A stretch of 64,000 bases of DNA from Asterias amurensis (taxonomy: Eukaryota > Echinodermata > Asteroidea > Forcipulatida > Asteriidae), in the NCBI RefSeq assembly GCF_032118995.1, contig NC_092650.1, forward strand, positions 17,603,501 through 17,667,500, in the 5' to 3' direction. The notes under the pieces are model-generated. The model was not told where the DNA came from and made no database searches. It worked only from the letters and a program-made list of their open reading frames with translations. Below are positions 1 through 64,000 of this stretch, in pieces. Made by a program: the position numbers and the translations under genes. The first letter of the stretch is position 1. Every line of letters begins with the position of its first letter.

Positions 1-44
1 TAGGAGTTGTTTCACCTGGTTTTACTACTTTAACGCTATCGCGC

Positions 45-54
45 TATATATAAA
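45..54 (+). promoter_or_regulatory. TATA box of lectin gene 1
   Basis: TATATATAAA lies about 130 bases upstream of the ATG at 185. A start of transcription about 30 bases downstream would leave a 5' leader of roughly 100 bases with no intron needed. This fits the single-exon lectin gene that follows. The call rests on motif and position only. Confidence 0.5.
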
Positions 55-184
55 GCTACACATCAACTAAATAGAGGGAGCTGAAGAGTTTTCTGTTCAA
101 CCGAAAATTACCAACAGTCTTTATTAGGTCCTAAAAGTACGAGTAGGCCTACTTTTTGACCTAGTTATTATTCCTGTCAGAATC

Positions 185-766
185 ATGGACGGCGCTTTTC
201 AATTAATCTTAGTTCTGTGGGTTTGCTGTGGCCATATTTTGGCTGAGATCTGCCCTCCCGATTGGAACCGATACGGCGAGTCGTGTTACTTCATTTCAAA
301 TACCACGATGGATTGGTACCAAGCAAGGAGCACTTGTACCGAAAGGTCGCAAGCCACCCTTACCTACCCAACCTCACAACCCGAACAGGATTACATATGG
401 GAACTATTCCAGAACAAGTTTCCTTCTACCGATCTCTGGATTGGTTGTAATGACATCGAGGAGGAGGGAAACTGGCAGGAATGTCCGATAAAGAACGACA
501 CCAACGGTTATGAGAATTGGGGCGACGGGGAACCCAACGATCAGTTTGAATCCGATTGCGGATTGATAAGGTTAAGTAATAACGGCCTCTGGGATGACTA
601 TCCCTGCACCCATAAGCTGTTTGCTGTCTGCAAGCTCCCCGTCTGCAGCATCCGTTTGACACCCAAGTGCCTGCTCCGTCACGCTATGAGGGAGCTAGAG
701 AAATCGTGCCGATCACACCCTCAATATCACTCCTCCCTCATAGACGACTGCTGTGATGATCAGTAA
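185..766 (+). CDS. Secreted C-type lectin with short PAN-like tail (lectin 1)
   Basis: This intronless gene encodes 193 residues. Residues 1-20 form a signal peptide ending HILA before EICPPDW. A long-form C-type lectin domain spans about 23-149: Cys23/Cys34 are the extra N-terminal pair, Cys51/Cys149 and Cys125/Cys141 the canonical pairs, with an additional Cys88/Cys100. WIG is at 85-87, the calcium/sugar motif EPN at 116-118 and the WND-equivalent WDD at 136-138; EPN predicts mannose-type specificity. Residues 155-180 (CLLRHAM, CRSHP) match the start of the PAN/apple-like tail of the lectins at 10945 and 17469, but the protein ends soon after in an unrelated-looking SLIDDCCDDQ. The ATG is the first in frame with the signal peptide and follows a TATA box at 45-54. 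It is closest in tail sequence to the lectin at 6277. Family and secretion are firm; sugar specificity is inferred. Confidence 0.88.
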   Translation: MDGAFQLILVLWVCCGHILAEICPPDWNRYGESCYFISNTTMDWYQARSTCTERSQATLTYPTSQPEQDYIWELFQNKFPSTDLWIGCNDIEEEGNWQECPIKNDTNGYENWGDGEPNDQFESDCGLIRLSNNGLWDDYPCTHKLFAVCKLPVCSIRLTPKCLLRHAMRELEKSCRSHPQYHSSLIDDCCDDQ

Positions 767-1012
767 ACGACTGAAAGGGGAAACTGGCCTGCGATGAGAA
801 CAATCAACGCTTCAATTCCTTTATGCTTGAAACATGGTTTGTCATCTGATAAACGAAACTTATACTGAAGAATTAACTAAGTAACAGATGGACGGTGAGA
901 AGAATAGTGAACTATTTGATTTGAAGATTTATATATTTCTGCACGGAAAGGGAAGGTAAAGGAAACCCGTGGACTTAAACTTTTCGTTACTTTCTAAAGT
1001 CAGTAAATCATT

Positions 1013-1230
1013 GACGAGCTACCGGCCGGATAAGAGCGTCGGTGGTGCGAGAAGGCTTGCTGATCAACGCCCCCCCCCCCCCCCCCCCCACACACACACA
1101 CGTCGCTCATTCAATCTGTTGGAGCAAGCAAGATGAAGGGAAGATGGTGTGCCAGCTTGACAACGAAACTCGCCGAGAAATGGCTGGTGGTGACATGAAA
1201 GACACAAGTTGCTACTTTTACGATCTGTAG
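1013..1230 (+). pseudogene. Decayed PAN-domain end of another lectin gene
   Basis: This stretch matches the last ~70 codons of the intact lectin at 10945-11688 (from EELPGKS to the stop), with the same order of words: the GAGCTACCGG, AAGAGCGTC and TTGCTGATCA segments, then the SFNLLEQ region, then DEGKMVCQL and CYFYDL before TAG at 1228-1230. It is not usable as it stands. A poly-C/CA run interrupts it where intact genes have the CACCCCCGATG segment, and a four-base repeat of GCAA near 1126 shifts the frame relative to the intact copies. It belongs to the subfamily of the lectins at 10945 and 17469, not to that of the gene just upstream. It is therefore a leftover of a fifth gene or of an unequal exchange, and may now lie in the 3' UTR of lectin 1. 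Confidence 0.7.
1070..1101. repeat. Poly-C plus (CA)n microsatellite inside the PAN relic
   Basis: About 20 C residues are followed by about six CA units. The run starts at the point where intact paralogues read CACCCCCGATG, so it probably grew from a short C run already present in coding sequence. Confidence 0.9.
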
Positions 1231-1657
1231 AAATGGAGTTTGACAATCAATTCAATGACTCAGTACTTTAGGGCGTGTAAAGCATGGAGAGGACTTTCCA
1301 AACAATATTTGGTGTTTTTTTTCTTCTTCAAATTTTTAGTGTTTATAGTAATATTGTGAGTTGTGACTTCAGTTTGTTTGAACATAATCGTTGTAATTTT
1401 TACCAATATTGAAGTAGCCTAGATATTACTGATGATATAAAACGCATCCCTTTGTTGTTAACCCTCTTATAATAATGTAAGCGAGATTGTGCTAACATCA
1501 TTACGTTTCAGCGTAAAAATGCTTAGCGCAAAAACAAATATTCCTCACTTTTGAAAATTTGCACACAAAATAATGGTGAACACAAATCAAGTCGTGTGAC
1601 GCTAACCAACTATAATTATTTTCACAATAACTAATGATAGAAACATATGAGGGGACC
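1231..1657. other. No feature seen
   Basis: AT-rich sequence downstream of lectin 1. I see no coding sequence, RNA or clear repeat. No canonical AATAAA lies near the end of lectin 1 or of the relic. Confidence 0.5.
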
Positions 1658-1928
1658 TTTAAAAGCAATGGACAACTTTGGTAATATTTTTGTCAAAAAC
1701 CAGCCTTCTTACTTGGTGTATCTGAACACATGCATAAAGTTACATAAACAAAATAAAAAACTGTGAAAGTTGCGAGAAAATAATGGAAGAAAAAAGTCTT
1801 GTCGCACAAGTTTTGTGCGTTCAAATGCTTGAATTTGAGACCTGCTTAAGTGACAAATAATTACCTCTTTAAAAAGAACTACGTCACTCCAGAGAGAGAG
1901 AGAGTTCTCACAATGTTTTATATTATAG

Positions 1929-2276
1929 AACTGACATACAGATCCTTGCCATTTGATTGGTGGAACTTACTTCACGTGACATTCACTATTACTCCCATCC
2001 GCACACCGGCGATCAAAAAGACCTATTCGCCCATGGGGAATAGCATTTCCCATTCAACAGTTAGGATCATCCTTGTTCCCAATGTTTTTGAGCAGTACAG
2101 AGCCGCCGCGCCGCTGCTAAAACAAAGGAGCATCTGTGCAAAAGGTTGTGATCCGATTTGTGCATTGTTGCCGCTACGCGGCGCTATTATGATTTTTGGT
2201 CGTCAGTAATTTGTGTGATTTTTCATAATGTTATACTTTTAAAATACATCAAATGACAAGGATCTATATGTCAGTT
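1929..2276. mobile_element. Foldback element nested in family A copy
   Basis: Near-perfect terminal inverted repeats of about 28 bp, AACTGACATACAGATCC at the left and GGATCTATATGTCAGTT at the right, enclose about 290 bp of non-coding DNA. It lies inside the family A element, so it arrived later. Confidence 0.75.
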
Positions 2277-2284
2277 ATATAAAA

Positions 2285-2447
2285 CAAATATTGAGTGGCT
2301 TTAATTCGTGGAATGGAAGGAATATTATCGCTCGGTAAAATTCGGACTGTTCCATTTCACTCGGCTGCGCCTCGTGAAATGGAACAGTCCAAATTTGACC
2401 CTTGCGATAATATTCCTCCCATTCCACTCTGAGCCACTCAATATTTG
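2285..2447. mobile_element. Short hairpin element nested in family A copy
   Basis: A 163 bp palindrome: CAAATATTGAGTGGCT at the left is mirrored by AGCCACTCAATATTTG at the right. The arms meet at a CG-rich centre flanked by GAAATGGAACAGTCC and its complement. It abuts the preceding nested element almost directly. Confidence 0.8.
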
Positions 2448-2539
2448 TATATTATCAACAGCTCTCGTTACCAAGTAAGTTTCGATGCTAAACAATAATT
2501 ATTTTGAGTAATTACCAATAGTGTACAGTGCTTTTAAAG

Positions 2540-3891
2540 ATTATCAAAATCTATGATTTTGCTTTTTACCAGCTACACATCACATTATGTATTTTGTATT
2601 GTCATAATATCTTAAATTATCAAACAGTAATTGGTAAAAACATTTTGAATCTTAGAATGCATGCGTTAGAAGAAGAACCAACTTTTAACTTTTAAAGAAA
2701 ACAAATAATAACACAACTGCACTTGAGTAGCTGAAGTAATAAGTACGCACAAAACAAATAAAAATACATTGCAATCACAAAACTCTATTTAGCAGTTTGT
2801 CTTTAAAGGGACACGTTGCTTTGGATCAGGCGAGTTGGTCTATGAAAAGCGTTTGTAGCTGTTGTTGGGTCGTTAAGTCCTTTAAGCTAGGCTAATCCAA
2901 AATAACTTGTATGATAAAACAATGTTTTTTAAAATATAATTCCAGCTTAGCAAAGGAAAGCGGGCCCGGACACATTATTGGAAATTAACATGGGCTCAGT
3001 GAATGGAAGAAGGATGATGAAAGAGGGCGCTATCAGACGAAGTTTGTACATAGTTCGTCATAATGAAGGGGGGGGGGGCAGAATCCCCTGCCAACACCGG
3101 TGTCGTAGGAAAATAATCTCCCTGGGAATCTGTCACCTTGTAAATAAACACGGGCTGGATGAGAAGGGTTGAAAGAGGGCGCTATCAGAATCGTTTTCGT
3201 TTTTTTTTTGTTTTTTTTTGTTGTTTTTTTTTTTTTGGGGGGGGGGGGGCAAAGACTCTGGGAAGGGGGGGGCGACGATACACAGAATCGCATGCCTACG
3301 AAAGCTTAAATTAATTGACCTAATATTACTGAATTACTGAGATAATTCATCTAAGAAACATGGATTATTTTCTCGGAAACACGGAATTTTAAAAACTGTG
3401 TATCTGAAACATAGACGCTGTTTGGGTAATGTCATAATCACATGCAAGGTGTCTACGTCACACGCTTCTACAGCAGTGCTTGAGTCCTATCCTAGACTTT
3501 GTTTCAAGTTTGAGATCGCGGTCATTCAGCATCAGCCACGCAAAACTCTACCACATTATCTATCAAAAATAGGCTAATTTAAGACGGAGGTTAACACACA
3601 AGAGGGCGCTATAACTAAAGCCCACGATTACAGAATTGGAACCAAATCTTTATCCACCAAGTAACAGCGGCCAGTTTATGTTAGCTTCTTTGAGCTAAAA
3701 CTGGTTGACCTTGATCTCTTGCGGCGAGAATTCATAATCTCCTGAAGCGGCGCTTTGCATTAAAATTAAAAACCCTACCCGAACCTTGGAGCGGGTTTGC
3801 ACTTGCTTATTTGCTGGCTGTCTCAGTATTTATTACCAGTGCTATTATGGAGTGTTGCTAGATCGACGGATATCAACAGTTCCTAATGCGA
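2540..3891. other. Non-coding stretch with repeat scraps
   Basis: No gene is visible. A decayed end of the family B palindrome (GGGACACGTTGCTTTGGATC) lies at 2804-2867. The 18-mer AAAGAGGGCGCTATCAGA recurs at about 3020 and 3173. Homopolymer runs of G lie near 3067-3078 and 3236-3249, with poly-T tracts at 3199-3236. Confidence 0.5.
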
Positions 3892-4070
3892 CCAGGGGTG
3901 GATTTCACAAAGGTAGTCCTAACTTAGGACTAGTCCTAAGCAATGCTAAGAGATAGGACTGGTCCTAAGTTAGGACCAGTAACTCATCCTAACTTTGGAC
4001 TGGTCCTATCTCTTAGCATTGCCTAGGACTAGTCCTAAGTTAGGACTACCTTTGTGAAATCCACCCCTGG
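3892..4070. mobile_element. Palindromic element built from CCTAACTTAGGAC motifs
   Basis: A nearly perfect 179 bp inverted repeat. CCAGGGGTGGATTTCACAAA at the left mirrors TTTGTGAAATCCACCCCTGG at the right, and the interior consists of alternating TAGTCCTAAG and CTTAGGACTA words. It is non-coding and looks like a miniature inverted-repeat transposon. Target duplication is not clear. Confidence 0.85.
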
Positions 4071-5338
4071 AAGCAAGTGTTTTCTGGAGTATATAATTTT
4101 TACTTTTACTTTTTTACTTTACTTTACTTTATTTCATCTCAAGGCATAACAGAATACAGTTTATACTTATTATGATTTATGCATGTTTAAATATAAAGAT
4201 CAGAATAATAACATTTGAATAACACCACCTAGAGATGCAGGGGACCCACAATAAGCAAAGCTTGTCGAGTGCGAGTCCCCTGTGAACATAAACAACAATG
4301 AAGATACATGATGACAAGAACAAGTCGGATCCGGTTGAGGATGACCGAATTTTTCTGGCCTTTTTCGGCATAACCACAGGTAGATAATTACTATCAAGAG
4401 GCTCGATATAAAGCCAGTGTCACAAGAATACTGAAATCTTATATTTTCATGAGATTTATGGAGAATTTACTGGTCAATTGTGACGGTCCCTGGAGCATCG
4501 ATTCTGACACGTCAATCTACATTACATTACAACAATGGTGTGATATTCATTATATTATATAAATAAATCCTGATTCCTTTTTGAATCGATTTAGAAAAAT
4601 ACTTGCCCGTTGGGAAAGCACTTAGACAGTGACAATGTTGATGTAAAAAGTAACAACAGTTGCGACCGTGAAGCTGCTAGGAATATTATTCTTGTAAAAA
4701 GGATGAAAAGACTGCAGTTGATTTCGATGAGAGTGGAGCTCGAATGCAAATACAGCGAATTGTGCATATTAATTATTCAAGGCGCATGCGGCGGCAGAAC
4801 CCCCCCCCCCCCCACCAAAGTGTCAGGCGTGAAAAAAGGACCAGCGCGAGCGGCAAGTCTTCTCCGCTACTCGCTTGTCTTTTTTAGCGCGCGACTTTTG
4901 GGGGCGTGCCTCTGACATCAGCTGGGTGCGCTGCGTGCGCCTTGAACAAAGGCTTCGTGAACTGCCACCAATTGCCTTTATCGACCTGTTTGTCAGAGTA
5001 CCGAGAGGCTCTAAGGTGGTATTTGGCGGCAAAACAAAACAGAGAGATGACAATGTGCTTCTTTAAAGGAAGGATGGGCGCCTCAAAAAAAAAAAAACTG
5101 TATTTTACCCTATCATAAAACAAGTTGCTCATGATGTTTTACATGCTTTAACTGGGCCAGATTCGAAAGCCCGGCCACAAGCTTTCTTTAAAGCTATTAA
5201 GCAGAAAATACCGCTTGACGAATTTCTTTGATAAGCACAAATTAATATGGGGCACCAGTCACAAAATGTAAACTCTCAATTAGATTTTGGCTGGTTATCT
5301 GTTTCGCAATATCGGTCTGTGCTAAGCAGTTTGTTTTT
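4071..5338. other. No gene seen
   Basis: AT-rich sequence with a poly-C run at about 4800-4813. A GC-rich imperfect foldback lies at about 4820-4920 (GCGCGAGCGG against CCGCTACTCGC). Short open frames here lack family resemblance and overlap on both strands. Confidence 0.45.
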
Positions 5339-5474
5339 GGGCCCAATTTCTTATCGTACTACATGTATCTATGACTGGTTAACATTCAGCCCGTTTCCTG
5401 CTAAATGTGCTTAGCTGGATACTGTGTTTGCAACATATTCGGCTTTTAAGCAGCTCTGTGAAATATAGGCCCCT
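5339..5474. mobile_element. Degenerate GGGCCCAATTTC foldback element
   Basis: GGGCCCAATTTC at the left faces GAAATATAGGCCCC at the right, with TGCTTAGC-type words inside. It is the same kind of element as those at 54397 and 55554, but more decayed. Confidence 0.45.
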
Positions 5475-6276
5475 AGTTGACTGGGTTTAAATTCGTGTAC
5501 AGCTATAATTAAACAAGCAAAGTGCAATATCACAATACAAACCACAATGGGAACATTGGCATTTTCATCTTTCGGTGAAAATATCGGGCCATACAAATTG
5601 CAGCAACATTTGAAATAATTTGCTCGTTTACGTTCAAACAAAAACGTAAATACGACACAGCCTGTGCATGTATCGAGTGTTAATGGTTGGGTGAAGTTAT
5701 TTTTACCGACCTGCAAAGTTAACCACCGTGAAATTTAAACTTTATTATTCAAAATAATTGTTTTTCCAGTGGACGATTAAATCGCTGAATCGCTGAAAAC
5801 ACTTCTACATGTCATTCCGCATGTCTTCGGTATCAGGAATATTAGGTGCCTAAAAAGAATTAGGATCTTCACGATTTTTGTTTCTTACCAATTCTGTAAC
5901 GTTCCTTTAAACTAGCCAATATTTTTGCTAATATTATTGTTGTTTTTCTGTCAATAACGAAGATATTGATCGATTTAATTAAATTTTTGGGTCGATAAAG
6001 TAAAACCATTCTGCAGGAACCTTGCACAGTTTCATATCAGACACTAAATATTAGACTTTGACGTTCGCTTTACACAAAGGGCACATTTCAAATCGTTTTA
6101 AGTTGTCCCTGATGTGTCGGCATCAGATGCACGAGTGTGTGTGTAGGGGGTTTGTTCATTGTTGGTTTGCTGTTACGGACCATTTTTGACTCTCTCTTGG
6201 TGTAACCGAACTTCCAATGAATTAATTTTAACTTCAAAACAATTTTACCGATGTCAGTGCAAAAGGGAAAGCAAGA
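5475..6276. other. Upstream region of lectin 2, no feature seen
   Basis: About 800 AT-rich bases. I find no TATA box at a convincing distance from the ATG at 6277 and no recognisable repeat. Confidence 0.4.
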
Positions 6277-6924
6277 ATGAATTTGATTCAACTGGTGTGT
6301 CTCATTGTTTCTGTTGGTTCAACCACTACGTCGACTGAAATCTGCACTACCGGTGAGCGATACGAAGGGTTGTGTTACTTCATAATATCACCGGTCAAGA
6401 TGACTTGGTACCAGGCAAGGGTGCAATGCGAAGAATCAGGAGCAACCCTCGCCATCCCAAGCTCCCAGTCTGTACAGGATTTCATATGGGGCATAGCAGA
6501 GCGAGAATTCGACCAGGGACTGCCGCGCACCAGTCTCTGGACTGGTTGTAATGACATCGATGAGGAGGGAAACTGGCAGCACTGTCCGTTGAAAGGTGAG
6601 ACCACCAACGCCTTTGAGAATTGGGCTGATGGAGAACCCAATGACGAGTATGGAGCCGATTGTGGTGTGCTGTGGGAACCCCAGAAGGGTGTATGGGACG
6701 ACCAAGACTGCACTTATCCTGCAAACTACCCGGTCTGTGAGATCCCTGTCGTCAGCACCACCACCCCGCAGAGCGACGCTGCCGTACGCATCACTCCTCA
6801 GTGCCTGCTTCGACGCGCAATGGAGGAGTACCAAAATGGCGCCTCGTCGTGCCAATCACACTCCCGATGTCACTCCTTTAATCTGCTGGAACAAGATTGC
6901 TCGCCAAGTAACAAGACTACTTAG
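6277..6924 (+). CDS. Secreted C-type lectin with truncated PAN-like tail (lectin 2)
   Basis: This intronless gene encodes 215 residues. Residues 1-20 are hydrophobic then Ser/Thr-rich and look like a signal peptide before EICTTGERY. The C-type lectin domain spans about 23-154: Cys23/Cys33, Cys51/Cys154 and Cys129/Cys145 are the expected pairs, with Cys91/Cys103 extra. EPN is at 120-122 and WDD at 140-142, so mannose-type calcium-dependent binding is predicted. After a short linker (STTTPQSD) residues 171-206 match the first half of a PAN/apple-like domain (CLLRRAM, CQSHSRCHSFNLLEQ). The protein then ends in DCSPSNKTT, without the Cys-containing strand pair seen in the lectins at 10945 and 17469. 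The tail groups it with lectin 1. A variant poly-A signal ATTAAA lies at 7100-7105. It is probably a working gene; expression is untested. Confidence 0.9.
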   Translation: MNLIQLVCLIVSVGSTTTSTEICTTGERYEGLCYFIISPVKMTWYQARVQCEESGATLAIPSSQSVQDFIWGIAEREFDQGLPRTSLWTGCNDIDEEGNWQHCPLKGETTNAFENWADGEPNDEYGADCGVLWEPQKGVWDDQDCTYPANYPVCEIPVVSTTTPQSDAAVRITPQCLLRRAMEEYQNGASSCQSHSRCHSFNLLEQDCSPSNKTT

Positions 6925-7562
6925 AAAACGACCGACGAAGAAAAAGATGGAAGCATCTAGGACACCGCTTGTTTCATCTGAACTGTGGACGCAATCCTGT
7001 CTCTGGTGGTATATTGCAAAATACCGGTACTCCATATACTGGAGTCGATGTACAACTTTATAGTATTACAGCAGTAAAAGTGTAAATTAGCTGAACTCTA
7101 TTAAATCCCGTCGCGTGGGTAGTTTTAGTGGTAATTGTGATATTGTCGTCAAATATTACGACTCTGCTTACTCTAGTTATAATCAACACTTTTTATCTAT
7201 ACACTTGATGCCGTATCAGCAGAATAAGCTATAAATCATAATGTCAAGGTTTGAGGAACTTTTTGTTTGAGATCGTTAACGTTACATGAGAAGAGGACAC
7301 GGGCGTGGGCTCCACCAGTCATTTTGAAGGCATGTGATCTGAGTAGATACGGAGCTTTAATAAGAAGGACGGAGCCTAAGCCGCGGTCCAATCCAAGCCT
7401 TCGAAAAATGGACACGGGCTTGTTGTTTTTTCGGGTGGAGTTTAAAAAGGGCGCCTCCACATTTTACTCATAATGTCAAAGATGTCTCAGTTAATAGGTG
7501 TTTTGGCATTTGCTGTTTATTCTTGATTTTTATATATTTGTTATAGACCTGATGCACACGAC
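6925..7562. other. 3' flank of lectin 2
   Basis: A possible ATTAAA poly-A signal lies at 7100-7105. Otherwise I see no gene or repeat in this stretch. Confidence 0.4.
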
Positions 7563-7947
7563 GTCCTGGACACAATTGGTAATTGTCAAAGACTAGTTAT
7601 CACAGTTGGTGTATCTCAACATATGCATAAAATTAAAAAAAACGGTGAACATTTTAGGTCAATTGGTCGTCGAAGTTGCGAGGTAATAATGAAGGGATAA
7701 AACACCCTCGTCACACGAAGTTGTGTGCTTTCAGATGCTTGATTTCGAGATCTCAAGTTCTAAATCGGAGGTCTCGAAATCAAATTCGTGCAAAATTACT
7801 TCTTTCTCGAAAACTACGTCACTTCAGAGAGAGCCGTTTCTCACAATGTTTTATACTATCAACCTCTCCCCATTATACGCGTTACCAAGAAAGGTTTTTT
7901 GCTAATAATTATTTTGAGTAATTACCAATAGTGTCCACTGCCTTTAA
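7563..7947. mobile_element. Family A foldback element
   Basis: A nearly full-length copy. The left end GGACACAATTGGTAATTG is slightly decayed; the right end CAATAGTGTCCACTGCCTTT is intact. The centre is an inverted repeat of GAGATCTCAAG against GAGGTCTCGAAATC. Non-coding. Confidence 0.85.
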
Positions 7948-8177
7948 AGGGTGCCCAAACCAAAAAACTTTCAAATTTGATTCGTATGAGCCTTTAGTCT
8001 CGAGTAACTCTTCTTCAGGATGTACAGTGGTCTTCGCCTTTATTCATTTCTTATCACACACCAACCCTTTTTGGGTTCACAGTAGTTATTTTTGTATTTA
8101 ACAGTAAAGTGTGCCGCCAGGCGTTTGCCCCGGAGATGCCATCGCATTGCAGTACGGTCATAAGTCGCAATCTGGAC

Positions 8178-8317
8178 CGTATCCGAGTTTGCGGCTATAC
8201 AGCTACGGCTACGGCTGTTGCTAAGGGTGTTGCCAAGGCCGTCATATAGTATACTTCAACGCATGTTGACGCGGAAATCTAGCAATAGCCGTAGCTGAAG
8301 CCGCATAACTCGGACAC
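8178..8317. mobile_element. Foldback element with GCTACGGCT core
   Basis: CCGAGTTTGCGGCT...GCTACGGCTGTTGCTA at the left is mirrored by TAGCAATAGCCGTAGC...GCCGCATAACTCGG at the right, giving an imperfect ~140 bp hairpin with no coding sequence. Confidence 0.6.
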
Positions 8318-8384
8318 CATTAGGGCCATGAGCCGGATTTCAATAAAAACGGTTTTGGTCACCAGCGGTCAAGACCAGTCAGTT

Positions 8385-8888
8385 ATAGCCTGTGTCGACG
8401 GCAATTATGTCCTCTATGCAATACTATCCGGAGGACATTATTGCATATGCAATAATGTTCGCCGGACGGTTTTGCATATGCAATCGTGTCCGCCCGGACG
8501 CTGCTGCATAATGCAACTGTGTCCGCCCGGACACATTTGTAAATGCAGTTGTGTCCGCCTCGTGCAAAACCGTCTTGCAGTAAACGCCCTTGGTTCGACG
8601 GAACACATTCGCCATTTTTTTTTACAAGCTAAGTGCATATCATGAATGAAATTGGAATAGTTCGGCCGTTGGGTATTCGCTGCAACCATAAAATACTTGA
8701 ATATTCATGCTGCATGTGACGTAGGTTCAGTGCATGCACGCTCGCTTGCTTACGCGCGCACACATGTACAGTCATGTACATGTCTACCGGACGGTTTTTG
8801 AATAGCCCCGGACACGATTGCATTTGCAAAAGTGTCCGGAGCGAACAGTATTGCATGGCGGACACAATTGCATCTGACACCGGCTATT
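8385..8888. mobile_element. Family G element rich in TTGCATATGCAA palindromes
   Basis: About 504 bp with inverted ends (ATAGCC.GTGTC at the left, GACACCGGCTAT at the right). The end regions are packed with alternating TGCATATGCAA-type words and GTCCG...CGGAC words. The unique ~250 bp middle (ACGCCCTTGGTTCGACGG, GTACAGTCATGTACATGTC) recurs at 26585-26972. No protein-coding signal. Probably a non-autonomous DNA transposon. Confidence 0.75.
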
Positions 8889-9213
8889 GACCTGTTGCAT
8901 GAAAATTGGCAACAAGTAATCACCCGGCCGCATTTTCAAACATGCCAAACGAGCCGTAACAACAATTACTCAAAAACCCAAAGTACGAACGAAATGAGGC
9001 GACCAGCCTTTAGCCAAGCGGAGAAGTTGGCTGCAGAGGTCACAATATGTATCATCATCATCATCATTATGCCTCTAATGGGTGTAATCTAGCTCTAATA
9101 CGGTCTACCCGTATAGAGCTCTTTGCATCGAATAATCTTACAACTACCAAATTATTGCAGTGCAATCTTAAAAAACAAAAACAAATAAAATGTATAGCTA
9201 TCTAGTCTCAAGT
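8889..9213. other. Spacer between two family G elements
   Basis: No gene seen; only a short (ATC)n run near 9052. Confidence 0.4.
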
Positions 9214-9416
9214 TAGCCGGTGTCGGACGCAATTGTGTCCACCATGCAATACTGTTCGCTCCGCGGACACTTTTGCATATGCAATCGAATTATGCAGCAG
9301 CGTCCGGGCGAACACGGTTGCATATGCAAAACCGTCCGGCGGACATCATAGCATATGCAATAACGTCCTCCGGATAGTATTGCATAGAGGACATAATTGC
9401 ATGCGACACCGGCTAT
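9214..9416. mobile_element. Deleted family G element
   Basis: About 203 bp holding only the end regions of the family G element at 8385 (AGCCGGTGTC ... GACACCGGCT), in the opposite orientation and lacking the unique middle. It keeps the TTGCATATGCAA words. Confidence 0.75.
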
Positions 9417-10222
9417 AATAGCGCGAAGACCGGTATATAGCGCTTGGTGCAATACGCCCAATGTCACACAGAGCATTTTTTTTTATGAGAAGGAAAAACA
9501 TTCAGTCACTTTCCATAGGCCTACTTTTCTTGAGGACAGTATACTGCATGGTAGAAAAGCGACTATTGTGCAACTGCGGGTTCCTTCTGCATGATGTACA
9601 ATTGGTTGCTGCGAAATTGCCTTAAAATTTGCCCTGCTATCTTACAATATTAGGGCCTACGGTCTATAAAGATGTTCGCTTGTAAAATGATGACTACTTT
9701 TTGAAAATGACCCTCCAGAGTCCACTCTAACATACATCTTGATTTGTCCGTTATACAAAGTGAGATTTAACTAAAGCTAATCACCATCACATGCAACCAT
9801 GATGCAACTATCCAGAGATAACATGACCTGCTTGCTGAGTAATTAATAATAGTAACAAACAGTTTAAAAAAATCGAGATATTACAGCAACGTATACCCCA
9901 AAGACAATAATTTATGATACAATACTAGCACACTGTGCTTGTGATTATCCAGAGATAACGAGAACTGATTTAACGAGAACTGATTTTGGTGTAAATTAAT
10001 AAAGAATAATATTGACTATTGTTATGCGGATCAAATATTATTATAATAAAGACTAAAAACTGCAAGTAAAAGGTAAAAGTTTGTCTTTGTGAGAGTAAGT
10101 CTACCAATCACATTATCGTGAGTGTACTCGTTTCCAATGTCGATCCCCTCTCGTCACTCAGATGACACAAGGTAATGCAAACCATCTTCAGATAGCTCCT
10201 CCATAACATAGTGTAGCATTTA
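9417..10222. other. No feature seen
   Basis: About 800 AT-rich bases. The words ATCCAGAGATAAC occur at about 9810 and 9948; nothing else stands out. Confidence 0.4.
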
Positions 10223-10579
10223 CTTAAAGACACTGGACACTATTGGTAATGGTCAAGGACCAGACTTCTCACTTGGTGTATCTCAACATATGCATAAAAT
10301 AACAAACGCAGTTGCGAGATAATAATGACACAAAAAACACCCTGGTCACACGAAGTTTAGTGCTTTCAGATGCTTGATTTCGTGACCTCAAATTCTAAAA
10401 TCTGAAGTCTCGAAATCAAAATTCGTGGAATATCACTTCTTTCTCGAAAACTACGTCACTTCAGAGGGAGCCGTTTCTCACAATGTTTTTTACTATCAAC
10501 CTCTCCCGATTACTTGTTACCAAGTGAGGTTTTTTGCTAATAATTATGTTGAGGAATAACCAACAGTGTCCACTGCTTT
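10223..10579. mobile_element. Family A foldback element
   Basis: TTAAAGACACTGGACAC at the left and CAGTGTCCACTGCTTT at the right bound a near full-length non-coding copy. Confidence 0.85.
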
Positions 10580-10878
10580 GATGGTATAAAACATTGTGAG
10601 AAACGGCTCCCTCTGAAGTACCATAGTTTTCGAGAAAGAAGTAATTTTCCACGAATTTGATTTCGAGACCTCAGATTTAGAACTTGAGGTCCCGAAATCA
10701 ACTATAACGCACACAACTTCGTGAAACAAGGGTTTTTTTGCTTTCACTATTATCTCGCAAGTTTGATGACCGATTGAGCTCAAATTTTCACAGGTTTGTT
10801 ATTTTATGCATATGATGAGATACACCAACTGTGAAGGCTAGTCTTTGACATTTACCAATAGTGTCCACTGTCTTTAAA
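10580..10878. mobile_element. Truncated family A element joined to its neighbour
   Basis: This copy starts inside the family consensus (GGTATAAAACATTGTGAG) and runs to a normal end (AGTGTCCACTGTCTTTAA). Its missing outer end is replaced directly by the end of the copy at 10223-10579. The junction therefore arose by insertion next to or recombination between two copies. Confidence 0.75.
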
Positions 10879-10944
10879 AAAAAGTGAGGTGGGCATCAGT
10901 GCCGGTCTGCAAGTAGAATGCCCGGATGTCGCTGTAGTCAATTT

Positions 10945-11688
10945 CTACAGATCGAAGAAGTAGCATCTTTCATTGACTTTCATGTCACCATCAGCCACTT
11001 GTCGGCGATTTGCGTTGTTAAGCTGGCAAACCATCTTCCCTTCATCTTGCTCCAGTAGATTGAAGGAGCGACATCGGGGGTGTGATCGGCAAGCTTTCCC
11101 GCACGACACGACGCTCTTACCCGGTAGCTCCTCCAAGACGTGGTGCAGCATGTACTGAGAAAACAGGCGACCATCGTTGCCGGTCTGCAGGCAGAGTACC
11201 GGGGTGTTTGTGATGGGGCGCTCGCAGACTGCATGAAATTGGTATATTGACGAAGAGCACAACTTGTCATCCCAGTTGCCATTCTTTGCAACCGCCATTG
11301 ATCCACAATCTTCATCGAACAGATTATTGGGTTCTCCATCAGCCCAATTCTCATAAGCGTCGGGTTCACCCCTCAACGGACAGTCCTGCCAGGTTCCCTC
11401 CTTCTCGATGTCATTACAACCAATCCAGAGATCGGTAGAAGGGTTCTGATCAAACTGTTTCAGGTATAGTTCCCATATGTAATCCTGTTCGGATTGTAAG
11501 TTTGGTATGGCCAGGTTTGCTCTTGACTCGACACAAGTGCTCCTTGCTTTGTACCAATCCATGTTGTCCTTTATAATGAAGTAACACGACTCGCCGTATC
11601 GGTGCCAATCAGGAGGGCAGATTTCAGCTGCAGCCATGATGCAAAAGATAATGCAACAAACTGGATACATTAGTGAGCGGAGCATCAT
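10945..11688 (-). CDS. Secreted C-type lectin with PAN/apple-like domain (lectin 3)
   Basis: This intronless gene encodes 247 residues. I chose the ATG at 11688 (MMLRSLMYP) because it starts a normal signal peptide (CCIIFCIMAAA, about 1-21); the frame stays open to 11877 but the extra 63 residues are polar and look like 5' leader. The lectin domain covers about 24-155: Cys24/Cys35, Cys52/Cys155 and Cys128/Cys144 pairs, extra Cys91/Cys103, WIG 88-90, EPN 119-121 and WDD 139-141. Residues 166-247 form a PAN/apple-like domain (CGKACRSHPRCRSFNLL, then MVCQLNN, then RCYFFDL at the end). PAN domains bind proteins or sugars. The architecture suggests a secreted recognition protein. It has the same tail subfamily as the lectin at 17469, and its 3' part is the best match to the relic at 1013-1230. 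Confidence 0.9.
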   Translation of the reverse strand: MMLRSLMYPVCCIIFCIMAAAEICPPDWHRYGESCYFIIKDNMDWYKARSTCVESRANLAIPNLQSEQDYIWELYLKQFDQNPSTDLWIGCNDIEKEGTWQDCPLRGEPDAYENWADGEPNNLFDEDCGSMAVAKNGNWDDKLCSSSIYQFHAVCERPITNTPVLCLQTGNDGRLFSQYMLHHVLEELPGKSVVSCGKACRSHPRCRSFNLLEQDEGKMVCQLNNANRRQVADGDMKVNERCYFFDL

Positions 11689-12501
11689 CCTCTTTCGGTT
11701 TATATCTGGACCAATGTGAACAATGAAAGAGATAAATTGTAGTGTAGTGTCTCCAAGCAACTTGGTGTCCTCGTCTAGGTCTATGAGTCCCTGCTCGCCT
11801 TTTGATGATCTGAAGTCAGGGCAGTCGTGAAATGAATGATGTGACTGATGGTTTGTGTTCTGCCACTCTGCTGACACAAACTCAAGCTGGTAGCTCCGAA
11901 ACTATGAAAGGAACTAGGCGTACGGCCCTGGCTAGTTCTTGAACGAGGAGTTGGACCCAGGCCTCACGAGGAAAATTCCACAGCCTGAAGGTTGAAGTTG
12001 GAATCAAGTTTGCTGCAGAACTTTTTGTGACTTACTTCTTATTCAGTCTATAGCTGTAATGTTTGCTCTGTGGTGCGAGTAATTGTTAGGTGAAGACCCA
12101 TTTCATATAGGCATAGCAGCGATCAGTGATCTTGCACCGAAAAGGCACAACGATTTTCAGAATTGTTTACCATCCATTTTCGCAGTTTCCAAGGGAACTG
12201 GAATTAGATCGCTCCATTAATTTTTAATTTTTAATATTTAAACCATCGCGGCTGTTGCATGAATTAAGAGATCTGGCTTTTAATGTGAATAGTCGTAACG
12301 TGTGGTATTTTGTTTTTTATCTGTTGTACGGTGTGCGCCATTATATATTCTGTACGGTTTTTTTTTGTCTTGATAATCTTTTATTTATTTCAGGCCAAAA
12401 GGCCAGAACAGGTCACAACAAAATTATTGAGGCACTGAACAGTCACTTAGTTTGATATTCACGCAAGGTGGTGTAGGCTTAGGAATAAAACGCTCTAATA
12501 A
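11689..12501. other. Upstream region of lectin 3
   Basis: The open frame of lectin 3 extends to 11877 without a signal-peptide-like start, so 11689-11877 is read as leader. No convincing TATA box or other gene is seen to 12501. Confidence 0.4.
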
Positions 12502-12705
12502 AGGCCCGGTCACACAGGCCCCGATAACGAGAACGAAAACGAGAACGAAAACGAGAACGATAACGAGAACGATAAAAATGCACGTCCTCGATTGGTTGAA
12601 TGAGCGTGGGCGTATTCTGCGTGGAGCATTTCAACCAATCGAGGGCGTGCATTTTTTATCGTTTTCGTTATCGTTCTCGTTATCGGGGCCTGTGTGACCG
12701 GGCCT
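12502..12705. mobile_element. Hairpin element with AACGAGAACGA repeats
   Basis: AGGCCCGGTCACACAGGCCC at the left mirrors GGGCCTGTGTGACCGGGCCT at the right. The arms carry reiterated AACGAGAACGAAAACGAG and its complement around a CGATTGGTTGAA / TTCAACCAATCG centre. About 204 bp, non-coding, nearly perfect, so probably young. Confidence 0.85.
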
Positions 12706-12805
12706 AGACTCAGTCCGGTTTAATTTGAACACAACATAAGCTGTGGCGTCCTTGTGACAAAAATGCCACTTATCTTTTTCTATTCCTTCATTTTAATTTT
12801 GTTTT

Positions 12806-13177
12806 TAAGGGAAGGTACACGTTTGGTAATTGGCAAAGACCAGTCTTCTCACTTGGTGTATCCCAACATAAGCATAAAATAACAAGCCTGTGAAAATTCG
12901 AGCTATAAATTGGTCATCGAAGTTGCGAGAAAATGATGAGAGAAAAAACACCCTTGTTTGGACGAATTTGTGTGCTTTCAGATAGGAATAAAAGACTTAT
13001 TATGGCTAGAAGTCTTTTATTGCTTTAGTGAGAAATAACCTCTTTCTATGCTACTTCAGAGGGAGCCGTTTCTCACAATGTTTATACAACAGCTCTTCAA
13101 TGCTCTTTACCAAGTCAGTTTTTAAGTTAATATTTGTTTTGAGTAATAGTTACCAAACATGTACCCTGCCCTTTAAG
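12806..13177. mobile_element. Family A foldback element
   Basis: Ends TTAAGGGAAGGTACACG and CATGTACCCTGCCCTTTAA; an aberrant centre with AATAAAAGACTT facing AAGTCTTTTATT. It splits a unit of the tandem array. Confidence 0.8.
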
Positions 13178-13536
13178 GCGAACAACTGAAGTTTGGAAAC
13201 CGTAGGAAAATATCACACACAAAAAATCAATACTAAATTAAAGAGGCATTGAGTATTAAAAATGGTATGCTATATTCAGGCAAGAGCAAGGATAGCGTAG
13301 CATGATGGCTTAAAATATTGCTATGCCACCGCGGCCGTTCGTCCTTCTTGTGACAACAGAACCATTAATTTTGTTTCTATTATTTCATTTTTGTTACGGC
13401 AAAACACTGAAGTATTTACTAAACTGCAGAAAGCAAAATAATTAAGTGGGTCAATACTAAATTAACGAGGCATTGGATTTCAGTAATTTGGTTTGCTGTT
13501 TTCAGGCATAGAAAATGTTGCTATAATAAGACTGAT

Positions 13537-13922
13537 TTAAAGGCAGTGGACACTATTGGTAATTACTCAAAATAGATGTTAGCATAAAACCTTACTTAGT
13601 ATCGAGTAATAGAGAGAGGTTGGTAGTATAAAACATTGTGAGAAACGGCTCCCTCTAAAGTGGAGTAGTTTCCGAGAAAGAAGTAATTTTCCACGAATTT
13701 GATTTCGAGACCTCAAGCTTAGAATGTGAGGTCTCGAAATCAAGCATCTGAAAGCACACAACTTCGTGTGACAAGGGTGTTTTTTCTTTCATTATTATCT
13801 CGCAACTGTGATGACCGGTTGAGCTCAAATTTTCACAGGTCGGTTATTTTTTGTATATGTTGAGATACACCAAGTGAGAAGACTGGTCTTTGACAATTAC
13901 CAATAGTGTCCACTATCTTTAA
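13537..13922. mobile_element. Family A foldback element
   Basis: Full-length copy with ends TTAAAGGCAGTGGACAC and GTGTCCACTATCTTTAA, inserted in the tandem array. Confidence 0.88.
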
Positions 13923-14427
13923 TTCGACCAAAAATAAGCTGTTCGTCCTTCTTGGTGACGAAAGGGACATAACTTATTTTCTGTTTTTTTTTAAATATTT
14001 TATTTAGGGTGAAAAACTGAAGTTTTGAAATTTTATGAAAACATCAATAAACAGTAAACAGGTCAACACTGAATTAAAGATGCATTGAACAGTATCTTGG
14101 TTTGCTGTTTTCAGGCAGGGCAGCATAGGACAGGCATAGAAAATATTGATATCCTAAGACTGATTTAGCTAAGCCTGGTTTAATTTGAACACAAAATGAG
14201 CTGTTCGTCCTTCTTGTGACAAAAGGGCCAACGAATCTTTTGTCTATTCTTTCATTTTTGTTTAATATATAGAACACTGAAGTATGGAAACTGTGGGAAA
14301 GTATGCCAGAAAATTAGTCATTACTAAATTAAAGAGCAGTGAACAGTAAATTTCGTTTGCTGTATTAGGGCAAAGCAGCGTAGCATTTGCATAGAAAATA
14401 ATTATTACCATAATAAGACTGCTTCAA

Positions 14428-14816
14428 TTTAAAGGCAGTGGACACTATTGGTAATTACTCAAAGTAATTGTTGGCATAAAACCTTACTTGGTAACGAGCA
14501 ATGGGGAGCTGTGTTGATAATATAAAACATTGTGAGAAATGGCTCCTTTTGAAGTGACGTAGTTTTCGAGAGAGAAGTAATTTTTCCACGAGTTTGATTT
14601 CGATACCTCACAACTAGATTTTGCGGACTTGTAATCAAGCATCTGAAAGCAAACAACTTTGTTTGACAAGGGTGTCTTTTCTTTCATTATTATCTCGCAA
14701 CTTGACGGCCAATGGAGCTCTAATTTTCACAGGTTTGTTATTTTATGCATATGTTGAGATACACCAAGTGAGAAGACTGGTCTTTGAAAATTACCAATAA
14801 TGTCCAGTGTCTTTAA
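14428..14816. mobile_element. Family A foldback element
   Basis: Full-length copy with ends TTTAAAGGCAGTGGACAC and TGTCCAGTGTCTTTAA, inserted in the tandem array. Its right end forms the left edge of the duplicated segment. Confidence 0.88.
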
Positions 14817-15385
14817 GTCTGGTTGAACACAAAACAGATTAATCTGTTTCGTATTCTAGTTGTTCCCCGTTTTTAAAGTTTTTTGTATAGTTGTTTTTTT
14901 TACGGCAAAACACTGAAGTTTGGTAACTGTTTTACCGATATAGGAAAACAAACGCAAGTCAGATGCGATGAACATTTGTTTTGTTAATGCTGTATTCGGG
15001 AAAGGGCAAGGTAGCGTATAATGGCTTAGAAAATATTACAATTGGCATACAGTTAAGCCTAGTTTAATTTGAACGCAAAATAACCTGTTCGTCCTTGTTG
15101 CGACAACCGAGAAGTATTAGCCTATTCTACAACGAATTTGACACACAATTAATGACCAATTGCAGGGTTACCCACTGTGTTAAACAGAATATCATCAACT
15201 TCATATCTTTTCGAATTCGTTTTTTGTTTCCATTGATCTGAATAACTATATGATTGTCCATCCGCGATATATAAGACAAACTATTACTCCCATCGACCTA
15301 TACTATATATATTTTTTTAAACAACATAAAGTAAAAATTATGAATATTGGTGAAGATTGTGAAATGGTGAAAAAAAGACCAATGG

Positions 15386-16486
15386 TTAAAGGCACTGGAC
15401 ACTATTGGTAATTACTAAAAAATAAATTATATAAAATGGTAACGAGCATTGGTAATATGTTGATAGTATAAAATATTGTGAGAAACGGCTCCATCTGTAG
15501 CCTTGCTCAAGGCAGTCGCATTATTCGCTCTGAAAAGACGCAGCTGTAAACCCACCCGCCGTATACACTGTGTATGGTGTGATGGTGTGTGCGATCACAC
15601 CGAATGACCCACCCGTATACACACTGTCACATCGCACGAATACTGTTCACACAAGCCATCGCACTCGTACACCACTAACCGCATGCGGAGGCCATAAGGC
15701 CGACAGCCTTGTCGGATCTGTATCTTCCCGTTTTAATGTGTTGTATTGAAAAAATTCCAATAGTGGACGAAATTGGGGGGGCTCTAGGATATGCTAGTAT
15801 GCAGCTCATGAATATTTACATCGTTCGTCAGACCTATCAGACAACACAGGATGTGAGGCAAATGAATTATTCATTTTGACGTCCAATCACGCACTTCCCT
15901 TATCACGACCTTTGGACCCTATCATGCGTCCGTGGTGGTGGTGTGTGAGGTAAACATGTCTCGTCTTTCGCGGGCATTATGGTAATGAGCTGACCGTGGG
16001 AACTCTTCGCTTATTATAGTAATGAGGTCAGTGGCTTCAACACAGATCCTACAAGGCTGTCGGCCTGACGGCTTCCGCATGCGGATAGTGTACGGGGGCA
16101 TCGTGTCGTGCGATGTTACGCACAGTGAATACGGGTGGGTTTTACGCACAGTGAATACGGGTGGGTTTTTATACAGCGGCGGTCTTTTTTCGGAGTGAAT
16201 AATTCGACTGCCTTGAGCAAGGCTACTCCATCTGAAGTAACGTATAGTTTTTGTGAGAGAAGTAAATTCCTCACCAAGATGTAATTCCGAATTACATCTT
16301 GGTTAGGAATTTACTTCTATCGAGACTTCAGCTGAGGTCTCGAGTTCAAACATCTGAAAGCACACAACTTGTGAGACAAGGTATTTTCCCTTTTTTTCTC
16401 TCGCAAGGTTTTTTTATCTGATGCATGTTGAGATACACCAAGTCAGACTGGTCTTTGACAATACCAAACGTGCCCAATACCTTTAA
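15386..16486. mobile_element. Family A element interrupted by a 728 bp insertion
   Basis: Ends TTAAAGGCACTGGACAC and GTGCCCAATACCTTTAA. The uninterrupted paralogue lies at 25007-25374. The element is split at GGCTCCATCTG, where the next element entered. Confidence 0.85.
15498..16225. mobile_element. Long-TIR foldback transposon with 9 bp target duplication
   Basis: Ends TAGCCTTGCTCAAGGCAGTC and GACTGCCTTGAGCAAGGCTA continue as imperfect inverted repeats for about 200 bp (GCATGCGG, CGACAGCCTTG and their complements). CTCCATCTG is present on both sides (15489-15497 and 16226-16234) and once in the empty paralogue at 25110. The interior has no coding signal. A target repeat of 8-9 bp fits hAT, Mutator-like or Merlin-like families; the ends do not decide which. 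Confidence 0.88.
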
Positions 16487-16602
16487 AAGCCTGGTCGAAA
16501 GTATTCAGCAAAGGTTGACAACAAGTGTAAGTTACATTTAAAAAAAAACATTAACACACCCAAGCTTTAAAGTGGTAATAAATAATTTGTATTTTGGAAA
16601 TT

Positions 16603-17041
16603 CTTTAAAGGGTATATGTACTTTTTCCTAACAATAAACACAATGTCCACAGATTTACATTAAACTTACACAGTTTGAAGATTATGATAGTAGAAAGCTT
16701 CCCTTGAAATTTTACTTACTGAGGTGCTGTAGTTTCTGAGAAATGAGTTATAAAAGTAATAATTTTCGTCTCAGTTTTAGCATGTAAAAACGTATTAACC
16801 AGTTATGCTATGGTTTTGGTATAATATCATAACTGGTTAAGGGGATTTAACATGCTAAAATAATTTTGGTCTCATAAGACGAAAATTATTTTGTGACTTG
16901 TTTTACTCATTTCTCAAAAACTACACAACCTTAGTTAGTAATAATATTTAAAGGGAAGCTTTCCACTATATCATTATCTTCAAACCCTGTAAGTTTTATG
17001 TAAATCTGTGGACATTTTGAAAAAGTACCCGAATCCTTTAG
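16603..17041. mobile_element. Family C foldback element
   Basis: CTTTAAAGGGTATATGTACT at the left faces AGTACCCGAATCCTTTAG at the right. Internal mirrored words include GATTATGATAGTAGAAAGCT and CATAACTGGTTAA. About 439 bp, non-coding. A shortened copy is at 22556. Confidence 0.8.
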
Positions 17042-17410
17042 CCCTGGCGGCCTTACACTTTCGTTTTGTACTACAGTGTACAGAGAAAGAGTCCTGTATA
17101 GGGCTACCGAATCCTTTAACTCGCAGAGGGTTTCAATTCACATTATCTTAGAGTTTCAAGACTCAAATCAAAACAATTTTACAGGAGGATCCTCTCACAA
17201 TGTCACATGATATTTACGAAGTCTAAATTAATGCTTATAATGATTCTATAAAACTACTTGCATGATATGTTCATACGCTTTTAAGAATTGCCACTTTTTT
17301 TTATTATTGTGTTATACTGTAAACATCGAACATTTAAATTTAAAGCTTGGAAAAAAAGTTGTGTACTGACCTCTGTCCGAATTTCTTGATACACCGAATT
17401 TCTTTATACA
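17042..17410. other. 3' flank of lectin 4, no feature seen
   Basis: AT-rich sequence with no gene or clear repeat. Confidence 0.4.
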
Positions 17411-17416
17411 TTTATT
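17411..17416 (-). terminator. Poly-A signal of lectin 4
   Basis: AATAAA on the minus strand, 53 bases past the stop codon of the lectin gene. The position is normal for a short 3' UTR. Confidence 0.55.
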
Positions 17417-17468
17417 TTCTCCCACAAATTTACGTTCTTTTCCTATACAAGATTATGTAACATGTAAC

Positions 17469-18206
17469 CTAAACATCTTCCAGATTGAAGAAGTAACAGT
17501 TCTCCATCTCCTCCATGTCTCCTTGGGTCTCAGCCTCATGTCGTGTCGCCTCATTCAGCTCACAATCCCTCCTCCCGCCACCTTGCTTCAGATTGAAGGA
17601 GCGACATCTGGGGTGTGATCGGCAAGCCTTCCCGCACGACACGACGCTCTTACTCGGTAGCTCCTCTATGACGTGACGGACCATGCACCGGGTGGAGAGG
17701 CGGCCATCCTTGCCGGTGTCCAAGCTGAAAACCTGGGTATCTCCATTTGCGACAGCATGAAGCTCACATATGGCGTATTTCGTTTGAGAACTGCAGTCAT
17801 AACTGCCCCATTTACCATCAAATGCCGCCCAAAGTAAACCACAGTCTGAGCCCGGCTGAGGTTCATTATCATCCCAGTTTTCAAAAGCTCCCATACTGTT
17901 CCCTGTCTGTGGGCAGTTTCGCCATACCCCTGCCTCTTTGTAGCAACCAAACCACAGACTCTTATCGTCAGGGTTGTTCTTCTTAGATGTCTCCCAAATA
18001 AAGTCCTGTTCGGACCTAGAGGTTGGGACAACAAGTGTGGCTCCCAAGTCTTCACAAGTACGATTTGCTTGGTACCAATCCATCTTAATGTCCGTTTTAA
18101 TGAAGTAACATGACTCGCCGTATCGGTGCCAATCAGGAGGGCAGATTTCGGCAAACAGACCTCCACCAATGCCCAAAATCAGGAGCACAATTTCAAAAAT
18201 AATCAT
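17469..18206 (-). CDS. Secreted C-type lectin with PAN/apple-like domain, altered sugar site (lectin 4)
   Basis: This intronless gene encodes 245 residues. The signal peptide is about 1-19 (MIIFEIVLLILGIGGGLFA) before EICPPDW. The lectin domain covers about 22-147: Cys22/Cys33, Cys51/Cys147 and Cys122/Cys138 pairs, extra Cys88/Cys98. The usual EPN is EPQ (115-117) and the WND-type triplet is WGS (133-135). The calcium-site acids and amides of the other three genes are therefore partly lost, and classical mannose binding is unlikely. The PAN/apple-like domain covers about 161-241 (CGKACRSHPRCRSFNL, DCELNEATR, NCYFFNL). Like lectin 3 it belongs to the full-PAN subfamily. It lies in a 2.1 kb block (16528-18615) that is missing from the paralogous junction at 25414-25419. 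Poly-A signal at 17411. Confidence 0.9.
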   Translation of the reverse strand: MIIFEIVLLILGIGGGLFAEICPPDWHRYGESCYFIKTDIKMDWYQANRTCEDLGATLVVPTSRSEQDFIWETSKKNNPDDKSLWFGCYKEAGVWRNCPQTGNSMGAFENWDDNEPQPGSDCGLLWAAFDGKWGSYDCSSQTKYAICELHAVANGDTQVFSLDTGKDGRLSTRCMVRHVIEELPSKSVVSCGKACRSHPRCRSFNLKQGGGRRDCELNEATRHEAETQGDMEEMENCYFFNLEDV

Positions 18207-18633
18207 GGCTGCACTAGTTTGTCTCGCATACTGCTTGGTGATATCTTATGTTCCTACCTTCTCTTTAAGGTTTATTACACAAAGTGAATTTAATAGTTTT
18301 TTTACATCACGAGACTGCCTTCCACCATGCTTCCGTTTCATACGCATCCCCTTGGCAACAAGTTTGGTCGCAATGATCTCAACAAAAGACTATTTCAACT
18401 GTAATCAGCAACACGTAACGCCCAATTTATATGCTCTAATTGAGCCCACGAAAAAAATCAACATCGGCGGTATAGTGTCTTCAATGAAGGTTAACAAATC
18501 GCAACCTCTTTTCCATGGCTGTGAGAATCCCCGGGTAATTATTTTTTTAGTGCAGGACTATAGTACACTGCTCGACCATCATGGAGAAGACGTAACGACA
18601 CACGGGGACAAGGTTGGTTAGCCAAATCAACTA
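18207..18633. other. Upstream region of lectin 4
   Basis: The plus strand has an open frame at 18169-18621 that overlaps the lectin start. I see no family resemblance and treat it as chance. GTTAGCCAAATCAACTA at 18617-18633 is the left half of the target of the 5.7 kb element. Confidence 0.4.
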
Positions 18634-19385
18634 CACTCAAAAAAATGAAACTCTGGTTCAGTAAATTAAACTCGAATTATTTAATTTGATAATACTTAAT
18701 ACCGTTTTTTTGTTGTTTTTACTTGCTCATCCTAAGTGATTGAAACTTAAATCTTGAAAAGTCAGATTTACTTTAATTATGTAAGTTGTTTATCCATAAA
18801 TAATAGGTCAAATCAACAAGAGTTACGATCAAGTAGTTACTACTAACACTTATTGGTTAGTGATACTTAAAAATAAAACTTTGCCACTTTTACTGCGGTT
18901 ATTGAGTAAGAAATACTCAATTACTTGTATTGATGCTGAAGAGCTTAACTTAACAGTATGCAAATTTTTCGTAGCACAAACATGAGTAGAACGAACAAAC
19001 ACGGCTTATGACTATTTGGGGGGGGGGACCATGGCATAATCTAACTTTCCATGCTCTAAGCATTTCAAACCAAAACCAAACGAAATACAATAGTCTTCTC
19101 ATCTGTCACTCACCAATTATATTTAATTGACAGACACAAAATGAATAAAGATAATTTATAGCATATAGATTGGTCCCAATGTAAAGAAAACATATTGTAT
19201 GTAATGAATTTGAGGTTCACAATACTTGGACCAGCCGATTAACTCAACTTCATAGAACAAGTCATAAGAATGTGCGCCCGTACCGGGTCATTTGGCCTGG
19301 TCCCCTGCCTATAGTGAATGGCTTCAAGTACTGCTTGTATGGGACCAACGTTTCCCACACCAACGGCATGGCACGCTCTCTCCAA

Positions 19386-19534
19386 ACAACAACAGAGGAG
19401 CTCAAAGAGAGCAAGCCAAGGGAAGATTAGCTGTCCCCTGCATTGAAGACGTGATCTTCGAACAACAACAACAGAGGAGCTCAAAGAGAGCAAGCCAAGG
19501 AAGATTAGCTGTCCCCTGCATTGAAGACGTGATC
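19386..19534 (+). repeat. Two tandem copies of ~75 bp
   Basis: AACAACAACAGAGGAGCTCA through TTGAAGACGTGATC occurs at 19386-19456 and again at 19461-19534 with almost no change, inside the 5.7 kb element. Recent local duplication. Confidence 0.85.
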
Positions 19535-19873
19535 AGCTAATTCGTTGAATGCCATTCATCATAGGTAAGAACATAATCCAAAAGGTGTTATTTTAGTTAT
19601 TACACTTTAGTAGTTGTGATATGCTCATGACTATTTTTGAGTTAAACAGTTCGTTGGAGTTGTAATGTTGAACCACGTTGTCCGTCTCCGTACACAACAA
19701 CATGCTCAATATACTGACTGTGACATGCTAAAACTGACAATATGACTGAGTGATATAGGCCTCTTTGTATGACAGTTGCGTTGGAGCATTTATTTAAATT
19801 AACTTGCCGTTTTCTAGTTTTGCTCGAGGGTTCGTGTTTTGCCCCCGAATAAATAAAGACAAAACAACACAAA

Positions 19874-20650
19874 CACAAAGTGATAGTTACTCATTTTCAA
19901 GCTAGTTCTACTAAAGTGTGTGTGTGTTGCACCCCTAAAAATTAAGTCCAAACTACAAAAACACAAAGTAATAGTTACTCATTTATAAACAAAGTTAGTT
20001 TGACTGAAGGTTATGTGTGTTACACATAAATAAATTAAGTCAAGCAACAAAAACACAGAGTAATAGTTACTCATTTGTAAACAAAGTTAGTTTTACTGAA
20101 GGGTTTTTGTTTTACACCAAAATAAACAACAAAAACACAAAGTAATAGTTACTCATTTATAAACAAAGTTAGTTTGACTGAAGGTTATGTGTGTTACACA
20201 TAAATAAATTAAGTCCAAGCAACAAAAACACAAAGTAATAGTTACTCATTTATAAACAAATTTAGTTTGACTGAAGGGTTTGTGTTTTACACCTAAATAA
20301 ATTGAGTCCAAGGCAACAACAAAAAAGTAATAGTTACTCATTTATAAACAAAGTTAGTTTTACTGAAGGTATGTGTTTTACACTAAAGTAAATGAAGTAA
20401 ATTAAAGTAAATTAATCAAAACAAACACAAAGTAAAAGTATTCATTTATATATAAAGTTGGGATTACTGAAGGTTATGTAATTTGCACTCAAATTAGTTA
20501 GGTCCAAACAACAAAAACACACAGTAATAGTTACTTGTTTGTAATAAAGTAAGTTTTACTGAAGGGTATGTAGTTTGCACAAAAATAAATTAAGTCCAAA
20601 CAACAAAATATTTAGTAATAGTTACTCATTTATAAACAAATTTAGTTAAC
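19874..20650 (+). repeat. ~80-100 bp tandem repeat, about nine units
   Basis: Each unit reads CACAAAGTAATAGTTACTCA, then TTTATAAACAAAGTTAGTTT, then ACTGAAGG, then ACACATAAATAAATTAAGTC. Starts lie near 19874, 19959, 20057, 20137, 20229, 20320, 20427, 20519 and 20605. It lies just upstream of the PB1-domain gene remnant, probably in its first intron. Confidence 0.85.
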
Positions 20651-20747
20651 TTTGGCTGTAGACTACTGTAATTTAACAAACAAAAGAAAAATTAATTTTA
20701 ATGATTTAATTGTATTGTTCTCGTTTCTTTTATGACAGATAGTCAAG

Positions 20748-21700
20748 ATGGCAGATGCACTTGTTGTACCATCGTGCATAATGTTGAGAGTCATCATCAC
20801 CGAAGGAAACATCCAGAAGCTGATTCTACCCCCTGGGCTGGAAAGTGTGCAGGATTTGAAGAACCAAGTCAAGGAGAGGTTTGAACTCAAAGGGGAATTC
20901 AGTCTCCAATTCGTTGATCCGGACTTTGATAATTTCATGAGCTTATCATCACTCAAGGATATTAAAGACAGGGGAACTATCAAAGTCGTTCCACTTTCTA
21001 TTCCTGATTCAGATTCAGACACAGACATTGACACTGTGTTTGATCCTTTGAGTAATTCATCTCTGCTGTCATCGTCCCAGTCGATGTCGGAAGCATCATC
21101 CATGTCTACTGCTGTAAGTACATGTAGTACAGATAGAGCACTTCAGTGGCCTACCGTCTTTCCAATCCCTTCCTTCTCAATCGACACAGAGATGAAACTT
21201 TCAAACGGGGAAAAAACCGTTTGAGAAGGATGGAACTTTGACAAACCCCACAGGAATGAAATCTGTTATTTTGGAAAAACTTGCTGAAGCCATGTTTAGC
21301 TACAAGGCCTATCCATCAGATGATCAGTTCTGCTCTGTAGCACAAGCATTTGTCAAGAAGCACCCATACCTGAAAGAACCAGGTGCTGCCACTGGCTAAC
21401 TTGGTTGGAAAATAAGCCTTAAACTCAAGATGGGTAACTATAGATCAAAATTGCGAAATCACGGATGCACAGAACTAACTGTAAAATCACTCTAAATCAG
21501 CCAAGAACATAAAAAAACAAGAAAGGCAGAAGGCAGATGATAACTACCTCCCTGAATTTCCTGGTGATGAAACAGCTGCAAGCTCTGAAAAGGAACGGAC
21601 TGCTCTTCTTGATTAATTGAAGAAAACACACAATGGAAAAGTGATTATGGAAAAAGTGGCAAAGACATTTTTCCCACCGCAGACAAGAAGTAGTTCTTCA
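20748..21700 (+). pseudogene. Broken PB1-domain gene of the 'SAMD3-like' type
   Basis: An open frame of 158 codons (20748-21224) starts MADALVVPS. It has a PB1-like fold region at about 12-87 (LPPGLESVQDLKNQVKERF, FSLQFVDPDFDNF, GTIKVVPL), a Ser/Asp-rich stretch (about 89-125), then LQWPTVFPIPSFSIDTE. It ends at 21224 after an A run, while recognisable translation continues in another frame (EKDGTLTNP, KSVILEKLAEAMFSYKAYPS, AQAFVKKHPYLKEPG, MGNYRSKLRNHGCTEL) with several stops to about 21690. This order matches, from memory, the multicopy proteins annotated 'sterile alpha motif domain-containing 3-like' in fish and invertebrates; their function is unknown. A good 3' splice site (TCTCGTTTCTTTTATGACAG) ends at 20737. 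The gene is broken cargo of the element around it. Confidence 0.7.
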
Positions 21701-21825
21701 AAAACCATATGTTGTTCTAAAGAATAGTGATTGAAACCAGCTGACCACTTGCCAATGTAATGCTATAATTAATCATGTACCTTTATACAAGTTTTACTGA
21801 ACAATCCTTTTTTCTACTTATTACT

Positions 21826-21960
21826 TACAGGGACATGTTGCCTTGGATTGGTCGAGTTGGTCCATGAAAAGTGTTTATCCAAGGAAAAGTGTTTATCAAA
21901 CGGTTTCAAACACTTTTCAATGACCAACTCAACCGATCCAATGCAACGTGTCCCTTTAAA
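21826..21960. mobile_element. Deleted family B palindrome
   Basis: Only the outer ~60 bp of each arm remain: GGGACATGTTGCCTTGGAT at the left, GATCCAATGCAACGTGTCCC at the right. Nested in the 5.7 kb element. Confidence 0.8.
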
Positions 21961-22218
21961 GTGATGTAACATTAAGGTTGAGCAAGCTGAATATCTATAC
22001 CCAATGCTAGACTTTACAGTGACCTAAAGTTGATTTCTCTGCACTTTTTAAGGTTTTTTTTAAAGGTCAACTAAATTGGTCCTTAGCTTAAAAATTATTG
22101 TTTGTAAATAATAACCTGCAGTAGGTCTCTTTGCTAGAGACACCTTATTGCAGTACATTATCTTTTATTATTCCACTAATTTTACTCGCTTAACAAAGAC
22201 TAACAAAAATACATCTTT

Positions 22219-22231
22219 CGGGGGGGGGGGG
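22219..22231. repeat. Poly-G run
   Basis: Thirteen G residues in the 5.7 kb element. Similar runs occur near 3067, 3236, 19019 and 58077. Confidence 0.85.
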
Positions 22232-22555
22232 GTGTTAACTTGAAATTTATTTTTTAAAAGAAACTATAGTCCAAAAAAGTCTTATCTTATAAATGCATCC
22301 TAAACCTGTTTGATATAGCTTGTCAGCCAGATGCTTTTTCTTCAAAGTTCTTTCTGAAAAATCTGTACTTTAGTTATGTTCCACACCGTCAAGAGAATAT
22401 TGTTTTGAAGCGTATGACCACTTGCCAAAAACAATACTGTATTTAATAACTTCCGTGTCAGATAATTGAGACGTTAACAAATGAAAGTTGTATCATAAAC
22501 ACAACTAAAAATTGATACAACAAAGCAAAGTGTTTTTTATGTGATTATGCTATGA

Positions 22556-22775
22556 AGTTAAACTCATACAGTTTGAAAATAATGATAGTAGAAAGCTTCC
22601 CTTACAATGTTACTTGCTGAGGAATGAGTAAAACATTTTTTTTCTTTCTCAAAAACTACAGCACCTCAGCAAGTAATACAAGATTTCTACTGTCAATATC
22701 TTCAAACGGTGTAAGTTTAATAAGAATCTGTGGAAATTGTATTATGTGTTACAGAAAGTACCCAAATCCTTCAAG
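22556..22775. mobile_element. Shortened family C element
   Basis: Contains the family C words ATGATAGTAGAAAGCTTCCC and AAAAACTACAGCACCTCAGC and a right end AAGTACCCAAATCCTT. The outer left end and the centre are missing. Nested in the 5.7 kb element. Confidence 0.65.
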
Positions 22776-23200
22776 AGTGTTCAAACGAGAGTGTTCAATT
22801 ATTGTTGTTGTTGTTCATATTATGTTTACATAAAATAAATGCGTTCATGGTAGATAATTGCACAAACCGCAAGTCAAACCTTACTGAATTTGGAGTGTCA
22901 ATAATTTGAGTAACACACAGAAATCACTTTCATGATTTTGTTTGAGTGTTATTTACAAATATCAATATGTAATTTACCCCCTAATCGGTTAATTTCCTCA
23001 ACTCAGTTAATTTCCGTCAACTCTATGACTTAAATTGTTTACACATTGATTTGTGTTATTTCTTGCATCATAATATTACACACCAGTATAAAATCACACT
23101 GCGAATTAAGTTTAAAACATTTAAGTACTATTAGCGCTGTAATTCAGTTTAATTTCATGTGCAATCTGAATAAATACCTTGTGGAATCTACCTCAATCAA

Positions 23201-23590
23201 TTAAAGGAGCACGTTGCCTTGGATCGGACGAGTTGGTCAAAACAAAAGCGTTTGTAACCGTTTTTTATAAAATGCATATGGTTGGAAAGCTGTTTTTAAA
23301 GTAGAATACAATGATCCACACAAGTTTGCCTCGAAATTGCGTGGTTTTCCTTCTACTGTGCGAACTAACATGGTCGGCCATTTATGGGAGTCAAAATTTT
23401 GACCCCCATAAATGGCCGACGTGTTAGTCGACGAGGTAAAAGGAAAACCACGCAATTTCGAGGCATGTTTGTGTGGATCATTGTATTCTACTTTTACAAC
23501 ATCTTTCTACCCATATGCATTTTATAAAAAACGGTTACAAACGCTTTTCAAAGACCAACTCGACCGATCCAAGGCAACGTGTTCCTTTAA
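23201..23590. mobile_element. Family B palindrome, complete
   Basis: A ~390 bp almost perfect palindrome. TTAAAGGAGCACGTTGCCTT at the left faces AAGGCAACGTGTTCCTTTAA at the right, and the arms meet at GTCAAAATTTTGAC. Words such as CTCGAAATTGCGTGG and CGGCCATTTATGGG are mirrored. No coding function; the small open frames it holds recur in every copy because of the symmetry. Nested in the 5.7 kb element. Confidence 0.9.
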
Positions 23591-24410
23591 ACTTGCCCGG
23601 ATCATTTTATTTTTGTGATTGTCTAAGTTAAATGTGAGTAGCACAAACTTAAATTATTTGCGCCTATTTACCTTGCAAATTCAAGTTACATACAATAATA
23701 TAATTTGGTTAGGTTAATCACCAAATTCAAATAAATCAAACAAACCCATACTGAGTAAAATTGAATTGATTTAATCAATTGGTTTTTAGTTAATTTTACT
23801 TCAAATGAAAAGTAGCGCCCACTTCGAATTGTAAGTTAATTCAACTTGCCGTAGGAAGTAATATTAGTTGCATCACAATGAGTAAATTGGGCTGTGATAT
23901 TTTAAGTTTAACAAACTTGGGGAATACAAGTACAAAAAACTTATATTCTTGTCCCGTTCAATTTACTTAATTATATCGAGTCAACAAACTTGCCTTAATA
24001 CAATTAAGTAATTCGAAGAAAACGCGTTTTGAGTTTATTTTACTTACAATTAAACGTAGCGCCTACTTCTAGCCTCAATTTATTTCAACTTGCCTTAGAT
24101 TTGAGTAATAGTAAATGAATCGTAATATGTCATCCCAACTCATTTCAAATCAGTAAAACTAACTTGAAAAAGCGAGGAACACATAATATTAAGTTAACTG
24201 GACTTTGACATTTTAAGTTTAAATAACTTGAGGAATAAAAGTACCAAGAACTTAAATTCTTATCCCGTTCAATCTACTCAATAAAATTGAGGCAACAAAC
24301 TTGCCTTAATAAAATTAAGTAAGTTGAACAAAACATTTTTTTGAGTGTATGAAAAATATACACCTAGCTTGCATGGAGGAGGCAGTACACTAATTATTAT
24401 CATGCTTTGC

Positions 24411-25414
24411 AAATACCAATAATGTCCAGTATAAGTCTGGTTGAACACAAAACAGATTAATCTGTTTCGTATTCTAGTTGTTCCCCGTTTTTAAAGTTTT
24501 TTGTATAGTTTTTTTGTTTACGGCAAAACACTGAAGTTTGGTAACTGTTTTACCGATATAGGAAAACAAACGCAAGTCAGATGCGATGAACAGTTGTTTT
24601 GTTAATGCTGTATTCGGGAAAGGGCAAGGTAGCGAATAATGGCTTAGAAAAGATTACAATTGGCATACAGTTAAGCCTAGTTTAATTTGAACGCAAAATA
24701 ACCTGTTCGTCCTTGTGGCGACAACCGAGAAGTATTAGCCTATTCTACAACGAATTTGACACACAACTAATGACCATTTGCAGGGGTTACCCACTGTATT
24801 AAACAGAATATCATCAACTTCATACTATCTTTTCGAATTCGTTTTTTTTTCCATTGATCTAAATAACTATTTGATTGTCCATCCGCGATATATAAGACAA
24901 ACTATTACTCCCATCGACCTATACTATATATATTTTTTTAAACAACATAAAGTAAAAATTATGAATATTGGTGAAGATTGTGAAATGGTGAAAAAAAGAC
25001 CAATGGTTAAAGGCACTGGACACTATTGGTAATTACTAAAAAATAAATTATATAAAATGGTAACGAGCATTTGTAATTATGTGGATAGTAAAAAACATTG
25101 TGAGAAACGGCTCCATCTGAAGTAACGTATAGTTTTTGTGAGAGAAGTAAATTCCTCACCAAGAAGTAATTCCGAATTACATCTTAGAGAGGAATTTACT
25201 TCTATCGAGACTTCAGCTGAGGTCTCGAGTTCAAACATCTGAAAGCACACAACTTGTGAGACAAGGTTTTTTTTCCCCTTCTTTTCTCTCGCAAGGTTTT
25301 TTATCTGATGCATGTTGAGATACACCAAGTCAGACTGGTCTTTGACAATACCAAACGTGCCCAATACCTTTAAAAGCCTGGTCGAAAGTATACAGCAAAG
25401 GTTGACAAAAAGTG
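24411..25414. repeat. Segmental duplicate, copy 2 (empty)
   Basis: Matches 14787-16527 minus the 728 bp insertion; by eye well over 90% identical. On its left is the right-hand flank of the 5.7 kb element's target (TATGAAAAATATACACCTA, 24348-24366). On its right the same flank recurs (25434 onward) without any element. The block 16528-18615 with lectin 4 is absent here. Confidence 0.85.
25007..25374. mobile_element. Family A element, uninterrupted paralogue
   Basis: TTAAAGGCACTGGACAC to CCAATACCTTTAA. It has the intact GGCTCCATCTGAAGTAACG site that is split in the copy at 15386-16486. Confidence 0.88.
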
Positions 25415-25418
25415 CAGT

Positions 25419-25494
25419 GTTAGCCAAATCAACTATGAAAAATATACACCTAACTTGCATGGAGGAGGCAATACACTAATTATTATCATGCTTT
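25419..25494. other. Empty target site of the 5.7 kb element
   Basis: GTTAGCCAAATCAACTATGA and the following ~58 bases join the two flanks found at 18617-18633 and 24348-24407, with one TA instead of two and no element. The few single-base differences (CTAGCTT/CTAACTT, GGCAGTAC/GGCAATAC) show that it is a diverged duplicate rather than an assembly artefact. Confidence 0.85.
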
Positions 25495-26014
25495 TCCTGT
25501 CTTCAAGGTTCGCCCAGTTTTTGCACGGTGATGGGGTTTCGGCTTTCGAAAGTCTGTTTTGGGGGTCTCACCGTCTGCTGACTATGTTGACTACACATTA
25601 TCCGTTCACACTACTTTCACAATAATTGTGCAACTCAATTGCGATTTTCTTCAAACACCTTTGTTTAACTGTGATATCTGTTATCCACTCCCCCGGGGGA
25701 TAACACACGAATATGGTGCTATCCTCTGCCCCCTAAGCTTCCTTACCTTACAGCCATTGGACACTTTCCGTAAACAGTGTCCAAAGGCCCACACTTCGTG
25801 CATCACAACTTATAATATAAAATAACAAACCTGTGAAAATTTAGACACAATCGGTCATCGGAGTCGGGAGAAAATACGAGTGTTACAAATAAATCCGTGA
25901 TTCTCGAGATCGATAATTGATAATGATTGTTTTAATGTTTTCTCAAACAGTAAAGCAATTCATGGAATAATATTTCAAGAGCAGTCTTTCACCATTACCT
26001 TCTGTAAACCATGT
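25495..26014. other. Non-coding, with a decayed family A fragment
   Basis: 25745-25880 shows worn family A words (CCATTGGACAC, AATAACAAACCTGTGAAAAT). No gene seen. Confidence 0.45.
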
Positions 26015-26406
26015 ATTAAAGGAACACGTTGCCTTGGATCGGTCGAGTTGGTCTTTGAAAAGCCTTTGTAACCGTTTTTTATAAAATGCATATGAGTAGA
26101 AAGCTGTTGTAAAAGTAGAATACAATAATCCACACAAACATGCCTCGAAATTGCGTGGTTTTCCTTTTACCTCGTCGACTAAACACGTCGGCCATTTATG
26201 GGGGTCAAAATTTTGACTCCCATAAATGGCCGACCATGTTAGTTCGCACAGTAGAAGGAAAACCACGCAATTACGAGGCAAACTTGTGTGGAACATTGTA
26301 TTCTACTTTTAAAACACCTTTCCAACCATATGCATTTTATAAAAAACGGTTACAAACGCTTTTGTTTTGACCAACTCGTCCGATCCAAGGCAACGTGTTC
26401 CTTTAA
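26015..26406. mobile_element. Family B palindrome, complete
   Basis: TTAAAGGAACACGTTGCCTT to CAAGGCAACGTGTTCCTTTA with the GTCAAAATTTTGAC centre. Almost identical to the copy at 23201, so recent activity is likely. Confidence 0.9.
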
Positions 26407-26584
26407 GTTAATTGTAAAAAAAAAATTCTGTCCCGAAAGTGTATAATGGCTTTAAGCCATTCAAGCCTCAATTTGGTTACAGATGGTTAATACAGCATGG
26501 GTTACAGAGATTTGAACTGAGAGTTCGAAAAACACTGCTTGATTATGAGAAAGGGTCATTTAATAGTGACCTAGTTGCAGTGAG

Positions 26585-26972
26585 GCCGTTGTCTCATGCA
26601 ATTATGTTCTCTCTGCAATACTATCCGGGGGACATTATTGCATATGCAACAATGTCTGCCGGGTGGTTTTACATATGCAAAACCGTCCTTACAGTAAATT
26701 AAACGCCCTTGGTCGACGGAACACGTTCGCCATTGTTTTACAAGCTAAGTGCCTGTCATGAATGACGGGAAATGTTCGGCCGTTGGATCGCTGCAATCAT
26801 AAAATACGTGAATATTCCTGCTGCATAAGAGGTTCAGTGCATGCACGGCTCGCTTACGCGCACATAATTATAAATGTACAGTCATGTACATGTCCGCCGG
26901 ACGGTTTTTGTGTGCAAAAGTGTCCGGAGCGGATAGTATTGCATGGCGGACACAATTGCATCTGACGGAGGC
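26585..26972. mobile_element. Family G element
   Basis: Same end regions and same unique middle as the copy at 8385 (ACGCCCTTGGTCGACGG, GTACAGTCATGTACATGTC), with fewer TTGCATATGCAA words and worn ends. Confidence 0.7.
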
Positions 26973-27086
26973 TGGTCATCTCGCCACCTAGCAAGCTCGC
27001 CACCAACACAGTCGCCCCTAACCGACTCGCCCCGGGTCGTTACAAAGTCGCCCCAGCCAATGTCGCCCCGTAGCAAAGTCGCTATA
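26973..27086. repeat. GTCGCCCC-type short repeat cluster, left
   Basis: Irregular units AAGTCGCCCC, AATGTCGCCCC and GACTCGCCCC around GGGTCGTTACAAAGTCGCCC. The same cluster occurs inverted at 55172-55300. Confidence 0.75.
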
Positions 27087-27890
27087 GGACTGGTCCTTGC
27101 GCTATGAATGAACGATATAGCTGACGTATAAATTATGATTTTTTGATCTTCTAATTTCTTGATCTTCTATTTTCAAAATAAAAACAATCTTATTTTTGTG
27201 CCCTTTAAGTAAAAAAACAAAAACAAAAAACATACGTGGTGATAATAATCGGTTATGTTGGTTTATTTTGGGAAACCACTGCAATGAAAAAGTTGAAATC
27301 TTTTTCAGAATTGTTAAAATAATACCCAAGGAAAGTCAACAAACCTAAATAAACCACTGGTTAAAAGACTACTATGTGATCAATATTAATTTTTCCGAAA
27401 TACGGCGATGCCATTGGATAAAAAACCTAAACATTTTGACGTCAACAAAAGCGGTGACACCCCGCCACCACACCGCACCGCTAGCTAGGATTTAGCAGTG
27501 CGCATGCGCGAGTTGAGCAGCGCCATTACAACTATATTAAAGAGGATATGACTCGGTGACGTAGTTCTTAATTTCACCAAGAAAAGGTAAATCTTTCTTT
27601 GTTTTAATTTCTTCCTTTCGAATTGCATGTTCCAAATGCATTTCCGTAAAACCGCTGGTGATTCGTGCATGGTAATCTTTGGTTATTTTTAGCCTTAAAA
27701 TACATGTACAAAATCCGCTCAATTTCCTTCTGACTCCGTGCCCAAAACACACTGTCATGAATGCGTGTTCTGTTCAAATCAATGTGTGCCACTCACTGTG
27801 GTGGCCACAGTATTTTACTTTACAGGACCTGCCTTACCGCATGGTATTCAGTAAAGAGACAAGACAAAGAGTAAGTGGGAGCTCTTTATG
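27087..27890. other. No gene identified; possible worn coding scrap on the minus strand
   Basis: On the minus strand two overlapping frames (27537-27792) have protein-like composition, for example RSQKEIERILYMYF in one and TKKDLPFLGEIKNYVTESYP in the other, with a frame change near 27700. I do not recognise a family, and there is no clean start. It may be a decayed retrocopy or chance. Confidence 0.25.
27499..27510. promoter_or_regulatory. NRF-1-like palindromic site
   Basis: TGCGCATGCGCG matches the NRF-1 consensus (YGCGCAYGCGCR) and lies in a locally CG-rich stretch (27460-27530). A possible 5' splice site (AAAAG/GTAAAT) follows near 27587. It might be a small plus-strand promoter; no coding exon could be tied to it. 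Confidence 0.35.
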
Positions 27891-28022
27891 GATAACTTTC
27901 CGTATGACGCCACCACTTTTTCACTCATTTTTACAAAAAGGGATGTATCAATCAGGTAAATTAGATACTGTATTATTTTATTTCGAATGAAAAAGTGGTG
28001 GCGCTATACGGAAACTTTTCCG
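27891..28022. mobile_element. CCACCACTTTTTC hairpin element
   Basis: ACTTTCCGTATGACGCCACC at the left faces GGTGGCGCTATACGGAAACT at the right; TTTTTCA and TGAAAAA bound a ~60 bp loop. Shorter relatives of this hairpin sit in each tandem unit at 39645-43925. Confidence 0.8.
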
Positions 28023-28486
28023 TCATCGAACCAAAAAATGCAGCAAATTTGAACGTACAATCTGCTGATGAACGTACAAAACTGCAAGCGTCATGTGCGT
28101 CATGTTTAAAAGGCGCGTATACTTTTTTAGTATGTCAATCAAGTCGAACTTACAGTTTTCGTAGTGCGGATATGCGCGCATGGGCAGTCACGTACGAAAG
28201 CGCATATGCCAAATTACAAAAAATTGCGGCAACGTTGGAGATCGTGCGTACCATACAGCCATCAAAGTGCCTGACGGGTCAAGTTGATATGACCTGTGGA
28301 ATCGTCAAGTACGAATTGTTTGAACTCCCATTCTTACTCGTGACCATGTGCATCGTTAAACTTCATTATAAAATCTGTTATTACTGTGGTTGATATATAG
28401 GGCCTACTGGCTCTCTTGTTCATTATAGAAAATGATATGAACCACATCTTGCCCTTTTTATGGAAGTTCTTATACTTTATTTGCAG

Positions 28487-28616
28487 ATGTGGTTGAAGAT
28501 GCATTCAAGATGTTTGAAGACTCAAGGTCGGATCTTCACATCAAGCTTGCAAGAAGAAGATAGGAATCAGGTCAGTGCAGATCACATCCAGAAATGGATC
28601 CAATTGTATCAATAAA
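28487..28616 (+). CDS. Possible 3'-terminal exon of an unknown gene
   Basis: A splice acceptor (TATACTTTATTTGCAG) ends at 28486. Read with one base carried in, the exon encodes DVVEDAFKMFEDSRSDLHI then KLARRR and stops with TAG at 28561-28563; AATAAA follows at 28611-28616. Acceptor, acidic-amphipathic coding, stop and poly-A signal in the right order suggest the last exon of a plus-strand gene. I could not find its earlier exons in 27.1-28.4 kb and do not recognise the protein. In another frame the exon is open to a donor-like CAG/GTCAGT at 28571, so an internal exon is also possible. Confidence 0.3.
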
Positions 28617-29299
28617 ACATTAATTTTGTAAATCTGTACTCTTAAGTAAACAATCACAGTGCTAACTGTTGCTTTAGTAAATTCCAGTCATGATTGATGT
28701 AAAATTACAAATTCCTATGTTATGACAATATGGGTTAACATTTTGTAAATGGTTCTGCAGAACTCATGCAGCATCAACATGTAAGTCCACTCAAGATGAA
28801 TTCCCTATTTTTATTGTTTACGTATATCCACATTATGCTTTTCGAATGGACCATGCAATACTACATATAAAATAGTATCACAAAATCATTGAGGTCCTTA
28901 AAAATCTACACTTATTATTGATAAATTCAAATCATTTAGTTTATTTCATATAATGGCTTTTGTGGAAATTGATTTAGTCAGAAAATAGACTCTGAATTGT
29001 AGAATCATTTAACTACAAAAGCACTTGCTTTCAGCTCATACATTCCATAAACAATTAGTCATTTATACACTTTCATCTGTGCTGCTCAGAACTATAAGTT
29101 CGCAAAATATAATGGCTTTTTTATATTTCTAATGATCTCCAGATCATTAGGTGAAAAATGCATACAAATTTGAAAAAAGTAGATAAAAATCAACAAATTA
29201 AAATTTTACTTTGAAATGATAGTTTCTATTTGCCAAACAATTTTGAAGAACACTATTGATCAATAAACCCCATTTACTAGAAGCTCAACAATACTGGTT
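28617..29299. other. AT-rich stretch, no gene
   Basis: The word AATCTACACTTATTATTGA at about 28905 recurs inverted at about 30875, suggesting that the inverted arrangement around the Penelope-like pair extends this far. Nothing else is recognisable. Confidence 0.4.
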
Positions 29300-29780
29300 T
29301 AATTAAATTGGTGATGTGGTTCTGTTTGAGGCCAAGTTGTGGGTGGAGAATCTTGGTGAGATGTTGGCCTTGTTGTAGGTTGTTGAAACCCTGGGCGCCA
29401 CGATGGGATGGAGGGGAACATCGGATTGTGAACTTGGGTTGACCGAAGAAACAAGGGCAGGTAGATGCAGAGGTCTTTTGATGGCAGTACCTGGGTGAGC
29501 TGATGGCCTTAGACTGATGGAGAGATTGGAGCTTGTTGCTGATCTTGCATTCAATGGCCAAGATGTGTTTTTTTTGGTAGGCGTCTGTAAGTGTCAGTCG
29601 ACAGAATTTTAGTCGCCTTGTGGTCATACTTTAGTGGTAGATATGTCCACAGTGGTGTGTCGGCTGGCATGAAGTGGATGGATTGGTCTTTAGGTAGGGC
29701 TTAGATGGCAGCATTCTACTGCTTGCTTTTGGTCTTGGTAGGTTGGTGTTCTTGAGGATTAGCAGGATCTGGATATGGAC
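29300..29780 (-). mobile_element. Penelope-like retroelement fragment, minus arm (pair 1)
   Basis: Minus-strand translation gives the N-terminal part of a Penelope-like reverse transcriptase (LAIECKISNKLQSLHQSKAI, TSASTCPCFFGQPK, HLTKILHPQLGLKQNHI). Upstream in its own sense (29640-29780) it keeps leader sequence that is also present at the 46 kb locus. Broken, 3'-truncated. It faces the plus-strand copy starting at 29829. Confidence 0.7.
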
Positions 29781-29784
29781 TTGA

Positions 29785-29828
29785 GTTAGGTTTAGGGTAG
29801 AGTTATGGTTGAGTTAAGGTTAGGGTTT
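29785..29828 (+). repeat. Telomere-like repeats between Penelope-like arms (pair 1)
   Basis: Degenerate TTAGGG-type units (GTTAGGTTTAGGGTAG, GTTAAGGTTAGGGTTT) lie exactly between the two opposed arms. Confidence 0.7.
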
Positions 29829-30297
29829 GTGGTCGAGTCCACATCTGACTTATAACCTCAAGGAGACTGCGATTCTGTCGACTGACACCTACATACATTT
29901 ACCAAGAAACTCCATTCTGGCCATCGAACACAAGATCAGCAACAAGCTCCGGTCTCTCCATCAGTCTAAGGCCATCAGCTCACCCAGGTACTGCCATCTC
30001 AAGACTTCTGCATCCCCCTGCCCTCGTTTCTACGGTCAACCCAAGATTCACAATCCCAATATTCCCCTCCATCCCATCGTGGCGCCTAGGGTTTCAACAA
30101 TCTACAACATGGCCAGACATCTCACAAAGATTCTCCACTCACTACTTGGCCTCAAACAGTACCACATCACCAAAAGCCAGTTCGTCAACATCATAAATGA
30201 CATTCACCTTGGTCAAACCGACATTCTTGAGAGTTTTGACAAAGTCTCTCTCTTCACCAACATACCTAAGAAAGAAATATGTTTCATCGCCAAATAA
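29829..30297 (+). mobile_element. Penelope-like retroelement fragment, plus arm (pair 1)
   Basis: An open stretch of about 156 codons carries Penelope-type RT motifs: ILAIEHKISNKLRSLHQSKA, RFYGQPKIHNPNIPLHPIVA, NIINDIHLGQTDILESFD and SLFTNIPKKE. The RT palm and the GIY-YIG endonuclease are absent, so it is 3'-truncated and dead. The arm resembles its minus-strand partner more than the arms at the other two loci. Confidence 0.8.
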
Positions 30298-32330
30298 TGC
30301 CTACAAGTTAATCCCTCCATGACAGCCCCACAAGCCTCACTATTCAACAAGTCATCTATTTTCTCATTACCTGCGTATTTTCATAAAGCTTCTAATTGAG
30401 GGACTAGTTCTATGATACAAGTTTCTAGTAGGCTTCATTATGGTCTTCCTTGCACACACTTAAATACCTCAATGATTTCTGATACTATTTTATGTGTAGT
30501 AATTGCATTGTTTATTCTAAAAACATGATATGAGTTATTTGTAACCTATACAAATAGGGCATTCACCTTGAATAGACTTTTCAAAGGACTCAGGAAAGTA
30601 CTGAGTAAACAGTGTTAACACACATTGGTGTAAGGGTTAAACCAAAATTATCAATCTTTATCCTGGATGCAAATTTAACATCTTTTAAAATAGGAATGGT
30701 AGTTTTACATCGATCATTACTAAATTTTACCAAAGCAACAGCTGTCACTGCAGTGCTCAGAACTATAATACAGTCTTTGTTGCAATTTGTATGGGTCTCA
30801 TAAAAATGCTTTGCATATTGTTTAGCTCCTGGTAATTGTATATGAAATAAATTAAATAAATTTGATTTCTCAATAATAAGTGTAGATTCTGAAGATTACC
30901 CATGCACGCATATTTTCAGTAATTTTACAAACGGCCAAAATCCCTGGCAGCCAAAAATGTATGTTTGGAGAAACCATTTTTAAAGTTTAGAAGTTAATTT
31001 TGAAATTACTGGCTGGTACATGGAACTATCCACGGTTTAATTTTTTGACAGCTACTTGGTCCTGTTACCGTAAAAATTAATATTCAACAGTAACTTTGAT
31101 CATCTTGTTGTTGATTTGTTGAGGAACATTACATAATTGGTATGAACATAACTTGTCTGTGATCACAGATTTACATCAAACTTACTAGATCTATGGATGA
31201 TTGACACTGACAGTAGAAAACATCCTGTCACGGTGTTGATGAAACAGTGATAAAGTCGTGGACAAAATTGTGTTTGTTCGACTTGGTAGTTTTATTCGCA
31301 CTCAGCTAGGAGCAGGTGAACTATAGAACAACAAATAATAAAATAGATAATTAATATATCAATACATAAATTAAATTACTCAATAATCAAATCAAAGATA
31401 CAAGAAGGGTATTTAAATAAAACATGCAATCAGAGGTTTCCGGGAAGATTGAATAAAATGCAATCGATGGCTTTCGGAAAGATTGTACGAAAATGAACAG
31501 ACAATTGTTTCCCAAAGAAGATTAAAGAAACTAAGCAATCGGGATACTTCACAAGGATTTAAAGAAAGCAATTATTGAAGCTTGAACAAATCTACTTCTG
31601 CAATTCTATATCAAAAGATGAACAATACAATTATGGACTTTACTAAATTAACACTTACAAATTGTTACCGGGAAATTCACATCAACACTGTGGGAAACTT
31701 AACGGCGATGTACAGGGTTTACGAGAGTTTTAGGCGGCATACTGATATATAACAAAACTGTTGGGAAATACACACATATAAACTCATTTACCGCCAACCT
31801 TTCTAAATCGTATTACCATTATGCAACGTTACAAATCCTACTAATACACACAAGATAATAAAAGCAATTACAAGACAAGTATGTTGGGTACAAAAAATAG
31901 GATTTAGAAGAATAAATTTGAAGGTTTCTGTCTGAAATGTCATATTTATGAGAAGTTTATAAAACTAATTTTCCCGTTTTGAATTTGTTGCACAGTGAGC
32001 GAAAATGTGTTAAAAGTTTTCACAATTTTCTTGTGACCCAGGTGGCTGTTTGGTCTTAAGCCTATACCGGTTTGTTTATGTACATTGTAAATGGTGGATT
32101 ATATAAAGTGCTTACACTGCCAGGAGTGACAGCAACTGTTTTCTTAGCAAAAGCCAATAATGTACTGTTGCTTTAAACATAACTTTTACTTAATTGTATT
32201 TGTGTAGTGTGATGAATTGGTTATAAGGCTAGTTATTAAGTTGTTTGCTTGTGAGACAGCAGTGTATTGGACCATGGTCCCTCTGTAATATTCCTGAAAT
32301 ATAAAGAGAGTTTCATCAAAGGGTGCATAG
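30298..32330. other. AT-rich stretch, no gene
   Basis: 30298-30480 may be worn Penelope-like sequence. A scrap of family C (ACAGATTTACATCAAACTTA) lies at about 31166. The rest is unremarkable, with no coding signal. Confidence 0.4.
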
Positions 32331-32669
32331 AGGCACTGGACAATATTGGTAATTACTCAAAATAATTTTTAGCATAAAAATACCTACTTGGTAACCAGCA
32401 ATAGAGAGCTGTGGATAGTATGAAACTTTGTGAGAAACGACTTCCCCTGAAGTAACGTATAGTTGTTTAGAAAGAGGTAATTTCTCATTCAAACAATGAA
32501 ATACTTCAGCTTATATGCATTTTAAAGCACACACATTTAAGCAACAAGGGTGTTTCGATGACCAATTGAGTCCAAATTTTTCACAGGTTTGTTTTTTGAT
32601 GTATGCGTTAGGATACACCAAGTGAGAATACTGGTCTTTGCCGGTTACCAAGCGTGTCAGTACCTTTAA
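32331..32669. mobile_element. Worn family A element
   Basis: AGGCACTGGACAATATTGGT to GTGTCAGTACCTTTAAA with family A words in order (GTGAGAAACGACT, GATACACCAAGTGAGAATAC). More diverged than the copies at 7-15 kb. Confidence 0.75.
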
Positions 32670-33015
32670 ATGCTTTATACAGTGTGTATGATTATTTGAG
32701 TTTATTTTATAATTTTGAGTAGGAGTGTACATGTACTTTATAAAGCAGTATTCACATCTCTGGAAAAAATGATAGCATTCTTTAAAGTCCGATGTCTGAT
32801 CATCTTGCAATATTTGCAGTACTATGAAGGGAACATTTAACATTCATTCAATAAGCACATTCTGTTTCAACTTTGACATTGCGTCTCTATTGCTGTTCCC
32901 TATTTTAATTTCAATTTAAGTTTCACATTGTTTAAATTTTATTTTAGCTATCATATAGTGTGATTGCAGAAAACAAATCACATAATGCGTTTTATGAAGT
33001 GTGCCTACTCCTGTC
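32670..33015. other. No feature seen
   Basis: AT-rich and non-coding. Confidence 0.4.
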
Positions 33016-33294
33016 TAAGCCTGGGCGACTTGTGTGACTATATTGATTGCTATGACGAGTCAGGACAATCGCTATTCAACTACTAGGTTAATCATGCTGC
33101 CTTGAACATCACTGACATCAGTGACACAATCTATCAATCCTTTCAGCAGGAATTTTAGTATATTGCGCCTGTGGCAAACAAATGCTGCATTGCATCTTGG
33201 GAATTAAAAATTACTCGCAACTACATATAGCTCAAATTTGCAACTGTTTGTGGTGCGACTAGTCAAGTAAATGTCACTATATTGCCCAGGCTTA
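33016..33294. mobile_element. Foldback element with TAAGCCTGGGC ends
   Basis: TAAGCCTGGGC at the left and GCCCAGGCTTA at the right, with mirrored GTGACTATATT / GTCACTATATT words nearby, enclose ~280 bp of non-coding DNA. The ends may include a TA target. Confidence 0.6.
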
Positions 33295-33375
33295 CCCCTG
33301 TTGTTAATACCTCTGTTAATATGTTGCCTTTGTTAACATTTAATTTCTACATTATATTCCCATTTAAAATCTTTT

Positions 33376-34004
33376 ATTAAATACACTGGACACTACTGGT
33401 AATTACTCAAAGTAATTGTTGGCATAAAAACCTGCTTGGTAAACTTACTTGAAAATGAAGTAAATTTTGCCTTGAGTCTTGTTTTTGTCATCTGTTACTC
33501 TTCTAAAAAAAAACTCAAAAGGGAAGAATTGTTTTGTCACTTTTTCAAAATGTAATAACTGATATCAACTTTCGAGACTCAATTTTGACAGCACATTATT
33601 TACCTTGAAGATAGTCATTTGACCTACATGTAGCGTGGGGTATGCTCTATATTATTCTCAATGAATAGTTGTTGATTTTTCAGGAAAAGAATAATTGACT
33701 TTTCCTAAAATTCATGTTATGTTCACTTTTGTGCTCTCCCTCTCGTTCAGAGATAGGTAGTCTTTGTGCAGGAAAAATCATCATCTTAACTATCAGCACA
33801 AACACAATATTTGTTCCTAATGGAGATACTGGCCGAGTGGCCATGGGAGACAGAGAAAGACTTTAGGCCTGAAGCCTTTTTTCAGTTGAAGCCCAATTGA
33901 TCAAATGAGCCAATATTTTCACAGAATTGTTACTTTGTGCATGTTGGGATACACCAAGTGAGATACTGGTCTTTGACAAATACCAAAAGTGTTCAGTGCC
34001 TTTA
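33376..34004. mobile_element. Family A element with foreign insert
   Basis: TTAAATACACTGGACACTAC at the left and AAGTGTTCAGTGCCTTTAA at the right. The family sequence is interrupted between about 33445 and 33885 by AT-rich sequence without clear ends. Confidence 0.55.
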
Positions 34005-35019
34005 ACAGTTTAAGTAAAATAGGGAAAAAATAGAGACACCTAAAACAACATGTCATTTCTCTCGGTGGCCCTTAAACCACCAATCACATGAAATGCCTTC
34101 TACAAATTGTATTTCTTATGAGTTGGAACCGATATCACACAACACAAAAATGTCTGTTTGAAAATTTGTTTTTCATTGGTACTTGAGCCGTCGTAATTTA
34201 ATTTGTTGTCATAATTGGTAAAAAATGGAAGAAAAAAAATTATGCAAGTCGCCAGACACAGGAGGCCTGAAGGCCACTTCAAGGTGTGAGCTACAAATTT
34301 CTTTTTCAGAGGTCATTGCCACCTACTCCTAGGGCTGAAACAGGGTTAACCCCTTTTAAACTCCATACAGATGTAGGCTTGGCTATCATCAGTCTGAAAC
34401 CTGGCCGGTAGGGCAGAAAGCACTACGTCCCCAATTTTACGTAGCAATAAAGACATTTGTAAAGTGCATAATAGTGCAAAAAGCCTCTCTAAGTGCATAG
34501 CTAGAACAATAAAGTGTATGTCTGATTCTTCTACATGTACATTAGATGTCAATCTCCTCCCAAACAAGAAGTATAAGTAATTAAACGTATACATTATGCC
34601 CATTTTTGCTTGTGATTTATGTACCTAGTAACTTTAAATGAATGTGTCATACAATGTAGTTACAATTCAGCTGTAATGTTGTGAAAACTTAACCTTTAAT
34701 CTATTGATCCATCCATCTATCTATCTTTCTTTCTTTCTTTCTTTGAACCTGATGATCAAACAGCCAGCCACAGCGCTTTTCTCGAAATAGATAATAAGTT
34801 AAAACTGACATTGGCTCTAACGCCCGCGCTTAACTGGAAGTAAAGGTCAAATGGGGTCACACTCTGTGTAGCTTTTGTTTAAAAGTATGCACACAGCCCA
34901 TGATTTATAGATTGTACAAATCCATTGTGTGGTTTATGTGTTATGTTTTTTTATTTTATATTAAACCCTTATTTAATGTATTGCAGTGCATAATGTAGGC
35001 TTTAAATTGACCAAGACAT
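34005..35019. other. AT-rich stretch, no gene
   Basis: Contains a (TCTA/TTTC)n microsatellite at about 34708-34745. No coding or structured feature recognised. Confidence 0.4.
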
Positions 35020-35870
35020 GGGTACAAAAAATCACCCAAAATATTCAAGATGGTGTTGGAAGAGGTTTTCAAGAACACTTTACTGGATGAGAAGGAAGGG
35101 GTACATTATCGATGGAGAAATGTTATTAGATCTATGCTTTGCAGATGATGTGGCTCTATCACCTCCCCTGCTAATGTGTTAGAAGTGCAAACAAATGAAT
35201 TAAACAGCAAAAATAAAGCTTGATTTGAAGATGCACAAGGAAAAGTTCATGACCAACTTCAATACAGATGACTCAATACTGGTGAAGGACTAAGGGATCG
35301 CCCGGGTCAATGAATATAAATACTGTACCAAACAGTAAAACTGAACGAGGATTAGTCCCAAAAGGTGAAGCATCAACCAGGATTAAGACAGGAGGATGGA
35401 GCTCCTTTGGACGATACAGAGGAATATTATGTGATAGGAACATACCTACATGGTGGTATTGAGGAGAAAAATAATAGGATCAGTGTGAGCTCTCAACAAT
35501 AACTTGGAGCAGAAACATGGACAGACAACAACAAAACTGATAGAACATAAACTCTGCACACCAACAAAAGCAATGGATAGACGAGTGCTACATTTCTTTA
35601 TATAGAGACCGGATTAAATGCACAGAAACAAGAGAGAACAGAGGAAAGTATGAAAAAGCCTATATGGAGATAGGATGGACACTTTACCCTTAGAACTGAC
35701 AATATATGGACAACAAGAATCATGGATTGGCAACCAGGGAAAGAGGTACAAGTAGACAGAGAAGAAGATCACCACGGAGAGATGACATCATGCAGGAGCA
35801 ACATGAACCAGAACTGCAAGTAATAGAAATGAATGGCATTTACATGAGGAGGGACATACCCTACACTGGA
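35020..35870 (+). pseudogene. Decayed LINE reverse transcriptase, C-terminal part (RTE/CR1-like)
   Basis: Pieces in all three plus frames appear in the order expected of a LINE RT: VLEEVFKNTLLDEKEGVHY, then the FADD-type box (CFADDVALS with a shift), then thumb and tail words related to WSSFGRYRGI, NNLEQKHG, CTPTKAMDRRVLHF, NIWTTRIMDWQPGKE and GRPRRRW-type SRQRRRSPRRDD. Several stops and frame changes separate them, so it is long dead. The 5' part and the poly-A tail are not visible. The subfamily is a guess from the tail. Confidence 0.6.
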
Positions 35871-36139
35871 TGCATACACAGCCTAAGTGATGATCTTTAA
35901 AAGTACATATGTGACGTCACATACGAGGTAACTGAATAAGTTTCATCTCTGAATATCTAACTAAATGTGAAATTTCTGTGGGAGCTGCTGCTCGCTGGAT
36001 GCTTCCGGTATGGAATCGATAAAATGGAACTTGAACTGAACGACTGTTTTCGGGTACCCATATACATGTACCTAGTTAACTGCTATGGGCTTACAGTGGA
36101 CCAAATTGTTCTGGATGGTGGACTCCAAGAGTGGATAAT

Positions 36140-36548
36140 GGAATGAAGACCTGTGTGGATAATGCCAATTAATTGCATGCGTGCTTCCATTGTACAGTGT
36201 GGGCGAGGTGTTGGAGGAACTTATGATCAAGTGTTGTCTTGACAAAACTGACATGAATGTTGAACTTGTGTTGGTGATATGGTGCTATGAGGCAAATTGG
36301 GTGGAGGATCTTGGTGAGATGTCTGGCCATGTTGTAGGTTGGTGAACCCCTGGACACCACTATATCGTGGAGGGAAGCATCGAGATTGTGTATCTTGGGT
36401 TGTCTGAGGAAACGAGGACAGGGGATTCAGAGAGCTCGAGAATGCAAATTAAAATAAGGCTAAATTGGTGTGCTATGGCTTGAAACAAATGGAGCTGCTA
36501 TGTGATCTTGCATTCAATATCCGGAATGGGGTTTCTTGTTGGTGTCTG
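36140..36548 (-). mobile_element. Penelope-like fragment, minus arm (pair 2)
   Basis: The minus strand encodes Penelope-type words (SRGSPTYNMARHLTKILHP) and at the nucleotide level matches the other loci (GACAGACACCAACAAGAAAC, CCTCGTTTCCTCAGACAACC). Broken and rearranged internally. Confidence 0.65.
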
Positions 36549-36650
36549 TCCCTAACACAACTCTAACCCTCATCCTAACCCTCATCCTAACCCTAACCCT
36601 AGTTCTACCCGGGAGTTCTATCACCCTAACCCTTCATGTAACCCTAACCC
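36549..36650 (-). repeat. Telomere-like repeats between Penelope-like arms (pair 2)
   Basis: CCCTAA-type units on the plus strand (CATCCTAACCCTAACCCTAG, CACCCTAACCC, GTAACCCTAACCCC), interrupted by a short CCCGGGAGTTC segment. The strand is opposite to that at 29785 and 46222. Confidence 0.75.
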
Positions 36651-36825
36651 CCTCACTCATGACCACACTTACTGACACAAACGACTAGGCCTACAACCGA
36701 CCCTTACAGACACTAACCTTCACCTAAACACCATCTGACACTTAAAGATACCTACCAAAGGAACCCACTTCCAGATATTAAATGAAAGATCACATACCAG
36801 TTCCGGTCTCAAGCCTAGTGTTTGG
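36651..36825 (+). mobile_element. Penelope-like fragment, plus arm (pair 2)
   Basis: Starting after the telomere-like block, ACTTAAAGATACCTACCAAA and TTCCAGATATTAAATGAAAG match the 5' part of the minus arm at 36490-36540 in the opposite orientation. The arm soon ends (ACCAGTTCCGGTCTCAAGCC). Confidence 0.55.
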
Positions 36826-37086
36826 TGCAGCGCGATGTGGCAGCTTTTGCTATTGCTCTCCTGCAAATGTCTCTGTCTTCTCTGTTTTCGTACTACATTG
36901 GTTGTCTGCGTATGTGCATGTCGTTTTCAAGGTGTTTGAAGTTTGATTCGCCTGGAGAGCTGTGCCATCCCTTGTGTGGACAGGCAGGTCATTGATGTTG
37001 CAAGGTTGTAAGTGACCACCGAATCTTCAACAAAAGAAATTGGTACAGATGCTGATTGCTGATGCCAAGATCAGGATAGCATACTA
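36826..37086. other. No feature seen
   Basis: Non-coding spacer before a minisatellite. Confidence 0.35.
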
Positions 37087-37697
37087 CACATCTGACAAAT
37101 TCTGCAGAGCCAATCCCAAGGACATTGTGCATCCTCTGACAAATTCTGCAGTGCCAATCCCAAGGACATTGTGCATACTACTTTGACAAATTCTGCAGTG
37201 CCAATCCCAAGGACATACTGTATACGGCTCCTGCAAATTCTCCAGTGCCAATCCCAAGGACACTGTGCTTACGCAAACTCTCCAGTGCCAATCCTATTAG
37301 GACACTGTGCTTACGCAAACTCTTCATTGCGTATCCCAAGGACACTGTGCTTACGCAAACTCTTCATTGCGTATCCCAAGGACACTGTGCTTACGCAAAC
37401 TCTTCATTGCCAATCCCAAGGAAACTGTGCAGACTATTCAGACAAATTCTCCAGTGCCAATCCCAAGGACATTGTGCTAACGTAAACTCTCCAATGCCAA
37501 TCCCAAGGACTTCGTTTGTACACTGCTCTGACAAATTCTCTGGTGCCAATCCCAAAGACTTTGTGCGCACTACTTTGACAATGTCTGCAGTGCCATTCTT
37601 AAGGACATTGTGCTTACGCAAATTCTCTAGTGCCAATTCCAAGGACACTGTGCAGACTACTCAGACAAATGCTCCAGTGCCAATCCCAAGGAAATTG
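37087..37697 (+). repeat. 40-55 bp minisatellite, about 13 units
   Basis: Core TGCCAATCCCAAGGACA followed by TTGTGC or CTGTGCTTACG and CAAATTCTCCAG. Unit length varies between about 40 and 55 bp, and the three units at 37310-37410 are nearly identical. Frames are open through it on both strands, but unit lengths are not a fixed multiple of three, so coding is unlikely. Confidence 0.85.
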
Positions 37698-39081
37698 TAA
37701 ACCACAAATATGGTCTATTGACTAACTGTTGAATCACTCGCTGGAGATATTCTACTGTGAAAGCTGGAGATATTCTACTTTGAAAACTCATCCCCAGCAG
37801 ACAAAGATGCCCAAAAGAAGACCTTTTTTGACGAATGGATGGAGGATACTGGATGCAGGTTCGAAAATCAACAGAGAAAGATGGAAAAAACATGTCAAAG
37901 AAATCCGAGCACGCCCGACCTGATGAAGATGATGAATATCTGTACTAACTGTAAAGCTAATGTCATGAAATAATAGTTAAATGTAGTAATTAGCTTAACG
38001 CTAACTAGTTAATTTTCTTAATATTGACATAAAAAATGTCTTGATGAGAACCTTATCAATTACTTATAATAAGCTTACAAGGTATTTGCATATCAACACG
38101 CTTGATGCATTTAAATACATGTATGTTATAAATCTTTTCTGAAGTATGATCCCATGTTACCTTTACTTCTGGCCAAAACCGGGAGTTCAAATTTCAGAAT
38201 TCAAAAGTTCATGTCTCATGAACCAAACTAAATTCATCTTTGGGGGACGTTAAATCAATGCAAGCACATTGAGATAGGTATTGTGAAATGTGCGCTATAA
38301 AAGTTTTATTATTCATTTTATTTATTTAATATTACAAAAATCTGGAGAGCCATAAAAGTCCCAAATGGAAGCACCATATGTTTTTTTGAATAGGTTCACT
38401 GCGCTCCTTTTCTATTTCCTCTTCTACTTCCCCTTCTCTCTTTTCAAGGAACACCTTGCCAGTTTAGTTTTAGCTTTTGTTTAGTGTATTGTTAGGAGGC
38501 GCCTGGACCCCGGAATGGTCGACACTTCATTGATGTCAGTTGGAGTATATGTATACACACAGATCTCCTGCTGGCGGGAAAGGCGTATCCCCACACTGCG
38601 GTATGGGTACTGGCCTGGTGTTCTACATTACTCTTTCTGTTGTGTTCCTCAACCCTCTTACATGTATAGGTTATATTTTGTCCAGACTTGTGGACTTAAT
38701 TTGTGGACTTGTATAAAGATTTTAGTAGTACTGCTGGTTTAGTGGGAATGATGTTTGAGGTTATTGTAAAGCAAGGTTGAAACAGCCATGTAAAACATTA
38801 TCCTTACACATTTTGTAAATTAAGATAAATGTCAGTAGATTTGAACATTTTTAAGTTTCCAATGAGGCCCAGAGTGTTTAAAGTTCACAGATTTACAAAT
38901 AACTTACAGGGTTTACTTGAGGTAATGGTGAAAGACTTCTCCTGAAATATAATTCCATGAAATGCTTTCCTTTTTTACCTTTTTTAGAAAACATTAAAAC
39001 AATATATCAATTATCAATTATCGAGATTCTCGGATTTTTGCCATTGATTATGTTTCAGTTAAATGGTTTTCTCAATAATAA
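37698..39081. other. No gene; SINE tail remnant
   Basis: GCACATTGAGATAGGTATTG and GTGCGCTATAAAAG at about 38264-38303 are the 3' tail of the tRNA-derived SINE family seen at 40400-50840. A scrap of family C lies near 38884. Nothing else is recognised. Confidence 0.45.
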
Positions 39082-39534
39082 GTGTACATTCATAAGATTA
39101 CTGATACTGTACGCAAACATATTCATATGCTGGTCAGCATTTATTTGGTGTACGATCTTCTAAGAGAACCACATGCGGACCAAGAGAGGCCATCAGCAAA
39201 GCTTTATACTTCAGAGTCTGTAGCACATTCAAGTACATGTTCCGTCTCTTTCAACTCGGGAGAACTGGCATCTTCATCAAAAGACAGCCTTCATCTCACG
39301 TTATCGTCAATTACTGATATGCAAACATATTCATATGCTAATCTACTGGTCAGCATTCATTTGGTGTACGATCTTCTAAGAGAACAACATGCGGACCAAG
39401 AGAGGCCATCAGCAAAGCTCGATACTACAGAGTCTGTAGCACATTCAAATACATGTTTCGTCTCTTTCAACTCGCGAGAACTGCCATCTTCATCAAAAGA
39501 CGGCCATCATCTCACATTATCGTTACCATTGTGA
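39082..39534 (+). other. Open frame across two tandem ~230 bp repeats
   Basis: Two copies of a ~200-230 bp unit (39130-39290 and 39345-39520 match best) run in the same frame, so each contributes VYDLLRE(P/Q)HADQERPSAK, VAHS(S/N)TC and SSSKD words to a 150-codon open frame. Changes between the copies do not introduce stops. I do not recognise the peptide. It has no clear splice sites or partner gene, and it may be chance openness in a young duplication. Confidence 0.35.
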
Positions 39535-40011
39535 TTCTAAAAGTAAATTCATCTTGCTATTGATTAGATTGTCTATCATAGCTTTTACAGATTATGTCTT
39601 TATAGTATAGTGTTACAACTTTTTCAATGTTTCCGGCCTAATTGTTAAAGGCACTGGACACATTTGGTAGTTGTCAAAGACCAGTATTCTCACTTGGTGT
39701 ATCCCAAAACACATAGTATGCTTAAAATAACAATCAGTGAAACTTTGGGCTCAATTGGTCATCAAAGATACTTAAGAAAATAATGCAGCCATTCCCCAAT
39801 GTTTTTTACTATCAACAGCTATCCATTGCTCATTAACAATTCAGTTTTTATGCTAACAATTGTTTTGAGTAATTACCAATAGTGTCCAGTGCCTTTAAGA
39901 ATCTTGTTTGTAGTTCTGTTTATTGCTGCAGTTTAAACTCTGTTTTGTTTAAATTTGTCATTCTGTAGTTTTGTTTAATCAAGGGAGGTTACCAATATAG
40001 AGGACAATCAT

Positions 40012-40140
40012 AATGTCCATAACCTACCACCACTTTTCCATTCATTATGAAATAATTTCAAATTGAATTAATCAAATGAGATACTCCTTGAGGTACTCAT
40101 AAGTTAAAAAGTGGTGGGCGGATACTGATACGGAAATTAT
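40012..40140. mobile_element. CCACCACTTTT hairpin in unit 1
   Basis: CCATAACCTACCACCACTTT faces AAAGTGGTGGGCGGATAC. It is a relative of 27891-28022; equivalents lie at about 41095-41225 and 42260-42375, and a truncated one at 43398. Confidence 0.65.
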
Positions 40141-40399
40141 TCATATCAGTGTACAGTGTATGTTTCCTTATTTCTTTCTAATTTAGTGTACTTTGTCAAA
40201 CATCTATCCAGTACAATCCCAGTTTGCTCAGTTCACAATTAAATTATTTTAACTGGAAAGTGTTTTGGTAATTGAAAGATAATATGTTTTAAGCTGTGTT
40301 TTGTTGGACATCATGTCTCCTTTTTTTTTGCAGTTGAGTGTAGATTCACAAAAATAATCTACACCATCATCAATAAAGTTTATTTCATTTGAAATTAAA

Positions 40400-40665
40400 G
40401 AGCGTCGAATTCAAGTTCTGGTGGTTAATCACCGGAGTGTGGGTTCGAATCTGGTCATGGCACTTGTGTTCACCCAGGGGTATAAATGGGTACCTGTGAG
40501 GTTTAGGGGTTGAAAAACCACTAGCACCATACTGCAGCTCAGGGCTGTATACTCCCGGGGAGCTGAGAAGGATTACAGGAATTATATTGGCCCAATGTTG
40601 AGGCCACTTATGCAAAGCGCATTGATACAGTTATTGTAAACTGCGCTAAACACTAAAAACTAGTT
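40400..40665 (+). mobile_element. tRNA-derived SINE (unit 1)
   Basis: The Pol III B box is GGGTTCGAATC at 40441-40451. The body reads GGGTATAAATGGGTACCTGT and the tail GCGCATTGATACAGTTATTG. The A box is worn at this copy. Confidence 0.75.
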
Positions 40666-41540
40666 TGTATTAAAGGAACAGACTGAGCAAACTTGTACTG
40701 GCTAATACAAAATATAGATGAATTTGAGAACATTTTTTTTAGGCCTGATGAATTGTAAAGGCACTTGGACACGTTTGGTAAGTTAAAAAAATAGTATTCT
40801 CACTTGGTGTACGGTATATCTCAAAATATGCCCAAAATAACAAAAGGGTAAATTTTGGCTCAATTGGTCATCGAAGCTGCAAGAAAATAAAGGAGCCGTT
40901 TCTCCCAATGTTTTTTTAAACTATCAACAGGGAAAACAAGTAAGTTTTTATGCTAACAATTATTTGAGTAATTACCAATAATATCCAGTGCCTTTAAGGT
41001 TTCTGTTTAGGGTTCTGTATTGGTACAGTTTACTCTGTTAAAACTTGTCACACTTTAATTTTGTTTAATCAAGGGAGTTTTAAAATATAGAGGATAACGT
41101 CCATATCCTATCACCACTTTTTCATTCATAATCAGAGATAATTTTGTATTTAATTTACTCAAATGAGATACTCCTTGAGGTACACATTTAGGTGATAAAG
41201 TGGTGGTAGGATATGGAAATCTTTCCAAGATAACAGTGTACAGTGTATGTTGCCTTAATTGTGTCTAATTTTGAGTACTTTGTCAAGCATTATCTATCCA
41301 GTACAATGCCAGTTTGCTCAGCTCACCATTAAACTATTTTAAATCAAAATGATTTGGTACATCGAAAGATAACTATTTTAAGCTGTGTCTTGTTGGACAG
41401 TGATTATATTTTTTTAATCTTTTAATTTGGGAAGAGGGCTATTTTTAAGTTGAATTATTCACTTTAGTCTGTAACAAATTGACAGTTGAGTGTAGATTAC
41501 CTACACTTTCATCAGTATAGTTTATTTAATTTAAAATTGA

Positions 41541-41838
41541 AGAAGCTTGTCTTGGTAAGAGCATCGAATTCAAGTTCTGGTGGTTAATCATCGGAGTGTG
41601 GGTTCAAATCTTATCATGGCACTTGTGTTCACACAGGGGTATAAATGGTCACCTGTGTGAGGGTAGGGGTTGAAAAGCCACTTGCACCATACTGCAGCTC
41701 ATAGGGCTGTATACTCCAGAGAGAGCTGAGAAAGCTTAAAGGAATGTTATTGGCCCAATGACGAGGCCACTAATGTGAATCACATTGATATGGTTATTGT
41801 AAAATGCGCTAAACACTATAAGAACTAGTTATTATTAA
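41541..41838 (+). mobile_element. tRNA-derived SINE (unit 2)
   Basis: A-box-like TTGGTAAGAGC and B box GGGTTCAAATC, with the same body and tail as the other copies. Confidence 0.75.
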
Positions 41839-42696
41839 AGGAACAGACTGAGCAAACTTGTACTGGCTAATACCAAAAATAGATTAATTTGAGAACATTG
41901 TTTAGGCCTGATGAATTGTAAGGCACTGGATACAGTTGGTAATTGTGAAAGACAAGTATTCTCACTTGGTGTATCCCAAAATGTGCATTTCCCATTACAA
42001 ACAGTGAAAATTTGGGCTCAATGGTTCATCAAAAGTGCATGAAAAGAATGGAGCAATTTCTTGCAATGTTTTTTTTTCCAACTATCAACAGGGAGAAAGG
42101 TCAGTTTTTATGGTACCAATTGTTTGGATTATTTACCAAGTATGTCCAGTGCCTTTAAGATTTTTGTATGTGGTTCTGTTTATTGCTACAGTTTATACTC
42201 TGTTAAAATTTGTCAATCTGTAATTTTGTTTTAATAAGGGAGGTTTAAAATATAGAGGATAATGTCCATATCCAACCACCACTTTTTCATTCATTATGAG
42301 ATATTTTAGATTGATTTTACTCAAATGAGATACTCCATGTGGTAAAAATAAGTGAAAAAAAGTGGTGGCAGGATATCCAAGATTACAGTGTACAGTGTAA
42401 ATGTTTCCTTATTTTTATCTAATTTTGTGTACTTTGTCAAACATTATTGAGTACAATGCCAATTTGCTCAGTTTACAATTAAACTATTTTAAATGGAAAG
42501 TGTTTTGGTATATCGAAAGATAACATGTTTTCATCTGTGTTTTGTATGACAATGATCATGTTACCTTTTAATGGGTGAAGACGGCTATTTATCAAGTTGA
42601 TTTATTCACGTCAGTTTGTAATTTACAGCTGAGTGTAGATTCACTATAATAATCTACACTTTCATCAAAATAGTTTATTCATTTATAATTAAAAAA

Positions 42697-42970
42697 GGGT
42701 GTCGTGGTTAAGAGCGTTGAATTCAAGTTCTGGTGGTTAATCATCGGAATGTGGGTTCGAATCTGGTCATGGTCATTCTTGTATAATGGATACTTTTGAG
42801 GGTATGGGTTGAAAAGCCACTTGCACTATGCTCCAGCTCAGGGCCGTCCATAGAGAGCCGAGAAAGATTAAAGGAATGTTATACTTGGCCCAAATGATGT
42901 GGGCACTAATGTAAAGCGCATTGATACGGTTATTGTAAACTGTGCTTAACACTAAAAACTAGTTATTGTT
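42697..42970 (+). mobile_element. tRNA-derived SINE (unit 3)
   Basis: A-box-like CGTGGTTAAGAGCG and B box GGGTTCGAATC; the tail AAAGCGCATTGATACGGTTA is well kept. Confidence 0.78.
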
Positions 42971-43809
42971 AAAGGAACAGACTGAGCAAACTTGTACTGG
43001 CTAATGCAAAATATAGATTGATTTGAGATTTATTTTAGTCCTAATGAATTGTAAGGCACTGGACACGTTTGGTAATCTAATTGTGAAAGACCAATATTCT
43101 CACTTTGTGTATCCTCAAAAATGCATAAAATAACAACTGGTGAAAATTTGGGCTCAGTTGGTCATCGAAAGTGCAAGAAAATAATAAGCCGTTTCTACCA
43201 ATGTTTCTTTATACTACCAACAGGGAAAATAAGTCAGTTTTTATGCTACCAGTTATTTTGAGTAATTACCTAGAATGTCCAGTGCCTTTAAGGTTTTTGT
43301 TTGTGGTTCTGTGTTGGCACAGTTTACTCTGTTGAGCTTGTCACTCTGTAGGCCTAATTCTGTTTAATCAAGGGAGTTTTAAAATATAGATAGGATAATG
43401 TCCGTATCCTACCACCACTATTTCATTCATTATGAATTAATTTTAAATTGAATTTACTCAAATGAGAAATTCCAAGATTACAGTGTACAGTACAGTGTAA
43501 ATGTATGTTTCCTTGTTTTTATCTAATTCTGTGTACTTTATCAAACATTATTGAGTACAGTGCCAGTTTGCTCGGTTTACAATTCAACTATTTTAAATGG
43601 AAAGTTTTTCGGTATACCAGTATCGGAAGATAACGTGTTTTAGCTGTGTTTTAATGGACAAGGATCATGTTATCTTTTAATTTGGGAAGACGGCCATTTT
43701 CAAGTTGAACAATTCACTTTAGTCTGTAACGAATTGCAGTTGAGTGTAGATTCACAAAAATAATCTACACTTTCATCAATATAGTTTATTTCATTTATAA
43801 AATTAAAGG

Positions 43810-43925
43810 AAGGTTGTCATGGTCAAGAGTATTGAATTCAAGTTGTGGTGGTTAATCATCGGAATGTGGGTTCAAATCTGGTCATGGCACTTGTGTACAC
43901 CCAGGGATATTTTATGGGTCTGTGG
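43810..43925 (+). mobile_element. tRNA-derived SINE, truncated (unit 4)
   Basis: tRNA head with B box GGGTTCAAATC. The element stops after CACCCAGGGATATTTTATGG, where the tandem array ends. Confidence 0.65.
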
Positions 43926-45689
43926 GTAAGATGGACGCGTACGACCCGCTGGGATATTATTCTGTAAAAGCATTGTGCACGACGCCATTATTTGGCAGTT
44001 TTTGATTTTTATTTCAAGAGGTTTACTTTCTCTATACCATAACAGTTTGTTGGATACCTATCTTTCTGAAATGAATAAATCAGTAACAATTACATACCGG
44101 TATGTAATTGGTTTTTTTTAAGTTTTATTTTTAGAAAAGTAATAGTTTGAAATCAATAGAAGATATTCTGGGAGAAGGAGTGGGCCTACATGTTGTGTAT
44201 TTGTAAAACCTGAAATGAAATTTGAATTGCAGTACAGAACTTTATTTAAATTATTTGTGTTACTTTGTAATTTCCTATTCTTATTTTTCGACATTGGGTT
44301 TGCAATCAAGTGCTCCAGTATAGGTGAACCAGTTGAAGTAGAACTAATTAAACAAGTGACTCGTGACTCTGACTCTGACTTGACCCAAATGATTCGTGAC
44401 TCGGACTCAGACTCAAACAGGTGACTCAGGACTTGGACTCCGATTTTGACATAAGTGACTCGACTGCAACACTGCTCAATTGTATCTAATTTTATCTAAT
44501 TTTTTGTCTTGGCAGTTTGACAATTGGCAATTGAACTATTTTAACTGGAAAGTGTTTATGTAAATCGAAAGATAACATGTTTATGCATCCAATGTTTGCA
44601 CGTTAGCTGGGTAGTGGCACATTGAATCTCGCACATTTTAGGCCAACACTGAAAGAAAATTTATACTCCGGCAGTTCTTGCCCTCCTTTTTGGCATACAA
44701 AACCTAACTTAGTCTCATCATCTACTTAGGTTTTTCTTGTTTTGTTTTTCTTCGCCATAACCAACAACTTTTCCTCTTGTGTCTCTTTTCTAAAATGCTC
44801 TGGGACCGTTATGTTTTTACTGCCCTCTCTACTCTACCAGTTGTTCCTGGCTACACTGCTTGCAGGGTTGTCAAATGCACCCTGGTATAACCATGGAGCT
44901 GTAGCTCCATGGTATAACTCACTCCACTACAACAATCTTGACTTCTCTGTCAGGGCATGCCAAAGACTATCTATCTCTGCAAAGCCCTGTATGAACTTTT
45001 TGTCATAGGACGCAAGGCCAAGAATTCTTCAAACTCTTGGGGACAGGTTTACCTTCTGTAGTCTATACAGAAACACCTTTGTACAACATTGGCAGCCCAC
45101 AGGCTATACGAGTGCTCTATCGCACCTCTTTTCTTTATGCCAACAACCTGTCTTTGTATCTCTCCTAAGGCAGTCAGAGTCCCATCTTGGTCTCTGTTTT
45201 ACTGGCCTTGCATCTCCAGTGGTTATGTGGTGTTTCATAACATCCGTTCTACCTACATGTATATCTTGACCCCCACGTCTTTGAACTCTACTAAACACAT
45301 CCTGACTGGAACAGCTTACTCCTTTTGTACATTGTCTGTACTTCTTGTAAATGAGTCTAGTAAATGCAAAGACAAACCCTGCTTTGGCTCACTAGCCTCA
45401 TTTGCCTTTTTTTTAATTGCATCATGTTCCACAGTGGAAATTAAACCCATGGTGATAGTTTTTCGAGCCACTACGGAATCATCTGGTTCCCTACTCTACA
45501 AGTGATCTGGCTAATACTACTCTCTTCCTTTATCTAACACTCTAGCCTATTCTCTTGTGATAAATGTCTGTCCTCATGCTCTACTGAGCCACTCTGTCCT
45601 CCTGGCTTGTTTTGTTTAACTCTATAAACAATCCAAGCACAGCGGTCTTCATTTCTTTCTCTATTTCTCAGAGAATTGAGTAGATCCAA
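43926..45689. other. No gene identified; two sharp palindromes
   Basis: CAATTACATACC/GGTATGTAATTG at 44087-44110 is a perfect 24 bp palindrome. At about 44884-44916 CCATGGAGCT and AGCTCCATGG form a hairpin with TATA-containing flanks. Direct GACTCGGACTC-type words occur at 44360-44420. Frames at 44742-45008 and 45089-45505 are open but match no family I know, and other frames nearby are full of stops. Confidence 0.45.
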
Positions 45690-46221
45690 TGGCAGCCTCA
45701 GCGGTTTGCTCATTTGAGTGGTCCCTCCATTGGAAGCTTGATGAAGATATACAAGTAATGAGAACAACTGTCATGGGGTGAACAACCTGTAGGCGTCGTT
45801 TTGTGATGAGGCATGCTTGTTTCGGGGTATGTTGGTGAAGAGACAACGTGTACATTGAAACTTACAACAATGTCCGAATGACTGAGGTAGATGGTGACGA
45901 AATGACTTCGGTTGGTGATGTGATGCTTTGTGAGGCAGCTTGAGACTAATGGAGAGATAGGAGCTGGTTGGGGATCTTGTGCTCGATGGCCTGGATAGGG
46001 TTTCTTGGTAGTTGTCTTTAAGTGTCGGTTGAGAGAATCTCAGTCACCTTGTTGTTCCTAGTCAGAGGTGGACATGACCACAGTGGCGTTACCCTTGTTG
46101 GCTGACGTGTAGATGGATTGGTCTTTAGGTATAGCTCAGATGGCGGCATTTTATTGCTTGCGTGTGTTAGGTTTTGGTAGCTTAGAATTCTTGATGGTTT
46201 GAAGGATCTGGATTCGGACTT
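45690..46221 (-). mobile_element. Penelope-like fragment, minus arm (pair 3)
   Basis: The minus-strand sequence matches the 29.3 kb arm, including the leader (AGCAATAAAATGCCGCCATC, AAAGACCAATCCATCTACAC) and RT start. Both this arm and its partner lack the same internal block (from the SSPRYCH to the QYH part of pair 1). Broken. Confidence 0.7.
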
Positions 46222-46277
46222 AGTTAGGATTAGGTTTAGCATTAGGATTAGGGTTAGGGTTAGGGTTAGGGTAGCTT
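46222..46277 (+). repeat. Telomere-like repeats between Penelope-like arms (pair 3)
   Basis: Four clean TTAGGG units (46249-46272) are preceded by degenerate TTAGGA/TTTAGCA units, placed between the opposed arms. Confidence 0.85.
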
Positions 46278-46324
46278 TGATAGTGGATGTAAGTTGTTCA
46301 GGTGTTGTAGGAACTGATGAAGTG

Positions 46325-46604
46325 TTGTCCAGGCCATTGAACACAAGATCACCAACCAGCTCCGATCTCTATATCAGTCTCAAGCTGCCTCCCAAAGCAT
46401 CACATCACCAACCGAAGTCGGTTCGTCAACATCATTAAGGGCAGTCACCTCAGTCAATTGGACATTGTTGTAAGTTTTGATGTAGTCTCTCTCTTCACCA
46501 ACATACCCTCAAAAGAAGCATGCCTGATCACCAAACAACACCAACAAGCTGATCCTTCCATGACAAAACACACAAGCCTCAATCCTCAACAAGTCAACAC
46601 CACT
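46325..46604 (+). mobile_element. Penelope-like fragment, plus arm (pair 3)
   Basis: Words include CAGGCCATTGAACACAAGAT, the RT box VSFDVVSLFTNIPSKEAC (about 46463-46520) and the same internal gap as the minus arm. It ends where the Ty3/Gypsy-like scrap begins. Confidence 0.75.
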
Positions 46605-46865
46605 TTCAGTCTCTCTTTCATTTCTTTAACTGTGTTACCTAAGAAATTTAAGTCCTCTACATAGGTCAGCAGGATTTCCCACTGCAACCCTCTCATGACC
46701 TTTTCCATTAGTCTCTTAAAAGTAGCTGGGTCATTACAGAGCCCCAAATGCATACATTTCCATATGTATGTCCATTGCTCTCAACAAATACGGGCCTCAT
46801 ACAGATTCATTATCTAAAGCAACCTGCTAATATCCCATGCCTAATCTAGTGTTGAGAACCACTCA
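46605..46865 (-). mobile_element. Fossil Ty3/Gypsy-type retrotransposon scrap
   Basis: The minus-strand sequence resembles the palm region of a Ty3/Gypsy-type reverse transcriptase. It is a short, broken, old piece of about 260 bp without LTRs or other domains, wedged between a Penelope-like arm and the 36 bp minisatellite. Confidence 0.55.
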
Positions 46866-46884
46866 CACAAGGGTAAAGAAATGT

Positions 46885-49800
46885 CTCACTTTTGGGTTGC
46901 GCCGTCAACAACATAAATATCTCTTTCTTTGGCTGTGCTGTCAACCACAGAAATATCTCACTCTTTGGTTGCACTGTAAAAAGTACATATTTGGTTGTCA
47001 ACCACAAAAATTTCCATACTTTTGGTTGGCCCATCAACCACGAGACTTCTAATTACTTTGGTTGCACCACGTCGTCAACCACAGAAATTTCTATATCTTT
47101 GGTTGCGCTGTCGACCACAGAAATTTCTATATCTTTGGTTGCACCGTCAACCAAAGAAATGTCTCACTTTTTGGTTGTCATCGTCAACCACAGAAATGTC
47201 TCACTCATTGGTTGTCGCATCAACCACAGAAATGTCTTATTCTTTGGTTGCCCTTACAACCACAGAAATGTCTCACTCTTTTGTTGCCCTGTCAACCACA
47301 GACATGTGTCACTCTTTGGTTGGGCTGTCAATCTCAGAAAGTTCTATCTCTTAAGTTGTGCCGTCAACCACAGAAATGTATTGCTCTTTGGTTGCTGCTT
47401 CAACCACAGAAATGTCTCACTCATTGGTTGCCCTGTAAACCACTGAAATGTCTCGCTCTTTGGTTGCCTTGTCAATCACACAAATGTCTCACTACTTGAT
47501 TGCTCGGTCAACCACAGAAATTTCTATCTCTTTGGTTGCGCTGACTACCACAGAAATTTATCCCTCTTTGGTTGCCCTATCAACCATACAAATGTATCAC
47601 TCTTTGGTTGTCGCCGTCAACCACAGAAATGTCTTATTCTTTGGTTGGCCTGTCAACCACAGAATATATCGCTCTTTGGTTGCCCTGTCAACCACAGAAA
47701 TGTCTCACTCTTTGGTTACGTCATCAACCATACAAATGTATCACTCTTCGGTTGTCGCCGTCAACCACAGAAATGTCTTACACTTTGGTTTCGCAGTCAA
47801 CCACATAAAGGTGTCTTTCTTAAGTTGTGCCATCAGCCACAGAAATGTATCGCTCTTTGGTGGCCCTGTCAACCACAGAAATGGTTGTGCCAATCAACCG
47901 GAGAAATGTTTCATTCTTTGGTCATCCACAGAAATGCCTTTCTTTTTGGTTGCGTAGTCAACCACAGAAGTTTCTGTATCTTAAGTTGTGCGGTTAGCCA
48001 CATAAATGTATCACTCTTTGGTTGCCATGTCAACCTTGGAAACTTCTCTCTTTGGTTGAGCTGTCAACCACAGAAATGTCTCGCTCTTTGGTTGCCCCAC
48101 AACCACAGAAATGTCTCGCTCTGTGGTTGCCCCACAACCACAGAAATGTGTCACTCTTTGGTTACGTGGTCAACCATAGAAATGTATCGCTCTTTGGTTG
48201 CGCCCTCAACCACAGAAATTTCTGTCTCTTTGGCTGCGCTGACAACCACAGCAATGTATCGCTCTTTGGTTGCCTTATCAACCATAGAAATGTCTCGCTC
48301 TCTGGTTGCGCCGTCAACCACATAAATGTATTGCTCTTTGGTTGCGCCGTCAACCACATAAATGTCTCGCTCTCTGGTTGCCTTGTCAACCACATAAATG
48401 TATCGCTCTTTGGTTGCGCCGTCAACCACATAAATGTCTCGCTCTCTGGTTGCGCCATCAACCACATAAATGTATTGCTCTTTGGTTGCGCCGTCAACCA
48501 CATAAATGTCTCGCTCTCTGGTTGCGCCGTCAACCACATAAATGTCTCGCTCTTTGGTTGACTTATCAACCACATAAATGTCTCGCTCTCTGGTTGCGCC
48601 GTCAACCACATAAATGTATTGCTCTTTGGTTGCGCCGTCAACCACATAAATGTCTCGCTCTCTGGTTGCCCTGTCAACCACATAAATGTATCGCTCTTTG
48701 GTTGCGCCGTCAACCACATAAATGTCTCGCTCTATGGTTACGCCGTCAACCACATAAATGTATTTGCTCTTTGGTTGCGCCATCAACCACATAAATGTCT
48801 TGCTCTCTGGTTGCGCCGTCAACCACATAAATGTATCGCTCTTTGGTTGCGCCATCAACCACATAAATGTCTCGCTCTCTGGTTGCGCCGTCAACCACAT
48901 AAATGTCTCGCTCTCTGGTTGCGCCGTCAACCACATAAATGTATTGCTCTCTGGTTGCGCCGTCAACCACATAAATGTCTCGCTCTCTGGTTGCGCCGTC
49001 AACCACATGAATGTATTGCTCTGTGGTTGCCATGTCAATCACAGAAATTTTTATCTGTTCGATTGTGTCGTCAACCACGGGAATGTCTCATTCTTTGGTT
49101 GCCCTGTCAACCACAGAAATGTCTCACTCCTTGGCTACTTGGTCAACCATAGAAATGTATCGCTTTTTGGTTGCGCCCTCAACCACAGAAATGTCTTTCT
49201 CTTTGGCTGCGCTGACAACCACAGAAATATCTCACTCTTTGGTTGCGCCCTCAACCACAGAAATTTCTATCTCTTTGGCTGCGCTGACAACCACAGAAAT
49301 ATCTCACTCTTTGGTTGCCCTGTCAACCATAGAAATGTCTCACTCTTTGATTTCACTCTTTGGTTGCGTCATCAACCACAGAAATGTATCGCTCTTTGGT
49401 TGCGCCCTCAACCACAGAAATTTCTATCTGTTTGGCTGCGCTGACAACCACAGATATTTCTATCTCTTTGGTTGTGCCGTCAACCACAGTAATGTCTCAC
49501 TCTTTGGCTACACGGTCAACCATAGAAATGTATCGCTCTTTGGTTGCCCTATCAACCATAGAAAAATCTCGCTCTTTGGTTGCCATGTGTCAACCACAGA
49601 AACATCTTTCTCTTTGGTTGCGCCGTCAACCTCAGAAATTTCTATCTCTTGGGTTTTGCCGTCAATTCAACCACAGAAATGTCTCACTCTATTTCTATCC
49701 CTTTGGGCCGTCAATTCAACCACAGAAATGTCTCACTCTATTTCTATCCCTTTGGGCTGCCCTGTCAACCACAGAAACGTCTCACTCTATTGTTACTCTG

Positions 49801-50165
49801 TTAAACAGAGACATTTCATTCTCTTTTTTTGCGCCGACAACCACATAAATTTTTATCTCTTTGAATTTGTCTCACTCTTTGGTTGCGTCATCAACCAGAG
49901 AAATGTATCGCTCTTTGGCTGCCCTATCAACCATACAAATGTCTCACTCTTTGGTTGTCACCGTCAACCACAGAAATGTCTTGTTCTTTGGTTGGCCTGT
50001 CAACCACAGAAATGTATCTCTCTTTGGTGGCCCTGTCAACCACAGAAATGTCTCACTCTTTGGTTGTCGCCGTCAACCACAGAAATGTCTTATTCTTTGG
50101 TTGGCCTGTCAACCACAGAAATGTATCTCTCTTTGGTGGCCTTGTCAACCACAGAAATGCCTCAC
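46885..50165. repeat. 36 bp minisatellite, about 91 units
   Basis: The unit reads TCTTTGGTTGCGCCGTCAAC followed by CACAGAAATGTCTCGC. GGTTG and CAACC in each unit are complementary and six bases apart, so every unit can form a small hairpin. The middle (about 48290-49010) is strongly homogenised, uses CACATAAATG, and partly follows a 72 bp two-unit pattern (TCTCTGG units alternating with TCTTTGG units). The flanks are diverged and contain insertions. Because 36 is divisible by three, 12-residue-periodic frames stay open on both strands (for example 49011-50168 plus, 48151-49038 minus), with peptides such as SLVAPSTTEM or YIYVVDGATRERD. I see no promoter, splice or poly-A context and do not call a gene. 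Confidence 0.93.
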
Positions 50166-50576
50166 TAAATTGTTTTGTTTACTTTGTTTAGGCTTTTACT
50201 GTGTTTTTCTTTGTGGTATTTAAGGTTTTGAAAAGATTCATTGTAGGGTTTAGGTAACTATTCATATTGGTCTAAAGATGTTTTTATTCTGCTTTACCTT
50301 GTAAGTTCCGTCAGTCGGATTTGTGAATAAACTCCAGCAACTATAGGAACACACAGTATAGCTTAACTTCCGAGTCCCTGCAATAAAATAAGTATTTGAC
50401 CCACTGCATCATTGTCATTTAAGGCTGCCAATTGCAAAATTTGCCATTATTGGAGTAAAATTGAAAATTAAAAATCTGTTTAATGGATTGAGTGTCACCT
50501 AATTTGTGCACTAACTGCACAATCATGGAGAAATTCATTGTATAACACTCCCAAAATGGCGCAACAAAGATTTTCC
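50166..50576. other. No feature seen
   Basis: AT-rich spacer after the minisatellite; a possible AATAAA occurs at about 50328. Confidence 0.35.
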
Positions 50577-50840
50577 TGATCATCAAATTTAAGTTCTGTT
50601 GGTTATGTCATCGGAGTGTGTATTGAATTCCGGTCGGGACACTATAAGTGGGTACCAGCTAGGGTAGAGGTTGATACTGTGTATGAAAAGCCCTTAGAGC
50701 ATAGGGTTGCCCAGGTTGTATACCCCCAAGGGAGCTGAGAAAGATTAAAAGAATGTTATGGCCAAATGACCAATGCAATAATGTAAAGCGCATTGAGACG
50801 GTTATTGTGAAATGTGCTCTATATGAGAACTAGTTATTAC
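50577..50840 (+). mobile_element. tRNA-derived SINE
   Basis: Same family as the four in the tandem units: head GTTCTGTTGGTTATGTCATC, body GGGAGCTGAGAAAGATTAAA, tail AAAGCGCATTGAGACGGTTA and GAGAACTAGTTATTA. The B box is worn. Confidence 0.7.
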
Positions 50841-50997
50841 TACAGATATTATGATGACATGTGGTTTGGGTCAATAAGTTGTTTCATCATGTGTTGTAAT
50901 CTTTATTTATTTTAGTTATCAAATAATAAACCTCAAGGTAAACAGACTGGGCATTTTTGTCTTTGCTCAATCCCAAAATTCTTTACTTTACTTGTAG

Positions 50998-51164
50998 GAA
51001 TCCTTGAGAAGATGACACTCTGAGATGTGCGGGAAGATGTGTGGGGAGGCAGCCCACCAGCAAGGCCTCCCCTGAAATGGCTGCTGAAGAGACTCGAGTA
51101 CATAAAGTGCCATAGAAGCTTTACTGTAGTGAAATATTTGTCATAATCCTGCAATACACACATG
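50998..51164 (+). ncRNA. Possible exon (a) of an unknown transcript
   Basis: A polypyrimidine tract and TTACTTGTAG end at 50997; a strong donor CATG/GTAAGTTG follows at 51165. All three frames contain stops, so if real it is an untranslated or non-coding exon. Confidence 0.3.
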
Positions 51165-51220
51165 GTAAGTTGTAGTCAATTTTGTTGTTACTCTATCTTT
51201 AAACAAATAAGCTAATGACA

Positions 51221-51422
51221 GGGCCCAATTATATGGCTCTGCTTACCGTAAACACAAAATCGAGGTTACGGAAGCAGGGAATTCTGTGCTTACGACAAGC
51301 GTATTTTACGGGTTAGCGGTGAATTTTGGCTTCTGCGCGTGCGTACTCCCTGTTACTAGGCATTCTACACTTAAGGCTAGCCCAGAAACTCGGCGCTTGC
51401 TCGTAAGCAGCAAATCGTGATC
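51221..51422. mobile_element. GGGCCCAATT element, one end only
   Basis: GGGCCCAATTATATGGCTCT followed by words such as GCTTACGACAAGCG and GCTCGTAAGCAGC. It resembles the left end and body of a foldback element, but a matching right end is not seen. Confidence 0.4.
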
Positions 51423-51434
51423 GTAATAAATGGA

Positions 51435-51799
51435 TTAAAGGAGCACGTTGCCTTGGATCAGTCGAGCTGGTTTTTGAAAAGGGTTGTAACCGTTTGTTTT
51501 AAAATGCATTGATTAGAAAGATATTTTAAAAGAAGAATACAAAGATCCACACATATTTGCCTCGAAATTGCGTAGTTTCCTCATACCTTGTCGACAAACA
51601 CGATCGGCCATTAATGGGAGTCAAATTTTGGACTCCCATAAATGGCTGATGGTGTTAGTTCGCAAAGTGAAAGGAAAACCGTGCAATTTCGACGCAAATA
51701 TGTGTGGATCATTGTGTTCTTATATGCATTTTATAACAAACGGTTACAAACGCTTTTTATTGACCAACTCGTCCGATCCAACGCAACGTGTTCCTTTAA
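51435..51799. mobile_element. Family B palindrome
   Basis: TTAAAGGAGCACGTTGCCTT to AACGCAACGTGTTCCTTTAA. The arms have diverged more than in the copies at 23201 and 26015, with a short deletion in the right arm. Confidence 0.85.
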
Positions 51800-51803
51800 T
51801 GTG

Positions 51804-51837
51804 ACAGCATGCACTCTATACCAACTGAGCTATCTAG
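51804..51837 (-). mobile_element. tRNA-like head fragment
   Basis: On the minus strand TAGATAGCTCAGTTGGTATA matches a tRNA D-arm/A box. No complete cloverleaf follows, so it is a SINE or tRNA scrap. Confidence 0.5.
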
Positions 51838-51894
51838 ACCTATGTCGGTGTCCCTCGGTGTCCCTTTTTTGTACATACATCGTTTTAAAGGGAT

Positions 51895-51966
51895 CATATG
51901 ACACAGTTGGTAGAAATGTCTACACGTTAATCTGGAGGTGGTTGGTTCAAGTCCCACTCTGGTCAA
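51895..51966 (+). mobile_element. tRNA-like SINE head
   Basis: ACACAGTTGGTAGAAATGTC (A-box-like) and GGTTGGTTCAAGTCCCACTC (B-box-like) are 40 bases apart, as in a tRNA-derived SINE. It faces the fragment at 51804. Confidence 0.5.
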
Positions 51967-52001
51967 TTTTGTTTTTCAACCCGAATTTGTTTTCTTTACA
52001 G

Positions 52002-52107
52002 GTCTAAAAGAGACATGACAAGACAAGCACATAAGAAAATGAGATGATGGAAAACCTCTTCAGTTTGTGTTCTGCTCAGATGTTGCCTAGCGACAAGGGA
52101 TGCTCAG
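52002..52107 (+). ncRNA. Possible exon (b) of an unknown transcript
   Basis: Acceptor TTTGTTTTCTTTACAG ends at 52001; donor CTCAG/GTAATA is at 52108. Stops occur in every frame. In the frame that continues into exon (c) it is open only from just after a TGA, so it probably holds leader sequence. Confidence 0.3.
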
Positions 52108-52208
52108 GTAATACTGCTCAGAATTATTATAACAACAAATCCAATTTCAAAAGATAAATCGAACATTGAAAGGGGCAGCAGTGTACATGGTGTAGACAGA
52201 CACATGAG

Positions 52209-52355
52209 CAGGCCTGGAATTTCATGTTGGAAGGGCAAGGCCATTTGCATTTTGCAAACGGTACTTCGATGGGAAACTTTTGAAGGGCACCAAGGCCAAG
52301 ACATGGGGCAATGGAGACCGATGGTCTCCGTAGCCTGCATGTTATTCCAGGCCTG
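52209..52355. mobile_element. Hairpin element with CAGGCCTGGAA ends
   Basis: CAGGCCTGGAATTTCATG at the left faces CATGTTATTCCAGGCCTG at the right, ~147 bp. CAGGCCTG ends are hAT-like, but no 8 bp target repeat is visible. Confidence 0.6.
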
Positions 52356-52925
52356 ATTGCAGATGCAATAGGGAAGGTATTTTGATGGTGTTTATATAAA
52401 ACCTTTGATCAAAGTTCGTTGCATCAGAACAAACAATGTCAAATCTGCATGTAGATCCTGCAAATATTACGAAAGTGCCCCATGCAAAGCTGTGCAATTT
52501 TGTCCATATTCTCGTTATTTTAACCATGTCTGATGAAGTATACAAAGTCAAGTCTTATTCAAACTAAAGCTTATGGTGGCCACTTTACAAACGCCCGGAA
52601 CAACTCGGAGTTTCCATTTTTGTTATGATCAGTTGACCATATTCTTTGGATCGGGAAATCTATTGTGCTGCCCGTACAGGCTAGGCAGGCACCTAAATGT
52701 ATACCGTGCTATGCTTTGAATCCCTCAGAAAAGTATATGGAGGGTACTGAAGTTCATGCTTTAAATCTCCCTTTTCTGGGGAATATTGTGTAATTCCAGA
52801 TTCCAGACCTTTTGTCGTTAATTTATAAATGATCAAGCAGTATTTGGCTCAATGAGAGGTTGTCCGAATGGTATAAGATTATTAATATTAGATTATCATT
52901 CTTTTAAGCCTTGGCCAAGGTTGTA

Positions 52926-53055
52926 CGATAAAGAGTGAACTCATACCTATTTTTAACACAAAACAGAAGTAAGCTTAGTTCATTATGTTTCGATAAAGAG
53001 TGAACTCATACCTATTTTTAACACAAAACAGAAGTAAGCTTAGTTCATTATGTTT
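52926..53055 (+). repeat. Perfect 65 bp tandem duplication
   Basis: CGATAAAGAGTGAACTCATA through TAGTTCATTATGTTT occurs twice in a row without a difference. Very recent, or an assembly doubling. Confidence 0.92.
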
Positions 53056-53165
53056 CACCAATAAAGCTGAGGGGGTGGAATGTCTCGATTACCTACAGAG
53101 GTGAGGTAACCAATTATTATTTCTACTAGTTATTTGTTTTTCTTTGATTTTTGTTTATCTTGCAG

Positions 53166-53504
53166 TACTTTGGTAACATCTTCTCCACATTGGGAGAGAT
53201 TGAAAGAGAACAGGTGATGAGGAGGGTGACTCCAGGAATGCGTCCCCATTACAATGTGAGCATGAGGCGACCACGGACACATGTTTCTGCCAGACTGCAA
53301 CACTGTACTAATGAAACTCAATGCATGCATCAAGGACGTTCACCAAAGAGCCACTGCCAACAAGATGATGCTAAATGCTGCAAAGCATTGGTTCTTCATT
53401 TTACATCAAGATTTTCACAACAGCCACTTCCAGTCATTTCCATCAAGGTTGGTGATGTGAAACCACTCAACGAAAGCCAGAAATCTCTGTGCAGTCATGG
53501 ATGA
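53166..53504 (+). CDS. Possible coding exon (c) of an unknown gene
   Basis: A long polypyrimidine tract and TTGTTTATCTTGCAG end at 53165. The exon is open for 112 codons from YFGNIFSTLGEIEREQVMRR to a TGA at 53502. The first internal ATG in frame is at 53218 (MRRVTPGMRPHYNVSMRRPR), giving 95 residues. The peptide is basic, Cys- and His-containing, with no transmembrane segment or signal peptide, and I do not recognise it. Exons (a) and (b) upstream would supply a leader. It may equally be the last exon of a long non-coding RNA. Confidence 0.3.
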   Translation, partial: YFGNIFSTLGEIEREQVMRRVTPGMRPHYNVSMRRPRTHVSARLQHCTNETQCMHQGRSPKSHCQQDDAKCCKALVLHFTSRFSQQPLPVISIKVGDVKPLNESQKSLCSHG

Positions 53505-53559
53505 ACATCTACATGTATCACTGGAGGCCCATCACTATATGCCGCTCTTCAATGACTGT

Positions 53560-54370
53560 CATCCAAAGATGTTTTAAATTTAGAAAATAATGACCCGCAC
53601 AAATATACCTGGAAATTGTTTGGTTTTCCTTGGCCGTCTTGAACTAACATGATCTGCCATTTTGTTGAGGCAGTAGTTTGACTCCCCAAAATGGCAGACC
53701 ATCATAGTTCACAAAATATTTGGAAAACCTCACAGTTTTAAAGTACATTAGTTTAATTATCCACTACTTTTAAATGCGTTTCTGCTTTTTGGGTTGGGTG
53801 TTTTGAGCTTTAGAAAGTGCTTGCTATGAAATGGATGACGTTGAAAATATGTTTTTAAATTAGAAAAGAATTATCCATAAAAATATACCTCGAAATTTTT
53901 TGTTTTTTCTTGTTACCCTCTTGAACTATAACACAACCTGCCATTTTTGTTGAAGCAACTTCATTACTCCTCAAAATGGCAGATTATTTTAGTTCACAGT
54001 AAGTATTATGGAATTTTTGACTCCACAAAACACAAAGTAAAAGGAAAACCACACAGTTTTGAGGCACCTTAGTGTTGATAATTACACAAAAATCTAAAAG
54101 CAATGTGTCTCTTGAAGAAGGTTATGATGACCATGTGATTGAAATTGTTGAAATTTGAGATGTGATGAACTTTCAACAAGGTTTGATAAAAAGTACCGAG
54201 TCTGACTTTTTATTGTTGAATTATCCCACATGCCTAAAGAGTACAGGTCACTTTCGAGTTGGCGGACTATTTTAGTTCACAAAGTAAATGGAATTTTTGA
54301 CTCCACAAAACACAAAGTATAAGGAAAACCACACAGTTTTGAGGCACCTTTCAGTGTTGATAATTATACA
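53560..54370. repeat. Three decayed palindromes related to family B
   Basis: Around 53650-53740, 53890-54060 and 54260-54350, arms with AACTAACATGATCTGCCATT / AAAATGGCAGACCATCATAG type mirrored words and GGAAAACCACACAGTTTTGA resemble the centre of family B. Outer ends are missing. They look like an older sister family. Confidence 0.5.
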
Positions 54371-54396
54371 CTACTTCCAAAACATGTTTCCAACCA

Positions 54397-54557
54397 GGTC
54401 CCTATTTCATAAAGCTGTTAGGCAGAAAACACTTCTTGACAAATTTATTTGCTAAGTAAAACTGATGTTATTTTGGGTGGAAACTTGTTTCTGTTAAGCA
54501 ATACTTTTCTGTGTTGGAGCAAGTTGTTTTGCTTCTAGGCTTTATTAAATTGGGACC
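54397..54557. mobile_element. GGTCCC foldback element
   Basis: GGTCCCTATTTCATAAAGC faces CTTTATTAAATTGGGACC, ~160 bp, non-coding, of the same kind as 55554-55797. Confidence 0.65.
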
Positions 54558-55171
54558 AGATTTATACCATACATGTTGGCAGTTCCACACTAATGGACTA
54601 AAGGGATAACTTTGTAAGAACCATAAAAATATGTTTGGCCTATCATTATATTTAAAAAAGAGGTATGATAAGATACAAGTAAAATTCCCCTATAAAATAG
54701 TAGAAATTTTCTAGCGCAAACACTGCAAAAGAAAGTTCATTTTCTAACATTTTGTTTCACTTTAGTTCACCTAAATTATGCTTTAGAAAGATGTCTTTTT
54801 TAAACGGTGATTACTATTAGTTTCTGAGATAAATGTCCAAAAATCATTCTCATTGTTATTTTAGTTTTGCACTAGAAACTCATTATTAAGCTTTCCACCA
54901 AGTATCCACTATAGAAACAGTGATATTTTTTAATGTTACATCTGTAATTCAGTAATTGCTATTTGGCCTATTAATATTATTTGTTAAAAAAAAAACAGAC
55001 AAGTATTTATTTGGTAAATTGAGCGACGTTAATAAAATCATTGACCAAAAATTTGAACTTTGTGCATGGAGTTTATTATTATTGATGACGTTTTTCCTCA
55101 AGCAGACTTTACTTTATTTCATTTCCAATACAATACTTAAGCCATTATCATAAAGAATCCTTAATTATTTT
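54558..55171. other. AT-rich stretch, no gene
   Basis: No coding or structured feature recognised. Confidence 0.4.
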
Positions 55172-55300
55172 CTGGGGGCGACTTTGCTAGGGGGCGACAT
55201 TGTCAGGGGGCGACTTTGCCAGGGGCGACATTGTTTGGGCGACATTGTCAGGGGCGACTTTGTAACGACCCGGGCGAGCAGGTTAGGGGGCGACTTGAGC
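55172..55300. repeat. GGGGCGAC short repeat cluster, right
   Basis: Irregular units GGGGGCGACTTTGC and GGGGCGACATTGTC with CTTTGTAACGACCCGGGCGA at the end. It is the inverted counterpart of 26973-27086, 28 kb away. Confidence 0.8.
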
Positions 55301-55349
55301 AAGTTCGAGTGAGGCACTTTAGTTGACTTAAGTCAACTATAGTCAACCA

Positions 55350-55500
55350 TAGACCTTATGCACATGACGTCATTTCAGTACGGCGCCCTCGCCTTGAGGT
55401 TAAAAGGAGATTGTTCATTGGCCAATCTATGTGCGTTTCGATTGTTTCGTCACTTTGACCTCAAAGATGGCGGCTGGATGACGTCAATGCATAAGGTCTA
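55350..55500. mobile_element. Foldback element with TAGACCTTATGCA ends
   Basis: TAGACCTTATGCACATGACG at the left, GACGTCAATGCATAAGGTCT at the right, and mirrored CTTGAGGT / ACCTCAAAG words inside; ~150 bp. TGACGTCA-type words at both ends resemble CRE sites. Confidence 0.75.
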
Positions 55501-55553
55501 TTGGTTGAGATGACCAGCATTCCATCTGACACACCGGCACTGCAGGTCACTCT

Positions 55554-55797
55554 GGGCCCAATTTCATAGCGCTGCTAAGCACACAAATTTGCTTAGCATG
55601 AAATTTCTTCCTTGATAAAAACAGGATTACCAACAGGATATTTCCATTTGTTGCATATTGCTTGTTACTTGCATTCAGCTGTTGTTTATTTATCCTCAAA
55701 ACCACGTGGAAATTTGGTTGGTAATTCTGTTTTTATCGAGGCCAAAATTTAATTTTAAGCAAATTTTTGTGCTTAGCAGCACTATGAAATTCGCCCC
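55554..55797. mobile_element. GGGCCCAATTTCATAG foldback element
   Basis: GGGCCCAATTTCATAGCGCT and GCTAAGCAC words at the left face GTGCTTAGCAGCACTATGAA ending CGCCCC. Mirrored GATAAAAACAGGATTACCAA / TTGGTAATTCTGTTTTTATC inside. ~244 bp. Confidence 0.8.
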
Positions 55798-55974
55798 GAC
55801 ATCGACACGAGAGGTCATCACGAGCGGAGACTAGCACATCACTAGTCTGGTAACCTAAGAGGGACAAATTTAAATAACTACTGTGAACGTTGGAGACGTC
55901 TAAGTATGTTCTCACTATTTACATTTTGTGGCTTACGTGCAAATCGATGCATGCTTTCTGCACAGACAACAAGC

Positions 55975-56062
55975 ATGGCGATGTTTCGGAGCTATTGCAA
56001 ACTGCACAGAGCTGTCGTACCAGAATTAAAGATTTTGAAGGATAGCTACTCTGCTGTAAAAG
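55975..56062 (+). CDS. SDHAF3: Probable first coding exon resembling SDHAF3/ACN9
   Basis: ATG at 55975 in good context (AAGCATGGCG) opens 29 codons, MAMFRSYCKLHRAVVPELKI then LKDSYSAVK, ending one base into a codon at a donor AAAG/GTTAGT (56063). The peptide aligns without gaps to the LYR-type start of SDHAF3 as I remember it (LHR..PxLK.L.D.Y), a mitochondrial matrix factor that helps mature the iron-sulfur subunit of succinate dehydrogenase. The next exon should continue with a basic EFRRHK-like segment, which I do not find in the window. An acceptor at 59549 (TATTTCTGTTTCAG) is in phase but reads only GKTSHQAQTRL before a stop, so it would be an alternative end. The match is short, so the identity is tentative. 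Confidence 0.4.
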
Positions 56063-57413
56063 GTTAGTTTGGACATGGAGGTAGAATTGTTTGGCTATAT
56101 TGTCTCTAAGATCTGACGGCTAAACATGAAATGAGAATAACTTTTCATTTGTAATGACCTGTTCTGTTGGTTAGTTTTGATGCATCCTCTATTTACTCTT
56201 CTCTCTACCACCAGTTTTTATGCCTTTTTCTTTGAATTGGGAAAAAAAGTAATGATGCCTTATATCAACCGATGCCCTAATTATCTTCATTTGTTAATAT
56301 GAATTTTTCAAACATTTATTAAAACTTGATGGACATTGAAATGTTCACACCACACACCGATCTTCAATGACTTCAAAGTTCAACTGGGCCCATTTATACT
56401 TGGACTCCAATAAAATAAACGAGACACAATTGTTGGAATACTGCCACAGTCTAAAGACCACCGACTTTAAAATGGATTTACATGTATAATACACCTATCA
56501 ATTGTAAGACGCACTACTTGACCCCCAGGGAGGGTGCGTCAAGTCTGCGTCTTTACTCTCAAAAAAGTGACGGTGGGTTCGTCAAAATCCAATAGTCGTC
56601 AGTCAAAAATCTTTAAGAGGTGCGTAAAGGTACGTCATGTTACCGTCGATGTCCATTTCAATATGTATTTTGTTTATTTGGTGGAGACTCAAATAATGAA
56701 TCTATCTACCCCTCCCTGCCTTCGTATGATGTTTGTATTTGTATACATCCAACCTTTCAATGCCACAAACTGTGTTTTGCTCGATTTAATTAGCCGCGAT
56801 CGTGATTGCGATCGTTTATTTTGCAGCAAAACACGCATCCTCTGTCGCTCATCTGTCGAGCGCAATCAACAAATTTGCACAACAATTTTTTGCGCAATTT
56901 ATAACTTGACCAATGCAGAATAGGCAGTTCCAATTGTGAAATTGTGACGTCGGATAAACGGGCATGCGGTTTGATATGTGTTAAAGGGAAATCTGTTGCG
57001 CTTTTGTGAATGTTGAATACCACGACTGTGTTGCTACATGGTTGCACTGAATAATTATTGTTGACAACAGTTAAGTAGTCGGCCGGAAATAAATATTTGT
57101 GTCAAATCTACCATTTTGTGAGCATTAAATATTCATGAAATCACAATTCTGAAGTGAAAAAAAAAAAAAAAGCAACCGAGATTTTCCTCATTTTTCGGTT
57201 GGTAATGATAGGGCAATCAAACATATTTTTTGTTTAGGCCTTATATGCCATTGCAGCAACACAGCTACCATAAAAATAGTGCCAAATAACCGGTGGAGTA
57301 AGTGGGATGGTGGTGGGAAAATTATTTACATCATTTCCAAACGAATGACTATGACAAAGTGAGAGATAAAATTAACAAGCCCGCCTAAACAAAACTTCTT
57401 GCGCTTTGATTAG
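56063..57413. other. Non-coding; small hairpin
   Basis: Probably intron of the preceding exon. GTAAGACGCACTACTTGACC faces GTGCGTCAAGTCTGCGTCTT at 56504-56551, an imperfect hairpin of unknown kind. No other feature recognised. Confidence 0.4.
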
Positions 57414-57798
57414 TTAAAGACAGTGAACACTATTGGTAATTGTTGAAGACTAGTCTTCACAGTTGGTGTATCTCAACATGCATAAAATAACAAACCTGTG
57501 AAAATTTGAGCTCAATGGGTCGTCGATTTTGCGAGATAATAATGAAAGAAAAAACACCCTTGGCACACAAAATTGTGTGCTTTCTGATGCTTGATTTTGA
57601 GACGTCAAATTCTTAACTTGAGGTCTCGAAATAAAATTTGTGGAAAATTACTTCTTTCTCAAAAACTACGTCACTTCAGAGGGAGCTGTTTCTCTCAATG
57701 TTATATACCATCAATCTCTCCCCATTACTTGTAATCAAGAAAGGTTTTATGATGGTAATTGTTTTGAGTAATTACCAATAGTGTCCACTGCCTTTAAA
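57414..57798. mobile_element. Family A foldback element
   Basis: TTAAAGACAGTGAACAC to GTGTCCACTGCCTTTAA, complete and fairly well kept. Confidence 0.88.
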
Positions 57799-58119
57799 AC
57801 CAAACACATTGATTTGCTACCTTAAATGTAATACAGCGTGACCCAGAAACACAGCAAAGACTTTGGAACACTGCACTATGCAGCACAGGGAAAACAACAA
57901 CTTAATGCTTGAAATTATGCCCTGTGTGTAAGTTGGGAACATGCCAAATACAATAAAGGTTGCGCTGAGTATAAGGCCTTTTATCCTTTACTAGCGGGAT
58001 GCCGCGCTTTGCGCGCAACCCCGCTAGAAATCTTTGTGTATAAAAAAAAATGCAGCAAATGTAGCGTTGTGTACAGGGGGGGGGGGGTACAACACATTCA
58101 CCGTGCTTTTGTGAAATCG
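57799..58119. other. Non-coding; GCGGG palindrome and poly-G
   Basis: CTAGCGGGATGCCGCGCTTT and GCGCGCAACCCCGCTAG form a palindrome at 57992-58028. A poly-G run lies at 58076-58087. Confidence 0.5.
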
Positions 58120-58880
58120 TATACACTTGCCCAATTGTTTTCCGTTTCTCATTATTTGTCGATCTCCCTATATGATATTTTCCAGTTTCGCTGCGTGGAC
58201 CCGCGAGTGGTGGACCCGCAAGTGGTTCTTTACCAGTCTCGTTTATTTCCCGTTAAGTATTTTTTTTCTAGGTTCAGTTTATTACTATTTTTTCACCTTT
58301 CCCGTAGGCCTATTATATCCCCGGCCCCGTTCATTTGTTTGCCATTCCCCCGTCCCCTGAAATAAGAAATCGTACACTTGCCCGTCTTTTTTCCCACTTC
58401 TTTTTATTTGTCGGTTCCGTCTATGTTTTCTAGTTCTGCGCGGGTCCCGCTAGTGGTTCTTCTCAGTCCCGCTCATTACCGTTTCGCTTATTTTGTTTCC
58501 GTTCAATTTACTATTTTCCTGTCCTGTATCGTTTTCAAGTCCAGTTTTTCCCTTATTATATCCCCAGCCCCGTAATCCCGCGCCTCCTTGCCTCCTGTCC
58601 CCGCTATCCCGTATGTTGGCATTGTTTGTTGCTTGCCACTGTTTGGCCATAACTCATGTTTCCCAGTTTCGCGCGGGTCCCGCTATAGTGGTTCTATCCC
58701 CGCCGTTCGTATGGTTTGATTTTCTCCAGTTCGGTTTAATATTTTCCTTTCCCATATCCCATATCTTCATAGTCCTTTTTCATTTTTTCATGTCCCTACC
58801 CAGCCCTGTTAATTTTATCCGTCATTTTTGTTTTTACCGTTCCCCGTCCCCCGGCCCCAATCCCCCGTTCCAAAGACGTA
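58120..58880 (+). repeat. Degenerate ~240 bp tandem repeat, pyrimidine-rich
   Basis: The block TTCGCGCGGGTCCCGCTAGT GGTTCT, then TTTATTACTATTTTTTC-like sequence, then TTATATCCCCGGCCCCGTTC recurs about three times (markers near 58183, 58435 and 58668). Long open frames on the plus strand reflect the C/T bias. Confidence 0.55.
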
Positions 58881-59924
58881 CCACTGTGTGCCCATACCCA
58901 CCCTCTCTCAGCCTGTCCCACGTGCTCTAATAAACCCACACATCCATTGTGCCTCCGCTGTGATCCCCGTAATGATCCCGTGCATTGTTCTTTGCTTCCA
59001 CTGTGTACGCGCCAAAATACTGCTAGCTCGCTCGCGCTATGACTGTGACATCACAAAGGGTATGAAAACGGGTATGACGGGTATGAAACAGTCAGCCCGA
59101 ATCCTGGACCAACTGGTTTCCAGGATGGTTCACCAAAAAAGATTTCTACTCAGCAGAATAGACGCATCACATATGACAGTCTTACACTTCACAACGTCAA
59201 TCCTGGCCGTGGCAACACTCGACTCCGATTAAACAATAGTTGAAAGGTGGCGTTGGAGTTCGAGTAGTACAGAATGCGAGTTCCAGAGTATTTTCTTACA
59301 GAATGGTGCTGGCTAGTCTGTCTACAAGATTCATGATGCTGAGTAAGGCAAGCTCCTTTGCTCAGCAGAACAAGAGACAAACAGGGCAAGCTTGACCAGT
59401 TTCATTGTTAGTGAAGATGTCTATTGTTTACAGTCAATTGTATTCCCTACACACCCCAGCGAGCAGGCTGCAGTGCTATAACAACATGGAGTATTATAGT
59501 CACCTTTATGTAGTATATGAGCCACAATATGTCAATATTTCTGTTTCAGGTAAAACATCACACCAGGCACAAACTAGGCTGTAACTGTAGTCCAGTAGCT
59601 TCCACAAACTTGATCCAACAAGTCATGAAATTACACGAAGCAGAAACCTAAGCCAGAGAGCGCCCTCTCCATCGAGCAGACACGATCGGCTTGTCTGGGC
59701 CACCAGCGGTGCTCCGAAGGGGAGTTGTGCTGGCGCCCCCTACCGGTCGATCGGCACCGCCGCTACACTGCCCCCTCCTAGGACCCTTTTTGTCCCAGAA
59801 GCAGGCAGTGAGCGACATCGCTCGCCAGCGAAGCAATCCCTTAGACAATGGCAATTAACAAAACAAACATTATGGGGAAACTGTCCTGTGATGTGTTCCA
59901 GTCCGTCTGCACTTCCTGCCTGCA
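58881..59924. other. No gene identified; GC-rich patch
   Basis: 59640-59830 is GC-rich and contains GCGCCCTCTCC and GGCGCCCCCTACCGG words. A splice acceptor at 59549 could belong to the transcript starting at 55975. No complete gene seen. Confidence 0.4.
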
Positions 59925-62900
59925 TCACAGATGTTTTTGGATTTTTTACCAAAAACACAAACTCACAAAATTCTTAATAACTCTCAAACTTTCGCTTATT
60001 TCCCCAGTCCGCACTGATAAAATGTCTTCAGCAGTATCTTCTGTATCATTTGAAAGCATAAATTCACAGAATTTTTTTTCACCCCAAATCTGAAAAATCG
60101 ACCCATGCCGGCATCACAGATTTTTTTTGATTTTTGACCAAAAACACAAACTCACAAAATTCTTAATAAATCTCAAACTTTTGCTAATATACCCAGTCCG
60201 CACTGATAAAATGTCTTCAGTAGTATCTTTTGTATCATTTGAAAGCATCAATTCACAGAATTTTTTTTCACCCCAAATCTGAAAAATCGACCCATGCCGG
60301 CATCACAGATTTTTTGGGATTTTTGACCAAAAACACAAACTCACAAAATTCTTTAAAAATCTCGAAACTTTCGCTTATATACCCAGTCCACACTGATAAA
60401 ATGTCTTCAGTAGTATCTTCTGTATCATTTAAAGCCATAAATTCACCAAAAAAAATTTCACCCCAAATCTGAAAAATCAACCCATGCCGGCATCACAGAT
60501 TTTTTTGGATTTTTTGCCCAACAACACAAAGTCACAAAATTCTTAATAAATCTCAAACTTTCGCTTATATACCCAGTCCGCACTGATAAAATGTCTTCAG
60601 TAGTATCTTCTGTATCATTTGAAAGCAGAAAATCACCGAATTTTTTTTCACCCTAAATCTGCAAAATCGACCCATGCCGGCATCACAGATTTTTTTGGAT
60701 TTTTGACCAAAAACACAAACTCACAAAATTCTTAATAAATCTCAAACTTTCGCTTATATACCCAGTCCGCACTGATAAAATGTCTTCAGTAGTATCTTCT
60801 GTATCATTTGAAAGCATAAATTCACAGAAATTTTTTTCACCCCAAATCTGAAAAATCGACCCATGCCGGCATCACAGATTTTTTTGGATTTTTTGCCAAA
60901 AACACAAACTCAAAAAATTCTAAAAAAATCTCAAACTTTCGTATATATACCCAGTCCGCACTGATAAAATGTCTTCAGTAGTGTCTTCTGTATCATTTGA
61001 AAGCAGAAAATCACCAAATTTTTTTTCACCCTAAATCTGAAAAATCGACCCATGCCGGCATCACAGATTTTTTGGGATTTTTGACCGAAAACACAAACTC
61101 ACAAAATTCTTAATAAATCTCAAACTTTTGCTTATAGACCCAGTCCGCAATGGTAAAATGTCTTCAGTAGTATCTTCTGTATCATTTAAAGCCATAAAAT
61201 CACCAAAAAAAATTTCACCCCAAATCTGAAAAATCGACCCATGCCGGCATTACAGATTTTTTGGGATTTTTGACCAAAAACACAAACTCACATAATTCTT
61301 TAAAAATCTCAAACTTTCGCTTATATACCCAGTCCACACTGACAAAATGTCTTCAGTAGTATCTTCTGTATCATTTCAAGCCATAAAATCACCAAAAAAA
61401 ATTTCACCCAAAATCTGAAAAATCGACCCATGCCGGCATCACAAATTTTTTTGGAGTTTTTCCCAAAAACACAAAGTCACAAAATTCTTTATAAAACTCA
61501 AACTTTCGCTTATATACCCAGTCCACACTGATAAAATGTCTTCAGTAGTATCTTCTGTATCATTTAAAGCTATAAAATCACACAAAAAAGTTTCACCCCA
61601 AATCTGAAAAATCGACCCATGCCGGCATCACAGATTTTTTTGGATTTTTAACCAAAAACACAAACTCACAAAATTCTTAATAAATCTCCAACTTTCGCTT
61701 ATATACCCAGTCCGCTCTGGTAAAATGTCTTCAGTAGTATCTTCTGTATCATTTAAAAGCAGAAAATCACAGAATTTTTTTTCACACTTAATCTGAAAAA
61801 TCGACCCATGCCGGCATCACAGATTTTTTTGGATTTTTGGCCAAAAACACAAACTCACAAAATTCTTAATAAATCTCAAACTTTCGCTTATATACCCAGT
61901 CCGCACTGGTAAAATGTCTTCAGTAGTATCTTCTGTATCATTTGAAAGCATAAACTCACAGAATTTTTTTTCACACCAAATCTGAAAAATCGACCCATGC
62001 CGGCATCACAGATTTTTTGGGATTTTTGACCAAAAACACAAACTCACATAATTCTTTAAAAATCTCAAACTTTCGCTTATATACCCAGTCCACACTGATA
62101 AAATGGCTTCAGTAGTATCTTCTGTATCATTTAAAGCCATAAAATCACACAAAAAAATTTCACCCCAAATCTGAAAAATTAACCCATGCCGGCATCACAG
62201 ATTTTTTGGAGTTTAGGCCAAAAACACAAACTCACAAAATTCTTAATAAATCTCAAACTTTCGCTTATATACCCAGTCCGCTCTGGTAAAATGTCCTTAG
62301 CAGTATCTTCTGTATCATTTAAAAGCAGAAAATCACCGATTTTTTTTTCACACTTAATCTGAAAAATCGACCCATGCCGGCATCACAGATTTTTTTGGAT
62401 TTTTGACCAAAAACACAAACTCACAAAATTCTTAATAAATCTCAAACTTTCGCTTATTTCCCCAGTTCGCACTGATAAAATGTCTTCAGTAGTATCTTAT
62501 GTATCATTTGAAAGCATAAATTCACAAAAATTTTGTTCACCCCAAATCTGAAAAATCGACCCATGCCGGCATCACAGATTTTTTTGGATTTTTGGCCAAA
62601 AACACAAAGTCACAAAATTCTTTATAAATCTCAAACTTTCGCTTATATACCCAGTCCACACTGATAAAATGTCTTCAGTAGTATCTTCTGTATCATTTAA
62701 AGCCTTAAAATCAAAAAAACAAATTTCACCCCAAATCTGAAAAATCGACCCATGCCGGCATCACAGATTTTTTTGAAGTTTTGGCCAAAAACACAAACTC
62801 ACAAAATTCTTAATAAATCTCAAACTTTCGCTTATATACCCAGTCCGCACTGGTAAAATGTCTTCAGTAGTATCTTCTGTATCATTTGAAAGCATAAATT

Positions 62901-64000
62901 CACAGAATCTTTTTTTTACCCCAAATCTGAAAAATCGACCCATGCCGGCATCACAGATTTTTTTGGATTTTTGACCGAAAACACAAACTCACAAAATTCT
63001 TAATAAATCTCAAACTTTTGCTTATAGACCCAGTCCGCAATGGTAAAATGTCTTCAGTAGTATCTTCTGTATCATTTAAAGCCATAAAATCACCAAAAAA
63101 AAGTTCACCCCAAATCTGAAAAATCGACCCATGCCGGCATCACAGATTTTTTGGGAGTTTTGGCCAAAAACACAAACTCACCAAATTCTTAATAAATCTT
63201 CAACTTTTGCTTATATATCCAGTCCGCACTGGTAAAATGTCTTCAGTAGTATCTTTTGTATCATTTGAAAGCATAAATTCACAGAATTTTTTTTCACCCC
63301 AAATCTGAAAAATCGACCCATGCCGGCATCACAGATTTTTTTGGATTTTTGACCAATACACAAACTCACAAAATTCTTTATAAATCTCAAACTTTCGCTT
63401 ATATACCCAGTCCGCACTGATAAAATGTCTTCAGTAGTATCTTCTGTATCATTTAAAGCCATAAAATCAAAAAAAAAAATTTCACCCCAAATCTGAAAAA
63501 TCGACCCATGCCGGCATCACAGATTTTTTTTGAAGTTTTGGCCAAAAACACAAACTCACAAAATTCTTAATAAATCTCAAACTTTCGCTGATATACCCAG
63601 TCCGCACTAGTAAAATGTCTTCAGTAGTATCTTCTGTATCATTTGAAAGCAGAAAATCACCAAATTTTTTTTCACACTTTATCTGAAAAATCGACCCATG
63701 CCGGCATCACAGTTTTTTTTTGAGTTTTGCCCAAAAACACAAAGTCACAAAATTCTTTATAAAACTCAAACTTTCGCTTATATACCCAGTCCACACTGAT
63801 AAAATGTCTTCAGTAGTATCTTCTCTATCATTTAAAGCCATAAAATCACACAAAAAAATTTCACCCCAAATCTGAAAAATCGACCCATGCCTGCATCACA
63901 CATTTTTTTGGAGTTTTGGCCAAAAACACAAACTCACAAAATTCTTAATAAACCTCAAACTTTCGCTTATATACCCAGTCCGCACTGGTAAAATGTCTTC
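59925..64000. repeat. ~190 bp satellite array, about 21.5 units, open at window end
   Basis: The unit begins ATCGACCCATGCCGGCATCA and includes AAAAACACAAACTCACAAAA, CTTTCGCTTATATACCCAGT and AAAATGTCTTCAGTAGTATC, with a period of about 188-191 bp. Three monomer types differ after TATCATTT: GAAAGCATAAATTCACAG, AAAGCCATAAAATCACC and AAAGCAGAAAATCAC. Their order is irregular except for an a-b-a-b run at about 62.8-63.5 kb. Segments 61075-61210 and 62966-63100 are virtually identical, ten monomers apart. Non-coding; minus-strand frames recur because of the period. Confidence 0.95.

Follow-up and report, generated by a model that had tools for sequence, protein, structure and literature searches.

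The three pairs of Penelope-like element (PLE) fragments which flank telomere-like repeats in the analysed 64-kb stretch of Asterias amurensis DNA, referred to here as the window, are constituents of a single repeat unit of about 28 kb (about 27.0 kb to 55.3 kb of the window) which a genome search locates at at least 12 dispersed loci, a lower bound since scoring was limited to 40 candidates for DNA and 150 for protein. We consider it probable that ordinary PLE palindromes broke at their centres, were at some time patched there with telomeric repeats and were subsequently copied passively within this unit; the window would then represent one decayed passenger copy. Such an origin corrects the tempting reading of these sites as telomere-targeting retroelements at interior positions and implies that repeats can take telomere motifs along as passengers when they are copied through a genome. 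The coordinates of all features are compiled in Table 1.

Table 1. Features of the repeat unit and of the three PLE pairs (window coordinates).
Feature	Position	Strand	Basis and remarks
Large dispersed repeat unit	26979-55295 (edges approximate)	.	Sequence homology, local alignments; holds all three pairs
Left terminal inverted repeat-like stretch, GTCGCCCC sub-repeats	27010-27068	+	54/60 identical to reverse complement of 55236-55295
Right terminal inverted repeat-like stretch, GGGGCGAC sub-repeats	55236-55295	-	Matches left stretch inverted
Pair 1 left arm, 5'-truncated PLE reverse-transcriptase fragment	29308-29783	-	PLE protein match, arm alignment
Pair 1 centre, TTAGGG-like tract, 44 bp	29784-29827	+	Sequence read; two perfect TTAGGG
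Pair 1 right arm, PLE reverse-transcriptase fragment	29828-30420	+	PLE protein match
Pair 2 left arm, PLE fragment	36265-36541	-	PLE protein match at 36274-36420
Pair 2 centre, degenerate CCCTAA tract (TTAGGG on - strand)	36550-36650	-	Sequence read, motif scan
Pair 2 right arm, short weak PLE remnant	36742-36815 (start as read from the sequence)	+	Alignment to left arm
Pair 3 left arm, PLE fragment with internal gap	45682-46222	-	PLE protein match, arm alignment
Pair 3 centre, TTAGGG tract, four perfect repeats	46223-46272	+	Sequence read, motif scan
Pair 3 right arm, PLE fragment with similar internal gap	46328-46598	+	PLE protein match, arm alignment

A tblastn search with the protein of L082, a relative with a long open frame, reveals a PLE-type reverse transcriptase in pair 1 (E 3e-39), pair 3 (8e-16) and pair 2 (1e-9). 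The matches within the window span only about amino acids 235 to 487 of the element, the GIY-YIG region lying outside, and Pfam returns no reverse-transcriptase hit for the four arm frames scanned, of which pairs 1 and 3 supply two each, while L082 itself gives RVT_1. Protein matches in pair 1 lie at 29851-30321 on the plus strand and within 29745-29307 on the minus strand; its arms (29308-29628 and 29851-30173) agree at 87% over 324 nt, and mirrored similarity beyond the PLE is present in two further segments, 28783-28901/30460-30579 and 28657-28722/30686-30750, each at 80%. The arms of pair 3 (45769-45995 and 46328-46565) share 80% over 240 nt, with a 106-nt stretch at 90%, and both lack PLE sequence after about amino acid 331, an edge read by eye in the right arm; according to the protein matches the left arm resumes at amino acid 416 and the right arm at 389. 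In pair 2 the mirrored right arm amounts to just 61 aligned nt (36758-36815) at 79%, and the tract runs on the strand opposite to that of pairs 1 and 3. The original prediction of head-to-head PLE fragments around a telomere motif, each pair looking like an inverted duplication and not two random insertions, holds for pair 1, owing to its arms and mirrored non-PLE flanks, and for pair 3, owing to its arms and shared internal gap, and is weak for pair 2.

The motif in the centres is indeed that of the genome's own telomeres, as contig 1 starts with CCCTAA repeats. Allowing up to two mismatches, (TTAGGG)2 is matched 16 times in the window compared with 3.97 expected, and none of 100 shuffles reaches 16 or more; 15 of these matches fall into the three pair centres, the remaining one being located at 40497. 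With the window counted and presence judged by eye, a TTAGGG- or CCCTAA-like tract is found in all dispersed copies extracted of pair 1 (12/12), pair 2 (8/8) and pair 3 (7/7). Perfect hexamers in the pair 1 tract, again counted by eye, number three to four in the four most divergent copies and zero to two in the others, as expected from the decay of a regular array; the contig 14 copy contains none. A genome search with the PLE-tract junction pattern gives 163 matches, its reversed control two. The 100 junctions listed of these 163 all fall in dispersed unit copies or in array regions, between 6.8 and 23.5 Mb on contig 2 and between 10.1 and 11.6 Mb on contig 3, i.e. in contig interiors. The window itself starts from 17.6 Mb on a contig of 28.6 Mb, away from the chromosome ends. 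Since the palindrome-tract arrangement is inherited with the larger unit, it gives no evidence of a formerly subtelomeric position of the locus.

Homology common to the unit copies extends from about 27086 to at least 55160; past 55290 the matches listed contain none apart from common repeats. All three pairs are present in identical order at at least five of the 12 loci, two pairs are listed at five and one pair at two. Six flank stretches, compared with 6 to 11 loci each, show 71.5-97.3% identity within the matches, which often cover the whole stretch. Some copies are without parts of the flanks: in this comparison L059 has no counterpart to 34900-36200, and L026 and L027 have none to 46620-46880. 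Parts of the right half of the unit are also matched by C16 (8.91 Mb) and C9 (8.70 Mb), which are outside the 12 loci counted. The recurrence of the arrangement three times in 17 kb is therefore correct as to the sites, but their independence was overstated, since shared order and flanks assign all of them to one duplicated unit. Three independent insertions or inverted duplications within this 17-kb stretch would agree with the junction positions and tract strand, which differ among the pairs, yet they are contradicted by the dispersed copies with their shared flanks and identical pair order, and we regard such local events as very improbable. Three independent telomeric insertions are ruled out, as the pairs are common to the dispersed copies, while the pairs may have originated independently before dispersal.

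The relative age of palindrome and dispersal can be read from pair 1. A tree of 24 arms from 12 loci sets the 12 right arms apart from their 12 left counterparts (support 0.979), and at none of the 12 loci are the two arms sisters; mean identity is 89.7% among left arms, 87.6% among right arms and 84.0% between left and right arm of one locus. Because the arms separate so cleanly across loci, the pair 1 palindrome is older than the dispersal, and the same tree rules out arm-to-arm conversion after it. Set against arms taken from different pairs (74-80% across matches of at least 100 nt), the arms within one pair are clearly more alike in pair 1, slightly so in pair 3 and not so in pair 2. This suggests that the pairs may have formed separately after the PLE-tract junction existed or that the arms converted each other before dispersal.

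Two relatives, about 65-75% alike to the window pairs in matches of at least 100 nt, form PLE palindromes devoid of a telomeric tract, a statement for which the junction pattern search provides the additional basis. L082 has head-to-head inverted arms of 1054 nt and 445 nt which are 100% identical as rounded, and no TTAGGG is found there. The relative L083, part of a 6.74-kb array, has head-to-head arms of 1.2 kb at 85% with PLE meeting PLE directly, likewise with no TTAGGG at the junction; it may constitute an independent palindrome. As TTAGGG is absent from L082 and from the L083 junction, we reject the repeats as part of a leader of the PLE itself. At the place where pair 3 reads GGACTTAGTTAGG, L083 reads GGACTTGGTTGG, a possible priming site. 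The C-terminal piece of L082, the one long open-frame copy read for an endonuclease, scores 25.8 bits for GIY-YIG (cut-off 22.6), the whole-protein scan having listed RVT_1 only; the piece of L083 scanned gives no GIY-YIG. PLEs feature hammerhead ribozymes in their terminal repeats, and none is detected at Rfam gathering scores in the window, L082, L083, L001 and L021; as all of these are fragments or partial copies, the negative result bears little on complete elements.

These relatives bear directly on the supposition that the pairs derive from an endonuclease-lacking, telomere-associated PLE, of which Athena and Coprina are named examples. Its 5'-truncated copies would have been added at exposed chromosome ends, with telomerase capping the 5' ends prior to end fusion or an inward move. 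Truncated 5' ends do adjoin telomere repeats as in endonuclease-deficient PLEs (PMC3846280), and the tract strand fits one arm per pair, which is true of any head-to-head pair. However, the long open-frame relative carries GIY-YIG, both head-to-head relatives are tract-free, and the junctions listed (100 of 163) all belong to a single repeat family and sit within contig interiors; the supposition thus finds no support, and we judge a telomeric PLE origin rather implausible. Growth of the tract by replication slippage from a resident GTTAGG-like word, without any link to telomeres, appears unlikely to us. The PLE antisense does read GGTTGG where pairs 1 and 3 have their junction, and pair 3 varies in length by 6 bp among copies (gaps of 99, 105 and 111; 86 in the contig 7 copy), a variation equally in keeping with the break repair that we favour. 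Yet slippage has to contend with a motif identical to the telomere hexamer of the genome, with the same motif on the other strand and at a different PLE position in pair 2, and with the loss, on either side of the pair 1 tract, of PLE sequence present in L083.

Break and repair of ordinary palindromes, which we favour, would proceed as follows. Head-to-head PLE palindromes would have arisen in ancestral sequence, palindrome formation being a known habit of these elements. The head-to-head arrangement is described as the most frequent inverted one among PLEs (PMC3846280). Their centres would have broken with the loss of some sequence, and the ends would have been rejoined with a short telomeric run, perhaps added by telomerase that primed on a GTTGG/GTTAGG end; the repair would thus have left an interstitial telomeric sequence. 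Breaks exposing in-register nucleotides receive telomeric repeats, as described in PMC2246262. The patched structure would then have been incorporated into the 28-kb unit, which would have spread to its present loci, a shortened and circularly permuted form entering tandem arrays. The head-to-head arms, the tract, the unit, its dispersal after palindrome 1 had formed and the tract-free relatives are observed. What we infer is the breaking and patching of the centres, the part played by telomerase and the way in which the unit moves, the repair step from relatives only, since no tract-free copy of the same palindrome (empty site) was seen and just the more distant L082 and L083 were found.

Parts of the unit are in fact also present in tandem arrays, e.g. 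as an 8.4-kb repeat on contig 3 (10.1-12.1 Mb), all of them in chromosome interiors. Among 22 array copies, which as best search matches are a non-random sample, mean identity is 99.62% and the minimum 99.33%. The 8.4-kb array unit gives just a weak tRNA-like hit in Rfam, and an RNA gene of a kind described there is rejected for it. It is conceivable, albeit doubtful, that head-to-head PLE palindromes, in part those with telomeric centres, serve as building blocks for arrays with units of about 6.5, 6.7 and 8.4 kb, that these arrays form a single block or a few blocks in the interior of at least eight chromosomes and that they are perhaps the starfish centromeres, the dispersed 28-kb units being their sources or escapees. 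If centromeric, these arrays would be a concrete candidate for echinoderm centromere DNA made of retroelement palindromes.

As to its ends, the unit possesses a right-end sub-repeat block of about 55167-55295 in total, and similar sub-repeats are present at the right ends of two other unit copies; the left inverted stretch, however, was not found in the 200 bp read at the left margin of two further copies. Pfam detects nothing above the curated cut-off in 16 unit frames, which represent part of those of at least 100 amino acids and include at least four PLE arm frames, the frames of a 36-bp minisatellite and a few others being left out. The dispersed unit with its inverted sub-repeat ends in the window thereby resembles large non-autonomous terminal-inverted-repeat transposons, but differs in that no transposase is recognised in the frames scanned, that the inverted ends are seen in the window copy, the left ends of two others being different, and that a target-site duplication is not established. 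Short interstitial telomeric sequences from break repair, described for mammals (PMC2246262 and PMC7215372), likewise consist of a short run of the species' own hexamer at a lossy junction, with possible microhomology and apparent decay with age; here, in contrast, the run is sited at the centre of a PLE palindrome, and no empty allele is seen. The endonuclease-deficient telomeric PLEs of bdelloid type (PMC3846280) share with the starfish case a 5'-truncated PLE beside telomere repeats, whereas the latter is interstitial and palindromic, has a relative with endonuclease and shows its listed junctions (100 of 163) in one repeat family. Closest in arrangement are the GIY-YIG Penelope families of Adineta vaga from the same source, which also form head-to-head inverted copies and combine, like L082, RVT_1 with GIY-YIG; the starfish copies differ from them as small fragments with a telomeric centre which have been amplified within a larger unit.

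In the window (contig 3, 17603501–17667500), two reverse-transcriptase fragments of a Penelope-like element (PLE) face away from a TTAGGG/CCCTAA-like tract at three places. Pairs 1 and 3 are head-to-head pairs with telomere-like centres, as originally predicted; of pair 2, which belongs to this kind too, a weak remnant is left. The two arms are 87% identical over 324 nt in pair 1 and 80% identical over 240 nt in pair 3; in pair 2 the mirrored sequence amounts to 61 aligned nt only. The protein of a long open-frame PLE encoded in this genome aligns to the two arms of pair 1 and of pair 3 on opposite strands, pointing outwards from each centre, and also to the pair 2 left arm. With up to two mismatches, (TTAGGG)2 is found 16 times in the window compared to 3.97 expected matches, a number reached in 0 of 100 shuffles, and 15 of these 16 matches fall inside the three pair centres. 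TTAGGG is the telomere motif of this genome, CCCTAA repeats occupying the first 546 bases of contig 1.

That the pairs represent inverted duplications is supported by the mirrored similarity of pair 1, which extends beyond the PLE, and by an internal gap present in both arms of pair 3. The two copies of pair 1 differ in their 5' ends, the left one being, by our reading, longer on that side by about 120 bp, so that the centre is asymmetrical. In pairs 1 and 3 the tract sets in at the identical PLE point; that of pair 2 lies on the other strand and at a different point. We count one or two origins rather than three.

The pairs are part of a dispersed unit of about 28 kb. Genome searches (491,506,623 bases, 23 contigs) with pair 1, 2 or 3 as query each gave the identical set of loci. 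Among the 12 dispersed loci, window included, at least five harbour all three pairs in conserved order, pair counts per locus being lower bounds. Beyond the palindromes, the flanks show 71.5–97.3% identity among loci where they match, and three flank comparisons gave no match. Past 55.29 kb, only common short repeats, which filled most of the scored places, appear among the matches listed. In the window the unit is bordered by inverted GGGGCGAC-type repeats (54/60 identical). Two other copies carry such repeats at the right end, but in neither do the 200 bp retrieved from the left end contain any; the unit may therefore be a terminal-inverted-repeat transposon, though this is unproven. A Pfam scan of 16 unit frames gave no family above cut-off.

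Features of the window and related loci (window coordinates in nt unless kb or a contig is stated)
Feature	Location	Remark
Pair 1	29.3–30.4 kb	
Pair 2	36.3–36.8 kb	
Pair 3	45.7–46.6 kb	
Unit homology	about 27.09 to at least 55.16 kb	
Inverted GGGGCGAC sub-repeats	26979–27086; 55167–55295	possibly terminal inverted repeats
Minisatellite, 36 bp	47073–50166	inside unit, >60 copies
Near-palindromic short repeats	26016–26406 (~390 bp); 51435–51800 (~365 bp)	MITE-like, many genome sites
Satellite, 189 bp	59917–64000	reaches window end
C-type lectin-like gene cluster	128–766; 6232–6924	similar by sequence to scanned genes
C-type lectin-like gene cluster	10945–11901 (-); 17469–18245 (-)	frames 10945–11898, 17469–18242: Lectin_C + PAN_1 (Pfam scan, two frames)
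Loci with all three pairs	contig 3 (three, incl. window); contig 2; contig 9	
Loci with two of three pairs (n=5)	contig 14; contig 2, 23.5 Mb; contig 1, 27.6 Mb; contig 6, 8.6 Mb; contig 7, 20.2 Mb	
Loci with pair 1 only (n=2)	contig 7, 13.8 Mb; contig 1, 23.7 Mb	lower bound
Array L081, matches	contig 3, 10.1–12.1 Mb	
L081 in window order	30.9–32.5, 34.7, 36.2–38.4, 39.1–39.5, 50.9–52.5, then 28.3–30.8 kb	
Tandem steps of 6.54 and 8.4 kb	contig 2, 21.77–22.58 Mb	
Histone 3' UTR stem-loop	L082 4168–4214 (contig 14, about 7.449 Mb)	Rfam, 35.6 bits, gathering score 34, E 3.6e-7

A tree built from the 24 pair-1 arms of the 12 loci sets the 12 right arms apart from the 12 left arms with a support of 0.979, and at none of the 12 loci are the two arms sisters. 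Mean identity is 89.7% among left arms, 87.6% among right arms and 84.0% between both arms within a locus. Since left and right arms separate across loci, the palindrome of pair 1 is older than the spread of the unit. Outside the arrays the tract position, examined by eye, is conserved in all copies of pair 1 (12/12), pair 3 (7/7) and pair 2 (8/8); the tract is also found in the array loci L081 and L084 (contig 6). Perfect hexamers in pair 1, likewise counted by eye, number 3–4 in the four most divergent copies and 0–2 in the others, which fits a regular array that decays. The contig 14 copy has zero perfect TTAGGG.

L081 is a tandem unit of 8,392 bp which corresponds to the window unit, shortened and circularly permuted; 22 search-selected array copies of 3.6 kb share a mean identity of 99.62%. 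A pattern search for the PLE–tract junction gave 163 matches, 100 of them listed, compared to 2 in the control, and this junction recurs at ~6.54-kb steps on contig 2 (21.77–22.51 Mb). By our subtraction of match positions, a further family of ~6.74-kb repeats exists on contigs 6, 7, 8, 13, 14 and 16. L083, the one such unit read, carries a longer PLE and is one of two contig 8 units whose inverted partner lies, according to the match listing, ~500 bp off. The array loci in which a palindrome or its centre was read are L081, L083 and L084. Large PLE-related tandem arrays sit in chromosome interiors. On our boldest reading, the arrays, which form one or a few interior clusters on the chromosomes where they were seen, are candidate centromeric repeats.

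Two head-to-head relatives read, L082 and L083, are free of the tract. L082 contains a PLE open frame of 826 aa, stop to stop; it may be incomplete, judging from frames of up to 898 aa in other copies. Its second copy is inverted, the arms (1054 and 445 nt) being 100% identical as rounded, and TTAGGG is absent from the 4.5 kb read. About 300 bp 3' of its frame stop lies the histone stem-loop match, so that the element's 3' end is possibly histone-like; none of the papers listed by one literature search contains the term histone stem-loop. In L083, arms of 1.2 kb (85% identical) are in direct contact, and TTAGGG is absent at their junction. At the start point of the pairs 1/3 tract, L083 reads GGACTTGGTTGG and pair 3 GGACTTAGTTAGG; pair 1 lacks PLE sequence between the alignment ends 1123 and 1439 of L083.

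Palindrome centres are fragile. For this reason, and on account of the inverted-copy habit of PLEs and the known insertion of telomeric repeats at breaks, we propose that a PLE palindrome would have broken at its centre and lost sequence there, that its ends would have been rejoined with telomeric repeats, and that the repaired palindrome would then have been carried as a passenger. This last part, movement within the larger repeat, is well supported and appears highly probable; breakage and rejoining of the centre is somewhat favoured. Against it, none of the copies of this palindrome that were seen is free of the tract. According to PMC3846280, head-to-head is the commonest inverted PLE arrangement observed, explained by self-priming. 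PMC2246262 reports that breaks can acquire telomeric repeats, that a deletion accompanies about half of these insertions while many show nucleotides in register, and that the repeats decay later.

Slippage as origin of the tract remains a rival to such a repair, as does an endonuclease-lacking PLE, a kind brought up in the original prediction; endonuclease-deficient PLEs are described with telomere repeats at truncated 5' ends (PMC3846280). The GIY-YIG domain, proposed as a check on intact copies, was found on scanning the C-terminal piece of L082, whereas the whole-protein scan lists RVT_1 and not this domain. Against the proposed reading, arms of different pairs are 74–80% identical in matches of at least 100 nt, a likeness exceeded by the arms of pair 1 and, slightly, of pair 3. 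This excess, which the arms of pair 2 do not show, would fit either separate formation of the palindromes after duplication of a PLE–tract junction or early conversion between arms.

The combination of these ingredients, amplified in a 28-kb unit and in large arrays, was not found among the papers listed by searches of one open-access library; each ingredient alone is known.
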